DNA of 50,241 bases from Paracoccaceae bacterium. GTDB taxonomy: Bacteria; Pseudomonadota; Alphaproteobacteria; Rhodobacterales; Rhodobacteraceae. The first letter of the stretch is position 1, and every line of letters begins with the position of its first letter. The notes under the pieces were generated by a model, which saw nothing but the letters and a program-made list of their open reading frames with translations, was not told where the DNA came from and did not search any database. Where the stretch lies: the NCBI GenBank assembly GCA_026710155.1, contig JAPORQ010000054.1, forward strand, positions 1 through 50,241. The letters are read 5' to 3'. Both the position numbers and the translations under genes were made by a program. Below are positions 1 through 50,241 of the stretch, in pieces.

Positions 1-20
1 GGGCAGATGCAGTTTGAATA

Positions 21-1022
21 TCATCCTGACAAAATGGTGGATTGATTGTCAAACCCTGTAGATTCAAATATGTAATCCCCAAAAGTTTTGCTCTCAGAGT
101 CCTCAATAGGTATCTTCTCTTGAAAGCAGGATATCGGACTGACGCTTGAGTCAAGCGCCGCCAATTCGTTTTCGAGCCTTTCGATGGTGCCTATGATTTC
201 ATTCCAACCTGGTTCCCATTTAAGGAAACCGGTAGCCCAACGTCCGTTTGCACCTACGAAATGGGCAAATGGGATCGCATCTTGATAAACTTTGATGCCA
301 GTAAATATTTTGGTGTCTGCGATCATAGCATAGGGTTGATCTTTGGTGCTTCTCGCTTCTTCGAAACTTTCCAGGATTTCGGGAATGCTGTTGCCGTTAA
401 TCTGTCGGGCTTTGAAACCGAATGCCTCCATCTTTTTCCGAACTGGTTCAACCGCCATAACATCCGATGTTTTACCAGTGGCCCCAAGATCGTTGTTGTC
501 AATGATCACAACAAAGTTGGACAATCTATAGTGAGCAGCAAACATAAAGGCTTCCCAAACACTACCTTCGTGAAGCTCTCCGTCGGACAATAAACAGATG
601 ATCCGCTTGTCTGATCCTTTCATGCGTTCACCAAGGGCAATTCCTGCCGCCTGAGAAACACCAGTTCCTAAAGAACCCGAGGTAATCTCGAACCCTCTTG
701 CGCCTTCAATTGGGCTTTGATCAATTGTTGATCCATCCGCACCCATTGTGCGTAATGCTTCCATTGAATAGATTCCCATTTCGACCATAGCTGCGAAATT
801 GATGATGGTGTCGTGACCGTTGGAATTGATGAAGCGGTCGTGATACCAACCGTCTCCATCAGAACGCATTTCATCAAAAAAGATGCAGGCTCCGACATCG
901 GCTAGGGCAACGCCTTGCCCGGCGTATCCGCCTCTTTGCATACAAATGTCGACAACATTTCGCCGTATTTTTGCAGCCCATAGTTCAAGTGTTTTGATGC
1001 GCTTGCCAGAGTTGCTGATCAT
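21..1022 (-). CDS. Transketolase, N-terminal (TPP-binding) subunit, copy A
   Basis: This encodes the thiamine-diphosphate-binding half of a split transketolase, which in the cytosol transfers two-carbon ketol units together with the C-terminal subunit encoded just upstream. The TPP motif is seen as SDGELHEGSVWEA followed about 20 residues later by IDNNDL; the usual GDG is SDG here. A conserved His lies in INSNGHD and the family signature is TSGSLGTGVSQAAG. The start is the ATG at 1022, which overlaps the stop of the upstream subunit (ATGA), rather than the longer frame reaching 1112; this gives 333 aa. The last 40 or so residues look poorly conserved. It is the closest relative in the window of the subunit at 17344-18189. 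Family is certain; the actual ketose substrate is unknown. Confidence 0.9.
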   Translation of the reverse strand: MISNSGKRIKTLELWAAKIRRNVVDICMQRGGYAGQGVALADVGACIFFDEMRSDGDGWYHDRFINSNGHDTIINFAAMVEMGIYSMEALRTMGADGSTIDQSPIEGARGFEITSGSLGTGVSQAAGIALGERMKGSDKRIICLLSDGELHEGSVWEAFMFAAHYRLSNFVVIIDNNDLGATGKTSDVMAVEPVRKKMEAFGFKARQINGNSIPEILESFEEARSTKDQPYAMIADTKIFTGIKVYQDAIPFAHFVGANGRWATGFLKWEPGWNEIIGTIERLENELAALDSSVSPISCFQEKIPIEDSESKTFGDYIFESTGFDNQSTILSG

Positions 1023-1966
1023 GCCTTTACCCCTGCAATACGCTTGGCCAAACCATCTGGGTCCAATGTAAAGTGTTTGCGGATGTGACCTATCGATCCT
1101 CCCGGTGCCCAACTATCCGGTACACCAATTCGAGTGATACGGGGCGCTCGACCGACTTTTGAAGTGATTTCGCATACAAGTCCACCCAAGCCGGTTGATA
1201 TTTGATGGTTTTCGATTGTGACGATTTCGTCGTGGGCAAAGCAGTAATCGATGATTTCCTGTTCATTCACAGGTTTGATCGTCGGAACATGCAAAAGTGA
1301 ATGATCAACACCTTGATCAGTCAGAATGTCAGATGCCTCAACTGCCCACTGGGAGGCATGGCCGCAAGAAATCACACCAATATAGCGTCCAGTGCGCAGC
1401 GGATAGGTTTTTCCAAGCTCAAACTTGAAGCTGGCAGGATCAAGCCATTTCGGAGTAGTACCACGATGTCCCCGCATATATACAAGGCCAGGCGTATCGC
1501 AGGCGATGTCTAACGCCTGATCAAAATCGGTGACATCCATGGGATCGATGACGGTGGCATGAGGAATCGCCCTAAGCATACCCAAATCTTCGGTCCCCTG
1601 ATGGTGAATGGGAGCCGGGCTTGATATGCCAGGCGTGAAGGCCAGGCATATCCCTGTATTTTTGCTGGTTCCCATACAGATCAGCATTTGGTCAAAACAA
1701 CGACGAGAGGCGTAGCTACCAAATGTGCTGGTTACCGGAATGAATCCAGCTTTGGCAAGCCCTGCTGCCACACCAACCTGGTTTTGTTCGGCCATACCGA
1801 CTTCAACATATTGGTTTGGTAAATCCTTGGTTACTTTGTAAAGATCACAATAATGCGCCAAGTCAGCGCTCATCATTATGACATTTTTGCGTCGGTTACA
1901 AAGGTCAAAACTAATATCATCAAACGCTGCTGGCACCATTTTGCGATGTTGAAGTTCCAACAACAT
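1019..1966 (-). CDS. Transketolase, C-terminal (pyrimidine-binding) subunit, copy A
   Basis: This 315-aa protein is the pyrimidine-binding and C-terminal half of a split transketolase, partner of the 21-1022 product. The catalytic Glu that activates TPP lies in VEVGMAEQNQVGVAAG, and HVPTIKPVN and VTIENHQ are typical of the last domain. The start is set at the ATG at 1966 (MLLELQH...), because the paralogue at 16376 begins the same way (MLLKG) and a GGGGGAA purine run precedes it; an upstream frame to 2044 overlaps the MDR gene and is not conserved. The two subunits are translationally coupled by an ATGA overlap. The gene order is C half first, as in copy C and opposite to copy B. Confidence 0.9.
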   Translation of the reverse strand: MLLELQHRKMVPAAFDDISFDLCNRRKNVIMMSADLAHYCDLYKVTKDLPNQYVEVGMAEQNQVGVAAGLAKAGFIPVTSTFGSYASRRCFDQMLICMGTSKNTGICLAFTPGISSPAPIHHQGTEDLGMLRAIPHATVIDPMDVTDFDQALDIACDTPGLVYMRGHRGTTPKWLDPASFKFELGKTYPLRTGRYIGVISCGHASQWAVEASDILTDQGVDHSLLHVPTIKPVNEQEIIDYCFAHDEIVTIENHQISTGLGGLVCEITSKVGRAPRITRIGVPDSWAPGGSIGHIRKHFTLDPDGLAKRIAGVKA

Positions 1967-1994
1967 CAACCCATTCCCCCTTCTGAATGAAGAA

Positions 1995-3011
1995 CTATTT
2001 CCCTGCAAAGCCACCCAAGACTGTTTTTCCGATGGCGGTCCCACTGGTTTGGTGCACCAAAGCAGCCCTGAGGTTTTCAGCGTTCAATGATCCATAGTTT
2101 TTGTTTGCGGTGGTAATTATCTCACCGGCATCAACCAAATCAGCCACACGCGACAGAAGTCTGTGTTGTGCAATCATGTCGTCAGACTTGTGCAATGATC
2201 GTGCGAACATGAATTCCCAACTGAAAGTAAGTGCCTTCATTTTCAAAGGGCCAATCACCACATTTTGTGGATCATCGATCATTGCTATGTGACCGCGTGG
2301 TTTGATCATTTCGATGATGGCGTCGAAATGATCATCGGTGTTAGTCAATGTTGCAACATATTTGGGCGCAATTCCTTGGCCAGACATCTCTTCAGCCAAA
2401 TTGTTGCGATGATTGACTACATGGTTTGCCCCCATCTTCTTGACCCATTCAATGGTGTCCGGTCGAGATGCAGAAGCAACTACGGTCAGTTGGGTGAGTT
2501 TTTTTGCAAGTTGAATAAGTATTGATCCCACTCCACCAGCACCTCCGATTATAAGCAAAGCTTCGCCTTTACCCCCTCCTTCTTGGACACGCAGGCTCTC
2601 AAAGAGCATTTCCCACGCTGTAATGCATGTTAGTGGTAAAGCCGCCGCCTCTGCAAAACCAATTGTGGTAGGCTTACGACCAACCAAACGCTCATCTACG
2701 CATTGTAATTCGGCATTGGAGCCATCTCGCGTAAATTCACCCGCGTACATGACTTCATCACCGGGCTTGAATATTGTCACGTCTGAGCCAACAGCTTGCA
2801 CCACACCAGAAGCGTCCCAACCCAGAATTCTTGGACTGCCCTCCGGCGGCGGCCTATTCGCACGAACCTTAAAATCAACAGGATTTACCGATATACCCCA
2901 AACCTCAACCAATAAATCATTTGGACCTGGTACTGGATCGGTAGTTTCAAATTCTACGACAGAACCAGCGGATGTCACTGGCCCCTGTTCTGAATATCCC
3001 AAAGCTTTCAT
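1995..3011 (-). CDS. Zinc-type alcohol dehydrogenase-like / quinone oxidoreductase family (MDR) protein
   Basis: A 338-aa medium-chain dehydrogenase/reductase. The GroES-like N-terminal half carries ISVNPVDFKVRAN and ILGWDASGVV. The Rossmann half carries IIGGAGGVGSILIQLA for NAD(P)H. The Cys cluster that binds structural zinc in classical alcohol dehydrogenases is absent, so it belongs with the zinc-independent quinone-oxidoreductase-like group that reduces quinones, enals or other activated carbonyls. It is followed after 28 bp by split transketolase A and preceded by a divergent HxlR regulator. That arrangement is common for HxlR-controlled reductases and suggests induction by an electrophile or by a pathway intermediate. 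The true substrate is unknown. Confidence 0.85.
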   Translation of the reverse strand: MKALGYSEQGPVTSAGSVVEFETTDPVPGPNDLLVEVWGISVNPVDFKVRANRPPPEGSPRILGWDASGVVQAVGSDVTIFKPGDEVMYAGEFTRDGSNAELQCVDERLVGRKPTTIGFAEAAALPLTCITAWEMLFESLRVQEGGGKGEALLIIGGAGGVGSILIQLAKKLTQLTVVASASRPDTIEWVKKMGANHVVNHRNNLAEEMSGQGIAPKYVATLTNTDDHFDAIIEMIKPRGHIAMIDDPQNVVIGPLKMKALTFSWEFMFARSLHKSDDMIAQHRLLSRVADLVDAGEIITTANKNYGSLNAENLRAALVHQTSGTAIGKTVLGGFAGK

Positions 3012-3045
3012 AATTATTTGTCCCTAATTTACTTGTTTATGGAAA

Positions 3046-3095
3046 ATTAAAAGGTTATATATATTCTGTCAAGTACCTACATTTTTGTAAGTAAT
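3046..3095 (-). promoter_or_regulatory. Divergent promoter with HxlR-type operator
   Basis: On the minus strand, a perfect -35 TTGACA (3072-3067) is followed 15 bp later by TTTAAT (3051-3046), facing the MDR gene. Overlapping the -35 side is an imperfect inverted repeat with arms GTACCTAC (3073-3080) and GTAAGTAA (3087-3094) around ATTTTT. Inverted GTAnnTAC-like sites next to a divergent reductase are the expected form of an HxlR/QorR-type operator. The repeat is seen directly; binding is inferred. Confidence 0.5.
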
Positions 3096-3115
3096 AGTAA
3101 TTTTGGAGATACACT

Positions 3116-3520
3116 ATGGTTCGAAAGTACAATTGGAGGACTGGTTGTGACGTTGAAGCCACTTTGTCTGTCATCGGCGGACGCTGGAAACCTATATTGG
3201 TTTGTCGGTTATTATCTGGACGGAAGCGATTTGGTGAACTCTGCCGTCTTGCCCCCAATGCAACCGAACGTATGATCACTTTGCAATTGAGGGAGCTTGA
3301 AGCAGACGGAATAATATCAAGGCACGTCCATGCCGAAGTGCCCCCTCGGGTTGAATATGAAGTTACCGAATATGGCAGAAGTCTTCAACCGATTATTGAG
3401 ACGATGCAGATTTGGGGAAGCGAATTTAAGGCTCGGAAAACAGCTGAAGAAGCAGTCAAATTAGCAACATCGAAGGCCGAAACCGACTTCAGGTACAATC
3501 AAAAAGCTGCAACTGGATAA
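3116..3520 (+). CDS. HxlR-family winged-helix transcriptional regulator
   Basis: A 134-aa HxlR/MarR-like DNA-binding protein. The HxlR signature is GCDVEATLSVIGGRWKPIL, followed by RFGELCRLAPNATERMITLQLRELE-like helix-turn-helix residues split over positions about 40-65 and a wing ending VEYEVTEYG. Cys11 occupies the place of the conserved N-terminal Cys used as a redox or electrophile sensor in YodB and QorR. It is divergently transcribed from the MDR gene with an operator-like inverted repeat between them, and it reads toward an SDR gene 23 bp downstream. Likely role: repressor of the MDR-transketolase unit, possibly also of itself and the SDR. Confidence 0.9.
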   Translation: MVRKYNWRTGCDVEATLSVIGGRWKPILVCRLLSGRKRFGELCRLAPNATERMITLQLRELEADGIISRHVHAEVPPRVEYEVTEYGRSLQPIIETMQIWGSEFKARKTAEEAVKLATSKAETDFRYNQKAATG

Positions 3521-3543
3521 TATCATGCAATCGGATTAGATGA

Positions 3544-4311
3544 GTGACAAGACCACTAGAAAACAAGATCGCGATAGTCGCTGGTGCGACTGGTGGAATT
3601 GGCGTAGCGACCGTTGAACGTCTCTTGGCGGATGGTGCAACTGTTATTGCATCAGGCCGCAACCAAAAACGGTTGGATGAACTAACTGAATTGAGCCACC
3701 GCGTCGTTGGGCATCAATTTGATGTTTCGATTGAAAATGAAGCTCGCGAACTTGTCGAAAGGGTAATGAGGGATTTCGGTCGACTAGACCTACTTTTCAA
3801 TGGTGCGGGTATCGTCGGGGAAAGCAATCTGATCGAGGATCAGTCGCTTGAGAATTTCGAAAATGTCATGTTAATCAATGTCACAGGTACTTTTCTGATG
3901 ATGAAATATGCGATCCCTGCTATGCGGAAAAGTGGTGGCGGTTCAATCATAAACGTGTCTTCTGCTGCTGGCGTCCAAGGTGGACGAGTAACAATGCCTG
4001 TCTATTGCGCAAGTAAACATGCCGTGATCGGGCTGACTCGCGTCGGAGCAAAAGCTCATGCGAGTGAAGGGATCAGGATTAACGTTATTGTACCGGGCCA
4101 GATTGACACCGATATGCTCGCGTCAGTTGAAGCAGATGCCTCTGACGGTGATCCGTTTGAGGCACGAAAGAAAGTGATCGCCGCAATCCCGGCAGGTCGC
4201 TATGGCGACACTAGCGAGGTGGCTGCTTTAGTTGCGTTCCTATGCCGAGACGACGTCAATTTCATAAATGGAAGTATATATTCTATCGATGGAGCATTCA
4301 CACCATTCTGA
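3544..4311 (+). CDS. Short-chain dehydrogenase/reductase (SDR), first
   Basis: A 255-aa classical SDR oxidising an alcohol or reducing a ketone with NAD(P). The cofactor motif is GATGGIG near residue 15, with NGAG near residue 88. The catalytic Ser is in NVSSAAG and the Tyr-Lys pair in YCASK; the C-terminal segment INGSIYSIDGAF is typical. The frame opens directly after a stop codon (TGA at 3541), so the start is the GTG at 3544 or later. It lies co-directionally 23 bp after the HxlR gene. The substrate is not predictable; context suggests a sugar or polyol acid feeding a transketolase. Confidence 0.88.
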   Translation: MTRPLENKIAIVAGATGGIGVATVERLLADGATVIASGRNQKRLDELTELSHRVVGHQFDVSIENEARELVERVMRDFGRLDLLFNGAGIVGESNLIEDQSLENFENVMLINVTGTFLMMKYAIPAMRKSGGGSIINVSSAAGVQGGRVTMPVYCASKHAVIGLTRVGAKAHASEGIRINVIVPGQIDTDMLASVEADASDGDPFEARKKVIAAIPAGRYGDTSEVAALVAFLCRDDVNFINGSIYSIDGAFTPF

Positions 4312-4339
4312 TCAGTACTCAAACAATGGGGATTAATTT

Positions 4340-4652
4340 ATGTCGCATTTCGAAGTCTGACAGTATCGGGTTTGTCACGGCAAAATGGCCGAATGGATCG
4401 AGTTTATTGAAACCAAGGTTGTCTAATTCATGGTAGCACGAGGCACGGTAATTACCGCTATGTTCCAAGGTGAAGAAGATGAACGCATGTAACTTTGGGG
4501 ATGAAGCGCACCCGGAGCAATTATACGCTGCAGTCTATGAAAAAGAAGAAGGGCAGACTAATTTCAAACTTACGGTCAGACAACTTGTAGATGCTGATAA
4601 AACTGTCGGGGGGGGGCGTGTGACCGGTACTCCATATTCACGAATGCGATGA
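4340..4652 (+). pseudogene. Broken NIPSNAP-family gene
   Basis: This is a decayed gene between two SDRs. The first reading frame starts at the ATG at 4340 (MSHFEV), hits TGA at 4358, then continues as QYRVCHGKMAEWIEFIETK to a TAA at 4424, then FMVARGTVITAMFQGEEDERM. After a frameshift near 4490 the other frame gives GDEAHPEQLYAAVYEKEE and later VTGTPYSRMR, ending at TGA 4650-4652. The combined pattern resembles NIPSNAP ferredoxin-like (dimeric alpha/beta-barrel) proteins, which commonly sit with SDRs in catabolic clusters. There are at least two internal stops, one frameshift and a run of nine G at 4608-4616. The family call is by eye. Confidence 0.6.
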
Positions 4653-4688
4653 GCAAACTACCTTCATGAAAAACTAAAAGGAAATCAA

Positions 4689-5450
4689 ATGGATCTTAAA
4701 CTCAAAGGCAAGAACGCGGCTGTTGTCGGCGCAACTCGTGGCATCGGTCGTGCCATCGCAGGAATGCTGTCCTCAGAAGGATGCAATGTTTCAATCTGTG
4801 CACGAACTGAAATCTCAGTTTCTACTGTAGTCAAAGAACTAAGTACCGAGGGTGTACAAGCCATGGGGACAACACTTGATGTGTCCGACAGCGAATCTCA
4901 AACTCGATGGATCAATGAAACAGCAGAAAAATTCGGTGGACTTGATATCTTCATTGCAAACGCGAGTGCAATGAATCTTGGTGTTGATAATGAGGCATGG
5001 CAACAGAGTTTTGAAATTGACATGATGGCGACTTTCATCGGAGCTGAGGCTGCAACACCACATCTTAAAAACTCAGACGCTGGGGCTATGGTATTTATCT
5101 CGTCCATCGCTGCACTCCATACTCCTGGTGGGCCCAAACCTTATGGTGCTATGAAGGCAGCAGTGATCAACTACGCCAAAGGAATGGCAAGGTCATTGGC
5201 TCCTGAAGGTATTCGGGTAAACTCAGTTTCACCGGGAAACATTTACTTTGAAGATGGTGTGTGGGGACAAACCGAAAAATCCAACCCAGAGTTTTTTAAG
5301 AGCCAAATTACTGCGAACCCGATGGGACGCATGGGTCGTCCAGATGAAGTTGCCTCGGCTGTAGTGTTTCTCGCCAGCCCTGCTTCAAGTTTTGTTTCTG
5401 GTACAAACCTTGTCGTGGATGGCGCGTTGACGCTTGGGGTGCAATATTGA
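4689..5450 (+). CDS. Short-chain dehydrogenase/reductase (SDR), second
   Basis: A 253-aa SDR with GATRGIGRAIA for the dinucleotide, an ANAS segment in place of the usual NNAG, a catalytic Ser in FISSIAA, and Tyr-Lys in YGAMKAA. It ends FVSGTNLVVDGALTLG as typical of the family. Translation starts at the ATG at 4689 with AAAGGAAA about 6 bases upstream. It is most like 3-oxoacyl-ACP-reductase-type or sugar-alcohol-type SDRs, a class that does not reveal a substrate. It is the last intact gene of the HxlR-side unit, and a 730-bp gap follows. Confidence 0.88.
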   Translation: MDLKLKGKNAAVVGATRGIGRAIAGMLSSEGCNVSICARTEISVSTVVKELSTEGVQAMGTTLDVSDSESQTRWINETAEKFGGLDIFIANASAMNLGVDNEAWQQSFEIDMMATFIGAEAATPHLKNSDAGAMVFISSIAALHTPGGPKPYGAMKAAVINYAKGMARSLAPEGIRVNSVSPGNIYFEDGVWGQTEKSNPEFFKSQITANPMGRMGRPDEVASAVVFLASPASSFVSGTNLVVDGALTLGVQY

Positions 5451-6183
5451 TGTTTTACCTAGATAAATGACATAGAGGTGCCTTGGACATGCTCAGTCAT
5501 CAATGAAGAAATTTGGTGGCATGCAGGTGAGGACCAAAAAACGCCGCAAACTATCAATTGCTCCCTGACAAGTGATATTGCTTCATAAAGTCGTGGAATG
5601 CACTAGCATTGGACTGGGACACCTCTGAAAATTGTTAAAATGCTATGAACTTTGTAGACGACATGTTTTTGGGATATCAAGGACCATCTTTGTGACTTAT
5701 CTGAGGGAAGTGACCCGCTGGAGAAATTATCGTTGTTGGTGGTTTTTGATATTTTTACCTTATTTTGATGCTGGTCGTGCCCAGTTCTGCTGGCTCCAAA
5801 GTCGGTCGCTGTGGCTTTGATCCACTCTTTAATTTCAAGGCTGGTTTTGCAGAGTCTTTATAGCCTCTGCCTAGCCCAAACAACTTGCATGGTACGCTAC
5901 CTTTTATCTTTGATGCACTTTGTGGATTAATGCCAGATATACGGTTCCGGATGAGAACAAATTGTGGTATTTCCATGCAATTCTTATTAAGGTGATTCTG
6001 GTAATGTGTTTGTACCTTTTACTGCCGTTCTAACAGGTGTTCAAACCTTACCTGATGATCACTTTTCGACTTTTTCCCTTAGTTCCAAACCTTGGCAAGA
6101 CCCAAAACATTCAGACTAGTAATGACTGTAACACACAAACCGTAAATGCAGGGAAAGTTTACACATTTATGTGGCATGCCATT
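5451..6183. other. 733-bp gap without a recognisable gene
   Basis: This stretch separates the plus-strand SDR from the convergent flavin monooxygenase gene. Reading all frames gives only short, stop-rich segments (for example about 60 residues on plus from 5632 and about 70 on minus from 5976), none recognisable. The composition resembles the AT-rich decayed sequence seen elsewhere in the window, so it may be the remains of a lost gene. I could not identify inverted terminal repeats or a clear terminator. Confidence 0.4.
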
Positions 6184-7821
6184 TCAGTCTGACAAAATCC
6201 AGCGTTTAGCCAGTTGCAGGGCCAGCAGACGTGAATAAAACCTTGCTTGGCTAAGATTGCCACCTGTCATCCATAAACCTTTTTGAGCGGTTTCTACCCA
6301 CATATTTCGCAATTCTCCGATCCAGGGACCAGGATCCCCCTTGGTGCCAGAACCATAGCCCCAGCAAGGACCCACACGCTTGGCCGTATCCTCATCAATC
6401 AATAAGGCAATCCAGTCGGTCATGTTCCCGTAACCTGTTGCATATATGATCGTTTCGGTTTCGATTTCCTCACCACTTGTCAAATGAACGGCATTCTTTG
6501 AAAGATGTCTTACACCATGTCCCGAGCGGATATCGATTCTGCCATCAATCACCATTTCAGTGCCACCTACATCAATGTAGTAACCGGAAGCTGTACGGCG
6601 GTATTTCATGCCGAGACCGGTTCCGTCCTCGGCAAAATCCAGGGTAAAACCGGTATCAGTTAACCGCTGATAAATACTCTTGCGGTCCCTGCGAATGCCA
6701 TCCCAAATGGCTCGATGTCTTGATTCCAAAAGGCGAAGGGGTACTGAGGCTTGCAGTATATCTGCCTTGTCAACAGTGATGCCTCCTGCCACAGCCTTGG
6801 CTGAATATAGTGATCCCAAAATCCTCTCACAATAATCCTGCCGGCCGACCACCAATGTTGAAGAGCGTTGAATCATGATTGGATGCGTTCCACTCAAGAC
6901 CAGATCAGAGGCTATATCATGAGCCGAGTTGTTGGCTCCAACAATGACAACGGGTTTGTCAGTATATCCCCTGAGATGCTTATAATCGCTGGAATGTAAC
7001 TGAGAACCAGCAAATATATCCTGTCCTTCAAACCTTGGAACTTTTTGAAAGCCTGAGATTCCAAGTGCCAACACCAAATGGGTGGGTTCCAACATTTCTG
7101 TCCTGCCATCCCTTCTGATTGCGGCATGCCAGCAACCCCGCAATTCATCATAACTAGCCCCGATCAGTACGGAACTGGTCCTGATGTTGAGTCCGAGTTC
7201 TTCAGCATAATCCTCCAACCAGTCAGCCATCATGTCTTTGGGAGTGAAGATTGGCCATCCCTTGGGAAATGGCTTGAAGGGCATGTGGTTGTACCAGACA
7301 GGATCATGTAACACCAGACTGTCATAACGCAATCGCCACTGATCTCCCACATGTGGATATCTGTCGATGATCTGGTATGGCACCCGGAGTTCTTGCAATT
7401 GGGCACCCAAAGCCAGCCCTGCCTGGCCTCCCCCTACAATTAGTACGAAAGGTGTGGTCTCTTGAGTCCCCCGATCGCTTTTGTGTGGCAAATCATTGAG
7501 CATGGTAAACAGTGTGGTGCACAGGCCATCTTGTAGATTTAGATACCCTCGTCCCAGCCCGTCCCTGGTTTGAAATCGAAAGAAACCTTCATTGTCTTCG
7601 GGCTTCCCTTCGAATTGTGCAGCCTCGAAGCCAGTTATTGCCCCATAATCAGAACCAAACTTTGCAATGTCTTTACGCCCCTCAATGGTTTGCAGACTCC
7701 AGCCAAAAGATAGATAATCCCGCCAGAATCCTCCTTCAATGAACAATTGGGAGATATCTGCCCCGTTTCCTGTGGCAACTATTTCTGCAAAACCAGCTAA
7801 CCAGTCAGCGGCATGTTTCAT
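6184..7821 (-). CDS. Flavin-containing monooxygenase-like oxidoreductase with NTF2-like N-terminus
   Basis: A 545-aa FAD/NAD(P)-dependent oxidoreductase of the group B monooxygenase/FMO type, oxygenating a soft nucleophile or carbonyl. Residues 1 to about 115 form a small SnoaL/NTF2-like segment (WRDYLSFGW, GLGRGYLNL). The FAD Rossmann motif VGGGQAGLALG follows near residue 130, an FMO fingerprint-like FAGSQLHSSDYK near 270-281, and the NADP motif VGANNSAHD near 294. The start is the ATG at 7821 (MKHAADW), because the frame farther upstream overlaps the preceding gene. It begins 4 bp after the enolase stop, so it is the last gene of a transketolase B-enolase-monooxygenase operon. The exact substrate is unknown. 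Confidence 0.85.
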   Translation of the reverse strand: MKHAADWLAGFAEIVATGNGADISQLFIEGGFWRDYLSFGWSLQTIEGRKDIAKFGSDYGAITGFEAAQFEGKPEDNEGFFRFQTRDGLGRGYLNLQDGLCTTLFTMLNDLPHKSDRGTQETTPFVLIVGGGQAGLALGAQLQELRVPYQIIDRYPHVGDQWRLRYDSLVLHDPVWYNHMPFKPFPKGWPIFTPKDMMADWLEDYAEELGLNIRTSSVLIGASYDELRGCWHAAIRRDGRTEMLEPTHLVLALGISGFQKVPRFEGQDIFAGSQLHSSDYKHLRGYTDKPVVIVGANNSAHDIASDLVLSGTHPIMIQRSSTLVVGRQDYCERILGSLYSAKAVAGGITVDKADILQASVPLRLLESRHRAIWDGIRRDRKSIYQRLTDTGFTLDFAEDGTGLGMKYRRTASGYYIDVGGTEMVIDGRIDIRSGHGVRHLSKNAVHLTSGEEIETETIIYATGYGNMTDWIALLIDEDTAKRVGPCWGYGSGTKGDPGPWIGELRNMWVETAQKGLWMTGGNLSQARFYSRLLALQLAKRWILSD

Positions 7822-7825
7822 GTTC

Positions 7826-8956
7826 TTAAATCTGATCTGCAAAGGTTGTGAGCATTCTGATAGTTGGTGGGTGCACCAGACCAGGGTCAGAAGGTAATTC
7901 GACTTGCCCCCCTTCAATGGCAATCACATCACCACAGAGCTCGGTACGTAAAGGGTTGTCGTTTACATCCACCTCGCAAGTGGAGCTCTTGCCCACGGCA
8001 GCACTTATTGACAAGGCAGCAACCTGACCCACGGCAGTTCCCATGAAATGCGGCCAGATTAATACATCCTCGGACACGGTTTGAGCCAGATCAAGTGCAC
8101 CAGAAACTCCACCCCATTTGGCTACATCCGGTTGGAGTACCTTAAGACCTGCTTGGGTCATGGTGAGGAAATCTTCAATTCCATAGATATTTTCCCCTGC
8201 TGCAAGTGGGATTATCGTAGCTTTTGCAAGCTCTTCCCAGTCCGAGAGAGGTGCATCGGCACGCAGTGCTTCCTCGGCAAAATAGGGCTCGTATTCCTCA
8301 ATATCCCTTAGTGCCACTTTTGCCTGTTCCAGCGTCCAGGATTGATTGCTGTCGACCATGATACTCGATCCATCAGGGGCCAATTTGGAGGCGTTTTCAA
8401 CAATATGTGCATTGCCATGCTCGACAAAACCAATCTTGAGCTTGAAATAGGTATGTCCCATTCCCGCATGGAGCGGAATCAGCCTTCCCAAGTCCTCGGC
8501 ATTGATGGAGGAGGCATAGGATTGTGCCCAGGAAGATGGAAGTCCCATGAAATCGGTAAAAGAAACACCCTTGTGGCGTAGTGTCAGATCCCAGAGTGCC
8601 ATATCAATCCCGGCCAGGATATGCTCGAACACTTGTGATTGGCCAATATGAAGAAAGAAAATGGCCAAGGAATTGCGCAATGCCTCTTGGACTTCGCGTG
8701 GGTCTGAGAAGCTAAAGCCCAGTAAATTGGTCTCAATTACATCCTCGACAATATTTGCCTTGTGGGTGTTGGCACGCGTTGGAAAATTTGCCCAGATTTC
8801 TCCCCAGCCATAACAACCTGAATTGTCTTCTATCTTGATCAGGAGGGCCGGACGGGTTGGCATGATTCCCAGTGCCATTTTGGGTGAGTTACCTCTCGAG
8901 GTACGGATTGGAAAGGTTTTGACCCCAGCAATTCTTATGGTGTCCTGGAAGTTCAT
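7826..8956 (-). CDS. Enolase-superfamily enzyme, mandelate racemase / muconate lactonizing family
   Basis: Enolase-superfamily enzymes abstract a proton alpha to a carboxylate, then dehydrate, racemise or cycloisomerise the substrate. With the ATG at 8956 as start (376 aa), the catalytic KxK is in YFKLKIG (about Lys172/Lys174). Metal ligands are Asp in MVDSNQSW (about 202), Glu in FAEEALR (about 228) and Glu in AAGENIYG (about 255). The base His is in IWPHFMG (about 303), which places it in the MR-like subgroup, where most members are sugar-acid dehydratases. An AGGTGAG run lies immediately before the chosen ATG; an upstream ATG at 8971 and a TTG at 9070 are alternatives. Sugar-acid dehydration would feed keto acids to neighbouring enzymes; that is inference. 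Confidence 0.85.
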   Translation of the reverse strand: MNFQDTIRIAGVKTFPIRTSRGNSPKMALGIMPTRPALLIKIEDNSGCYGWGEIWANFPTRANTHKANIVEDVIETNLLGFSFSDPREVQEALRNSLAIFFLHIGQSQVFEHILAGIDMALWDLTLRHKGVSFTDFMGLPSSWAQSYASSINAEDLGRLIPLHAGMGHTYFKLKIGFVEHGNAHIVENASKLAPDGSSIMVDSNQSWTLEQAKVALRDIEEYEPYFAEEALRADAPLSDWEELAKATIIPLAAGENIYGIEDFLTMTQAGLKVLQPDVAKWGGVSGALDLAQTVSEDVLIWPHFMGTAVGQVAALSISAAVGKSSTCEVDVNDNPLRTELCGDVIAIEGGQVELPSDPGLVHPPTIRMLTTFADQI

Positions 8957-9080
8957 CTCACCTGACAACATAGGCAAAATGTTTGGGGTTGAAATCAACA
9001 GCCCTTGATCCTGCTGAATAGAAACGAATGCCTGATTGCTCGAATGGACTAGCAAGAGTGAAGGAGTCAAAACCCACGAT

Positions 9081-10064
9081 CTATCCTTTCTTCTCCATGA
9101 CCTGATGCGCGGCCATTGCTATTGCCGATGCGTCCAGACCAAACTTTTTCATTAGATAGGAGGTGGTTCCACCCTCACAAAATTGATCTTTGATACCCAC
9201 TCGTTTGAAAGGTAAACCAATACCTTCCTCAACGATAATTTCTGCCACAGCAGATCCAAGCCCGCCAATGATGCTATGGTTCTCGGCAGTTACGATCGCG
9301 CCGGTTCTGGCAGCACTTTCAAGAATCAATGCCTGATCAATCGGCTTGATTGAGGCCATGTCAATAACCCGTGATTCGATACCCTCATTATCAAGATTAT
9401 CTGCTGCTGTAAGAGATTCAGCCAAACAAAGCCCTGCAGAAATGATTGTTACATCGGAACCTTCACGCCTGATAATGCCCTTGCCAATCTCCAGGCTTTG
9501 GGGGGTAAATTCATCTGGAGTTGTTTCGGGACGTTTCATGCGCAGATAGACGGGTCCGTCCCAATCAAGTGCAAGTTTGACCATGGTTGCGTGATATTCA
9601 GGTCCGGAAGGTTCGAAAATGGCCACGTTGGGAACAGAACGCATGATGGCAACATCTTCAATAGCCTGATGCGACACACCTAGTAAAGTAGCCACACCTG
9701 GCAGATAACCTACAATTTTAACCGGCAGGTTCGGATAGGCGGCCTGCATGGTGATCTGATCCAATACTCGTTTGGTAATGAAGGCACAAAAGGAATGGCA
9801 GAAAGGTATTTCACCACACCGTGCCATGCCACCAGCCAGACCGATCATGTTCGCTTCGGCAATGCCGACATTGTGAAACCGTTCGGGAAGTTCGTCTCGG
9901 AATAGGTCGGTTTCGGTTGGGGGAACCAAATCGGCACATAGGGCTACAATGCGAGAATCGGCCTTTGCTGCACTGACCAACGCTTCTCCATAGGCACGTG
10001 GCAATGGTTTGAACGAACGGTTGATGAAATCTGCCGCTTCCAATTGGGTCAAGGTCTCGTTCAT
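9081..10064 (-). CDS. Transketolase, C-terminal subunit, copy B
   Basis: A 327-aa pyrimidine-binding half of a second split transketolase. The catalytic Glu lies in HNVGIAEANMIGLAGG. RVIDMASIKPID and VTAENHSIIGGLGSAV mark the C-terminal domain. The ATG at 10064 overlaps the stop of the N-terminal subunit by the ATGA arrangement. By eye it is clearly more distant from copies A and C than those are from each other, and it resembles the common catabolic split transketolases. It lies upstream of the enolase gene, which starts about 124 bp downstream of its stop. Confidence 0.9.
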   Translation of the reverse strand: MNETLTQLEAADFINRSFKPLPRAYGEALVSAAKADSRIVALCADLVPPTETDLFRDELPERFHNVGIAEANMIGLAGGMARCGEIPFCHSFCAFITKRVLDQITMQAAYPNLPVKIVGYLPGVATLLGVSHQAIEDVAIMRSVPNVAIFEPSGPEYHATMVKLALDWDGPVYLRMKRPETTPDEFTPQSLEIGKGIIRREGSDVTIISAGLCLAESLTAADNLDNEGIESRVIDMASIKPIDQALILESAARTGAIVTAENHSIIGGLGSAVAEIIVEEGIGLPFKRVGIKDQFCEGGTTSYLMKKFGLDASAIAMAAHQVMEKKG

Positions 10065-10888
10065 AACTGCATTTCCAGTTCGGCTCGTGCACTGGCGGCC
10101 ACCTCGGGTGGAAACCGAAGTTGGTGAAACATCAACCCTTCAAGCGAGGCAACCCCCTTGCCCATCAGCGTGTTGGCCTTGATGAAACTGGGTTTGTTCT
10201 TGGTTGTGCGTGCCATATCATAGGCAGCGAGCAGTGACTCAATGTCGTTGCCATCCACTTCCTGACAGACAAAGCCGAAGCTTTCCATCTTGTCCATGAT
10301 TGGTTCAAGCGACATGACAAGATCCATTGGTCCTTCCGATTGGACAAAATTGTAATCAACTATTATACATAAATTGTCAAGGCCCTGCGTCCCGGCATAC
10401 ATCGCTGCTTCCCATACCTGACCTTCCTGCATTTCACCATCACCAAGAATTACGTAGAAGCGGCTTGCTCGACCTTGGCGCTTGGCGGCCAAAGCACAAC
10501 CGATGGCCACGGACAGACCCTGCCCAAGCGACCCGCAGGTGGCCTCCACAAATGATCCCATTCGCTCGGACGAATTTATCTCAAGTGGTGAACCGTCGGT
10601 GACATAGGTTGCCAAATCAGCTACATCAAAAAAACCTCGCTCGGCCAGGGTGGCATAGAAAATAGCGGTGTTATGGGCAGTCGTAAGAAAAATGCGGTCA
10701 CGATCGGGCCAGAATGGATTGGCAGGATCCATGGTTGCTTCGGCAAAATAGAGGGTTGTGAAAATATCCGCCGCCCCAAGCCCCTGTTGCACATAGCCTT
10801 GACCCGACGGTGCCACCATATCAACCACATGCAAACGCAATCGGGTAGCTATATTTGTCAATTCCTGCAGATTATGTTTCACATTCAT
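10061..10888 (-). CDS. Transketolase, N-terminal (TPP-binding) subunit, copy B
   Basis: A 275-aa TPP-binding half of split transketolase B. It keeps the canonical GDG in VILGDGEMQEGQVWEAAMYA followed by IVDYNFVQSEG. A conserved His is in LTTAHNTAIFYA, and GSLGQGLSVAIG is the subunit signature. It is the first gene of a minus-strand operon: tktN-tktC-enolase-monooxygenase. Its start is separated by only 63 bp from a divergent GntR regulator, which probably controls it. The order is N half first, opposite to the other two transketolase pairs in the window, in line with an independent origin. Confidence 0.92.
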   Translation of the reverse strand: MNVKHNLQELTNIATRLRLHVVDMVAPSGQGYVQQGLGAADIFTTLYFAEATMDPANPFWPDRDRIFLTTAHNTAIFYATLAERGFFDVADLATYVTDGSPLEINSSERMGSFVEATCGSLGQGLSVAIGCALAAKRQGRASRFYVILGDGEMQEGQVWEAAMYAGTQGLDNLCIIVDYNFVQSEGPMDLVMSLEPIMDKMESFGFVCQEVDGNDIESLLAAYDMARTTKNKPSFIKANTLMGKGVASLEGLMFHQLRFPPEVAASARAELEMQL

Positions 10889-10951
10889 GAGTAACTTGTG
10901 TTAAGATAAAGCACTATACCTTTATACCTTTGAAACAGAAGGATTGTCAAG
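10889..10951. promoter_or_regulatory. Divergent regulatory region between transketolase B and gntR
   Basis: This 63-bp AT-rich spacer must contain promoters for both directions. It holds a tandem TATACCTT/TATACCTT (about 10914-10929) and, overlapping the regulator start, TGTCAAGA (10945-10952). The reverse complement of that 8-mer, TCTTGACA, recurs at 11691-11698 before the transporter operon. The sharing makes it a candidate operator half, but it is short and also overlaps an ordinary -35 sequence. Confidence 0.35.
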
Positions 10952-11662
10952 ATGGATCTTCAATCAATGCGACGAACGGCTGTTCCCCTTCATGCCGAAG
11001 TTGCTGAAGTGCTGCGTCACCAGATCTTGTCGGGCAGTCTTGTGGTGGGAACCCGCCTGCCTACCTTGCGCAAGTTGGCTGAACAGTTGGGTGTGGCCCG
11101 AATGACGGTGGTACAGGCGATGAATACACTTGAAGAGGAGGGTTTGATCGAAAAACAATCCGGTCGGGGTACCTTTGTCAGGGATGTTGAACGGCCAAGC
11201 AAGCATACGCTTCACCTCAAAATGGAGCTTTCACAAATTTATGACATGGTTGATCAAATGAAGGTGTCTGTTCGCAAGCACTTTGCCACTATCGAAAAAA
11301 CCGAGGATGGCCGCTATTTCCGTTATTTGCGTCGTATCCATGCCAAATGGGGCAAACCTTTTTGTCAGGTGGATATCAGGTTGGATGACCGTATTTTCGA
11401 AAAAGCCCCCGAGCGATTCGAACGGGAAATCGTGATATCTGTTCTCAAGGATTTGGGTGTTTCAATTACCAGGGCCAGGCAGAATGTAACGATTTCCTAT
11501 GCTGATTTTGCCATGGCCGAGGCCCTTGGCATCAAGGTCAATTCAGCGGTATTTCGTGTAACAAGGGAATTCATGGACGCCGATGATCATCTGATTTATT
11601 GGGCAATACTCTATTATCCCAGCAATCTATTGGAGTTTGATATGGAGTTTGCCGTTGACTAA
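10952..11662 (+). CDS. GntR-family (HutC/UTRA subfamily) transcriptional regulator
   Basis: A 236-aa regulator with an N-terminal GntR winged helix (residues about 12-75: RLPTLRKLAEQLGVARMTVV and EKQSGRGTFV). A UTRA-like ligand-binding domain follows, containing QVDIRLDD, IVISVLKDLG and YWAILYYPS. UTRA domains bind small metabolites, often sugars, sugar phosphates or organic acids. It sits between the divergent transketolase B operon and the co-directional transporter-sulfatase operon, so it is the natural candidate regulator for both. The start is the ATG at 10952, preceded by AGAAGGA. Confidence 0.92.
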   Translation: MDLQSMRRTAVPLHAEVAEVLRHQILSGSLVVGTRLPTLRKLAEQLGVARMTVVQAMNTLEEEGLIEKQSGRGTFVRDVERPSKHTLHLKMELSQIYDMVDQMKVSVRKHFATIEKTEDGRYFRYLRRIHAKWGKPFCQVDIRLDDRIFEKAPERFEREIVISVLKDLGVSITRARQNVTISYADFAMAEALGIKVNSAVFRVTREFMDADDHLIYWAILYYPSNLLEFDMEFAVD

Positions 11663-11688
11663 ACCTTCACTTGTTGCATTAAGAATAG

Positions 11689-11721
11689 TGTCTTGACATT
11701 TAACATTTCAAATGCAAAGAT
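11689..11721 (+). promoter_or_regulatory. Candidate promoter/operator of the transporter-sulfatase operon
   Basis: A perfect TTGACA (11693-11698) lies within the short inverted repeat TGTC-TT-GACA (11689-11698), the form expected for a GntR-class site overlapping a -35 box. The downstream -10 is weak (AAGATA/GATACA region near 11717-11723). A direct repeat CATTAAGA flanks it at 11677-11684 and 11736-11743. The leader to the first gene is about 150 bp long. Confidence 0.3.
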
Positions 11722-11873
11722 ACATACATCTAGACCATTAAGACATTTTCGTTGGAACTTCTGGTGAGTTTATCTGGAAATACTGGCCTTCAAATTGGGT
11801 TGATGAAACTGTTTCGAATTTTTCTGATGGTGCATGATTAATTTAGGAGTGTTCAAAGTATGGAGGATAAACT

Positions 11874-12842
11874 ATGAACCTGATCAAATTTGCCGTTTCG
11901 AGTTTTGCGGTTTTGTGGTTGAGCATGGGTGCCGCTTTGGCTGAATGGCCAGATAAACCCATCACCTATGTTGTCAGTTTTGGAGCTGGCGGAAACGCCG
12001 ATATTGTGGCTCGAATGAATGCCGATGTTCTTTCACGAGAGCTGGGCGTTCCGGTCAACGTTGTCAACAAACCTGGTGGGGCACATATTCCGGCGACAAT
12101 GTCCGTGGTCGAGGCCCCTGCTGATGGTTACACCTTGTTCAACTGGTCACCTCCATCCTTCATGATTGTTCCATTGACACGCGAAACACCATATGAACCG
12201 CTTGAGGATTTCATTCCTCTTTTTGCTGGTATATCGGCCTCAAACGCACTTTATGTACGTGGTGACAGCCCCTACACCACATTCGAGGAGTTCCTTGAGG
12301 GTGCCAGGGAAAACAAATTGACCATCGGGGTCAACAATCTAGGTGCACCACCCAACCTGTCAGCGGTTCAGTTGGCGAATGAGTTTGGGCTGGAGTTCAA
12401 AACCCTGGCATTGAAAACCGTACCAGCGACCATGGCAGGATTGATTGGCGGTCAGGTTGATGTTGCCGTTGGCCAGGTTGCTTCAATCCATGCTTATCAG
12501 GACGGAGAGGTTCGACCCTTGATTATCCTTGATAATGCACGGCAACCTTATATGGCAAAAGACCTTCCTGGCGTGCGAACCGTTGGAGAAGCCTTCCCCG
12601 GAAAGGAAGCCGGTGTCTGGGTCCATGGCGGTCTGGCCGTGAAGGCGGGAACACCCCAGGAAATTGTGGATAAGTTGCTGGAAGCATCCAAGCCCATGGG
12701 TGAAGAGGAGTTTATCTCGCAGGTTCCCAAATCAGTCGGATACAACTGGGTGCATGGAGTGGATGAAACAACAGCCTTGATCCAGGCCGGAATTGACCTC
12801 TATTCACCAATCCTTGATGGGCTTGGCCTACTCCAAAAATAA
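11874..12842 (+). CDS. tctC: Tripartite tricarboxylate transporter substrate-binding protein (TctC family)
   Basis: A 322-aa periplasmic solute-binding protein (Bug/TctC family) that captures a carboxylate-type anion for the TctAB membrane complex. A signal peptide is seen at residues 1-23, with predicted cleavage after AALA before EWPDKPI. Family features include VSFGAGGNADIVAR, VNKPGGAH and EAPADGYTLF. A strong GGAGG ribosome-binding site (ATGGAGGATAAACT) precedes the ATG. It heads a co-directional run tctC-tctB-tctA-sulfatase-tktC-tktN-SDR-FGE. The specificity of Bug proteins cannot be read from sequence; known ligands are mostly carboxylates. Confidence 0.93.
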   Translation: MNLIKFAVSSFAVLWLSMGAALAEWPDKPITYVVSFGAGGNADIVARMNADVLSRELGVPVNVVNKPGGAHIPATMSVVEAPADGYTLFNWSPPSFMIVPLTRETPYEPLEDFIPLFAGISASNALYVRGDSPYTTFEEFLEGARENKLTIGVNNLGAPPNLSAVQLANEFGLEFKTLALKTVPATMAGLIGGQVDVAVGQVASIHAYQDGEVRPLIILDNARQPYMAKDLPGVRTVGEAFPGKEAGVWVHGGLAVKAGTPQEIVDKLLEASKPMGEEEFISQVPKSVGYNWVHGVDETTALIQAGIDLYSPILDGLGLLQK

Positions 12843-12913
12843 CAAGGGTTGTAAAATTGGACATTGCACTCAATGGGAGAAAGTGCGGTGTCCATAATTT
12901 GAGGAGGTAATTC

Positions 12914-13375
12914 ATGCTCAGCCAACGAATTGCCAACACTGTCTTTGCGCTTTTGGTCATTCTGATCAGCTTCTATTTTGCATGGATTGCCGAAGGGTTT
13001 GAAGCTTCCGGCCTGTTGGCGAGTTCCGGCTTGCCTTCAAAATTTTTTCCCCAATTGATACTGGGTACTATAATAGCCTGTGCCATCATCACCTGTTACC
13101 TATATGGAATCAAGGGGGAAGCGGGGGGTGATGCTGGAGAGACAGTCTTTGACAACGCAGGAGATGCGCGTCGAGGAATCTTAATGCTGATTGTCTCGGT
13201 CGTGTGCTATCTCTCGTGGCGCAGCTTTGGTTTTATTCCCATGGCAATCCTGCTTGGACCTTTGTCATTGCTGGCCATGGGGATTAAACAACCATATATA
13301 TATGCAACCGTTTGGGGGCTCACGGGTTGTGTCTATCTTATCTTTACCTATCTTCTCGGGATTCAACTGGTGTGA
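12914..13375 (+). CDS. tctB: Tripartite tricarboxylate transporter small membrane subunit (TctB family)
   Basis: A 153-aa small integral membrane subunit of the TTT importer. Four hydrophobic segments are visible: residues about 8-30 (VFALLVILISFYFAWI), about 48-66, about 88-108 (LMLIVSVVCYLSW) and about 125-150, the standard TctB topology. GAGGAGG precedes the ATG at 12914. It lies between the substrate-binding protein and the large permease gene, the canonical TTT order. Confidence 0.9.
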   Translation: MLSQRIANTVFALLVILISFYFAWIAEGFEASGLLASSGLPSKFFPQLILGTIIACAIITCYLYGIKGEAGGDAGETVFDNAGDARRGILMLIVSVVCYLSWRSFGFIPMAILLGPLSLLAMGIKQPYIYATVWGLTGCVYLIFTYLLGIQLV

Positions 13376-13381
13376 TCCAAG

Positions 13382-14878
13382 GTGTTTGATCTGAATGCAC
13401 TCATGATTTCACTTGGCCTACTGGCCGACCCACTAACCATCACATTGTTGGTGGTGGGGATTGTTCTTGGAATGATCATCGGGATTTTGCCGGGCTTGGG
13501 GCCGCCGATTGCCATCGCATTGGCCCTGCCCTTCACCTTCTATATGGAAACGATCCCCTCGATGATTCTTTTACTCGGAATTTATTCAGCCGCCATTTAC
13601 GGTGGTTCAATCTCTGCGATCGCCGTTGGTATTCCCGGAACCGGTGCGGCCATTGCGACCGTACAGGACGGACACAAGATGTTCAAGGCAGGAAGGGGAG
13701 GCGAGGCACTTGGATTTTCGTTGACCGGCTCTATCATCGGCGGGCTGTTCAGTGTCGTCTGCCTGGTTGTGATCTCTCCCCTATTGGCAAGTCTTGCCGT
13801 CAAGTTCGGTCCTCGGGAATATTTGGCCATCAGCGTATTCGGCCTGATTGTTGTTGTCCGTGTTGCAGGCAAAAGCCTTCCCAAGGGACTGTTAATGGGA
13901 ACATTGGGGATTTTCCTGACCACCTGGGGTCTTGATGAGTTGAATGGAACCGAAAGGTTCACCTTTGGAACCTATCATCTATATGAAGGTCTGCCTCTCG
14001 TGCCATTTCTGGTGGGCCTGTTTGCTGTATCAGAGGTTTTGATCGGATCAGAGCGGGCCTTGCAGAAAACTAGATTCAATATGGACAGTTTGAAGGTAAA
14101 ACTACCCGGTTTGAAAACCCTGGCAGGACTTAAGGATGTGATCTTTCGATCCTCAATTATCGGGACAATCATTGGCATTATTCCGGGTGAAGGTGCTGCA
14201 GTTGGTGCTTTTTTTGCCTATTCGGAAGCCAAGCGCCGTTCAAAGACACCCGAAGCTTATGGCACCGGAATCCCGGAAGGGATTATAGCACCCGAGACTG
14301 CCAATAATGCAACCGTTGGTGGAGCCTTGGTACCAACTTTAACTTTAGGTGTACCGGGGAGTCCAGCGGCAGCAGTATTGCTTGGTGCCTTGTTGATTCA
14401 GGGTCTTACCCCCGGGCCCAAGCTCTTTAGCGACCGGCCTGACCTGATGTATGCGATATTCATCGGTTTGTTCGTGATCAACATTCTCATGATGTTCATT
14501 GGCTTATTGGCGATTCGCTTTGCAGCACGACTCATCATGGTTCCGACATCAGTTATTGTGCCAACGGTCCTGCTGTTGAGTTTTGTTGGAATTTACTCGG
14601 TCTCGTATTCATTCTTCAATGTAGGCGTATTAATGGGTGCCGGTATCCTGGGTTATGTGGTTCGTAAACTCGGCTATTCAATTGCCCCATTATCCATCGG
14701 TTTTGTCTTGGGGCCAATTTTAGAGAACTCCTTGCGCCAATCGCTTACCATCGCAGATGGATCATTTGTGGAATTCTTTAATTCACCTATTGGCCTGACC
14801 ATCTATGCAACATTGGTGTTGACTATCTTGTGGGGACCAATTATTTCGCGTATCAGGAAAAATTCGACCAAAGCATGA
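13382..14878 (+). CDS. tctA: Tripartite tricarboxylate transporter large permease (TctA family)
   Basis: A 498-aa permease with about twelve membrane segments, forming the transport channel of the TTT system. It carries the two conserved TctA glycine/proline motifs, GILPGLGPPIAIALALPFTF-like at residues about 34-53 and IIPGEGAAVGAFFAY near residue 265, plus APETANNA and TLGVPGSPAAAVLLGAL. The start is a GTG at 13382, 7 bp after the tctB stop. Its TGA overlaps the sulfatase ATG (ATGA), so importer and sulfatase are translationally coupled, implying that the imported molecule is the sulfatase substrate. Confidence 0.93.
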   Translation: MFDLNALMISLGLLADPLTITLLVVGIVLGMIIGILPGLGPPIAIALALPFTFYMETIPSMILLLGIYSAAIYGGSISAIAVGIPGTGAAIATVQDGHKMFKAGRGGEALGFSLTGSIIGGLFSVVCLVVISPLLASLAVKFGPREYLAISVFGLIVVVRVAGKSLPKGLLMGTLGIFLTTWGLDELNGTERFTFGTYHLYEGLPLVPFLVGLFAVSEVLIGSERALQKTRFNMDSLKVKLPGLKTLAGLKDVIFRSSIIGTIIGIIPGEGAAVGAFFAYSEAKRRSKTPEAYGTGIPEGIIAPETANNATVGGALVPTLTLGVPGSPAAAVLLGALLIQGLTPGPKLFSDRPDLMYAIFIGLFVINILMMFIGLLAIRFAARLIMVPTSVIVPTVLLLSFVGIYSVSYSFFNVGVLMGAGILGYVVRKLGYSIAPLSIGFVLGPILENSLRQSLTIADGSFVEFFNSPIGLTIYATLVLTILWGPIISRIRKNSTKA

Positions 14879-16368
14879 CCAGGCAACCGAACATTTTAAT
14901 CATCTATGCCGACCAGATGCGTTATGATGCCATGGGTTGTGCTGGCAATCCGGTAATCAAGACTGCCAATATCGACCGGCTTTCGGAGGAAGGTGTCCAT
15001 TTCAGCGAAGCCTATACGAGTTATCCACTTTGTTGTCCGTTCCGTGCTTCGGTACTGACTGGCAAGTATGCCCAAGGGCACGGCATGATACAAAATCATT
15101 TCCCCTTGCAGGGTGGGCAAGGTTTTCTGGCCGAGTATTTTCGTGATGCCGGCTATCGTACAGGATACATTGGCAAATGGCACCTGGAGGGCGGCCCCAA
15201 ACCGGGTTTAGTTCCACCCGAGCGGCGTTTTGGCTTTGATCATTTTATTGGATTCAACCGAGGTCACAGCTATAGATCCTCAATTTATTATGATGATGAA
15301 GGTCAGGCTTATCATTCGGCACGCTATGAGCCGGATTATCAAACGGATCAACTGATGGAATTCATAGACACTGCAGTCAAGGCCAAGGATAGCAAGCCAT
15401 TCCTGGGATACGTCAGCTATGGACCACCACATTTTCCAATGGACATGCCAGATCATCTGCGCCGGATTTACAAACCCGATGAGGTGCCTCTCCCACCGGG
15501 TGTACCGGATTCCGATTTACAGGCAAGGGTACAGAAGCATCGAAGCGAGGTGCTTTGTGGTGGTGACGCCAGGGCAGGCCACAAGAGCCATGCCTCTCAT
15601 GAAGCCAAAAGGGTCGGAGAAGTTGAAACCGAGGCGGAAATCCGTGAATTCATGGCCGAGTATTACGGCATGATTCATAATATCGATTGGAATGTTGGGC
15701 GTATTCTCAACCAGCTTGACAGTCTTGAGATTGCTGGGGACACGGTGGTTGTCTTTATGTCCGACCATGGGGATATGTGTGGACAACACGGGTCATTTTG
15801 TGGCATCAAGAATCAGGCATACCGTGCCGCGATGCATGTGCCCCTGATCGTTCGTTACCCGGCACGTTTCAAACCAAAACATACTGAAGCAATGGTTGAT
15901 GTAGGGGTGGATATGATGGCCACTCTTCTTGAACTCGCGGGAATTGGAATGCCGGATGGGCGAGATAGCCAATCCTATCTGCCTGTACTCGACGGTACAA
16001 GTGAAACGGCACGAGAATCTATATGGTACCAGGTCTTTACCCAAACCGGTGGGAATCCTCGTGAGTTTGCTCCCTTTGCTGAGCGTGGAATCCGTACCAG
16101 GGATTGGCTTTACATGCGCCGCAAGGACCACCGGGCAATGCTTTTTGATCAGCGAAATGATCGGGACGAACAGCATAATCTGGTCGGTGACCCTGCCCAT
16201 GGAAAACTGATGGATGAATTCGATGCAGAATTGGATTCACATATGAAAATGACAGGGGATGATTGGGACATGGCCGCCGACTTCCCGCCACCGGATTGGG
16301 TTACACATCAAGAGGCCGAGGTGTATCTTCAAAAGGTGCTCTTGCCTAATGCCATCAATGTACCATGA
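14875..16368 (+). CDS. Cys-type sulfatase (alkaline phosphatase superfamily), cytoplasmic
   Basis: A 497-aa sulfatase-family hydrolase of sulfate (or related phosphonate/phosphate) esters. The active-site signature is seen as LCCPFRASVLTGKY near residues 52-65: Cys53-x-Pro-x-Arg57, where Cys53 would be converted to formylglycine. Metal-binding motifs are IIYADQMRYD at the N-terminus and FMSDHGDMCGQHG near residue 290. The start at the ATG at 14875 (MTRQPNILII) overlaps the tctA stop. There is no signal peptide, so the enzyme should act in the cytosol after uptake. The required maturation enzyme (FGE) is encoded at 19015, in the same run. Phe replaces the more usual Ser in CxPSR. A phosphonate monoester hydrolase-type activity cannot be excluded. 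Confidence 0.9.
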   Translation: MTRQPNILIIYADQMRYDAMGCAGNPVIKTANIDRLSEEGVHFSEAYTSYPLCCPFRASVLTGKYAQGHGMIQNHFPLQGGQGFLAEYFRDAGYRTGYIGKWHLEGGPKPGLVPPERRFGFDHFIGFNRGHSYRSSIYYDDEGQAYHSARYEPDYQTDQLMEFIDTAVKAKDSKPFLGYVSYGPPHFPMDMPDHLRRIYKPDEVPLPPGVPDSDLQARVQKHRSEVLCGGDARAGHKSHASHEAKRVGEVETEAEIREFMAEYYGMIHNIDWNVGRILNQLDSLEIAGDTVVVFMSDHGDMCGQHGSFCGIKNQAYRAAMHVPLIVRYPARFKPKHTEAMVDVGVDMMATLLELAGIGMPDGRDSQSYLPVLDGTSETARESIWYQVFTQTGGNPREFAPFAERGIRTRDWLYMRRKDHRAMLFDQRNDRDEQHNLVGDPAHGKLMDEFDAELDSHMKMTGDDWDMAADFPPPDWVTHQEAEVYLQKVLLPNAINVP

Positions 16369-16375
16369 GTAAATT

Positions 16376-17347
16376 ATGCTGCTGAAAGGTGCCCATGGTT
16401 TTGACCCTGCACCATTTGACAAGATTAGCTATGATCTTTGCCAACGTCGCAAGGATGTGGTGATCCTGAGTGCCGATCTCAGTAAATATTGTCAGGTGAT
16501 TCGTGTCAAGAACGAATTGCCGGAACAGCATCTTGATGTGGGTATGGCCGAACAAAACCTACTCGCCGTGGCTGCCGGTGTTGCTCGTTCAGGGCTGATT
16601 CCAGTAGCCACCTGTTTTGCCTGTTATATCACCAGACGTGCTTATGATCAGATGATGATCTGCATGGGTACTGGATCTGGCCCTGGAACAAATCGTGAAA
16701 TTGGACCAACCAATATCGCCATTGGCTTTACCCCTGGTATCGCCAACCCGGCACGTATCCACCATCAAGCTGCCGAGGATCTTGGCATGGTACGGGCTAT
16801 TCCCAATGCAACCGCAATTGATCCCATGGACTCTACGGATTTTCGTGCAGCCCTTGATGCCGCCGTCGATCAACCCGGCCTAACCTACATTCGTGGACAT
16901 CGCGGTGATACGCCACGTTTGCTTGACAGCAGGGAATTTTCCTTTGAGATTGGCAAAACCTACCCGTTGAGGAAAGGTCAAGGAATCGGGATCATTGCGA
17001 CAGGTCTCGGTACCCAATGGGCACTTGAGGCTTCGGAACTATTGAGTGAACAGGAGGTTGAACATTCCCTCCTTCATGTACCGACCATCAAGCCAGTCAA
17101 TCAGGATGAGATCGTTGATTTTGCTTTTGCCCACAATCAGGTTGTAACAGTGGAAAATCATCAAATCGTTACGGGACTCGGATCATTGGTGGCCGAGATA
17201 ATTTCTGATGTTGGCAGCGGACCGCGTGTCAAGCGCTTTGGCTTGCCCAATCGATGGGCACCTGGTGGAACCATGCCGTATATTCGAGCACAACTTGGTC
17301 TTGATGCCAAAACGCTCGCCAACGATATTGCGGAGTGTATACGGTGA
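16376..17347 (+). CDS. Transketolase, C-terminal subunit, copy C
   Basis: A 323-aa pyrimidine-binding half of a third split transketolase. The catalytic Glu is in LDVGMAEQNLLAVAAG; HVPTIKPVN and VTVENHQIVTGLGSLVAEI are shared almost unchanged with copy A. Compared with copy A it has an insertion of about a dozen residues after ICMGTG (GPGTNREIGPTN). It starts 7 bp after the sulfatase stop, and its own stop overlaps the next subunit. The close kinship to copy A suggests duplication of a pathway enzyme and divergence to a related substrate. Confidence 0.92.
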   Translation: MLLKGAHGFDPAPFDKISYDLCQRRKDVVILSADLSKYCQVIRVKNELPEQHLDVGMAEQNLLAVAAGVARSGLIPVATCFACYITRRAYDQMMICMGTGSGPGTNREIGPTNIAIGFTPGIANPARIHHQAAEDLGMVRAIPNATAIDPMDSTDFRAALDAAVDQPGLTYIRGHRGDTPRLLDSREFSFEIGKTYPLRKGQGIGIIATGLGTQWALEASELLSEQEVEHSLLHVPTIKPVNQDEIVDFAFAHNQVVTVENHQIVTGLGSLVAEIISDVGSGPRVKRFGLPNRWAPGGTMPYIRAQLGLDAKTLANDIAECIR

Positions 17348-18189
17348 GAAAGGGCCGCAGGATAATTGATTTGGAAATCATGGCTGCCAGAATCCGGCGC
17401 CATGTACTCGAAATTTGTCGTCAACGAGGAGGGTATGCCGCACAAGGGGTTGCTCTGGCCGACATTGCGGCTTGTCTTTATTTTGATGAACTGCGTCCGG
17501 ATAATGAGGGTTGGTATCTTGACCGGTTTGTTCTGTCGAATGGGCATGATGCGATAATGACTTACGCCGCCTTGGCCGAATCCGGTCACTATACAGTGGA
17601 AGAGTTGCGAACCTACAATGCTGATGGAACCAAGGTGGATCAAAGCCCCATAGAAGGCCAGTTGGGATTTGAGATTACGGCAGGTTCGCTGGGGCAGGGA
17701 CCAAGCCAGGCCGCAGGGCTGGCCTGGGGTTTGCGCCAACAAGGTATGGACCAGCGGGTCTATTGTCTCTTTTCCGATGGTGAGTTGCAGGAGGGCAATG
17801 TCTGGGAAGGAGCCATGTTCGCAGCTCATCAAAAGCTTGACAACCTTTGTTTTATTGTCGACAACAACGATATGCAGGCTTCTGGACATGCCGCAGATGT
17901 CATGGGGGTTGAGCCGGTGGATGAAAAATTTACTGCCTTCGGTTTTCGGACCCGCCGAATCAGCGGAACGGATATGGCTGAACTCCTTGACACCTTTGAA
18001 GAGGCACGCAATACAAAAGGCAAACCCTTTGTCATGATATGTGACACACGTCTATGGGATGGTATTGATTGCCTACAAAAGGCTTTACCCATGGCCCATT
18101 ATACAGCCCAAAGTGCCGTCGATTGGGATAAGGGGATAAAGGAAATCGAAATGACATTGACCAGATTGGAGGCAAAACGGGATGAATGA
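17344..18189 (+). CDS. Transketolase, N-terminal (TPP-binding) subunit, copy C
   Basis: A 281-aa TPP-binding half pairing with the 16376 product. The TPP motif is LFSDGELQEGNVWEGAMFAA followed by IVDNNDMQASG; as in copy A, SDG replaces GDG. Other signatures are LSNGHDAIMTYAAL and TAGSLGQGPSQAAG. The start is taken as the GTG at 17344, which overlaps the previous stop (GTGA) and has GGAG 8 bp upstream; the GTG at 17335 is an alternative. The stop overlaps the following SDR start by 8 bp, indicating tight coupling. Confidence 0.9.
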   Translation: MRKGRRIIDLEIMAARIRRHVLEICRQRGGYAAQGVALADIAACLYFDELRPDNEGWYLDRFVLSNGHDAIMTYAALAESGHYTVEELRTYNADGTKVDQSPIEGQLGFEITAGSLGQGPSQAAGLAWGLRQQGMDQRVYCLFSDGELQEGNVWEGAMFAAHQKLDNLCFIVDNNDMQASGHAADVMGVEPVDEKFTAFGFRTRRISGTDMAELLDTFEEARNTKGKPFVMICDTRLWDGIDCLQKALPMAHYTAQSAVDWDKGIKEIEMTLTRLEAKRDE

Positions 18190-18961
18190 TTTGCCTTTGG
18201 GTGGCAAGATTGCCGTGATTACCGGAGCAGGACGAGGTATCGGCAAAGCGATTGCGTTGCGTTTTGCCAAGGAAGGTGCGGATGTTGCACTCTGTGCCCG
18301 GTCGCGGAAAGAATTGAGCGAGGTGAATTCGATTGTTGGCCGGCTTGGTCGCACCTGTTTGACCCTATCTGTTGATTTGGCCGACCCTACCCAAGTCAGG
18401 AGCTTTTGTGACCAGATCATTGACAAATTCGGTGCAGTGGACTTGATTGTCAACAATGCCGGCGTCTATCTCGAACGTGGCACCTTCGAAAATTCTGACC
18501 CTGAACTCTGGTGGAAAACCATGGAAGTGAACATACGAGGACCCTATCTCATCACTTATCATTTGCTTGCGGTAATGCGCCGGGGTGGGAAAATTATCAA
18601 CCTCTCCTCTGGCAAGGGCTATAGTGCCGGGGCCAACAGCAATGCCTATCATGTCTCGAAGGCTGCGTTGAATATGATGACCGAGGGTTTGGCCAATGAG
18701 CTATGGTTGAGAGACATCGATGTAAACACGCTGGTACCGGGGCCAACTGCCACGGCGACTTTTGACAATCTACCCCCAGGTCAGGAACGCCCACCAGAGG
18801 AAATACTTGCCCAGGATCGCAGTTCCCTGCCCAAGGGTCTGCCTGCATGGGAACGTGTTAAACATCCCGATGAAGTGGCCGATTTTGCATTCTATCTTGC
18901 TACACGACCCGTTGGTGGACCTACTGGTCAGATTTATTCTTTGGCCCGCCGTCCTCTGTAG
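18182..18961 (+). CDS. Short-chain dehydrogenase/reductase (SDR), third
   Basis: A 259-aa SDR, translationally coupled to transketolase C by an 8-bp overlap. The dinucleotide motif is TGAGRGIGKAIA, with NNAG near residue 89, a catalytic Ser in NLSSGKG, and Tyr-Lys in YHVSKAAL. In this operon it most plausibly oxidises a hydroxyl of the desulfated substrate to the ketone needed by transketolase, or reduces the product aldehyde. Those two directions cannot be separated from sequence. Confidence 0.88.
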   Translation: MNDLPLGGKIAVITGAGRGIGKAIALRFAKEGADVALCARSRKELSEVNSIVGRLGRTCLTLSVDLADPTQVRSFCDQIIDKFGAVDLIVNNAGVYLERGTFENSDPELWWKTMEVNIRGPYLITYHLLAVMRRGGKIINLSSGKGYSAGANSNAYHVSKAALNMMTEGLANELWLRDIDVNTLVPGPTATATFDNLPPGQERPPEEILAQDRSSLPKGLPAWERVKHPDEVADFAFYLATRPVGGPTGQIYSLARRPL

Positions 18962-19014
18962 ACATTTAAGGGGTAAGTCTGGTACTTTTCCGGATATGAT
19001 AACGAGACTCCGAA

Positions 19015-19974
19015 ATGACAGACCAATCTTCTGAAAAAGCAAGTTTCAAAACATGTTGCAGTCCAGCACGTACGGAAAATATGCGTGTCGATACAGTCAA
19101 TCGTATGAAAAAGAAAAAAACATATTCGGATTTTGCCACTGTCAAAGTGCCAGGTGGCATTGCCTTTTTGGGTACGAATCAGCCTCAAATTCCGGATGAT
19201 GGCGAAAGCCCCTTTTGCAAAAAACGATTAAAACCGTTTCGAATTGGTCGAACTGTCGTGACAAATCAGGAATTCCAGGAATTTGTAGATGAAACGGGAT
19301 ATGTGACCGACGCCGAGCAATTCGGTTGGTCCTTTGTCTTTTGGTCTGAAGTTTCTAAACTGGTAACCGCTACCCAAGGCGTGCATGGTGCTGGATGGTG
19401 GCGACGAGTGGATGGTGCGACTTGGAAAAATATCAATGGTCCGGGAACCGAGGCTGAAGTCTGGCATCCTGATCATCCGGTTGTTCAAGTCTCGCACGCT
19501 GATGCCTCGGCCTATGCGAGTTGGGCGGGTGGAAGATTGCCAAGCGAGTTGGAATGGGAACATGCCGCAAGGGCTGGCCAGAGTGATGCACCTTTTCCAT
19601 GGGGTGATACCGAACCAAATGATACTGACAATTTTCCCTGTAATATCTGGCAAGGAGATTTTCCGTACTTCAATACGGGCATGGATGGTTGGAAGACAAC
19701 GGCACCGGCAAAATCCTATCAACCCAATGCTTTTGGACTTTACAACATGGTTGGCAATGTGTGGGAGTGGACAGGGGATACCTATCGAGTTAAATCACGC
19801 AAAAAACATGTTCGCCAACGGATGAGCCAAATGCGGGGATTCAAATTGCTCAAGGGAGGATCATTCATTTGTCATCGGAGCTATTGTTACCGATACCGGA
19901 TAGCGGCCCGAACAGGCAATTCACCCGAAAGCTCGACTACCCATCAGGGTGTTCGAATTGTGTGGGATATATGA
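19015..19974 (+). CDS. Formylglycine-generating enzyme (FGE/SUMF1 family)
   Basis: A 319-aa copper-type FGE, which oxidises the active-site Cys of sulfatases to formylglycine. The catalytic pair is visible as Cys286 and Cys291 in FICHRSYCYRYRIAAR, followed by NSPESSTTHQGVR. This closely matches the active site of human SUMF1 and of proven bacterial FGEs and separates it from FGE-fold proteins of other function. Other signatures are GRTVVTNQEFQEFV, GGRLPSELEWEHAAR and NMVGNVWEWTGD. The N-terminus has TCCSPAR, often seen in bacterial FGEs. It lies 53 bp after the SDR gene in the operon whose sulfatase carries the matching CxPxR site. Confidence 0.93.
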   Translation: MTDQSSEKASFKTCCSPARTENMRVDTVNRMKKKKTYSDFATVKVPGGIAFLGTNQPQIPDDGESPFCKKRLKPFRIGRTVVTNQEFQEFVDETGYVTDAEQFGWSFVFWSEVSKLVTATQGVHGAGWWRRVDGATWKNINGPGTEAEVWHPDHPVVQVSHADASAYASWAGGRLPSELEWEHAARAGQSDAPFPWGDTEPNDTDNFPCNIWQGDFPYFNTGMDGWKTTAPAKSYQPNAFGLYNMVGNVWEWTGDTYRVKSRKKHVRQRMSQMRGFKLLKGGSFICHRSYCYRYRIAARTGNSPESSTTHQGVRIVWDI

Positions 19975-20030
19975 TGTTATTCAGGGTGTTCGCAATCTGA
20001 TTGACAGACCAGATGATCTGCATCGTTTGC

Positions 20031-21092
20031 CTATCCCGATCGGGTTTGATTTCTCACAAGTGCCGCCATACGGTAAAATCCATGTATCATTTTCGAGTAT
20101 GGTGTAACCAGGAAAAAGGTTAGTACCGTTCCAAGGTGGATGGGCAGAAACCATTCAACCAAAGCCGTTCCAGTAGCAGCATACAACATGAGCCCCGTGG
20201 CACTTACCGAGAACAGCAACAGAATGAATGCCATCTCACTGCCCCAAATCCGGGCGGCACTCAAACTTGGATCTGCCTTGGTTTTCAACCAGGCCAGTCC
20301 CCCCGTCCCAAGGCAAAGCAACACTCCACCCGGCACCCCCAGTAATTTGGGCAAAGAATACCAGGAATAGGGTGCTTCAAGCCCAAAGGCATAATGCAGG
20401 ATTGTACCGGAACTGGTTGAACCAAAGCACATCATGAAGCCCCAAAAGGTCATTTTATGCAATGCCGAACGTGTCTTGGTAAAGCGGTCCTCGTCTTCAA
20501 AATTACAGCCTTCACCATGTCCTCCCTTGAGATTTCTTAATGTAACCGCCTCCAGGCTGGCCTGCCAAAATTCTGTCAATGTCATCCTCTTGCCGCCGAT
20601 ATATCGCCAATAACGATTGATGGATACTCCAGTGGCAATTAACGGCAACAGAAAGGAAGGTAGAAAGATCATCACCATAAGTCCATGCGACATGTGGGCA
20701 TAAAACCCTTCGCCATCTTCGGGAATGAATGTATTTATCAGCCAAAACAGTAAGGCCAGTGAACATGCCAAAACCACCACCATGACCATACCTGACCGAT
20801 CAAACATGCTGGCAAATCCCCCAGGCCAGGAGAACTTCTTCCAACTGTCATACCTTACTTCATCCAGAACAGCCGGTAAATTGATCGCAAACTCATGGGG
20901 AGGAGTATATTGACAGGCATAATAGCAGCCCCGGCAATTGTGGCACAAATTTGCCAATTGGATTATGTTACCCTCAGTGAAGTTTTGTTCGGCAAACATG
21001 GCAGGAAATACCGAGCAATAACCTTCACAATAGCGACATGCGTTGCAAATCTCGGCTTGTCTTCGTGCTTCCTTTATCGACTTATCTGACAT
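20031..21092 (-). CDS. tcuB: Tricarballylate utilization protein B (membrane Fe-S electron-transfer protein)
   Basis: A 353-aa TcuB/CitB-type protein that reoxidises the FADH2 of tricarballylate dehydrogenase TcuA and passes electrons to the quinone pool. The N-terminus has two ferredoxin-like Cys clusters, CNACRYCEGYCSVFP and CHNCRGCYYACQYTP. Several membrane helices follow (for example VVVLACSLALLFWLI and MVMIFLPSFLLPLIATGV) with His residues suited to haem. The start is taken at the ATG at 21092 with GGAG 9 bp upstream; starts at 21107 and 21125 are possible. It overlaps the end of tcuA and is convergent with the FGE gene. Confidence 0.9.
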   Translation of the reverse strand: MSDKSIKEARRQAEICNACRYCEGYCSVFPAMFAEQNFTEGNIIQLANLCHNCRGCYYACQYTPPHEFAINLPAVLDEVRYDSWKKFSWPGGFASMFDRSGMVMVVVLACSLALLFWLINTFIPEDGEGFYAHMSHGLMVMIFLPSFLLPLIATGVSINRYWRYIGGKRMTLTEFWQASLEAVTLRNLKGGHGEGCNFEDEDRFTKTRSALHKMTFWGFMMCFGSTSSGTILHYAFGLEAPYSWYSLPKLLGVPGGVLLCLGTGGLAWLKTKADPSLSAARIWGSEMAFILLLFSVSATGLMLYAATGTALVEWFLPIHLGTVLTFFLVTPYSKMIHGFYRMAALVRNQTRSG

Positions 21093-22479
21093 GTTCTGCT
21101 GCTCCATGCCCGGCAAGTCGGCCAAAAACCGTACCGATAGTCATTCCAAAACCCGCCAGGTAACCTTCACCAAGGATTGAACCTGCCATGATTTCACCCG
21201 CGGCCCAGAGATTTTCCACCGGACCTTCCTTGCCCTGAACCCTGGCCTGCTTATCCACTTTCAAACCCAGATAGGTGAATGTAACACCAGGACGCAATTC
21301 ATAACCATAAAAGGGAGGTTCATTGATCGGACGGGCCCAATTGGATTTGGTTGGATTCAATCCCCTGGTTGACACCCCATCAAGTTCGGTTGGATGAAAA
21401 TTCCCCGGCTGACAGGCTTCATTGAATTCATCAATGGTCCGACTGACTCTCGATGAGGGCAGTTGCATTTTTTGCGCCAACTCCTCGATTGTGTTTCCCT
21501 TAACCGGTGGAAAGACGGATGGCATGAAAAGATCAAGCGATTTTGAATCGATGATTGCATAACCTACCTGCTCGGGCTGTGCTGCAACCAGGCGTCCCCA
21601 TATTGCATAACGCTTTGGCCAGACATCCTCGCCTTCATCATAAAACCGCTCACCGTTTTTGTTGACCACCACGGCAAATGGAACACAATCTAGACGGGTA
21701 ACGATACCGCCATCGTATTTGGGTGCACGTCCGTCAATTGCCACCGCATGGCATTGGGTAGGATCACCTACACTCATTATGCCTTGGTCAAGAAGGTTTT
21801 TCAACACCACACCACGGTTATATGGCGTACCCCTTATCAAGAAATTACGTGCCGCTTTTCCCCAGGCACTCGCCAACCAGTCAATATCTGCCTGGAATCC
21901 ACCCGAAGCAACAACAATCGCTGCAGGTGTCAATGTGACATCCCTGTTGTTTATTTCGGCAGTAACTGATTTGATCCGCCGGTTTTCATATTCGAGATGT
22001 TTGACCTTGGATTCATAGCTGACATCAACACCCAAATCCATGGCCTTGCGGTAATAGGCATTCAGAAGTGCCTTGCCTCCTCCCAGAAAAAAGGCATTCG
22101 TACGGCTCAGTGAAAGCGTGCCTGAAAGCGATGGTTGAAATCTTACGCCATGTGAATGCATCCAGCCATATGCATCTTGCGAAGAGCGAATACACATTCG
22201 GGCCAGATCTTTGTCGGTCTTGCCCTTCGTTACTTTCAAAAGGTCATCGAGATATTCCTCCTCCCCATAACTTCCGGTCAATTCCCCCAAGGGCTCCGAA
22301 TGCATGCATCTGAAATTCCTGGTATGTCGACTGTTCCCCCCTCGGTAGGATTTAGGTGCACTTTCTAGGAGCAAGACAGGTGCTCCTGCCTCCTTTGCCG
22401 TGATTGCAGCACACAGTGCTGCGTTACCCCCTCCAATTATCAAAACATGGGGTTCGGAAATATTAAAATTCTCAATCAA
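21082..22479 (-). CDS. tcuA: FAD-dependent tricarballylate dehydrogenase (TcuA family)
   Basis: A 465-aa FAD-binding dehydrogenase of the fumarate-reductase/succinate-dehydrogenase flavoprotein family. TcuA oxidises tricarballylate to cis-aconitate. The Rossmann motif is VLIIGGGNAALCAAITA near residues 12-28, with RGGNSRHTRNF for FAD contact and the C-terminal LWAAGEIMAGSILGEGYLAGFG. The start appears to be TTG at 22479, because an in-frame stop lies three codons upstream. Paired with tcuB in the usual order. The dedicated TcuC permease is absent here, and the TTT importer 8 kb away could serve. A related substrate other than tricarballylate is possible. Confidence 0.85.
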   Translation of the reverse strand: MIENFNISEPHVLIIGGGNAALCAAITAKEAGAPVLLLESAPKSYRGGNSRHTRNFRCMHSEPLGELTGSYGEEEYLDDLLKVTKGKTDKDLARMCIRSSQDAYGWMHSHGVRFQPSLSGTLSLSRTNAFFLGGGKALLNAYYRKAMDLGVDVSYESKVKHLEYENRRIKSVTAEINNRDVTLTPAAIVVASGGFQADIDWLASAWGKAARNFLIRGTPYNRGVVLKNLLDQGIMSVGDPTQCHAVAIDGRAPKYDGGIVTRLDCVPFAVVVNKNGERFYDEGEDVWPKRYAIWGRLVAAQPEQVGYAIIDSKSLDLFMPSVFPPVKGNTIEELAQKMQLPSSRVSRTIDEFNEACQPGNFHPTELDGVSTRGLNPTKSNWARPINEPPFYGYELRPGVTFTYLGLKVDKQARVQGKEGPVENLWAAGEIMAGSILGEGYLAGFGMTIGTVFGRLAGHGAAEHVR

Positions 22480-22552
22480 TTGTATTTAGACCAGGTTATA
22501 AAGTGTAACTATTCAGGTACCAAATAATATCATTATATGGATCATGTTAACT

Positions 22553-22567
22553 CTGATCGTCGATCAG
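22553..22567. promoter_or_regulatory. Perfect 15-bp inverted repeat upstream of tcuA
   Basis: CTGATCG-T-CGATCAG is an exact inverted repeat with 7-bp arms and a one-base centre, 74 bp upstream of the tcuA start. Its place and symmetry suit an operator for a dimeric regulator of tcuAB. Which regulator would bind is unknown. Confidence 0.4.
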
Positions 22568-22914
22568 GGATATAAATATCAGATCTCCTCACGAGGGCCC
22601 ACAAGGTTTTGTCAAAATGACTTATCCATTCAACTGCCACAAGGATTAATAGCCTTTCGATATTACTTGCCTAGCTGTTTGGTGACCTTTATAATTTTCT
22701 CATAAAAGAAGAGATTTACTTTCTTTTTCCAAGTAGATTTTAGATTGTAAATTATGTATCAATACTTATTTAGAAATTGTGTAAAACACTAATGCCGAAC
22801 TGAGTTCGGCTATCCGTGGTTACAATGATCCCATGACAGGATTTATAGATCGGAACGGGATGCAATTTCATCTCCACAACAAAAATGTTCAAGATTATTG
22901 ACAGGAACCAAAGT
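22568..22914. other. AT-rich gap of about 350 bp without a recognised gene
   Basis: AT-rich, stop-dense sequence between the divergent tcuA gene and the small ORF at 22915. It should contain promoters in one or both directions. I see no gene, terminator or repeat apart from the adjacent palindrome. Confidence 0.4.
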
Positions 22915-23112
22915 ATGTCAGAAGCAGGAAAAGTAAAGTCCAGATTGATTTCAAAGTCGGGCAACCTTTCTGATTTTCTTGAAAATGCTGGAATGAGCAA
23001 AGAAGAAAAGGAAGCAATAAACGAAGCAGACAGCTTGGCTGATGAATATTCAGATATAAAACCTGATCAACTTACCATTTCAGGCAAGCATCTGTTCCAT
23101 CTAAAATATTAG
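22915..23112 (+). CDS. Small protein of unknown function
   Basis: A 65-aa ORF starting MSEAGKVKSRLISKSGNL, with AGGAACCAA before the ATG at 22915 at good spacing; the frame also extends 10 codons upstream to 22885. The protein is charged and predicted helical (MSKEEKEAINEADSLADEY in the middle), with no membrane segment or signal peptide. I do not recognise the family. A good ribosome-binding site and balanced composition favour a real gene, but it lies beside a block of decayed genes, so it could be orphaned. Confidence 0.45.
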   Translation: MSEAGKVKSRLISKSGNLSDFLENAGMSKEEKEAINEADSLADEYSDIKPDQLTISGKHLFHLKY

Positions 23113-23114
23113 AC

Positions 23115-23790
23115 TCATGAACAATAACTAACCTCATAACGGTTTAATCGAGGATTGCAACCCCCATCATTCTCTCCCGTAAGAACAAGGCATTGGCATT
23201 CGATTTCGTGCAACCAGGGTTTCATTTCCGTACCGGCATAAATCTTGAAAACATTCAGAAACACGCCGGAATTTGTGGCAATAACCTGATTCAAGCGCTT
23301 TTTGACCACCCCAGGATGAAATTGGATAAATTCGTCTGCAAACCACCGATCGGTAAGTGTTTCCAGAATTTGTGGAATCCCTCTTGACTCCATTGCCTGC
23401 ACAACCTTCCACACATTGGAGGAATCATCACTTGTTCTGAAAGCTGCGGTTGATAACAAACCCAATGAAATAACTCTTTCAGGATACTTCCTTGCATAGG
23501 CGGTCCGATCATGCCCCTAAGGAATGACCAACAAAATGAGCGCGATCGATATTAATCTCACAACGAATCTATTCCAGGTCATCAACAAGATCACCCAAAC
23601 TTAACTCTTTTCCGGGTAAAGATTCTAACCCGTGTCCTCTTAGATCATAAGAAATTACCGTGAAGTGGTTCCTGAGTGTGGGTACCAGATTGTTCCAGGC
23701 AATACGGGAAGCCCCTATTCCATGGATAAGAAACATGGCTGGACCCATTCCTTCAATGGTATAGGGTCAAGTTTCTACTTTGGGCAGCAC
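23115..23790 (-). pseudogene. Broken alpha/beta-hydrolase gene
   Basis: A decayed alpha/beta-hydrolase. From a GTG at 23790 (AGGAGG about 12 bp upstream) the frame reads MLPKVET, a TGA, then PYTIEGMGPAMFLIHGIGAS, SYDLRGHG and, after a TAG, RAHFVGHSLGA. It then hits TGA and shifts frame to YARKYPERVISLGLLSTAAF and onward through CLVLTGENDGGCNPRLNRYE before ending early. The oxyanion HG and nucleophile-elbow GHSLG motifs are clear. There are at least three stops, one frameshift and a missing C-terminus with the catalytic His. Together with the upstream luciferase-like remnant it was once an operon. Confidence 0.75.
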
Positions 23791-23808
23791 AACGATTTAA
23801 AACTCCTC

Positions 23809-24304
23809 CTACTGAAAATGTGGCATAACTTCATCTGCAATCCGGTGGACATTTTCAATCATTTCCGAATGTTCGGCACCAAAATTTATATTCATGATTA
23901 TCCTGTCTATCCCCAAATCAGAGTATATTGACAACTTGTCTATCATTTCCTGTTTGCCACAAATCAACAAGCTCTCTGCCAATTCCTCCACGGTTTGATT
24001 CCTTGGTAAGGGTTTTATCATCCCATGTTCAACAATCCCAGGGCCGGTAAACACATTATCAAAGCGACTGTAATAGGTGTAAGCCAGGTCGATTTTGGAG
24101 AGTACATCTTCATCGCCCATCGTAAAATGGGCAAGTCTCGACAAGCTGAGTGTTGGACAGTTTTCAGTTCTTCCCAGATCCTCCTTACCTCTATTGGGAT
24201 ATTCTTACAGTATTCACCGAATACCAATTCACCAGTAAATTACAAAACAAACCACAACAGGTGGAATTGCGATTCACCTTTTCTTGTCTCAAGACCAAGA
24301 TATT
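23809..24304 (-). pseudogene. Broken luciferase-like (LLM class) flavin-dependent oxidoreductase, C-terminal part
   Basis: The frame ending at 23809 gives a clear C-terminal segment of an LLM-class flavin monooxygenase: SRLAHFTMGDEDVLSKIDLA, LLICGKQEMIDKLSIYSDLG and the end ENVHRIADEVMPHF. Farther upstream the sequence continues in another frame as VFGEYCKNIPIEVRRIWEEL, and before it EYLGLETRKGE followed by a stop. The N-terminal half of the gene is gone. It lies immediately upstream of the broken hydrolase with a spacing typical of an operon. Confidence 0.7.
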
Positions 24305-24419
24305 CAAATTGATTGATTCAACAGGCTACAACTTCAACAATTTATCCCTATAAACCGTAAAGTAACGATTATCTAAGTAATAACAGCTTCAATAAAGCCA
24401 ACGTGATTTTGCAATCTGA

Positions 24420-25160
24420 TCAGTTGCTTGGACGGTCTCCAAAGCGATTGAAATATACCGCAATTGCATGATCGAGTTCATTGTAAAGCTGCTTGCCGTG
24501 GCGGCTTGCCCAGATGACGCTCTGGAGTCTCAACTCGCGGTTGGAAAAATCAATCATACCAGTTCTCAAAAGGTAAATTGCTATATCAAAATTCCTGTTC
24601 TTGATTGCTTCAATAAGGGCATTGTTTCTGCCAGTCTTGTCTGAAACATTGACATTGGCACCATAGATGACAAGATAACGGGCTATATGTGCATGCCCCT
24701 TGACGGCAGATTGAATCAAAGCCGTACGTCCATAATAATCAGCCTTTATATCTACCTTGATCTTTGGATGTCTTAACAAGGTTTCCACAACATCAATGTT
24801 TCCACTGGTAACGGCCAGCATGAGAGGTGTACACTGCCATTTGTTTCTGGCATTTACATCAATTTCGGGATGTTCAAGCAATTGTCTGACCAAACTGCGG
24901 CTTTGTTCCTGAACAGCTAGATGGAGTGCTGTCCAACCTTCATTATCGGCGGCATTTACATCAATTTCGGGTTGCTCCAGGATTAATCTTGCCAATCCAC
25001 GATTCTGTGCCTTCACGACAAAGTGCAGGACTGTCCAGCCATCATCATCGGTAGCCTTGAGATCAGCAGTGCCGAGAAGTGATGAAACTGCTTGTACATC
25101 ACCAGCAATCACAGCACTGAAAAATTCATTGTCATTGTTGGATCGATCTTCTTCAACCAT
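24420..25160 (-). CDS. Ankyrin-repeat protein
   Basis: A 246-aa soluble protein made almost wholly of about five to six ankyrin repeats, which mediate protein-protein contacts. Repeat units are visible as DDDGWTVLHFVVKAQNRGLA, DNEGWTALHLAVQEQSRSLV, NKWQCTPLMLAVTSGNIDVV, YYGRTALIQSAVKGHAHIA and GRNNALIEAIKNRNFDIAI, spaced about 34 residues apart. No signal peptide, membrane segment or enzymatic domain is seen. Bacterial ankyrin proteins are common in host-associated lineages but also in free-living ones, so secretion into a host is only a possibility. It starts at an ATG at 25160 and stands alone. Confidence 0.88.
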   Translation of the reverse strand: MVEEDRSNNDNEFFSAVIAGDVQAVSSLLGTADLKATDDDGWTVLHFVVKAQNRGLARLILEQPEIDVNAADNEGWTALHLAVQEQSRSLVRQLLEHPEIDVNARNKWQCTPLMLAVTSGNIDVVETLLRHPKIKVDIKADYYGRTALIQSAVKGHAHIARYLVIYGANVNVSDKTGRNNALIEAIKNRNFDIAIYLLRTGMIDFSNRELRLQSVIWASRHGKQLYNELDHAIAVYFNRFGDRPSN

Positions 25161-25558
25161 GGTTCAATTTTCTACCGGAATAAAATTAAAATCAAGTGAA
25201 ATTCTTGTGAAGATTGTAGCATATTATTTTTGCACAACACTAGAAAAGTGTTAACAAGGTTATCTGCCAGCTTCAATTAAACTATATTGAATGCCCTAGA
25301 AATAATTGATGTTTTTTGGTCTAACAAAATACAGATACTGAAGCATTCATCAACTGATGATGATTGGTTGCATTTTGCCTTGTATAATTGGATTGGAGAA
25401 TTCAAAAAATTCCCTTCACATTCTCTTGACACCAAGTACCCCCTCTGCTTGATATCAATGGTGAAATGCTCCAAATAAACTTGGAACAGACCTTCCCTGT
25501 TTAGCGAGTATCAACTTCATCATGACCATTAATTCAGACAAATGACAGGAATTGCTTT
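25161..25558. other. 398-bp gap upstream of the acyl-ligase gene
   Basis: It holds promoters for the divergent ankyrin gene and the ligase-thiolase pair. A short plus-strand frame (25287-25478, TTG start, about 63 aa, containing DDDWLHFALYNWIGEF) is open but not recognised. Another ATG frame at 25522 stops after seven codons just before the ligase. These could be remnants of an upstream gene or of a longer ligase N-terminus. Confidence 0.35.
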
Positions 25559-26884
25559 TTGAAGAATTCTTTGAAATTCAACTGGCACCAAGCATCGGTA
25601 TTAAGTGGAAAAAATTTTTCCCTCAATGCCGAAGATGTAAACAAAAGAGTGTACCAAAACCCTGATCCGTGCACTCTGCCTGAACAACCGTTCGTGGCTA
25701 TCAAACTCAATACAAACCTGTCTTCAAGTATTATCAACCTGTTTTGTTCCGTAAGGGGAAATTGTTGTTTCAGGCTAACCTCCGAACACTTCCCAGAAGG
25801 GGAAACCATCAAAACTGACCATTGTTCATATGCACATGACCCCACTAGTTCCCCACCATGTTTTATCGTTCAGACAGGTGGGACTATCGGCCCGGCAAGG
25901 AAAATCCTGAGATTGCAAAGTACCTGGATAAAAAGTTTTCAAATCAACAAACTCCTTTGGTCGATTTCAGCCAAGGATAACTACGGTATCCTTGGTGATT
26001 TAACACATTCAATCTCACTCTATGGCTTAATGGAAGGTCTTTGTATTGGTACGAATGTAACCCTTCTGGGAGAATGGCTTCCAAAATCTCAACTCGATGA
26101 AATCTCCGCAAGGAAAATATCGGTTCTCTATGCAACACCCATTCAGTTGCAATTGCTGTTACGTGCCTTCGAAATCCACAAAATGAAGCCCATAGCCTCT
26201 TTGAGAATGATTGTCGTAGGCGGTTCAAAATTGACCTCCACCAATTCATTGAAGTTGAAAGAGGTATTCCCGCAGAGTGAATTAGTAGAATTTTATGGTA
26301 CTGCCGAAACAAGTTTTATTGCAATTACTTCTTCTGATTCTCCCAAAGGTTCAGTAGGAAAAGCATATGAAGGAGTAAAGGTCAGGGTATCCGATGATTC
26401 TGGAAAATCCCTGCCCAATGGAAAGGAAGGTAACATTGAAGTCTCATCCCCTTATCTTTTTGAAGGATATGTTCATAATGATACCATTCACCCACACCAA
26501 AATGATTACTTTCAAACTGGCGAATGTGGTTTTCTTGACAAAAACGGATATTTGTTCCTCAAGGGTCGCAGGGATCGCATGATGAGCATTCATGATGTAA
26601 ACATCAATCCCGAGGAAGTGGAAAATTTTCTATTGACCGTGGAGGGTGTTGAAGCGGCTTACGTTTATTCGAAACTGGACAGGTTTAAATCAAACCAGTT
26701 GCACGCCTGTCTATTTATCAATTCCTCCAAACCAGATGTGAAGGAAATTGCCAGTATGTGCCAAAGGAATTTGGGATTCAACCTAACCCCAAAAACATTT
26801 CTATTGATTGATGAAAATCCGCCTCTGCTTCGTTCCGGCAAATTGAATTTGGCTGCCATTCAAAGGATTTTGGAGACAGCCTGA
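25559..26884 (+). CDS. Short acyl-CoA/acyl-acid ligase-like AMP-binding protein
   Basis: A 441-aa member of the ANL adenylate-forming superfamily, which activates a carboxylic acid as acyl-AMP. The normally TSGTTGxPK loop is altered to VQTGGTIGPARK near residue 105. Later motifs are better kept: FYGTAETSF (A5), FQTGECGFL (A7, Glu for Asp), KGRRDRMMSIHDVNINPEEVE (A8) and the catalytic Lys region RSGKLNLAAI (A10). The N-terminal domain is about 80-100 residues shorter than usual. The apparent start is TTG at 25559, so the true N-terminus is uncertain or lost. The TGA overlaps the thiolase ATG (TGATG). The partner gene suggests supply of an acyl-CoA to a thiolase-like enzyme. Confidence 0.75.
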   Translation: MKNSLKFNWHQASVLSGKNFSLNAEDVNKRVYQNPDPCTLPEQPFVAIKLNTNLSSSIINLFCSVRGNCCFRLTSEHFPEGETIKTDHCSYAHDPTSSPPCFIVQTGGTIGPARKILRLQSTWIKSFQINKLLWSISAKDNYGILGDLTHSISLYGLMEGLCIGTNVTLLGEWLPKSQLDEISARKISVLYATPIQLQLLLRAFEIHKMKPIASLRMIVVGGSKLTSTNSLKLKEVFPQSELVEFYGTAETSFIAITSSDSPKGSVGKAYEGVKVRVSDDSGKSLPNGKEGNIEVSSPYLFEGYVHNDTIHPHQNDYFQTGECGFLDKNGYLFLKGRRDRMMSIHDVNINPEEVENFLLTVEGVEAAYVYSKLDRFKSNQLHACLFINSSKPDVKEIASMCQRNLGFNLTPKTFLLIDENPPLLRSGKLNLAAIQRILETA

Positions 26885-27999
26885 TGAGTGTCGAGGCCTA
26901 CATTGTCTCTGGAGCCAGAACACCTGTTGCTCCAAGAAATGGCTTCTTGAAGGGCATTGATATTTACACCTTGGGAGAGGCAGCAGCCTCTTGCTGTTTG
27001 GTAAAGGCTGGTATTGCGTCTGATAAGGTTGACGAAATTATTGTTGGTAATGTTCTGGGTCCAGGAGGAAATCCGGGACGAGTAATCAGCCTTCAATTGG
27101 GGCTTCCTGAAGCTACTCCCGGGATAACCATTGATCGTCAATGTGCAAGCGGTCTGGACGCAATTTTATTGGCCAAGTCACTGATAACAAGTGGATTGGC
27201 AGAGATTGTTTTGGTTGGAGGCGTGGAAAGTTATTCCCAGCGTCCAAGAGTTTATCTCCAGAAAAATGGTGAATATGAGGATAGTCCAATTGACCAGGCA
27301 CCTTTCACCCCTTGGAGTGACAGGGATCCTGACATGATCAAGACAGCTAGTGATTTGGCTGAAAAATATTCACTAACCAGGGAAAGTCAGGATTTATGGG
27401 CGATTGATAGTCATGAAAAAGCACGGGCAAACAAGCATCGATTACAGGAAGAAATGTCCATACTTCTTGGCATCCCCAGAATGGATCAGTTTACCAGAAA
27501 CCTTACCTTGGAGACCTGTCAAAAGATTGCCCCGATTTGTGGAACGATCACTCCGGCAAATACCTCTGTGGCGGCAGATGGCGCTGCCTTCGTTCTTGTT
27601 GTTGCGGAACAAATTGCAAATGAATTAAATGCCCCCAAAGTGAGGATTGCAAGCGGATTAACGGTTGGAAGTGATCCGATGGTACCAGGTTTGGCAACAA
27701 TGCCTGCCATCAGGAAAGTTCTGAAAATGGAGGGGTTGAACAGTGATGGTATTCTCGTCTATGAAATCATGGAAGCATTTTCAGCACAGATATTGGCCTG
27801 CCTCAAGGATCTGGACATTGATCCATCAAGAGTAAATACTGGTGGTGGATCCCTTGCCAGAGGACATCCTATCGGGGCGTCAGGGACCATTTTGGCCGTT
27901 AGATTGTTTCATGAATTGTTGGACACAGGCGGGTTTGGACTGGCATCCATACCTTCGGCAGGCGGCATAGGTACAGCCATTATATTTGAAAGGGAATAA
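26884..27999 (+). CDS. Thiolase-family protein with altered active site
   Basis: A 371-aa thiolase-fold protein. The nucleophilic Cys87 is kept in DRQCASGLDA and His328 in ARGHPIGASG. The conserved NEAF Asn is Met (EIMEAFS, residue 296), and the second catalytic Cys of the C-terminal CxGGGxG loop is missing: the loop reads IPSAGGIGTA. Biosynthetic and degradative thiolases need that Cys as acid/base, so condensation or thiolysis of ordinary acetoacetyl-CoA is doubtful. A decarboxylating, acyltransferase-like or purely binding role is possible. It is cotranscribed and translationally coupled with the short acyl ligase at 25559. Confidence 0.85.
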   Translation: MSVEAYIVSGARTPVAPRNGFLKGIDIYTLGEAAASCCLVKAGIASDKVDEIIVGNVLGPGGNPGRVISLQLGLPEATPGITIDRQCASGLDAILLAKSLITSGLAEIVLVGGVESYSQRPRVYLQKNGEYEDSPIDQAPFTPWSDRDPDMIKTASDLAEKYSLTRESQDLWAIDSHEKARANKHRLQEEMSILLGIPRMDQFTRNLTLETCQKIAPICGTITPANTSVAADGAAFVLVVAEQIANELNAPKVRIASGLTVGSDPMVPGLATMPAIRKVLKMEGLNSDGILVYEIMEAFSAQILACLKDLDIDPSRVNTGGGSLARGHPIGASGTILAVRLFHELLDTGGFGLASIPSAGGIGTAIIFERE

Positions 28000-28143
28000 C
28001 TCATTGTTTGGTTGAATGATCAACATTATCCTACCATTCGGTCTGTTTTTGATTTATTTTCTTTTCCAAATATGTAAATGACCTTTAATCTAACCATTTA
28101 TTGTAATTTATATTTGGACATTTTCACTTATCAGGATGACATT

Positions 28144-29469
28144 ATGACTACCGAAACAACAATGCCAAATGATCTTTCCTCTTTTTGGATTCCCTTTACT
28201 CCAAACCGGCAATTCAAGAAATCTCCCCGATTGTTGGTTGAAGCAGAAGGAATGTACTACACATCTTCAACCGGGTACAAGGTCATTGATTCAAGCGCCG
28301 GACTTTGGTGTGTCAATGCTGGTCACAAAAACCCGAGAATTGTCAAGGCCATACAAAACCAACTTACCGAACTTGATTTTGCACCAACATTTCAGGTGGC
28401 TCACCCAAAGGTATTTGAACTGGCAAACAAGGTCAGGGATCTGGCGCCAGAAGGCATGGAACATGTCTTCTTTACCAATTCAGGTTCCGAAGCCGTTGAA
28501 AGTGCTCTGAAAATAGCGCTTGCCTATCACCGGGCCAAGGGTGAAGGTCAAAGAAACAGGTTAATCGGCAGGGAAAGAGGTTATCATGGCGTTAATTTTG
28601 GCGGCATCTCAGTTGGTGGAATAGTCAACAACCGTAAGGTTTTTGGTACTCTTCTTGCCGGTGTTGACCATCTGCGTCACACCCATCTTCCAGAAGTGAA
28701 TTCCTATTCAAGGGGGCAACCTGAGCATGGCGTTGAGTTGGCTGAAGATCTGGAACGAATCTGTGCCTTGCACGGTCCTGAAACAATTGCCGCCGTGATT
28801 ATTGAACCGGTTGCCGGTTCAACCGGTGTACTTGTACCGCCCAAGGGTTATCTGGAACGGGTTAGGGAAATCTGCACCAAATATGGCATATTGCTGATTT
28901 TTGATGAAGTCATAACGGGATTTGGACGTTTGGGTGATTCGTTCGCTGCCGTGCATTATGGAATTACACCCGACATGATCACCTGTGCCAAGGGCTTGAC
29001 AAATGGTATCATTCCAATGGGAGGTGTTGTCGTCAAAAAGGATATTTATGATGCCTTCATGACCGGTCCGGACTACCTAATAGAGCTGTTCCACGGATAC
29101 ACCTATTCCGGTAATCCGGTGGCGAGCGCTGCAGGGATTGCCACGCTTGAAACATACCGAGAAGAAGGGTTGTTCGAGCGTGCCAAAAACATGACCCCGT
29201 ATTGGGAGGATTGTGTACATTCTCTCAAGGGACTGCCCAATGTCATTGATATCCGAAATGAGGGCATGATCGGAGCCATCGAGTTGGAGCCAATACCTTA
29301 TGCGCCCGGCAAAAGGGGTTTTGACTTGTTTGTTGATGCTTTTGAAAAAGGTCTTTTGATAAGGATTACCGGCGATATCATTGCCATGTCACCACCATTG
29401 ATCGCGGAAAAATCCCATCTGGATGAAATCATCGGTATACTGGAAAAGGTTCTCAAGGAAGGAAAATAG
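28144..29469 (+). CDS. Class III pyridoxal-phosphate aminotransferase (omega-amino acid:pyruvate type)
   Basis: A 441-aa class III aminotransferase moving an omega-amino group (for example of beta-alanine, GABA or a polyamine) to pyruvate or a related keto acid. FWIPFTPNRQFK at the N-terminus is typical of the beta-alanine:pyruvate group. Other features are FTNSGSEAVESALK (PLP phosphate cup), GYHGVNFGG, IFDEVITGFGRLG (PLP-pyridine Asp), CAKGLTNG (Schiff-base Lys) and HGYTYSGNP. The start is the ATG at 28144 with AGGA 8 bp upstream; an upstream frame to 28078 lacks conservation. It is monocistronic. Confidence 0.88.
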   Translation: MTTETTMPNDLSSFWIPFTPNRQFKKSPRLLVEAEGMYYTSSTGYKVIDSSAGLWCVNAGHKNPRIVKAIQNQLTELDFAPTFQVAHPKVFELANKVRDLAPEGMEHVFFTNSGSEAVESALKIALAYHRAKGEGQRNRLIGRERGYHGVNFGGISVGGIVNNRKVFGTLLAGVDHLRHTHLPEVNSYSRGQPEHGVELAEDLERICALHGPETIAAVIIEPVAGSTGVLVPPKGYLERVREICTKYGILLIFDEVITGFGRLGDSFAAVHYGITPDMITCAKGLTNGIIPMGGVVVKKDIYDAFMTGPDYLIELFHGYTYSGNPVASAAGIATLETYREEGLFERAKNMTPYWEDCVHSLKGLPNVIDIRNEGMIGAIELEPIPYAPGKRGFDLFVDAFEKGLLIRITGDIIAMSPPLIAEKSHLDEIIGILEKVLKEGK

Positions 29470-29506
29470 TCTTTGTTCCAAGTAAAACTGGAAATTGCAG
29501 GAAAAA

Positions 29507-29524
29507 GGTGCTATCAATAGCGCC
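29507..29524 (+). terminator. Hairpin downstream of the aminotransferase
   Basis: GGTGCTA-TCAA-TAGCGCC forms a 7-bp stem (one G-U pair) with a four-base loop, 37 bp past the stop codon. No U tract follows directly, so it may be a weak or factor-aided terminator, or an RNA stabiliser. Confidence 0.35.
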
Positions 29525-29650
29525 AATACCCTACAATCTTTATACTGGGTAGTTAACTTGCCGAATAGGAAAATAAGAAAGGGTTTTGATTGAAAATAGG
29601 GGTCAGGTTTTGATATTTGATCTTTTTTGTTCCCTCAAGGGAGGGCTTCT

Positions 29651-30649
29651 TTGGCGATAGCACCTTCCTCCATGGAAAAGAGGATCGAGTTCTCGGATAA
29701 TCAACGATTGATTGATTTGTGCGGGGTTTGTGATGAAAACCTCAACAAGATTGAGAACAGTTTGGGAATACATATAATCAGACAGGGGAACTCCCTTTCC
29801 CTGTTGGGTGGTCTTGCGCAAATTGAAGTTGGAAACCAGGCCCTGCAATCATTATACGAGAGGGCCAGTCAGGGTCTTGCCATCAATGAGGTTGAAGTGA
29901 ACCAGACCTTGGAAATGGCCTTGAGTGATGGTGATGTGCCCAAAACCTTTCGGGATCAGAGCGAAATGGATTTCAGTTCAGAACTTGAAATCAGGACCCG
30001 AAAAAGAATCATTGCACCCAAATCAAAAGCCCAGTTCGAATACCTCAAAAACCTGTCATCCCGAAAGATCACCTTTGGAATTGGACCGGCAGGTACAGGC
30101 AAAACCTACCTTGCCTTGGCCGTGGCCGTGGCCAGCCTGCTTTCCAAGGAGATCGATCGTATTGTCATGGCGAGACCAGCTGTCGAGGCTGGTGAAAGGT
30201 TGGGTTTCCTGCCAGGTGACATGAAGGAAAAAATTGATCCATATATGCAACCACTTTATGATGCCTTGCATGATTTTCTACCCTCAGGCACGATTGAAAA
30301 GCATCTGGCTTCCAGAACCATTGAGATTGCCCCATTGGCCTTCATGAGAGGCAGAACCCTGGCCGATTCATTTGTTATTCTAGATGAAGCCCAAAACACA
30401 ACTCGTATGCAAATGCGGATGTTTCTAACCCGTATGGGGCAGGGCTCAAGGATGGCCATTACCGGTGACATTACCCAGATTGATCTGCCTCGTGGTCAGG
30501 AATCCGGTTTGGTTGAAGCACAACAAATCCTTGGCGATATAAAGGGCATTGCCTTTTCGGAACTGACAGCCCGGGATGTCATGCGCAACAGGATTGTTGC
30601 CGAGATCATCAAAGCCTACAATGACAGAACCATCAGAATTTCCCCATAG
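29651..30649 (+). CDS. PhoH-family ATPase (PhoH-like protein)
   Basis: A 332-aa P-loop ATPase of the PhoH family, linked to RNA metabolism and commonly encoded before ybeY. Walker A is GIGPAGTGKTYLALAV and Walker B is SFVILDEAQNTT, with ITGDITQIDLPRG after it. The N-terminal KH-like part has IEFSDNQRLIDLCG. The start is set at the TTG at 29651, 5 bases after a strong AAGGGAGGG (29637-29645); an ATG at 29672 is the alternative. It overlaps the ybeY start by 29 bp and begins the conserved phoH-ybeY-corC-lnt-metK-trmB block. Confidence 0.9.
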   Translation: MAIAPSSMEKRIEFSDNQRLIDLCGVCDENLNKIENSLGIHIIRQGNSLSLLGGLAQIEVGNQALQSLYERASQGLAINEVEVNQTLEMALSDGDVPKTFRDQSEMDFSSELEIRTRKRIIAPKSKAQFEYLKNLSSRKITFGIGPAGTGKTYLALAVAVASLLSKEIDRIVMARPAVEAGERLGFLPGDMKEKIDPYMQPLYDALHDFLPSGTIEKHLASRTIEIAPLAFMRGRTLADSFVILDEAQNTTRMQMRMFLTRMGQGSRMAITGDITQIDLPRGQESGLVEAQQILGDIKGIAFSELTARDVMRNRIVAEIIKAYNDRTIRISP

Positions 30650-31139
30650 GGTTTGTCTGGTCATTGAAGACCAGCGCTGGAAAGATGTCCAACTTGAGGA
30701 CATTGCCGCCCAAGCCATCAATTCTACTCTCAGGGAATATGATGCCAACCTTATACCCGTTGAAATCCACTTGCTTGCCACCAATGACGAAGCCATGCAA
30801 AAATTGAATTCCAGGTTTAGGAACGTAAGCAAACCAACCAATGTTCTGGCCTGGCAATCCGGAGAATTGTTTTTTCCAGATGCGCTGGAAGAAGAAGGAA
30901 ACTGGCATTTTCTAGGAGATATAGCTGTATCCTTTGATACACTCCTGTCGGAATCCGAGGGTTACGGGTTGACTTTGGACAGCCATCTAAGTCATTTACT
31001 GGTGCACAGTACCCTTCACCTTGTTGGATTTACCCATGACCTCAAGCATGATGAAATGAAAATGAAAAGCCTGGAGACAAAAATTCTTTTCTCCATGGGG
31101 ATTGCCGATCCATACGACAGCACACAGATATATGTTTAG
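30621..31139 (+). CDS. ybeY: Endoribonuclease YbeY (16S rRNA maturation)
   Basis: A 172-aa zinc-dependent endoribonuclease for 16S rRNA 3'-end maturation and ribosome quality control. The metal site is HLLVHSTLHLVGFTHD, matching H-G-x-L-H-L-x-G-x-D-H except Ser for Gly. SKPTNVLAW and LGDIAVSFDT are the other family signatures. The ATG at 30621 lies within the end of phoH. It is followed by, and slightly overlaps, the corC-like gene. Placement and motifs make the call secure. Confidence 0.93.
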   Translation: MTEPSEFPHRVCLVIEDQRWKDVQLEDIAAQAINSTLREYDANLIPVEIHLLATNDEAMQKLNSRFRNVSKPTNVLAWQSGELFFPDALEEEGNWHFLGDIAVSFDTLLSESEGYGLTLDSHLSHLLVHSTLHLVGFTHDLKHDEMKMKSLETKILFSMGIADPYDSTQIYV

Positions 31140-32049
31140 TTCTTACCATGTTACAAAAATGAATCAATTGCCAGCAAACAAAAAATCCGCTCCCCATGGG
31201 AGTGGTAACCTAAAGCCTGAAATCAGCAAATCCAACGGTCTTAAAAAAATCCTGAAACTGTTTGCGGGCTCATCCCAAGGTGAAGAAAATGGCAATGGGG
31301 ATGACGACGACATACCATTATCCGGCAACCATGAAAATATCAAATTGGAAGGTTCAATGGCCAAAGAAGGAACGGTGGAAGATGTTGTAGTTCCCAAGGC
31401 GGATGTTGTCGCGGTATCTGACAGCATATCCCTTTCCGAACTCGTCAAGGTTTTCAAGGAAAGTGAAAGGACAAGGATACCGGTTTTTCATGAAACCCCT
31501 GACAATCCCCTGGGGTTCGTACACCTGAAGGATATTGCCCTCAAATATGGTTTCAATGGCAGCGCCAGAAAGAAATTCCGTATCAGGGATGATTTGCGGG
31601 CTCTCCTCTTCGTTCCTCCCTCAATGCCGATCAACGAACTTCAGGCAAAGATGCAGAATGGCCATTGTCATATGGCGCTTGTCATAGATGAATACGGTGG
31701 TGTGGATGGTCTGGTTACCATTGAGGACCTGTTGGAACACCACTTTGGAGAAATCATTGACGAGCACGATACCGAGGAAGAGAACGCCCAGGGCATCATG
31801 GAAATTGACCAAAACCTCTACCATTGTCCTGCCAAGACTCCTCTAGAGGAACTGGATGAATTGCTCAATTCGGATCTGACCAATAACCTCGAAGAGGAAG
31901 TTGACACCTTGGGAGGATGGGTTTCAACAAAAATCAACCGGATCCCCAATCAGGAAGAAGTGATCACATTTGAGGATTTGGGGCTGGTAATAAAGGTCCT
32001 GAAGGGGGACAACAGAAAAATGGATCTGCTGGAAGTAAGGATAGTTTGA
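31132..32049 (+). CDS. corC: CBS-pair hemolysin/CorC-family protein (TlyC-like)
   Basis: A 305-aa cytoplasmic protein with tandem CBS domains (residues about 75-195; VEDVVVPKADVVAV, SERTRIPVFHETPDNP and HMALVIDEYGGVDGLVTIED) and a C-terminal CorC_HlyC domain (TLGGWVSTKINRIPNQEE). The family is tied to magnesium/cobalt efflux. The N-terminal transmembrane DUF21 domain is absent, as in CorC. The start may be the ATG at 31132, overlapping the ybeY stop, or the ATG at 31159; no strong ribosome-binding site separates them. It lies in the position expected between ybeY and lnt. Confidence 0.88.
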   Translation: MFSSYHVTKMNQLPANKKSAPHGSGNLKPEISKSNGLKKILKLFAGSSQGEENGNGDDDDIPLSGNHENIKLEGSMAKEGTVEDVVVPKADVVAVSDSISLSELVKVFKESERTRIPVFHETPDNPLGFVHLKDIALKYGFNGSARKKFRIRDDLRALLFVPPSMPINELQAKMQNGHCHMALVIDEYGGVDGLVTIEDLLEHHFGEIIDEHDTEEENAQGIMEIDQNLYHCPAKTPLEELDELLNSDLTNNLEEEVDTLGGWVSTKINRIPNQEEVITFEDLGLVIKVLKGDNRKMDLLEVRIV

Positions 32050-32137
32050 GGAATCCGGTTGTCATCCCGAACTTTGCTACCCATTCCAGCTTGGGGACAG
32101 AGACTTTAATTCAGGAATTAACCTAAACCGGGATGTT

Positions 32138-33619
32138 ATGATTCTAGCCTTCCGTCCTATCTTTCCCTTTTTGGCGGGTCTTGTTGCTTCCCTGGGTAAT
32201 GCACCTGCATCCTTACCTCTGATTACCCTTGCCGGAGCAGGTATTGCGGTATATCTGTCCTTTCGTGAAACCAGTTTCGCATCCACCTTCATGATAGGCT
32301 TGCTCTTTGGTTCAGGATATTTTATCCTCACCCTTTCCTGGTTGATTTATCCATTCCTCGTAGACCCAGATCAAACCAGATGGATGGCCCCTTTTGCCCC
32401 ACTTCTGACTGCATTCGGACTATCCCTGTTTTGGGGACTTGCCTTCGGAATGCCTTCCCTGTTGACTGATAACACCAGTGACAGAGTGCTGGTATTGTTG
32501 ATAGGTTGGATTGCCCTTGAATTGTTGCGGGAACATCTGTTTACGGGTTTTCCATGGGGCATGTTTGCTTATACGCTTGATGGGACACCCATCATGCAAG
32601 TAGCCTCACTCATTGGGGCAAACGGCCTTACGGCTCTCCTCATCAGTCTGGGGATCATGCCGTTTCTTGGAAAGCATTTATGGCAGGGTGTGGGTATTTC
32701 GGTGGGACTATTGGCCTTGATCTGGATCTGGGGATCGTATCGAATTCCTCCCAAGGTTGAACTAACTCCTTCTGATGAAACGATCAGAATCATCCAACCC
32801 AACATACCCCAGAATGAAAAATGGGATCCAATGCTTCAAAGCGCTAATATCAATCTTTTGCTGGAACTCAGCAACAGGCCAAGTGAGAACGAGATTGATC
32901 TGCTGTTGTGGCCAGAAACAGCAATTACGGCCTTTGTCAATGAGGAGGATATGGCCTTGATCTCCTCGAGGGTGAACAATATTCCCTTCATTGCGGGTTT
33001 CAGACGCTTGGCTGACAACAGGATGTACAACAGCCTGATGGCACTCGGCGAACGGGGTGAACTGGAACAAATCTATGATAAACAGCATTTGGTACCCTTT
33101 GGGGAATTTATTCCGTTTGAGGGCATGCTGAAATGGCTTCAGGGCTCAGGCTTGGCGAATGATGAAATATGGGATTTTTCCGAAGGGTACGGCTCAAAAT
33201 TCCTCAACCTCCCTGTTCTGGGCAAGGCAAGGGCACTTATATGTTATGAGGCCATTTTTCCAAACGAGGTCAGAACCAGAGAAAGGCCAGACACCCTTCT
33301 TCAGATTACCAATGATGCATGGATCGGCAATTCATGGGGGCCCAGACAACATTTTGCCATTGCCAAAACCAGGGCCATAGAACTTGGCCTTCCCTTGATC
33401 AGGGTTTCAAACAATGGTGTTTCGGCTGTCACGGATGGCTATGGTCAACCCATAAAGATGCTTGATGTTGGAACAAGAGGTGTACTGGATGCCAAAATCC
33501 CCACCACACTCCCACCAACCTTTTATTCCAGGGTTGGGGATTGGCCCCTGTTGATTGTCTTATTTTTGTCAGCGGTGTCCTTGTTAATCAGGTCAAAAAC
33601 AATTACCAATACTCATTGA
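32138..33619 (+). CDS. lnt: Apolipoprotein N-acyltransferase
   Basis: A 493-aa inner-membrane enzyme that adds the third acyl chain to lipoproteins. The N-terminal half has about six membrane segments (for example FPFLAGLVASLG and VLVLLIGWIALELL). The C-terminal half is a nitrilase domain with the Glu-Lys-Cys triad visible in LLWPETAITAF, YDKQHLVPFGEFIPFEG and ARALICYEAIFP. A final membrane helix lies at about residues 470-485. It starts at the ATG at 32138, 88 bp after corC. Confidence 0.93.
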   Translation: MILAFRPIFPFLAGLVASLGNAPASLPLITLAGAGIAVYLSFRETSFASTFMIGLLFGSGYFILTLSWLIYPFLVDPDQTRWMAPFAPLLTAFGLSLFWGLAFGMPSLLTDNTSDRVLVLLIGWIALELLREHLFTGFPWGMFAYTLDGTPIMQVASLIGANGLTALLISLGIMPFLGKHLWQGVGISVGLLALIWIWGSYRIPPKVELTPSDETIRIIQPNIPQNEKWDPMLQSANINLLLELSNRPSENEIDLLLWPETAITAFVNEEDMALISSRVNNIPFIAGFRRLADNRMYNSLMALGERGELEQIYDKQHLVPFGEFIPFEGMLKWLQGSGLANDEIWDFSEGYGSKFLNLPVLGKARALICYEAIFPNEVRTRERPDTLLQITNDAWIGNSWGPRQHFAIAKTRAIELGLPLIRVSNNGVSAVTDGYGQPIKMLDVGTRGVLDAKIPTTLPPTFYSRVGDWPLLIVLFLSAVSLLIRSKTITNTH

Positions 33620-33621
33620 AA

Positions 33622-33650
33622 CAAACTGAGTATTTTTGAAAATCAGTTTG
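33622..33650 (+). promoter_or_regulatory. Inverted repeat in the lnt-metK spacer
   Basis: CAAACTGA (33622-33629) and TCAGTTTG (33643-33650) form a perfect 8-bp stem around a 13-base loop, 42 bp before metK. It could be an lnt terminator (though no U tract follows), an operator, or a leader RNA element. It does not match the SAM-II, SAM/SAH or SAM-V riboswitch patterns I know for alphaproteobacterial metK leaders. Confidence 0.4.
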
Positions 33651-33692
33651 CAGTTTTGGAAATACAGATAGATTTGAAACCCAGGAGTTGTT

Positions 33693-34877
33693 ATGTCGAT
33701 AAACAAGGGGATATTTACATCTGAATCGGTGTCACGTGGCCATCCTGATAAAGTGTGTGACCAGATCTCGGATGCCATTCTCGACGCCTTTTTGCATGAG
33801 GAGCCCGAAACCCGATTGGGGTGTGAAACCCTGGTCTCCAAGAATACCGTTATTGTAGCAGGTGAATACCGGGGCCCCGAAAACGTATGGAATTCACTTG
33901 AAGACATAGCTCGCAAATGTGTCAGGGACATTGGCTACGAGCAGGATGATTTTCACTGGAATACCTTCGGATTTCAAAATTTCATGCATGGACAATCAGC
34001 TGATATTGCCAAGGGTGTTGATGCCTCGAAGGGCAAGGACGAGGGTGCTGGTGATCAGGGCCTCATGTTTGGATATGCCGTCAATGAGGCTCCTGAATAC
34101 ATGCCTGCACCACTTTACTACGCACACAGGATTTTACAGGGTATCGAGGAATTCAGAAAGAAGGATCAAACGGACGGACGCAAACTTGGACCCGATGCCA
34201 AATCACAGGTTACCCTACGCTTTGATGAAGGCAAGCCGGTAGGGTTGGAGAGGGTCGTGATTTCTTCACAACACATTGCCGGGCTGGATTCCCGAGATGT
34301 TAAGGACATGATCAAGCCCATAGCCTCTGCATTGCTGCCTGCAGATTGGGTTGCCAACTTGCCTGATGAAGAATGGCTGATCAATCCGACGGGCATTTTT
34401 GTCAAGGGAGGGCCTGCCGCCGATTGTGGCCTGACCGGACGCAAGATCATTGTAGACACCTATGGTGGCGCCGCTCCACATGGCGGTGGGGCGTTTTCAG
34501 GCAAGGATCCCACAAAAGTTGACAGATCGGCAACTTATGCCGCTAGGTATCTGGCCAAAAACATTGTTGCTGCCGGTCTGGCAGGCAAATGCCTGATTCA
34601 AATCTCCTATGCCATCGGGAAACCAGAACCAACCTCACTTTTCCTTGATACCTTTGGGACAGAAAATCTCGCACCAGAAAAAATAGAGCAAAGGCTTTTG
34701 GAAGTGATTGGTGATAGAATGAATGGGTTGACGCCAAGGGGTATCAGGGAACATTTGCAACTCAACGCACCCATTTATCAGGCTACCGCTGCCTTCGGTC
34801 ATTTTGGTCGAACCCCTGGTGGAAATGGTGATTTCACCTGGGAGAATACTGATCTTGTCAGTGATTTATCCATGTGA
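33693..34877 (+). CDS. metK: S-adenosylmethionine synthetase
   Basis: A 394-aa MetK making SAM from methionine and ATP. Signature motifs include SESVSRGHPDKVCDQISDA, GAGDQGLMFGYA (methionine/ATP loop) and GGGAFSGKDPTKVDRSATYA. CAGGAG precedes the ATG at 33693. The length matches the family. Its stop overlaps the trmB GTG (ATGTGA). In alphaproteobacteria metK-trmB adjacency is standard. Confidence 0.96.
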   Translation: MSINKGIFTSESVSRGHPDKVCDQISDAILDAFLHEEPETRLGCETLVSKNTVIVAGEYRGPENVWNSLEDIARKCVRDIGYEQDDFHWNTFGFQNFMHGQSADIAKGVDASKGKDEGAGDQGLMFGYAVNEAPEYMPAPLYYAHRILQGIEEFRKKDQTDGRKLGPDAKSQVTLRFDEGKPVGLERVVISSQHIAGLDSRDVKDMIKPIASALLPADWVANLPDEEWLINPTGIFVKGGPAADCGLTGRKIIVDTYGGAAPHGGGAFSGKDPTKVDRSATYAARYLAKNIVAAGLAGKCLIQISYAIGKPEPTSLFLDTFGTENLAPEKIEQRLLEVIGDRMNGLTPRGIREHLQLNAPIYQATAAFGHFGRTPGGNGDFTWENTDLVSDLSM

Positions 34878-35626
34878 ACAAGGTTTCAAGCTACATAATT
34901 CTCAAGGTGAAAAAAACAGGGATTGCCGACAACAAGCCAAGCCATAACTTTTATGGCAAGCGTCTGGGCAGAAAACTCCGAAACAGGCAAAGGGAATATC
35001 TTGAGGTTGATCTCAAGCAACGCAATATCCTGAATTTTCTTGGAGAAACTCCGGAAGGTAACAAGCGGCTGGATTTAGCCAGGGCCTTCAATGGAAAGAC
35101 TTCAGTATGGCTTGAAATTGGTTTCGGTTCAGGTGAACACCTGATACACCAAGCCAAAGCAAATCCAGATGTTGGCCTGATCGGTTGTGAGGTTTACCTC
35201 AATGGCGTCGCTTCACTTCTAGGCAAATTGCGTGAGGACAATCTAGACAACATATTGCTGTACCAGGATGATATCAGATCGTTATTTCCTTATATCCCTG
35301 ATCAGTCTATTGAACGGGTCTTTGTCCTCTATCCCGATCCCTGGCCCAAGAAAAAACACCATAGAAGGAGATTTGTAACTCCCGAACATCTGGTTCCATT
35401 GGCAAGGATCATGAAACTCGGAGCTCGCTTGAGAATAGTCACAGATATTTCTGATTACGCCCGTCAGTCTGTAGAACAGCTAAATCTAAACCCTCATTTT
35501 GAATGGGAGGCTGAAACCCCTTCTGATTGGAAACTACCATGGAAAGATTGGCTATCAACCCGGTATGAGAAAAAGGCATTGCTAAACAAAAGAGTACCCA
35601 TTTATCTTACCTTCCGAAGAGTTTAG
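34874..35626 (+). CDS. trmB: tRNA (guanine-N7-)-methyltransferase
   Basis: A 250-aa SAM-dependent methyltransferase forming m7G46 in tRNA. The SAM site is WLEIGFGSGEHLIHQA, DDIRSLFPYI continues the binding fold, and the catalytic/tRNA segment is YPDPWPKKKHHRRRFV. The first about 25 residues are not typical; the GTG at 34874 overlaps the metK stop, while a GTG at 34907 would trim the extension. In relatives rimP-nusA often follow; here the block ends. Confidence 0.92.
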   Translation: MNKVSSYIILKVKKTGIADNKPSHNFYGKRLGRKLRNRQREYLEVDLKQRNILNFLGETPEGNKRLDLARAFNGKTSVWLEIGFGSGEHLIHQAKANPDVGLIGCEVYLNGVASLLGKLREDNLDNILLYQDDIRSLFPYIPDQSIERVFVLYPDPWPKKKHHRRRFVTPEHLVPLARIMKLGARLRIVTDISDYARQSVEQLNLNPHFEWEAETPSDWKLPWKDWLSTRYEKKALLNKRVPIYLTFRRV

Positions 35627-36138
35627 CAATATTCCGTGAAGATTTGTCTCAATTCACTAGTACTCCGATAATCAGGTGATATTGTTTTATTCCCCAAATC
35701 ATATAAAAATATAATCCTTACTTTCCGTTATCCAGCTTTCCAATAATTCCGGATAAATGCCCTAATCCCTACATACAAGGTTTAAGGCAAGAAATACATA
35801 TTACCCTTTTTGACTTGATATATTCTTGGAAGGGCTTATTATTATCAATGGAAGTTCTATCAGGTGAAATCTCTCTTGGTATGACTGCCTCTTTTTTGAA
35901 CCTGCTGCCAATCCACTTTGTAAGGATTTGGAACGAAAGTGAAGCCAAATGATTCAAAGTCAGGGTTATGGTGTTGAAGGTTAAAATATTTGGATACGAG
36001 AGTAAAATTCTACTTCTGAATATTTTTTTGTGATCCCAGAAAATCGGGATTTTCCCAGACGGATTTATGACCTCAGAAGGGGATCAACACCCGTCTGGTA
36101 ACTTATCTTTTCAAAACAGCCAGAAAGGAGACAGTATC
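35627..36138. other. 512-bp gap with structured leader
   Basis: No recognisable gene in any frame. Two symmetrical elements lie near its end: GAAAATC-GG-GATTTTC (36039-36054) and CCAGACGG (36055-36062) pairing with CCGTCTGG (36091-36098). Together they could fold into a leader or act as terminator plus operator before the small membrane-protein gene. The rest is AT-rich and unremarkable. Confidence 0.4.
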
Positions 36139-36387
36139 ATGTTTCGTTTTCACTTCAAAACCGACCGCTTAAGAGAGATAGGCCTAATCTTGGCAATGGT
36201 GGTTATATTTGTTACCTTAGCTTTGGTGGCACTGGTCCCGATGATCAAGCATATCTTGTGGTGCATTGGGGCTGCTGCCGACTCCGGTTCAGCCATTGCC
36301 TTGCTTATTGTCGGATTGATCATTCCACCGGTAGGCTGGATACACGGTGTCAGCCTCCTCTTGGGATTTGGTGGTTGGATTTTCTGA
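36139..36387 (+). CDS. Small membrane protein of unknown function
   Basis: An 82-aa protein beginning MFRFHFKTDRLREIG with a positively charged N-terminus. Two strongly hydrophobic segments follow (LILAMVVIFVTLALVALVPM and, after a short loop with SGSAIA, LLIVGLIIPPVGWIHGVSLL), giving a two-helix hairpin topology. AAAGGAG lies 8 bases before the ATG. No family is recognised. It stands alone with an unusual symmetrical leader, so it may be regulated at the RNA level. Toxin-like or stress membrane peptides are possibilities only. Confidence 0.6.
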   Translation: MFRFHFKTDRLREIGLILAMVVIFVTLALVALVPMIKHILWCIGAAADSGSAIALLIVGLIIPPVGWIHGVSLLLGFGGWIF

Positions 36388-36717
36388 TAATCGCCAAATG
36401 GTTATTGCCATTAAGGTGGGACTGGGTAGTTCATTGACTTGCAAGCCCAAGATGTGAACAAGATTTTATCCCGTTTGTAATTCTGTCATTTAGAAACGGT
36501 GGACGGCTGTAAGCCTATACTGAAAACCGGGCGGATTCGAACGATTCCAGAGTGATCCTCTATCTGGTGATGGTATTGGTTAACAGGAACAAATTGGCAG
36601 TGGTGAAAAACCAATTCATCCTATCAATGGGAAGGTCACAACACCTCATATGAAGATTGATCGGAATCATCTGTAATGGATATGTAAATGAATACGCTCT
36701 TTACCAATGGGTTGCAA
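36388..36717. other. 330-bp gap between the small membrane protein and aroA
   Basis: Lies between the ends of the plus-strand small membrane protein gene and the minus-strand aroA gene. I see no gene, tRNA or strong terminator hairpin. It is one candidate breakpoint for the aroA relocation. Confidence 0.35.
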
Positions 36718-38064
36718 TCAAGCCACTACTTCTTCAATCCTGGCTCCAATCCCAGCCATCAATTCTACAAATTGTGGAAAACTTGTGTTTATGGCACTCC
36801 CGTCATCCACTTTAATGGGGTTATTTGACGTTAAGCCAAGACATAGAAAACTCATCGCTATCCGATGATCAAAATAGGTTTTTACGGTTGTATCGCCTTT
36901 GACTGATCCCCTACCCTTACCATGAACCACAAAACCATCATCGTATTCGGTAACATCTACACCACAGGATTCCAAGCCTTGGACCATGGCGCTTATTCGA
37001 TCGGTTTCCTTAACTCTTAATTCCTTGACCCCTCGCATGATCGTATCCCCTTCAGAGACTGCAGCTACAGCTGCAAGTATTGGGTATTCGTCTATCATTG
37101 ATGGTGCTCTCTCTGGTGGGACCTCCATACCCTTTAGATCTGATGATTTGACATGAATATGTGCCAATGGTTCGCCAGAACTGTTTTCAATCTGTTCGTA
37201 ATGTAGATTGGCCCCCATTTCTTCAAGGGTCTTAAACAAACCTATTCGGGTTGGATTCATACCAATATTCCTGACAGTTATAGAGGAGTCCTCAACGATC
37301 AAGCCCGCTGATATGATAAATGCTGCCGATGATGGATCACTTGAAACTTCCAATTCTAGGGGATTCAATTCAGCATACCCATCCACGGTTATGGCTGTTC
37401 CTTCGTCACTTTCCTGGATTTCAACGCCAGCCCCGAATGCCTTCAGCATTCTCTCGGTATGATCTCTTGTTTCCTTTGGCTCAATAACCGTGGTTTTGCC
37501 CGGTGTATTCAAACCTGCCAATAATACTGCTGACTTTACCTGGGCTGAAGGTATGGGAAGTTTATACACAATTGGAACAGGTTCATCTGTACCAACAACA
37601 GTCATGGGCAGGAAGTTACAATTTCGTCCGTGGAATTCAGTACCGAATTTGGACAGGGGTTTTGTAATTCGGTTCATTGGTCGTGACCTGAGAGAGGAAT
37701 CACCTGTGAATGATGCCGTTATGGGATTGGTTGAAACAGCTCCAATCAACAAGCGAACTGCAGTACCCGAGTTGCTGCAATCGATGAAATTGTTAGGTTC
37801 AAGGAATCCACCGGTTCCGACACCAAAAATGCTGTAACTTCCTTTGGAATGACGTACAACGGTTGAACCAAGAAGTGCTACCGCATTCAGGGTCGCGAGG
37901 ACATCATCAGACTCCAGCAAACCCTTGATTTTGGTTTCTCCTACAGACAATGCACTTAGTATAGCGGCACGATGCGAGATAGACTTGTCTCCTGGAATGG
38001 AAACACTTCCTTTCAATTTGGTTGATGGAACTCCCATCAAGGGTTTTTGTTCACCTGAATTCAT
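36718..38064 (-). CDS. aroA: 3-phosphoshikimate 1-carboxyvinyltransferase (EPSP synthase)
   Basis: A 448-aa EPSP synthase of the shikimate pathway, joining shikimate-3-phosphate and PEP. Substrate motifs are SIPGDKSISHRAAILSAL, DCSNSGTAVRLLIGA, PSAQVKSAVLLAGL, RAPSMIDEYPILAA and KELRVKETDRISAM. Length and motif order are normal, and the sequence resembles the class II/alphaproteobacterial type. It is on the minus strand, whereas its usual partners cmk and rpsA are 4 kb away on the plus strand, so local order has been broken. Confidence 0.95.
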   Translation of the reverse strand: MNSGEQKPLMGVPSTKLKGSVSIPGDKSISHRAAILSALSVGETKIKGLLESDDVLATLNAVALLGSTVVRHSKGSYSIFGVGTGGFLEPNNFIDCSNSGTAVRLLIGAVSTNPITASFTGDSSLRSRPMNRITKPLSKFGTEFHGRNCNFLPMTVVGTDEPVPIVYKLPIPSAQVKSAVLLAGLNTPGKTTVIEPKETRDHTERMLKAFGAGVEIQESDEGTAITVDGYAELNPLELEVSSDPSSAAFIISAGLIVEDSSITVRNIGMNPTRIGLFKTLEEMGANLHYEQIENSSGEPLAHIHVKSSDLKGMEVPPERAPSMIDEYPILAAVAAVSEGDTIMRGVKELRVKETDRISAMVQGLESCGVDVTEYDDGFVVHGKGRGSVKGDTTVKTYFDHRIAMSFLCLGLTSNNPIKVDDGSAINTSFPQFVELMAGIGARIEEVVA

Positions 38065-38199
38065 ACAATGGTGTCCTGGAAAGTGAATATACCTGAATTA
38101 TTATTGACCACAGATATAGGAAAATCATGTGTCTTAAATGTTAATTATCATCAAATATAGGTTCAAAATTTTCAAATGTCACAATCGCTTCATTTGTTT

Positions 38200-38590
38200 T
38201 CATTTGCTGTTCATACCAGGATTAGCCTCTCGGCGTTTGATTCTAGCTATCTCCTCTTGGCCAAACTTCTGGTTGATATGGCTGAGTTCACTGTAGGCTA
38301 CTTTCACATCTTCAAGTCCAAGCTTGCATCCCCGGACAGGAATCGTTTTCTGAAATGTTCGTATCGGACCCCTTTGCAGTACCTCCATCCCTTTATCCTT
38401 GCTGAAATCTTCTAATTGCGCCGTTTTATCATTGTACCCCATACAGCAAATGCAGTTCGGTCTCTTGGTTCTGATTGTTGTAATTTTTTGATGGTATCTT
38501 CAGCAGTATCAAAGTCGTTAAGAATCCCATTCCGTGCAAGTATACACAGAGGGTTAAAGTTACCTGATAGAAATTTTCCTGAAGTACTTC
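38200..38590 (-). pseudogene. Unrecognised coding remnant
   Basis: Two open segments in different frames on the minus strand look like pieces of one decayed protein: NDFDTAEDTIKKLQQSEPRD-type residues followed by RTAFAVWG (before about 38420), then VLQRGPIRTFQKTIPVRGCK and SELSHINQKFGQEEIARIKR to a stop at 38200. The overlap of the two frames around 38410-38440 suggests a frameshift. I do not recognise a family, though the first part resembles the end of a TPR-type repeat. Low confidence. Confidence 0.25.
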
Positions 38591-38613
38591 AAATTTGAAT
38601 GCTGTATCCTGAA

Positions 38614-38928
38614 TTATGAGCTGGTACCTTCCTCGGCATGGGCCAGCATGTAGCTTCGTAAGACCGCATTAATGCGGGTCTGGTAGCCCTTTCCCTGGGC
38701 CTTGAAAAAGTCGATGACATCGGCATCCAGCCGTACCGATATGGGTTGCTTAGGCCGGGGCATGGCAACCTGCATGCGGGACCAATCGATGGTACCCTCT
38801 TCCGGGTCGGGTTCCGGCTCAATCCCAGCGGCTTTCTCCCGGGCCAAGGCCTCCCAGTCAGTCTGGTCATCTCCCTTGTTACGGAGAGCTTCCTCCAGAG
38901 TCATTGTCCTGATATCTTCTTTGTTCAT
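38614..38928 (-). CDS. brnA: BrnA-family antitoxin
   Basis: A 104-aa antitoxin of the BrnT/BrnA type II system. The C-terminal ribbon-helix-helix region reads PISVRLDADVIDFFKAQGKG then TRINAVLRSYM, the BrnA hallmark. The acidic N-terminal half (EPEPDPEEG) would wrap the toxin. The ATG at 38928 overlaps the end of brnT by 50 bp, with GAAGGAAG just upstream. It is second in the operon, as is usual for brnTA. BrnA dimers bind the brnTA promoter and neutralise BrnT. Confidence 0.88.
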   Translation of the reverse strand: MNKEDIRTMTLEEALRNKGDDQTDWEALAREKAAGIEPEPDPEEGTIDWSRMQVAMPRPKQPISVRLDADVIDFFKAQGKGYQTRINAVLRSYMLAHAEEGTSS

Positions 38929-39166
38929 CTTCCTTCAACCTCCGGGCCGATATGATCCTCTTTCTTGAACCCCGCCAAGTCCAGACCACCATGATCATCC
39001 AACCGTTCAGTTCTCCTATTGTAATCCATCTTTCCTCGCCCCAGTAACCTGAAGGGACATGAACCGATGGTTGTTCAAAAATCCTGATTGCACCCCTGAA
39101 GTCAATCCTGTGTTTTTCCAAATTTATAAGACGTTTGTTTTCGTCCCATTCGAATTGGTCTTTCAT
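38879..39166 (-). CDS. brnT: BrnT-family ribonuclease toxin
   Basis: A 95-aa BrnT toxin, a small RelE-fold ribonuclease. Signatures are FEWDENKRLINLEKHRIDF at the N-terminus and RIISARRLKEDEQRRY at the C-terminus, with intact basic/aromatic residues expected for activity. The ATG at 39166 has AAGGAAC at good spacing; a TTG at 39172 is also in frame. It overlaps the antitoxin gene by 50 bp. The module sits in the rearranged interval between aroA and cmk. Confidence 0.88.
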   Translation of the reverse strand: MKDQFEWDENKRLINLEKHRIDFRGAIRIFEQPSVHVPSGYWGEERWITIGELNGWMIMVVWTWRGSRKRIISARRLKEDEQRRYQDNDSGGSSP

Positions 39167-39243
39167 GAACAAAGTTCCTTTCCTTGTTTATGTTATGGTA
39201 GTTTTTCATTTCAATCTCTCCTATAGACCTATAAATTTGTGGT

Positions 39244-39271
39244 TATATAATATGTATATACCTATTGTCAT
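39244..39271 (-). promoter_or_regulatory. brnTA promoter with palindromic operator in the spacer
   Basis: On the minus strand, ATGACA (39271-39266) and TATATA (39249-39244) form a -35/-10 pair with a 16-bp spacer, about 80 bp before brnT. The spacer contains the perfect palindrome GTATATAC (39254-39261). Placement between the promoter boxes is ideal for repression by the BrnA ribbon-helix-helix protein. Binding is inferred from the family's known autoregulation. Confidence 0.5.
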
Positions 39272-39533
39272 TAAATCAACCTTGATCTGAATAAAATAAT
39301 AGAAATTCACCCAAAAGGGATACGGAGACGCCCCATTCAGTAAAAAATAATAATCGGGAAACTGCTAAAGATTTCACTCCCTCACCACTCCACGTCAAAC
39401 ACCTTCAGGCAGGCGCTAGCCCGGTAAGAATTGTCCCTGGTAATGTTAAAGATTAAACATCAATTGTATAGTTTTTTCTGGGTAAGATCAGGTACAGACA
39501 ATGATATATTAATGTCGGAAAGTAAGTTCATTG
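39272..39533. other. Non-coding AT-rich spacer
   Basis: About 260 bp between the divergent brnTA promoter and the broken DUF2971 gene. No gene or repeat was recognised. Confidence 0.35.
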
Positions 39534-40538
39534 ATGAATAAAGACAAAATTACCAATACAGAGAAACTAGAGGTATCCAAGAATAACTCGGGGTTGTTTC
39601 ATTATACCAATCTTGAGGCACTTAGGGGGATTTTGGAGTCAGGCACATTATGGGCTACGGATGCCAGATACCTCAATGATTCATCCGAATTTCAATTGAT
39701 GTGGGACAAGATCCTGCCATACTTTAATGACTATTATAGTAAAGCAGGACAGAAATTAAGGAACAATACGGACTTGATCAGGATACCTTTGCAAGATTTA
39801 TAGCTCAAGATTCATTGAATACCACTCGAATTCTTAAATCCATCCTATCAGAAGAACTATCCGTCCCTTTATAGCTTGCTTCACTACCCATAAGGACAAA
39901 TACGTAAGGGAAACGGATTGCTCAGCCAGTGGCGTGGTTACGGCCATGACGGAGTAGCAATCGTTTTTAATAAATACAAACTGGAAGGATTGCTTCTGAA
40001 AGAGCAGAACCAGTACCAACTTTACCCTTGTTCATTGGAGCGTGCGGTTTACGACGAGTGCGAATGTAATTTGGTGAGTAGGTTTCCATGTCTTTTTGAG
40101 AAGCTGATGAAATTTGCTGGTGAATATGCTGCTAGATTAAATATGGAGAATGAGAGTATCCAAACAGCCATGATGGAATTAAATACAGAACTGTTTCTAG
40201 CAGCAGGACGCTTGAAGCATAGGGGTTTCGAGGTAGAAAATGAATACCGTATAATTTTCGGTATCTCCCAAAATAGCAGTATTGACAAATTTTCTCATCA
40301 ACCAATTAATCTTTCATGCCTATAAGAAGTCCACTTTAGAAAGGGGGAATGTGGTTCAATCCCCTACGTCAAACTTTTTGAGGAATTAGGAGATCTGCCG
40401 ATAACAAGGATACTGGTTGGTCCCTCAAGAAATCAGGAGGTCAATGTAGGCAAGGTAAGGGAATTGTTGCAAAATCTGGCAAGAGAACAAAATATACAAT
40501 TCACAAGGTCTACGATTCCATATGTGAGCACGGCTTAA
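39534..40538 (+). pseudogene. Broken DUF2971-family gene
   Basis: Pieces of a DUF2971 protein (often found in defence or stress contexts) in successive frames. The start has LFHYTNLEALRGILESGTLW and TDARYLNDSSEF, and this frame stops at 39801-39803. The middle resumes as LSQWRGYGHDGVAIVFNKYK and later LKHRGFEVENEYRI, stopping at 40323-40325. The last frame gives VKLFEELGDLPITRILVGPS and VGKVRELLQNL, ending at TAA 40538. At least two frameshifts and two stops separate otherwise well-conserved blocks, so decay is recent. Confidence 0.75.
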
Positions 40539-40613
40539 ACCTTGCCATTTGGGTCTGGTAACCTTACCCCTCCTTTGAGCAAGAATCCAACCACGAAAAG
40601 AATATTATGTCTA

Positions 40614-41834
40614 ATGAGTAAATCCGGTTTGATTAGAAAGTACTATTGGGTTGCAGCACTGACACCATTAGAAGCCTTTCTTGCACCGGTTGTGGTCGTC
40701 TTTTATCTTGATTATGTTGGCATTAATTTTGCGACTTATAGTCTATTCATTGCCTGTTTATTCATTTTAAATGCCCTTCTAGAAGTGCCCTTGGGAGCAG
40801 TTTCAGATTTCATTGGGCGTAGGAAAGCATTGCTGTTGGGAAATTTATTTGTTCGCTTTGGACTGTTAAGCATTGTACTTTTTCCGGGGAAGGAAGTCCT
40901 CTATTCAGCATCTGTGTTTATTTCAAGCGGTGGAACCCTTGCCAGTGGAAATCTCAACTCAATAGGTTATGAAGCGTTTCGCGACGATGAAATGGAAAAG
41001 GAGGAGTTTTCTCGCTTTCTGGCAAAAATTTCCACACTGTCTATCTCAGCAATGGCTGTTGCAGCCCTCCTAGGTGGGATAGTAGCGTCAATCAACATAG
41101 CTTTGCCAATGTTCATTGATATCTTTCTCATAATGATAAAGACATGCATTGGTTTTTTCTTCTTTGCTGTTCTATAGCCCGATGAGGAGAAGAAGATTCA
41201 GAAACCAGAAAAACTACTTTTGTCTCGGGTAGAGTTGAACGAAGTAATCGGCATTCTTAAGACAGGTTCATTTGCAGTTGCAATGCTATTGGGTGTGACG
41301 ACCTTTGTACTCTTGCGTACCAGCCTTAATTTTTATCAACCCATGCTCAGTCTTAAAGGTATTTCAGAAACACAACTGGGTATACTGTTTTGTACGGGAA
41401 TCCTGGCCTCTGCGATGATATCGCGTGTTCTACTCAAGCATCTGCAGGTTGATCTCAATTTAAGGGCAGCCATTCTAATATTCCTTGGGTTGACAAGTGC
41501 TTCGGGTATCTTTTTCTGGTTGGATATTGGAAATAGTTCTCTGATTGTGGCAGGCTTTTTTCTACACCAGTTATTGCGTATTTTCGTTCCTGCGGTAACC
41601 ATGTCTGAAATGCACCGTGCAATCCCTGACGGGCATGCAAGACGCACTACTATCATATCCGTCACCTTTTTTATCCAAGCCATTGTGGCTGCTTTGGTAG
41701 TCGCAGCAACAGGATTTCTGGCTGATCATGTTTTTAGTTATAATTTAACAATGGGCGCTCTCCACCTGAGTACATTAATCTTGATTGGTATCATAGCTGT
41801 TTTAGGTAGTACAAGCAGGCCGGCAAATGCTTAA
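40614..41834 (+). pseudogene. MFS transporter interrupted by one in-frame amber codon
   Basis: Codons 40614-41174 and 41178-41834 lie in the same frame and together encode an about 406-aa major facilitator superfamily transporter. The only interruption is TAG at 41175-41177 (codon 188, in GFFFFAVL-stop-PDEEKK). The first half has six hydrophobic segments with the MFS loop VSDFIGRRKALLLGNL; the second half has the remaining helices (SFAVAMLLGVTTFVLL, LIVAGFFLHQLLRIF, LILIGIIAVLG). The stop falls in the central cytoplasmic loop. A single point change (for example from CAG) explains it. Substrate unknown. Confidence 0.75.
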
Positions 41835-41963
41835 AACACCTCACCAAGCAACACTATATTTGACAGACCATTGCCAATTCTCCTGTGATCATTGCTTTAT
41901 TAATGATATGAGGAAATTCAGTACGAAAAATTTATGCCTATTAACTTTCAGGAATGACTGTCC

Positions 41964-42599
41964 ATGAAACCATTTGTTGTCGCAATTGACGGCCCTGCAG
42001 CTTCGGGCAAGGGCACCATTGCAAGAAAGCTTGCAAAACACTTTGATTGGCCTTATCTCGATACGGGGTTGGTTTATCGGGCAGTAGCTAGGAATCTTGT
42101 CAAAAAGCAATTGGATCAAAATCCCCTGAATGCCGTTAGGGAGGCAAAAGACCTGAGTATAGAGGATTTGCAGCAGGACGGATTGAGGGCTCCGGAAATA
42201 TCCCAGATTGCTTCCGTGGTTGCTTCCATTCCCGAGGTAAGGAAAACCCTGGTTGAATTCCAGCGCAGCTTTGCACGCAGGGATGAGGGTGCCATACTGG
42301 ATGGGAGAGATATCGGTACCGTAATTTGTCCAGATGCCGATATAAAGTTTTTTGTGACGGCAAACCAGGAGGTCAGAGCCAATCGAAGATATCAGGAACT
42401 CGTGGACCAAGGCGAAAAGGTAACCTATCAGGAGGTATTTGATATGCTTGTGGAAAGAGACCTGAGAGATTCCACCAGAAAAAATGCCCCCTTGGTCCAA
42501 TCTGAAGAGGCAATTTTGATTGATACCTCCAACCTGAACGCAGAACAATCAATTGAACTGGTGATTGCCAAGGTTGAACTTGGATTAAGGGATACCTAA
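41964..42599 (+). CDS. cmk: Cytidylate kinase
   Basis: A 211-aa (d)CMP kinase. The P-loop is AIDGPAASGKGTIARKLA and the CMP-binding region has YLDTGLVYRAVA and LDGRDIGTVICPDADIKFFV, with NRRYQELVDQG after. It is followed by rpsA after about 97 bp, as in most proteobacteria. The aroA gene that normally precedes it is 4 kb away and inverted. Confidence 0.95.
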   Translation: MKPFVVAIDGPAASGKGTIARKLAKHFDWPYLDTGLVYRAVARNLVKKQLDQNPLNAVREAKDLSIEDLQQDGLRAPEISQIASVVASIPEVRKTLVEFQRSFARRDEGAILDGRDIGTVICPDADIKFFVTANQEVRANRRYQELVDQGEKVTYQEVFDMLVERDLRDSTRKNAPLVQSEEAILIDTSNLNAEQSIELVIAKVELGLRDT

Positions 42600-42696
42600 G
42601 TTAATAGTCCCTGCAAATTGCAGAAGCAGTATTAATTTTCAAGACCGTCGGAATCAACCGAGGGCCAGTAAAAACATTATTTAGGAGCTCAATTAA

Positions 42697-44379
42697 GTGC
42701 AACAAGAAAACACTATGGAGGAGTTTGAAACACTCCTTGATGAATATTTTACCCTTGAAAGTCCCAAGGTAGGGAATGTTGTAAAAGGCAAAATCTTAGC
42801 AATTGAATCGGGGCAGGTCATTATTGACATTGGTTCTAAGGTAGAAGGACGTATAGACTACAAGGAATTCACCGGACCGGGCAACCTGGAAGAGATCAAG
42901 GTTGAGGATGAGGTAGATGTCTATTATGAAAGTGTTGAGAATGGCAGTGGACTTGCTGTCATTTCACGGGAAAGAGCTCGCCGTGAGGAAACTTGGGAGA
43001 GGCTACTCAAAGCCCATGAAAACAACGAAAAAATCGAGGGTTTCATTGTCAACCGCGTCAAGGGTGGATTTACGGTGGATCTGGGTGGAGTCATAGCCTT
43101 CCTGCCGGGTTCACAGGTAAATATCCGACCGATGCGAGATATCGAAACACTCATGGGAACCTTGGAAACATTTGCCATTCTGAAAATGGACCGGGACAAG
43201 AACAATATCGTTGTTTCAAGAAGAGCTATTCTTGAAGAAAGCAGGGCTGAACTGCGTGCTGAAATTGTCAATAAACTCACCGAAGGGGAAATAATTGAAG
43301 GCACCGTCAAAAACATTACCGACTACGGTGCATTCGTTGATCTGGGTGGTGTTGATGGATTGCTTCATATTACCGATATGTCCTGGGGTCGAATCAAACA
43401 CCCTTCCGAAGTGGTCAGCATCAATAAAACCGTCAAGGTCAGGGTAGTCAGTATCAATCAGGAATCACAGAGAATTTCACTTGGCATCAAGCAACTCAGA
43501 GACGATCCCTGGCTTACTGTTGAGGAAAACTTTCCGGTTCAAACCAAGCACAAGGGTCATGTAACCAATATTACCGATTACGGTGCTTTTGTTGAACTAG
43601 AACCAGGTATAGAAGGGCTTATACATATTTCTGAAATGTCCTGGAGCAAAAAGAACTCTACCCCCAGCAGACTGGTTTCCACATCCCAGGAAGTTGAAGT
43701 GATGGTACTGGACATAGACAAGGATAAAAGGAGGATTTCACTTGGTCTCAAACAGACCATGCCCAATCCCTGGCAGGAATTTGCCGAAAAATATCCTCGG
43801 GGCACCAGACTGGAAGGAGAAATCAAAAACATCACTGAGTTCGGGCTTTTTGTCGGGCTTGATTTCGATATAGATGGCATGATTCATCTTTCAGACCTCA
43901 GTTGGGACAAACCAGGCAGTGAACTTGTCAGCGAATACAATCCGGGAGATGTGGTCGAAGTTGTTGTTAGCGAGATTGATGTGGACAAGGAAAGGGTAGC
44001 GCTTTCCATCAAGGATCTGGAAGCGGATCCGTTTTTGGAAGCAACCAGCGGGCTTTTCAAGGGTAAAACGGTCACGGTAAACGTCACCGAAATTCTTGAT
44101 AATGCCATTGAGGTGGAACTCAAGGGAATTACCACACTCATCAAGCGAAACGATCTTGGCAAGGATATGGACAATCAACTTCCCAGTAAATTCAAGGTAG
44201 GTCAAGAGATTGAAGCCCAAGTCACCCATGTGGATTCTTCCTCAAGAAAGTTGGGGCTTTCCATCCGTCTGCTTGAAATGAAGGAAGCCAAGGAAGCCGT
44301 TGAAAAATATTCTTCCAATGATACTGGTGGACTTCTTGGAGACATTCTTGGAGAGGCTCTTGAAAGCAAGAATGAGTAA
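42697..44379 (+). CDS. rpsA: 30S ribosomal protein S1
   Basis: A 560-aa S1 protein with six S1 RNA-binding domains. Their starts are recognisable by repeats such as VGNVVKGKILAIESGQVIID, EGTVKNITDYGAFVDLGG, KGHVTNITDYGAFVEL and EGEIKNITEFGLFVGL. It is needed for translation of structured mRNAs. The start is GTG at 42697 with TTAGGAGC about 9 bases upstream, though an ATG at 42715 begins MEEFETLLDEYF, the more usual N-terminus. Length is typical for alphaproteobacteria. Confidence 0.96.
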   Translation: MQQENTMEEFETLLDEYFTLESPKVGNVVKGKILAIESGQVIIDIGSKVEGRIDYKEFTGPGNLEEIKVEDEVDVYYESVENGSGLAVISRERARREETWERLLKAHENNEKIEGFIVNRVKGGFTVDLGGVIAFLPGSQVNIRPMRDIETLMGTLETFAILKMDRDKNNIVVSRRAILEESRAELRAEIVNKLTEGEIIEGTVKNITDYGAFVDLGGVDGLLHITDMSWGRIKHPSEVVSINKTVKVRVVSINQESQRISLGIKQLRDDPWLTVEENFPVQTKHKGHVTNITDYGAFVELEPGIEGLIHISEMSWSKKNSTPSRLVSTSQEVEVMVLDIDKDKRRISLGLKQTMPNPWQEFAEKYPRGTRLEGEIKNITEFGLFVGLDFDIDGMIHLSDLSWDKPGSELVSEYNPGDVVEVVVSEIDVDKERVALSIKDLEADPFLEATSGLFKGKTVTVNVTEILDNAIEVELKGITTLIKRNDLGKDMDNQLPSKFKVGQEIEAQVTHVDSSSRKLGLSIRLLEMKEAKEAVEKYSSNDTGGLLGDILGEALESKNE

Positions 44380-44458
44380 ATCCCTGAAGTCGGAAGATTT
44401 GGCAATAAATGAATTAAGGTTTTGATTTATTGTTCGGAATTCCTTATTCTGGATTACA

Positions 44459-44470
44459 TTCGGATCCGAA
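44459..44470. promoter_or_regulatory. 12-bp perfect palindrome between rpsA and ihfB
   Basis: TTCGGATCCGAA is an exact palindrome in the 217-bp spacer before ihfB. A second symmetrical stretch, GGAATTCC (44436-44443), lies just upstream. They may be operator or hairpin elements; nothing else in the spacer is distinctive. Confidence 0.3.
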
Positions 44471-44596
44471 ACTGGCAAAAAAAATGGGGCATACATGCCT
44501 TGTTGGCCTGGACTTACTCCACTTCGGATTGACCTGTAAAAATGCCTTGGACGGACTTGTGCTGAACCTATACCGATAATTAGCGAGGAAAATGGT

Positions 44597-44890
44597 ATGA
44601 ATCGTTCTGATATTATCAAGAATCTATCATCTGAATTCGATTCCATTAACAACAAGGTTGTTGAAGAGATGGTTAAGACTGTTTTTAATGAAATAAGCAA
44701 CGCCCTGGCCGAAGGGAAATCCGTACAGTTGAGAAAGTATATGAACTTTTCAACCAAACTGGATCATCACACCATGAGAAGAAATCCCAAGACCGGTCAT
44801 ACCTTCAGGGTTAAGAAATGCAAACGGGTTACATTCAAACCCGGAATAAAATTGAAGACGTCTGTGAGAAACTACAACACGGATAGCTGA
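44597..44890 (+). CDS. ihfB: Integration host factor beta subunit (HU/IHF family)
   Basis: A 97-aa nucleoid DNA-bending protein. The N-terminal helices (MNRSDIIKNLSSEF, VVEEMVKTVFNEISNALAEG) and the RRNPKTGHTF arm with the DNA-intercalating Pro are typical, with FKPGIKLKTSVR at the end. Position between rpsA and a lapA-like gene is the alphaproteobacterial ihfB locus. The core GFGSF motif is changed to KYMNFS, and the arm is unusually basic (VKKCKRVTFKP). It starts at an ATG with GCGAGGAAAA upstream. Confidence 0.88.
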   Translation: MNRSDIIKNLSSEFDSINNKVVEEMVKTVFNEISNALAEGKSVQLRKYMNFSTKLDHHTMRRNPKTGHTFRVKKCKRVTFKPGIKLKTSVRNYNTDS

Positions 44891-44897
44891 ACTGAGT

Positions 44898-45242
44898 TTG
44901 TTTGTGCGGTATTTAAAATACTGTTTTTTGATATTTCTTGGTGTAATCCTTTGCTTCATGGCACTTGCCAACAGAGATCCCGTTACACTTCGTCTTTTAC
45001 CTGATTCCCTGACACCCATCTTTGCCACCCCGGTTGTTGTTGTACCTACATTTATTGTCGTTCTGGGGGGAATTATCTTTGGATTGTTCATTGGATTCTT
45101 CTGGGAATGGTTGCGTGAACATCAACACCGTTCGAAAGTAATCAAAAAGGATAGACAAATAAGGGAATTGGAGCGGGAAGTTTCAGGTTTGAAAAAAAAC
45201 AAAACCTCAGAGGATGAGATACTGGCCCTTCTGGAAAAATGA
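44898..45242 (+). CDS. LapA-domain (DUF1049) inner-membrane protein
   Basis: A 114-aa protein with two membrane helices (FLIFLGVILCFMALANRD and VVPTFIVVLGGIIFGLFIGF) and a C-terminal basic/coiled-coil tail (HRSKVIKKDRQIRELEREVSGL). This is the LapA/YciS architecture linked to lipopolysaccharide assembly. NRDPVTLRLLP is the family signature. The start appears to be TTG at 44898 or GTG at 44904, 7 to 13 bases after ihfB. It sits in the conserved ihfB-lapA-trpF order. Confidence 0.82.
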   Translation: MFVRYLKYCFLIFLGVILCFMALANRDPVTLRLLPDSLTPIFATPVVVVPTFIVVLGGIIFGLFIGFFWEWLREHQHRSKVIKKDRQIRELEREVSGLKKNKTSEDEILALLEK

Positions 45243-45264
45243 TTTGCAGGGAAAATTTAACCAA

Positions 45265-45921
45265 TTGAAAGTCAAGATTTGCGGTTTGTCTACGCCCAAA
45301 GATGTTTCTACAGCGATTGAAGCAGGTGCCGACTTGGTCGGGTTTGTTTTTTTTCCAAAATCTCCAAGGAATATCTCCCTCGAACGGGCCTCGTCCCTAT
45401 CATCCTTGGTTCCCTCGAATGTAAAGAAAGTCGTTCTTGTGGTGAATCCGGAGGATTTCTTTCTGGAAAAGATCATGACCGCTGTCGATCCTGACATGAT
45501 TCAGTTGCATGGCCATGAAAAGGTATCAAGGGTTTCAGAGATTCGTGACTTGTTCAACCTGCCAATCATGAAGGCGGTTGGAATCAGGAACAGGAACGAT
45601 TTGGGGGTTCTCAATGAATATTCTCACGTTGCAGATCAATTATTGGTTGATGCCAAACCGGTAGAGACGAATTCACTGCCGGGTGGTAATGGCATAGCCT
45701 TTGATTGGAAATTGATTTCCGAATTTGACTGGGAGTTACCCTGGATGTTGGCTGGAGGGTTGAATTCAAGCAATGTTGCAACAGCCGTCAAATTGACTAA
45801 TGCAAAACAGGTGGATGTATCTTCGGGTGTTGAAAAAAGCCCTGGAATCAAAGATCCCGAGGCAATTAGAAAATTTATTACAGCAGCAAAGGCAAATGAC
45901 AATGGACCAGAATCTGATTAA
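45265..45921 (+). CDS. trpF: Phosphoribosylanthranilate isomerase
   Basis: A 218-aa TIM-barrel enzyme of tryptophan synthesis that converts N-(5-phosphoribosyl)anthranilate to its ketose isomer. The catalytic Cys is in [12 protein letters not shown] and the Asp in [18 protein letters not shown] and [14 protein letters not shown] form the phosphate site. The conserved part begins at the TTG at 45265. The frame is open back to an ATG at 45214, inside the lapA-like gene, so the exact start is unsettled. The end overlaps trpB by 20 bp. Confidence 0.9.
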
Positions 45922-47134
45922 CAGCTTTTTCTCAGTACCTGATGAAAGCGGATGCTTTGGAAAATTCGGCGGACGTTTTGTTTCCGAAACCCTGATGCCG
46001 CTCATCCTGGATTTGGAAGAGGAATATAACAGGGCCAAGGATGATGAAAGTTTCTGGAATCAAATGGATTACCTTTGGAAGCATTATGTGGGGCGTCCTT
46101 CTCCCCTGTATTTTGCCGAACGGTTAACCGATTATCTGGGTGGGGCTAGGATTTACTTCAAGCGCGATGAACTCAACCACACCGGTGCCCATAAAATCAA
46201 TAATGTTCTTGGTCAAATCCTTTTGGCCATGCGTATGGGTAAAACCAGAATCATTGCTGAAACAGGTGCTGGCCAGCACGGGGTTGCCACTGCTACGGTC
46301 TGTGCCAGATTTGGACTTCCCTGCATAGTCTATATGGGAACGCATGATGTGGAACGTCAGGCTCCCAATGTCTTTCGTATGAAATTGCTGGGGGCGGAGG
46401 TTGTACCGGTCACTTCCGGGCGTGGAACCCTCAAGGATGCCATGAATGACGCGCTCAGGGACTGGGTAACAAATGTCAACAATACCTTTTACTGTATTGG
46501 AACAGTAGCCGGTCCCCACCCCTATCCGGCCATGGTAAGGGACTTTCAGTCAATTATAGGCAAGGAAACCAAATCCCAAATGATGGAAATGGAGGGCAGA
46601 TTGCCAGATACTCTCATAGCGGCCATAGGTGGTGGCTCCAATGCCATGGGTTTGTTCCACCCCTTTCTTGATGACAGGTCTGTTGACATCATAGGCGTTG
46701 AGGCGGGAGGCAAGGGTGTCGATGAGACAATGCAACATTGTGCTTCTCTCACGGGCGGGCGCCCCGGTGTACTCCATGGCAACAGAACCTATCTTCTGCA
46801 GGACCTTGACGGTCAAATTCTGGAAGGTTTTTCCATATCTGCCGGTCTGGATTATCCTGGTATAGGCCCCGAGCATTCATGGTTGCATGAAACAGGCAGG
46901 GCAAGCTATGTATCAATTACTGATGAGGAAGCACTTCAGGCCTTTCAGGTCTGTTGTGAACAGGAAGGAATAATTCCTGCCCTTGAACCCTGCCATGCCT
47001 TGGCACATGTGATGAAAATTACCGGTGATTTACCCAAAGACCATATCATCTGCATGAATATGTGTGGACGGGGAGACAAGGATATATTCACCGTGGCCAG
47101 AGCTCTTGGAATCGAAATGGCTTCTTCCGACTAG
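45902..47134 (+). CDS. trpB: Tryptophan synthase beta chain
   Basis: A 410-aa PLP enzyme condensing indole with serine. The PLP lysine lies in [15 protein letters not shown], the phosphate-binding loop is [12 protein letters not shown], and [13 protein letters not shown] opens the conserved region. [13 protein letters not shown] is the usual C-terminal segment. The ATG at 45902 lies 9 bases after AAAGG and inside trpF; an ATG at 45896 is two codons upstream. The partner trpA does not follow: a convergent DUF2237 gene ends within the trpB stop region. TrpA is presumably elsewhere or lost. Confidence 0.96.
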
Positions 47135-47514
47135 TTCAAATCTATTGCATGTTCCTTCAATACTTCCAGAGGTACTATTTCCGTAGACCTTATATGAGTG
47201 GCCCTGAGAACAATCCTGGGGGCTTTGCCTTCCTGATAAGCCTGTAAAAACCTCGCTGCACACAGGCACCATTGATCACCAGCCTGCAATCCTGGGAAAC
47301 CAAAAGCCGGTACCGGCGTGGACAAATCATTGCCGGCTTGTCGGGAGTATGAAAGAAACTCATCTGTCATGATGGCGCAAACGGTGTGACTACCCACATC
47401 TTCCTCTGAGGTTTCACAGCATCCGGTTCGGTAAAACCCGGTTTTGGGATTATGTGAACAAGGAATCAGTGGTTCCCCGAAAACATTTACCTGGTCTTGA
47501 AGTACCTTGTTCAT
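47131..47514 (-). CDS. DUF2237-family protein
   Basis: A 127-aa conserved protein of unknown function. Typical DUF2237 blocks are [60 protein letters not shown] and [12 protein letters not shown]. The invariant Cys residues suggest metal or redox chemistry, but none is established to my knowledge. It is convergent with trpB and overlaps its end by 4 bp. The ATG at 47514 is the natural start. Confidence 0.88.
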
Positions 47515-47633
47515 TGCATCCTCGATTGATTAATTATGAACCATATCAATGGCACAATAATATCATTGTAGTTCAATACGATTAAAAGGGGCTGAATTCT
47601 CTTTATCCTTGATTTCAGCTTTTGGCAATTGCT

Positions 47634-48332
47634 TCATGACCCAAAGAATTTCGAAAGCCTGGAGAATATCCCGTCCGCTTTCTTGGCATTGTCTGTCGAT
47701 GCAACATCCGAACGCTTGGAAACATTTGCCGTTTTTGGCTTGGTTTGCAACTCAAGGTTGATTTTGTTGAGGAATTGTGTGTGATTGCCATCCACCAAAT
47801 AGGAAAATCCATTTGTCAAACCTGTCAACAAGTCACCCAGCCAGCCCTTTTGGTCTTCTTTGGAGAAATTTCCCAAAACGTAATCATGAACCATGTCCTT
47901 GCTCCCCGGATGTCCGACACCCATTCTGATTCTTGTAAACTCCGGACCAATGTGCTTGATTATTGACCTTAATCCGTTGTGTCCGGCATGGCCACCTCCA
48001 GACTTTATCCTTACCTTGCCCGGAGCAAGATCGATTTCATCGTGGAAGACAATAACCTGATCAGGTGGAATCTTGTAGAATTTGACAACTTCACCAATTG
48101 AATTCCCGGAATTGTTCATGAAGGTTTGCGGCTTGAGCATGAGAACCGTTTCACCTTTGATTGTCCCGTCAACAATTTGACCCTGAAATTTTTTCCGCCA
48201 GTTATTGTCAATGTATGAATCAGCAAGTGAATCCAATGCCATGAATCCAATGTTGTGGCGATTCATGCAATATTTGGAACCAGGGTTTCCAAGCCCTGCA
48301 ATCACTAACACCTTGTCATCCTTTAACTGCAA
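47634..48332 (-). CDS. pth: Peptidyl-tRNA hydrolase
   Basis: A 232-aa enzyme that releases peptides from stalled peptidyl-tRNA. The active-site Asn and His are in GLGNPGSKYCMNRHNIGFMA; FHDEIDLAPGKVRIKSGGGH and GHNGLRSI complete the site. The about 40-residue C-terminal tail (ending FSRLSKFFGS) is the alphaproteobacterial form. The gene follows rplY on the same strand with about 105 bp between, the normal rplY-pth pairing. Confidence 0.95.
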   Translation of the reverse strand: MQLKDDKVLVIAGLGNPGSKYCMNRHNIGFMALDSLADSYIDNNWRKKFQGQIVDGTIKGETVLMLKPQTFMNNSGNSIGEVVKFYKIPPDQVIVFHDEIDLAPGKVRIKSGGGHAGHNGLRSIIKHIGPEFTRIRMGVGHPGSKDMVHDYVLGNFSKEDQKGWLGDLLTGLTNGFSYLVDGNHTQFLNKINLELQTKPKTANVSKRSDVASTDNAKKADGIFSRLSKFFGS

Positions 48333-48437
48333 TCAAAAAGATCAAAAAATTGGAGAATACTTCAGAATGGCATCAACCACCTGGCAAAAAATATTTCCGA
48401 GAGTACCAGATTGTATGCGGTGACCCTAGCAAATCAC

Positions 48438-49082
48438 CTATTCTGCTTCCTGTTCCTCTTCTTCGGTTGTTTCTTCGGTTTCCTGATCCTGATCCGCTGA
48501 CCTCAGACCCGACGGTGCAGAAATATTGGCAATTACAAAATCCCTGTCGCTGATGGTCAGCTTGGTTCCTTTCGGAAGCTTGATCTTTGATATGGTAATA
48601 ACATCACCAACATCCAGACCTTCCAAATCGGCTACCAATGATGTGGGTATGTCGCTAGCGGTAACAATCAACTCCACCTCTCCCCTAACGACGGTAAGAA
48701 CGCCACCACGCTTTATGCCAGGGGATTCTTCCTCGTTGATAAACTCAACAGGTATGAACAGATTGATTTTGGAATTCCTCCTCAATCGCATCAAATCCAG
48801 ATGGGTGGGAAGGTCACGTACAACATCCCTCTGGACTGAACGGCAAATCACCCTGACGTCTTCCCTATCCTTGATTTGCAGGTTGAAGAGTGTCGACAGG
48901 AACCTGCCTTCCCGCAACTTCTTGAGTAATTCATTGAAATTGATGTTTATGGTTATCGGATCCTCACCCCCACCATAAACTACTCCGGGCACCAAGCCCT
49001 CTCGCCGAGCTTTCCGAGCGGCCCCCTTGCCTGTCCCCGGTCTGATTTCTGCTCGGAGATTTGGTATATTATCTGTTACCAT
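48438..49082 (-). CDS. rplY: 50S ribosomal protein L25/general stress protein Ctc
   Basis: A 214-aa long-form L25 (CTC/TL5 type) that binds 5S rRNA. The N-terminal L25 domain includes [20 protein letters not shown] and the C-terminal TL5 domain ends with an acidic tail rich in Glu ([13 protein letters not shown]). Two adjacent ATGs (49085, 49082) follow AGGAG at 3 and 6 bases; the second has the better spacing. The frame extends to 49142, but that part is not conserved. Confidence 0.94.
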
Positions 49083-49142
49083 CATTATCTCCTGAATAAA
49101 ATAGGGCGGACAACCTCCAAGGGTGCCTGTCCGCAACGACAC

Positions 49143-49667
49143 AAAGATATATTAACCAGAATCCATAAATCAACTGTTGAATTCAAACCTTAAACGAATT
49201 GAGTAGGACTTTGGCTTATACTTTATTGGCTCTTGATTAATTTTGGCGGGTAAAATTTCTCTTTATTTGAAATTTTCCATTATCTAAGTGGAAGAAACTT
49301 TCTGTAAAAGTTGTGGAGGGAACTTCTGATGATGTTGATACCGCTGCTTTGGCACCTCAACAAAAATTTGCTCCAACTTATCCACTCAAACCAATTCCAA
49401 CCAATATTGCATTTGGCCAGAAGGTCTATTTTCTGGGATTTTCTATGGGCCTTATAAAGATAGGTTGAACACGAATCAATCCACCAACCTGTCAAGACAA
49501 TTCAAACCGGTCCTGCCCCGGAACGATGCCATGGCCATGGGGAAGTGCCCGCCATGGGGGAATCCCTGTCCGGGTAAACAGGCATGCCATTCCCTGAGCC
49601 AGCCGATGGCACCCCTTGGCAGGCACACAGGGGAGGTGGCCCTGCACGGCCTTTCCTGTTTTTTTCC
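49143..49667. other. Spacer with abrupt shift to GC-rich, palindrome-rich DNA
   Basis: The first 350 bp resemble the AT-rich host DNA. From about 49500 the sequence becomes visibly GC-rich and dense in short palindromes (for example CCATGGCCATGG near 49528-49539 and repeats of GCCATGG and CCCTG). No gene was recognised. The shift marks the boundary of a different sequence class, possibly acquired, continuing into the secreted-protein gene. Confidence 0.45.
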
Positions 49668-49696
49668 TTGACTTGCACGGATTCCCGTGCTATGTT
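49668..49696 (+). promoter_or_regulatory. Strong promoter with inverted repeat in its spacer
   Basis: TTGACT (49668-49673) and TATGTT (49691-49696) are separated by exactly 17 bp. The spacer holds a perfect inverted repeat, GCACGG (49675-49680) and CCGTGC (49685-49690), with a four-base centre. This is a textbook place for a repressor. It drives the gene at 49744, about 48 bp downstream. Confidence 0.55.
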
Positions 49697-49725
49697 AATG
49701 TCATGGAAAGGCATCCGCAAACATC

Positions 49726-49734
49726 AAGGAGGAG
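49726..49734 (+). promoter_or_regulatory. Strong ribosome-binding site of the poly-C gene
   Basis: AAGGAGGAG lies nine bases before the ATG at 49744. It confirms that ATG as the intended start, although the frame breaks 10 codons later. Confidence 0.75.
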
Positions 49735-49743
49735 AACCGACTC

Positions 49744-50241
49744 ATGAAACGACTGTTGAATACCCCCCCCCACTTTTAATCTGATCGCCGCCCTTCTGGC
49801 CGTGGCGTTCGCCGGACCGGTCTGGGCACAGACCATCACCGCCCCGGGGCTGGTCGGCCAGCCCGCCTGTGCAGGGACGGGCGAGACTGACAACCCTTTA
49901 AGCGGGTCCGTTTCGGCTATAACGGCCAACTCTGCAACCTTAACTCTTGACGCCTATAATAACCTGTATAGCGTATTGTCGGGGCGAATAGGCGATAGGT
50001 CCACGCCGACTGAATTTATTATTAAAGATAGGGTCCAAAATTTGCGTACAGGCCTTATTTATGAAGGCAACTTTGCTACGATAAGTTCAACCAATCCGAA
50101 CCTTTCCAGTTCGCCCGATCCGGCAGTTTTGTTGTCCGATAAAACGCCTCATGTTTACGAGATCTATGTAGATGAAATATCGGACATCTTGCTGAGGCGC
50201 TGCTTCATGACGGGTGGCACCTACACGCCGTCGAACGAGAG
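49744..50241 (+). pseudogene. Secreted protein gene out of frame at a C9 tract (phase-variable or broken), partial
   Basis: From the ATG at 49744 the frame reads MKRLLNTPPHF and stops at TAA 49777. With one C fewer in the C9 run (49763-49771) it would read MKRLLNTPPTFNLIAALLAV, then AFAGPVWA, a textbook signal peptide cleaved before QTITAPG. The frame then stays open to the window end (about 155 further residues, for example GQPACAGTGETDNPL, YEIYVDEISDILLRR and CFMTGGTYTPSNE). The mature protein is not recognised. It is probably exported to the periplasm or surface. A strong promoter and ribosome-binding site precede it. Either it is in a phase-off state, truly broken, or the C count is wrong. 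Confidence 0.6.

What the first reader, a model, noticed from the sequence alone, without database searches (positions are those of the whole stretch)
11874..19974. Candidate organosulfate uptake-desulfation-cleavage operon
A TTT importer (tctCBA) is coupled by ATGA overlap to a sulfatase without signal peptide, then to split transketolase C and an SDR, and then to an FGE with the correct CxxxxC active site. The order implies import of an intact anionic sulfate ester, cytosolic desulfation, oxidation and two-carbon transfer. TTT systems linked to a cytoplasmic sulfatase plus transketolase are not a pathway I know.
Basis: partly seen in the sequence, partly recalled or inferred. Interest (0 to 1): 0.75.

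Follow-up and report, generated by a model that had tools for sequence, protein, structure and literature searches.

The report
Conserved marine organosulfate uptake and breakdown regulon
A set of genes shared by scattered marine, partly sponge-associated bacteria looks built to import an unknown small sulfated molecule, cut off its sulfate inside the cell and break its carbon chain with vitamin-B1 enzymes, a route we could not match to any described pathway.

Summary
Confirmed: tctCBA, an ATGA-coupled signal-less type I sulfatase, split transketolase-like C and N chains, an SDR and an FGE form one + strand run (11874-19974). It is conserved: among 35 relatives (>=66% sulfatase identity), tctA directly precedes the sulfatase in 31 of 32 testable loci, and a TPP enzyme lies within 5 kb downstream in 32 of 32 (25 transketolase-like, 7 acetolactate-synthase-like, none with both). 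FGE homologues occur in 32 of 34 carrier genomes. Best reading: GntR-controlled import, cytosolic desulfation, oxidation and TPP-dependent C-C cleavage of a small non-phosphorylated sulfate ester, perhaps a polyhydroxy acid. Substrate and every activity are inferred. The paper searches listed nothing matching. New variant of a known kind (importer plus cytosolic sulfatase).

The parts
6184..7842 (-). FAD/NAD(P)H monooxygenase-like protein (FMO / Baeyer-Villiger-like), optional member
   Evidence: Pfam Pyr_redox_3, FMO-like; orthologues in 10 of 35 close loci
7826..9070 (-). MR/MLE enolase-superfamily enzyme, putative acid-sugar dehydratase (true start uncertain)
   Evidence: Pfam MR_MLE_C/N; NCBIfam galactonate dehydratase 86.9 bits, below its cut-off of 311; in 23 of 35 close loci
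9081..10064 (-). TK2 C chain (Transket_pyr + Transketolase_C)
   Evidence: this family in 24 of 35 close loci
10061..10888 (-). TK2 N chain (Transketolase_N)
   Evidence: residues
10910..10931 (-). second operator-like site, in the tkN2/GntR divergent intergenic region (weak score)
   Evidence: second best match in the 50-kb window to a matrix trained on tctC-upstream sites of other loci; alone not above shuffles
10952..11662 (+). GntR/UTRA (HutC/PhnF-like) regulator
   Evidence: Pfam GntR + UTRA; HutC and PhnF models below cut-off
11693..11698 (+). -35 hexamer TTGACA, 17 bp before the -10-like AAAGAT
   Evidence: sequence; TTGAC stands before the operator in 26 of 29 sources with a site (my count)
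11716..11737 (+). operator AAAGATACATACATCTAGACCA overlapping the -10 of the tct promoter
   Evidence: site found upstream of tctC in 29 of 31 sources (sites picked by likeness to a typed consensus); the only place with <=3 mismatches in the 3.13-Mb genome, where the reversed control pattern also gives one hit
11874..12842 (+). tctC, TTT solute-binding protein
   Evidence: Pfam TctC 3.3e-28
12914..13375 (+). tctB
   Evidence: Pfam TctB 5e-9
13382..14878 (+). tctA
   Evidence: Pfam TctA 1.6e-141
14875..16368 (+). cytosolic type I (Cys/fGly) sulfatase
   Evidence: Pfam Sulfatase 8.6e-57; D13,Q14,C53,R57,K101,H103,H186,D297,H298,K312 invariant in 30 of 30
16376..17347 (+). TK1 C chain
   Evidence: this family in 25 of 35 close loci
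17335..18189 (+). TK1 N chain (start perhaps GTG 17344)
18182..18961 (+). SDR oxidoreductase
   Evidence: Pfam adh_short 6.2e-49; 18 of 35 close loci
19015..19974 (+). FGE, formylglycine-generating enzyme
   Evidence: Pfam FGE-sulfatase 6.2e-67; the only PF03781 match in the genome

Best explanation
A substrate-induced catabolic regulon for a small organosulfate. Proposed steps: (1) TctC catches an anionic sulfate ester in the periplasm and TctAB imports it intact; (2) FGE converts Cys53 of the sulfatase to formylglycine, and the sulfatase releases sulfate in the cytosol; (3) the SDR oxidises a hydroxyl of the desulfated product to a ketone, giving an alpha-ketol or keto acid; (4) TK1 (or, in other genomes, an acetolactate-synthase-like TPP enzyme) cleaves or transfers the C-C unit next to that ketone without a sugar phosphate; TK2 acts on a second such intermediate; (5) aldehyde and hydroxy-acid products go through an ALDH (where present) and the MR/MLE enzyme, which would dehydrate a sugar-type acid to a 2-keto acid; (6) the GntR/UTRA protein represses both divergent operons and is released by a pathway metabolite. 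Shown: gene content, order, conservation, motif residues, operator recurrence, FGE co-occurrence. Inferred: every catalytic step, the repression and the substrate, most likely a small polyhydroxy acid carrying a sulfate ester.
For: Gene families. Conserved order in 35 close relatives: tctA next to the sulfatase 31 of 32, exact 4-bp overlap 28 of 32, downstream TPP enzyme 32 of 32 with TK1 25, ALS-like 7, both 0, neither 0. FGE homologues (1e-30 or better) in 32 of 34 carrier genomes. A tkN/GntR divergent pair in 23 of 35 close loci; in L030 and L032 MLE sits inside the sulfatase operon. A matrix trained only on tctC sites puts a site near the GntR start within the top 3 of each source in 26 of 29; in the rearranged locus L047 the site moved with GntR. 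The sulfatase set D13 Q14 C53 H103 D297 H298 K312 matches Asp14, Gln15, Cys54, His104, Asp296, His297, Lys309 that PMC5870055 (passages read) gives for choline sulfatase. TTT precedent: passages of the review PMC5812351 name sulfolactate and galactarate/glucarate TTT systems and say known ligands carry carboxylates or groups such as sulfate and amide.
Against: No substrate or activity is known for any member. ALDH is in 13 of 35 close loci, is absent from the window, and the own genome has only ~30% identical ALDHs. SDR and flavin monooxygenase vary between loci. FGE is in the locus in only 11 of 35 close loci, and 2 of 34 carrier genomes (those of L009 and L038) gave no FGE homologue at 1e-30, only a weak domain match. 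MR/MLE and SDR match curated functional models only below cut-off. The 10910 operator alone scores within the range of shuffles. The system is rare: only the window's own genome among 292 of its order and 385 of its class; 5 of 9 in its genus. The own genome has three other sulfatases with a C-x-P-x-R motif, so FGE may not serve this sulfatase alone.
Confidence: 0.6

Rival explanations
1. Sulfur scavenging: the module harvests sulfate from a range of esters, and the TPP enzymes only clean up the carbon leftovers.
For: Some bacterial sulfatases serve sulfur supply (recalled). The regulator is of a broad HutC/PhnF-like type.
Against: Sea water is rich in sulfate (general knowledge). Two TPP enzymes, SDR, MR/MLE and sometimes ALDH share the arrangement, and a TPP enzyme is present in 32 of 32 loci with downstream sequence, which points to carbon catabolism. 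The regulator is GntR/UTRA, not a Cys-type one.
Confidence: 0.13
2. The hydrolase is a phosphonate monoester or phosphodiester hydrolase of the same superfamily, so the imported compound is not a sulfate ester.
For: Its active-site pattern is shared by choline sulfatases, dimeric arylsulfatases and, in 9 of 11 residues, a phosphonate monoester hydrolase (PMC5870055 passages; residues). Phosphonate monoester hydrolases are among the PDB hits.
Against: Pfam Sulfatase and SGSH_C; NCBIfam PehA 177.9 bits against a cut-off of 900; the best PDB hits are named sulfatases. No phosphonate gene appeared among the conserved clusters that were identified.
Confidence: 0.12
3. Specific route: a sulfated aldonate such as gluconate sulfate is desulfated, oxidised by the SDR to the 5-keto acid, split by TK1 to tartaric semialdehyde plus a C2 unit, then ALDH and the MR/MLE enzyme take it to tartrate and oxaloacetate.
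For: It uses SDR, TK, ALDH and MR/MLE in order. A mutant transketolase makes tartaric semialdehyde (abstract start of PMC12016104 in a search listing). The SDR hits glucose 1-dehydrogenase and gluconate 5-dehydrogenase models, below cut-off.
Against: Many SDR models match (230 families). The D-tartrate dehydratase structures, as I recall their entry codes, are not among the MR/MLE hits to 1e-10. It does not explain TK2, the monooxygenases or the E1/lipoyl proteins of some loci.
Confidence: 0.1
4. A version of the sulfo-transketolase (sulfoquinovose) pathway.
For: Split transketolase-type enzyme, sulfur-carrying substrate.
Against: A sulfatase of this type cleaves sulfate esters, not C-SO3- (general knowledge). 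Sulfo-TK has R-A-F-D-R for the head group (PMC11659671 passages), while TK1 and TK2 here differ. No sugar isomerase was seen among the conserved clusters that were identified.
Confidence: 0.03

Closest known systems
Choline-O-sulfate utilisation (BetC choline sulfatase with a choline-sulfate importer)
   Same: Importer plus cytosolic formylglycine sulfatase (system recalled); same active-site pattern
   Different: TIGR03417 chol_sulfatase 174.5 bits against a cut-off of 433.45; TTT importer; TPP enzymes and MR/MLE; no choline-oxidation gene among the genes identified in the unit
Sulfo-TK pathway (SqwGH split transketolase)
   Same: Two-chain transketolase-superfamily enzyme in organosulfur catabolism
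   Different: Sulfonate, not sulfate ester; acts with GAP and has the head-group motif R-A-F-D-R, against TK1/TK2 sites without the His461/Asp469 equivalents
TTT (tctCBA) sugar-acid and sulfonate importers (sulfolactate, galactarate/glucarate, alginate oligosaccharides)
   Same: Complete TctC/TctB/TctA set; anionic ligands
   Different: None of the TTT systems in the passages and abstract seen is described as coupled to a sulfatase
Carboxydothermus hydrogenoformans split transketolase (PDB 6yaj)
   Same: Best PDB relative of both C chains: TK1 145 bits, TK2 261 bits
   Different: It has the TH...GEDG...HQ segment, whose His and Glu-Asp both window enzymes lack

Membership tests
Type I (formylglycine) sulfatase | C/S-x-P-x-R nucleophile motif | tested here: met
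   C53-x-P55-x-R57 in the window; C53 and R57 invariant in 30 of 30
Type I (formylglycine) sulfatase | Metal and catalytic residues D, D/Q, K, H, H, D, N/H, K | tested here: met
   D13 Q14 K101 H103 H186 D297 H298 K312 invariant in 30 of 30
Type I (formylglycine) sulfatase | Hydrolyses a sulfate ester | not testable with these tools
   no assay
Choline-O-sulfatase (BetC) | Scores above the curated BetC model | tested here: not met
   TIGR03417 174.5 < 433.45 bits
Formylglycine-generating enzyme | FGE domain with the CxxxxC pair | tested here: met
   PF03781 226.4 bits; CHRSYC read
TTT transporter | TctA, TctB and TctC together | tested here: met
   all three above gathering cut-offs
Transketolase superfamily (TPP, split) | GDG...N Mg/TPP motif and catalytic Glu | tested here: met
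   D155, N185, E411 equivalents in 12/12 TK1 and 11/11 TK2
Canonical sugar-phosphate transketolase | His26, His100, His461, Asp469 (E. coli numbering, recalled) | tested here: not met
   Y/S/-/- in 12 of 12 TK1, Y/(N or I)/-/- in 11 of 11 TK2
Canonical sugar-phosphate transketolase | Arg358 of the phosphate site | tested here: inconclusive
   an Arg falls in this column in 12 of 12 TK1, but searches align the stretch differently; 0 of 11 TK2 have Arg; Arg520 kept in all 23
MR/MLE acid-sugar dehydratase | Curated functional model reached | tested here: not met
   galactonate dehydratase 86.9 < 311 bits; superfamily membership met
Sulfo-TK pathway | R-A-F-D-R head-group motif | tested here: not met
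   TK1 and TK2 residues against the motif quoted
Sulfo-TK pathway | SQ and SE isomerases | tested here: inconclusive
   none among the conserved clusters identified; no dedicated search was run

The most novel reading that the evidence does not exclude
An undescribed marine carbon-and-sulfur catabolic pathway in which an intact sulfated polyhydroxy acid is taken up by a TTT importer, desulfated in the cytosol and dismantled by two phosphate-independent TPP enzymes of transketolase ancestry, one exchangeable for an acetolactate-synthase-like enzyme. TTT-coupled cytosolic sulfatases would be a general, unrecognised entry route for organosulfates.
Probability: 0.45. Interest if true: 0.72.

Novelty: new variant of a known kind. 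Interest (0 to 1): 0.52.

Why it matters
Sulfate esters are an abundant form of marine organic sulfur, yet few small-molecule sulfate-ester pathways are known beyond choline sulfate (general knowledge). This regulon offers a testable genetic handle: a binding protein, a sulfatase with its activator, a regulator with a predicted operator, and named carriers. It also points to phosphate-independent transketolase-like enzymes in catabolism.

Tried and rejected
Plasmid searches for named analogues: sulfatase, 3 haloarchaeal records at about 35%, of which the one opened lies beside a GH78-type gene; TK1 C chain, none at 1e-60; TK2 C chain, 39 records, all below 60%, of which the two opened, Rhizobium SSA_523 and Variovorax VAI-C, carry class III aminotransferases and DMFase-like or amidase genes and give no substrate clue; MR/MLE, 1 record at 35%, without annotation. 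A tricarballylate reading from the neighbouring tcuAB was rejected: of the loci, only L007 and L029 have tcuAB beside the cluster. Choline sulfatase and sulfo-TK readings failed their membership tests. The tartaric-semialdehyde route is kept only as a rival. An early ORF caller picked antisense frames in GC-rich loci; it was replaced by a codon-usage caller, but the FGE count per locus still rests.

Dropped before counts: of 48 loci, the 13 with under 66% identity (L034, L035, L037, L039, L040, L044, L045, L048-L053) are left out of the 35-locus counts. Within those 35, 3 lack upstream sequence (L020, L022, L046) and 3 lack 2.5 kb downstream (L021, L031, L043; L021 shows the start of an ALS-like gene). 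L043 and L046 come from one MAG. The one tctA miss is L036, a draft with frameshifts. In some searches, 34 of the 35 were given (L046 left out). One search covers 12 TK1 and 11 TK2 pairs from the window and 12 chosen loci. In one search, 29 of 31 sources have an acceptable tctC site; L021 (cut contig) and L028 do not and were dropped. In one search the three misses are L017 (cut contig), L036 (a rank-2 site lies just outside the searched stretch) and L042 (GntR elsewhere); the L032 hit is the tctC site itself, because there GntR is divergent from tctC.
Full report
Observation. The window carries, on the + strand, GntR (10952-11662), tctC, tctB, tctA, sulfatase, transketolase-like C chain, N chain, SDR and FGE up to 19974. 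The sulfatase most likely starts at ATG 14875, sharing ATGA with the tctA stop. C53 and R57 of its C-x-P-x-R motif and the metal and catalytic residues are invariant in 30 aligned sequences. FGE carries the CxxxxC pair and is the only PF03781 match in the 3.13-Mb genome. The own genome has four further sulfatase matches, three of them with a C-x-P-x-R motif.

Divergently, on the - strand, lie a second transketolase-like N and C pair (10061-10888, 9081-10064), an MR/MLE enzyme (7826-9070) and a flavin monooxygenase-like protein (6184-7842).

Conservation. A single genome-collection scan with the sulfatase gave 48 loci. Thirty-five have at least 66% identity; by record title they are mostly Rhodobacteraceae-type, with other alphaproteobacteria including a Geminicoccaceae MAG, and gammaproteobacteria (Granulosicoccaceae, Chromatiales and others). 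In these, tctA directly precedes the sulfatase in 31 of 32 loci with upstream sequence, with an exact 4-bp overlap in 28 of 32. A TPP enzyme lies within 5 kb downstream in 32 of 32: TK1 in 25 (in L017, L022 and L046 on the opposite strand) and an ALS-like enzyme in 7, with no locus showing both. Of the 35, TK2's C chain is in 24, MR/MLE in 23, the SDR in 18, an aldehyde dehydrogenase in 13, the FMO-like protein in 10 and a PtlE-like Baeyer-Villiger-type enzyme in 6 (families). Many loci are cut, so these are lower bounds. Eight loci have an E1alpha-type subunit, seven a transketolase-C-type partner, five an 80-aa biotin/lipoyl domain protein. FGE itself lies in the locus in 11 of 35. A PF03781 match exists in 34 of 34 carrier genomes, against 4 of 14 control genomes; a homologue of the window's FGE at 1e-30 or better is in 32 of 34, and the two misses are the genomes of L009 and L038.

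Distribution. The sulfatase is found only in the window's own genome among 292 sampled genomes of its order at 1e-100 and among 385 of its class at 1e-60, and in 5 of 9 of its genus. In the tree of 30 sulfatases, gammaproteobacterial sequences and a Geminicoccaceae one nest among Rhodobacteraceae sequences, with mixed support. This suggests horizontal transfer. Several record names look like sponge metagenome bins, and Ca. Rhodobacter lobularis is, from memory, a sponge symbiont; habitat was not tested.

Regulation. Upstream of tctC, 29 of 31 sources share AAAGRTACRTACATCTAGACCA-like sites overlapping the -10 region, preceded in 26 of these 29 by TTGAC about 17 bp before (the last count is mine from the printed rows). 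A matrix trained on tctC-upstream sites of other loci ranks the 11716 site first in the window; its second best match in 50 kb (10.9 bits, weak) is at 10910, inside the 63-bp tkN2/GntR intergenic region. Across 29 sources (28 loci and the window), a site near the GntR start is within the top 3 in 26; one of these (L032) is the tctC site itself. In L047, where GntR has moved, the site moved with it. In five mononucleotide shuffles of the window the best chance score was 8.4 to 17.3, so the 10910 site taken alone would not be significant; the recurrence at the same place across loci is the evidence. In the own genome the consensus with up to 3 mismatches occurs once, at tctC; the reversed control pattern also occurs once. 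I infer that GntR autoregulates and controls both operons.

Transketolase-like enzymes. Against the genome's own transketolase (L054), TK1 and TK2 are 22% and 24% identical over aligned positions and 35% to each other. They keep the equivalents of His66, Asp155, Asn185, His261, Asp381, Glu411, Phe434, His473 and Arg520, but lack His26, His100, Ser385, His461 and Asp469 in 12 of 12 TK1 and 11 of 11 TK2 (E. coli numbering recalled). PMC11659671 (passages read) gives R-S-F-H-R for sugar-phosphate transketolases and R-A-F-D-R for the sulfo-TK enzyme; neither fits. The ALS-like enzyme of the other loci has a glutamate in HEQAA and closest PDB relatives among acetolactate synthases and glyoxylate carboligases. 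That the two stand in for each other suggests that the step is C-C bond chemistry at a ketone without a sugar phosphate; this is inference.

Sulfatase type. The residue set equals that quoted for choline sulfatase in PMC5870055 (passages read), whose relatives include dimeric arylsulfatases and phosphonate monoester hydrolases. The curated choline sulfatase, arylsulfatase and PehA models are all missed by wide margins. Substrate is therefore open. The TTT review PMC5812351 (passages read) says nearly all characterised ligands have two carboxylates or other groups such as sulfate and amide; galactarate/glucarate and sulfolactate systems are named. The abstract of PMC13390454 (outline seen) reports a TTT for alginate oligosaccharides. 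With an MR/MLE enzyme in the unit, a sulfated polyhydroxy acid is my best guess.

Wider pairing. Of the 13 more distant loci, five (L034, L037, L039, L040, L045; 38-58% sulfatase identity) also have a sulfatase directly or within about 2.6 kb after tctA, L034 twice, with tctA only 37-42% identical in three of them. The other eight gave no TTT hit; several are short.

Literature. TTT + sulfatase + transketolase gave 0 papers. Related combinations gave 6, 13, 8, 16 and 1 papers; two broad searches showed only 15 of 373 and 10 of 344, one 8 of 101. No listed title or abstract start describes this pathway; apart from the four papers named above as passages or outline, none was opened, so a mention in a body text could be missed. 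The library lacks most subscription journals.

Verdict. The finding is real, conserved and larger than reported. The mechanism is plausible, the substrate is unknown, and the plain transketolase interpretation needs revision. On checking, the FGE co-occurrence was lowered from 34 of 34 to 32 of 34 homologues, and the confidence of the best explanation from 0.62 to 0.60.

Noticed in passing
window 21-2044 (-): A third split transketolase-like pair, 57% identical to TK1, beside a zinc-type alcohol dehydrogenase (1995-3011), an HxlR regulator and two SDRs: a second possible phosphate-independent TPP cluster in the same window.
   Followed up: partly
window 20031-22479 (-): tcuB/tcuA (tricarballylate utilisation type) convergent to FGE; TcuB over the TIGR02484 cut-off. 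Among the loci, beside the cluster only in L007 and L029, so probably not part of it.
   Followed up: partly
window 23139-24195 (-): Partial matches to two genes that are longer in L029/L007: one as two disjoint pieces, one with only its last 128 residues matched; they look like remnants.
   Followed up: no
window 24420-25160 (-): Ankyrin-repeat protein of 246 aa, a protein type I recall as common in sponge symbionts.
   Followed up: no
L034, L037, L039, L040, L045: Distant sulfatases (38-58%) also follow TTT genes, L034 with two TTT-sulfatase units: TTT-coupled sulfatases may be a broader theme.
   Followed up: partly
L019, L023-L026, L041, L042: ALS-like TPP enzyme and no TK1 after the sulfatase; six of these seven also have an E1alpha/E1beta-type pair, and five a lipoyl-domain protein, in the divergent operon.
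   Followed up: partly
L065 and L066 (Rhizobium SSA_523, Variovorax VAI-C plasmids): TK2-like pairs at 52-57% identity beside class III aminotransferases and DMFase-like or amidase genes: TK2-type enzymes occur in other, perhaps nitrogen-linked, pathways.
   Followed up: no
L041 18042-20222 (-): A TPR protein with a sulfotransferase domain about 6.5 kb downstream of the sulfatase, its family present in five loci (cluster 23).
   Followed up: no
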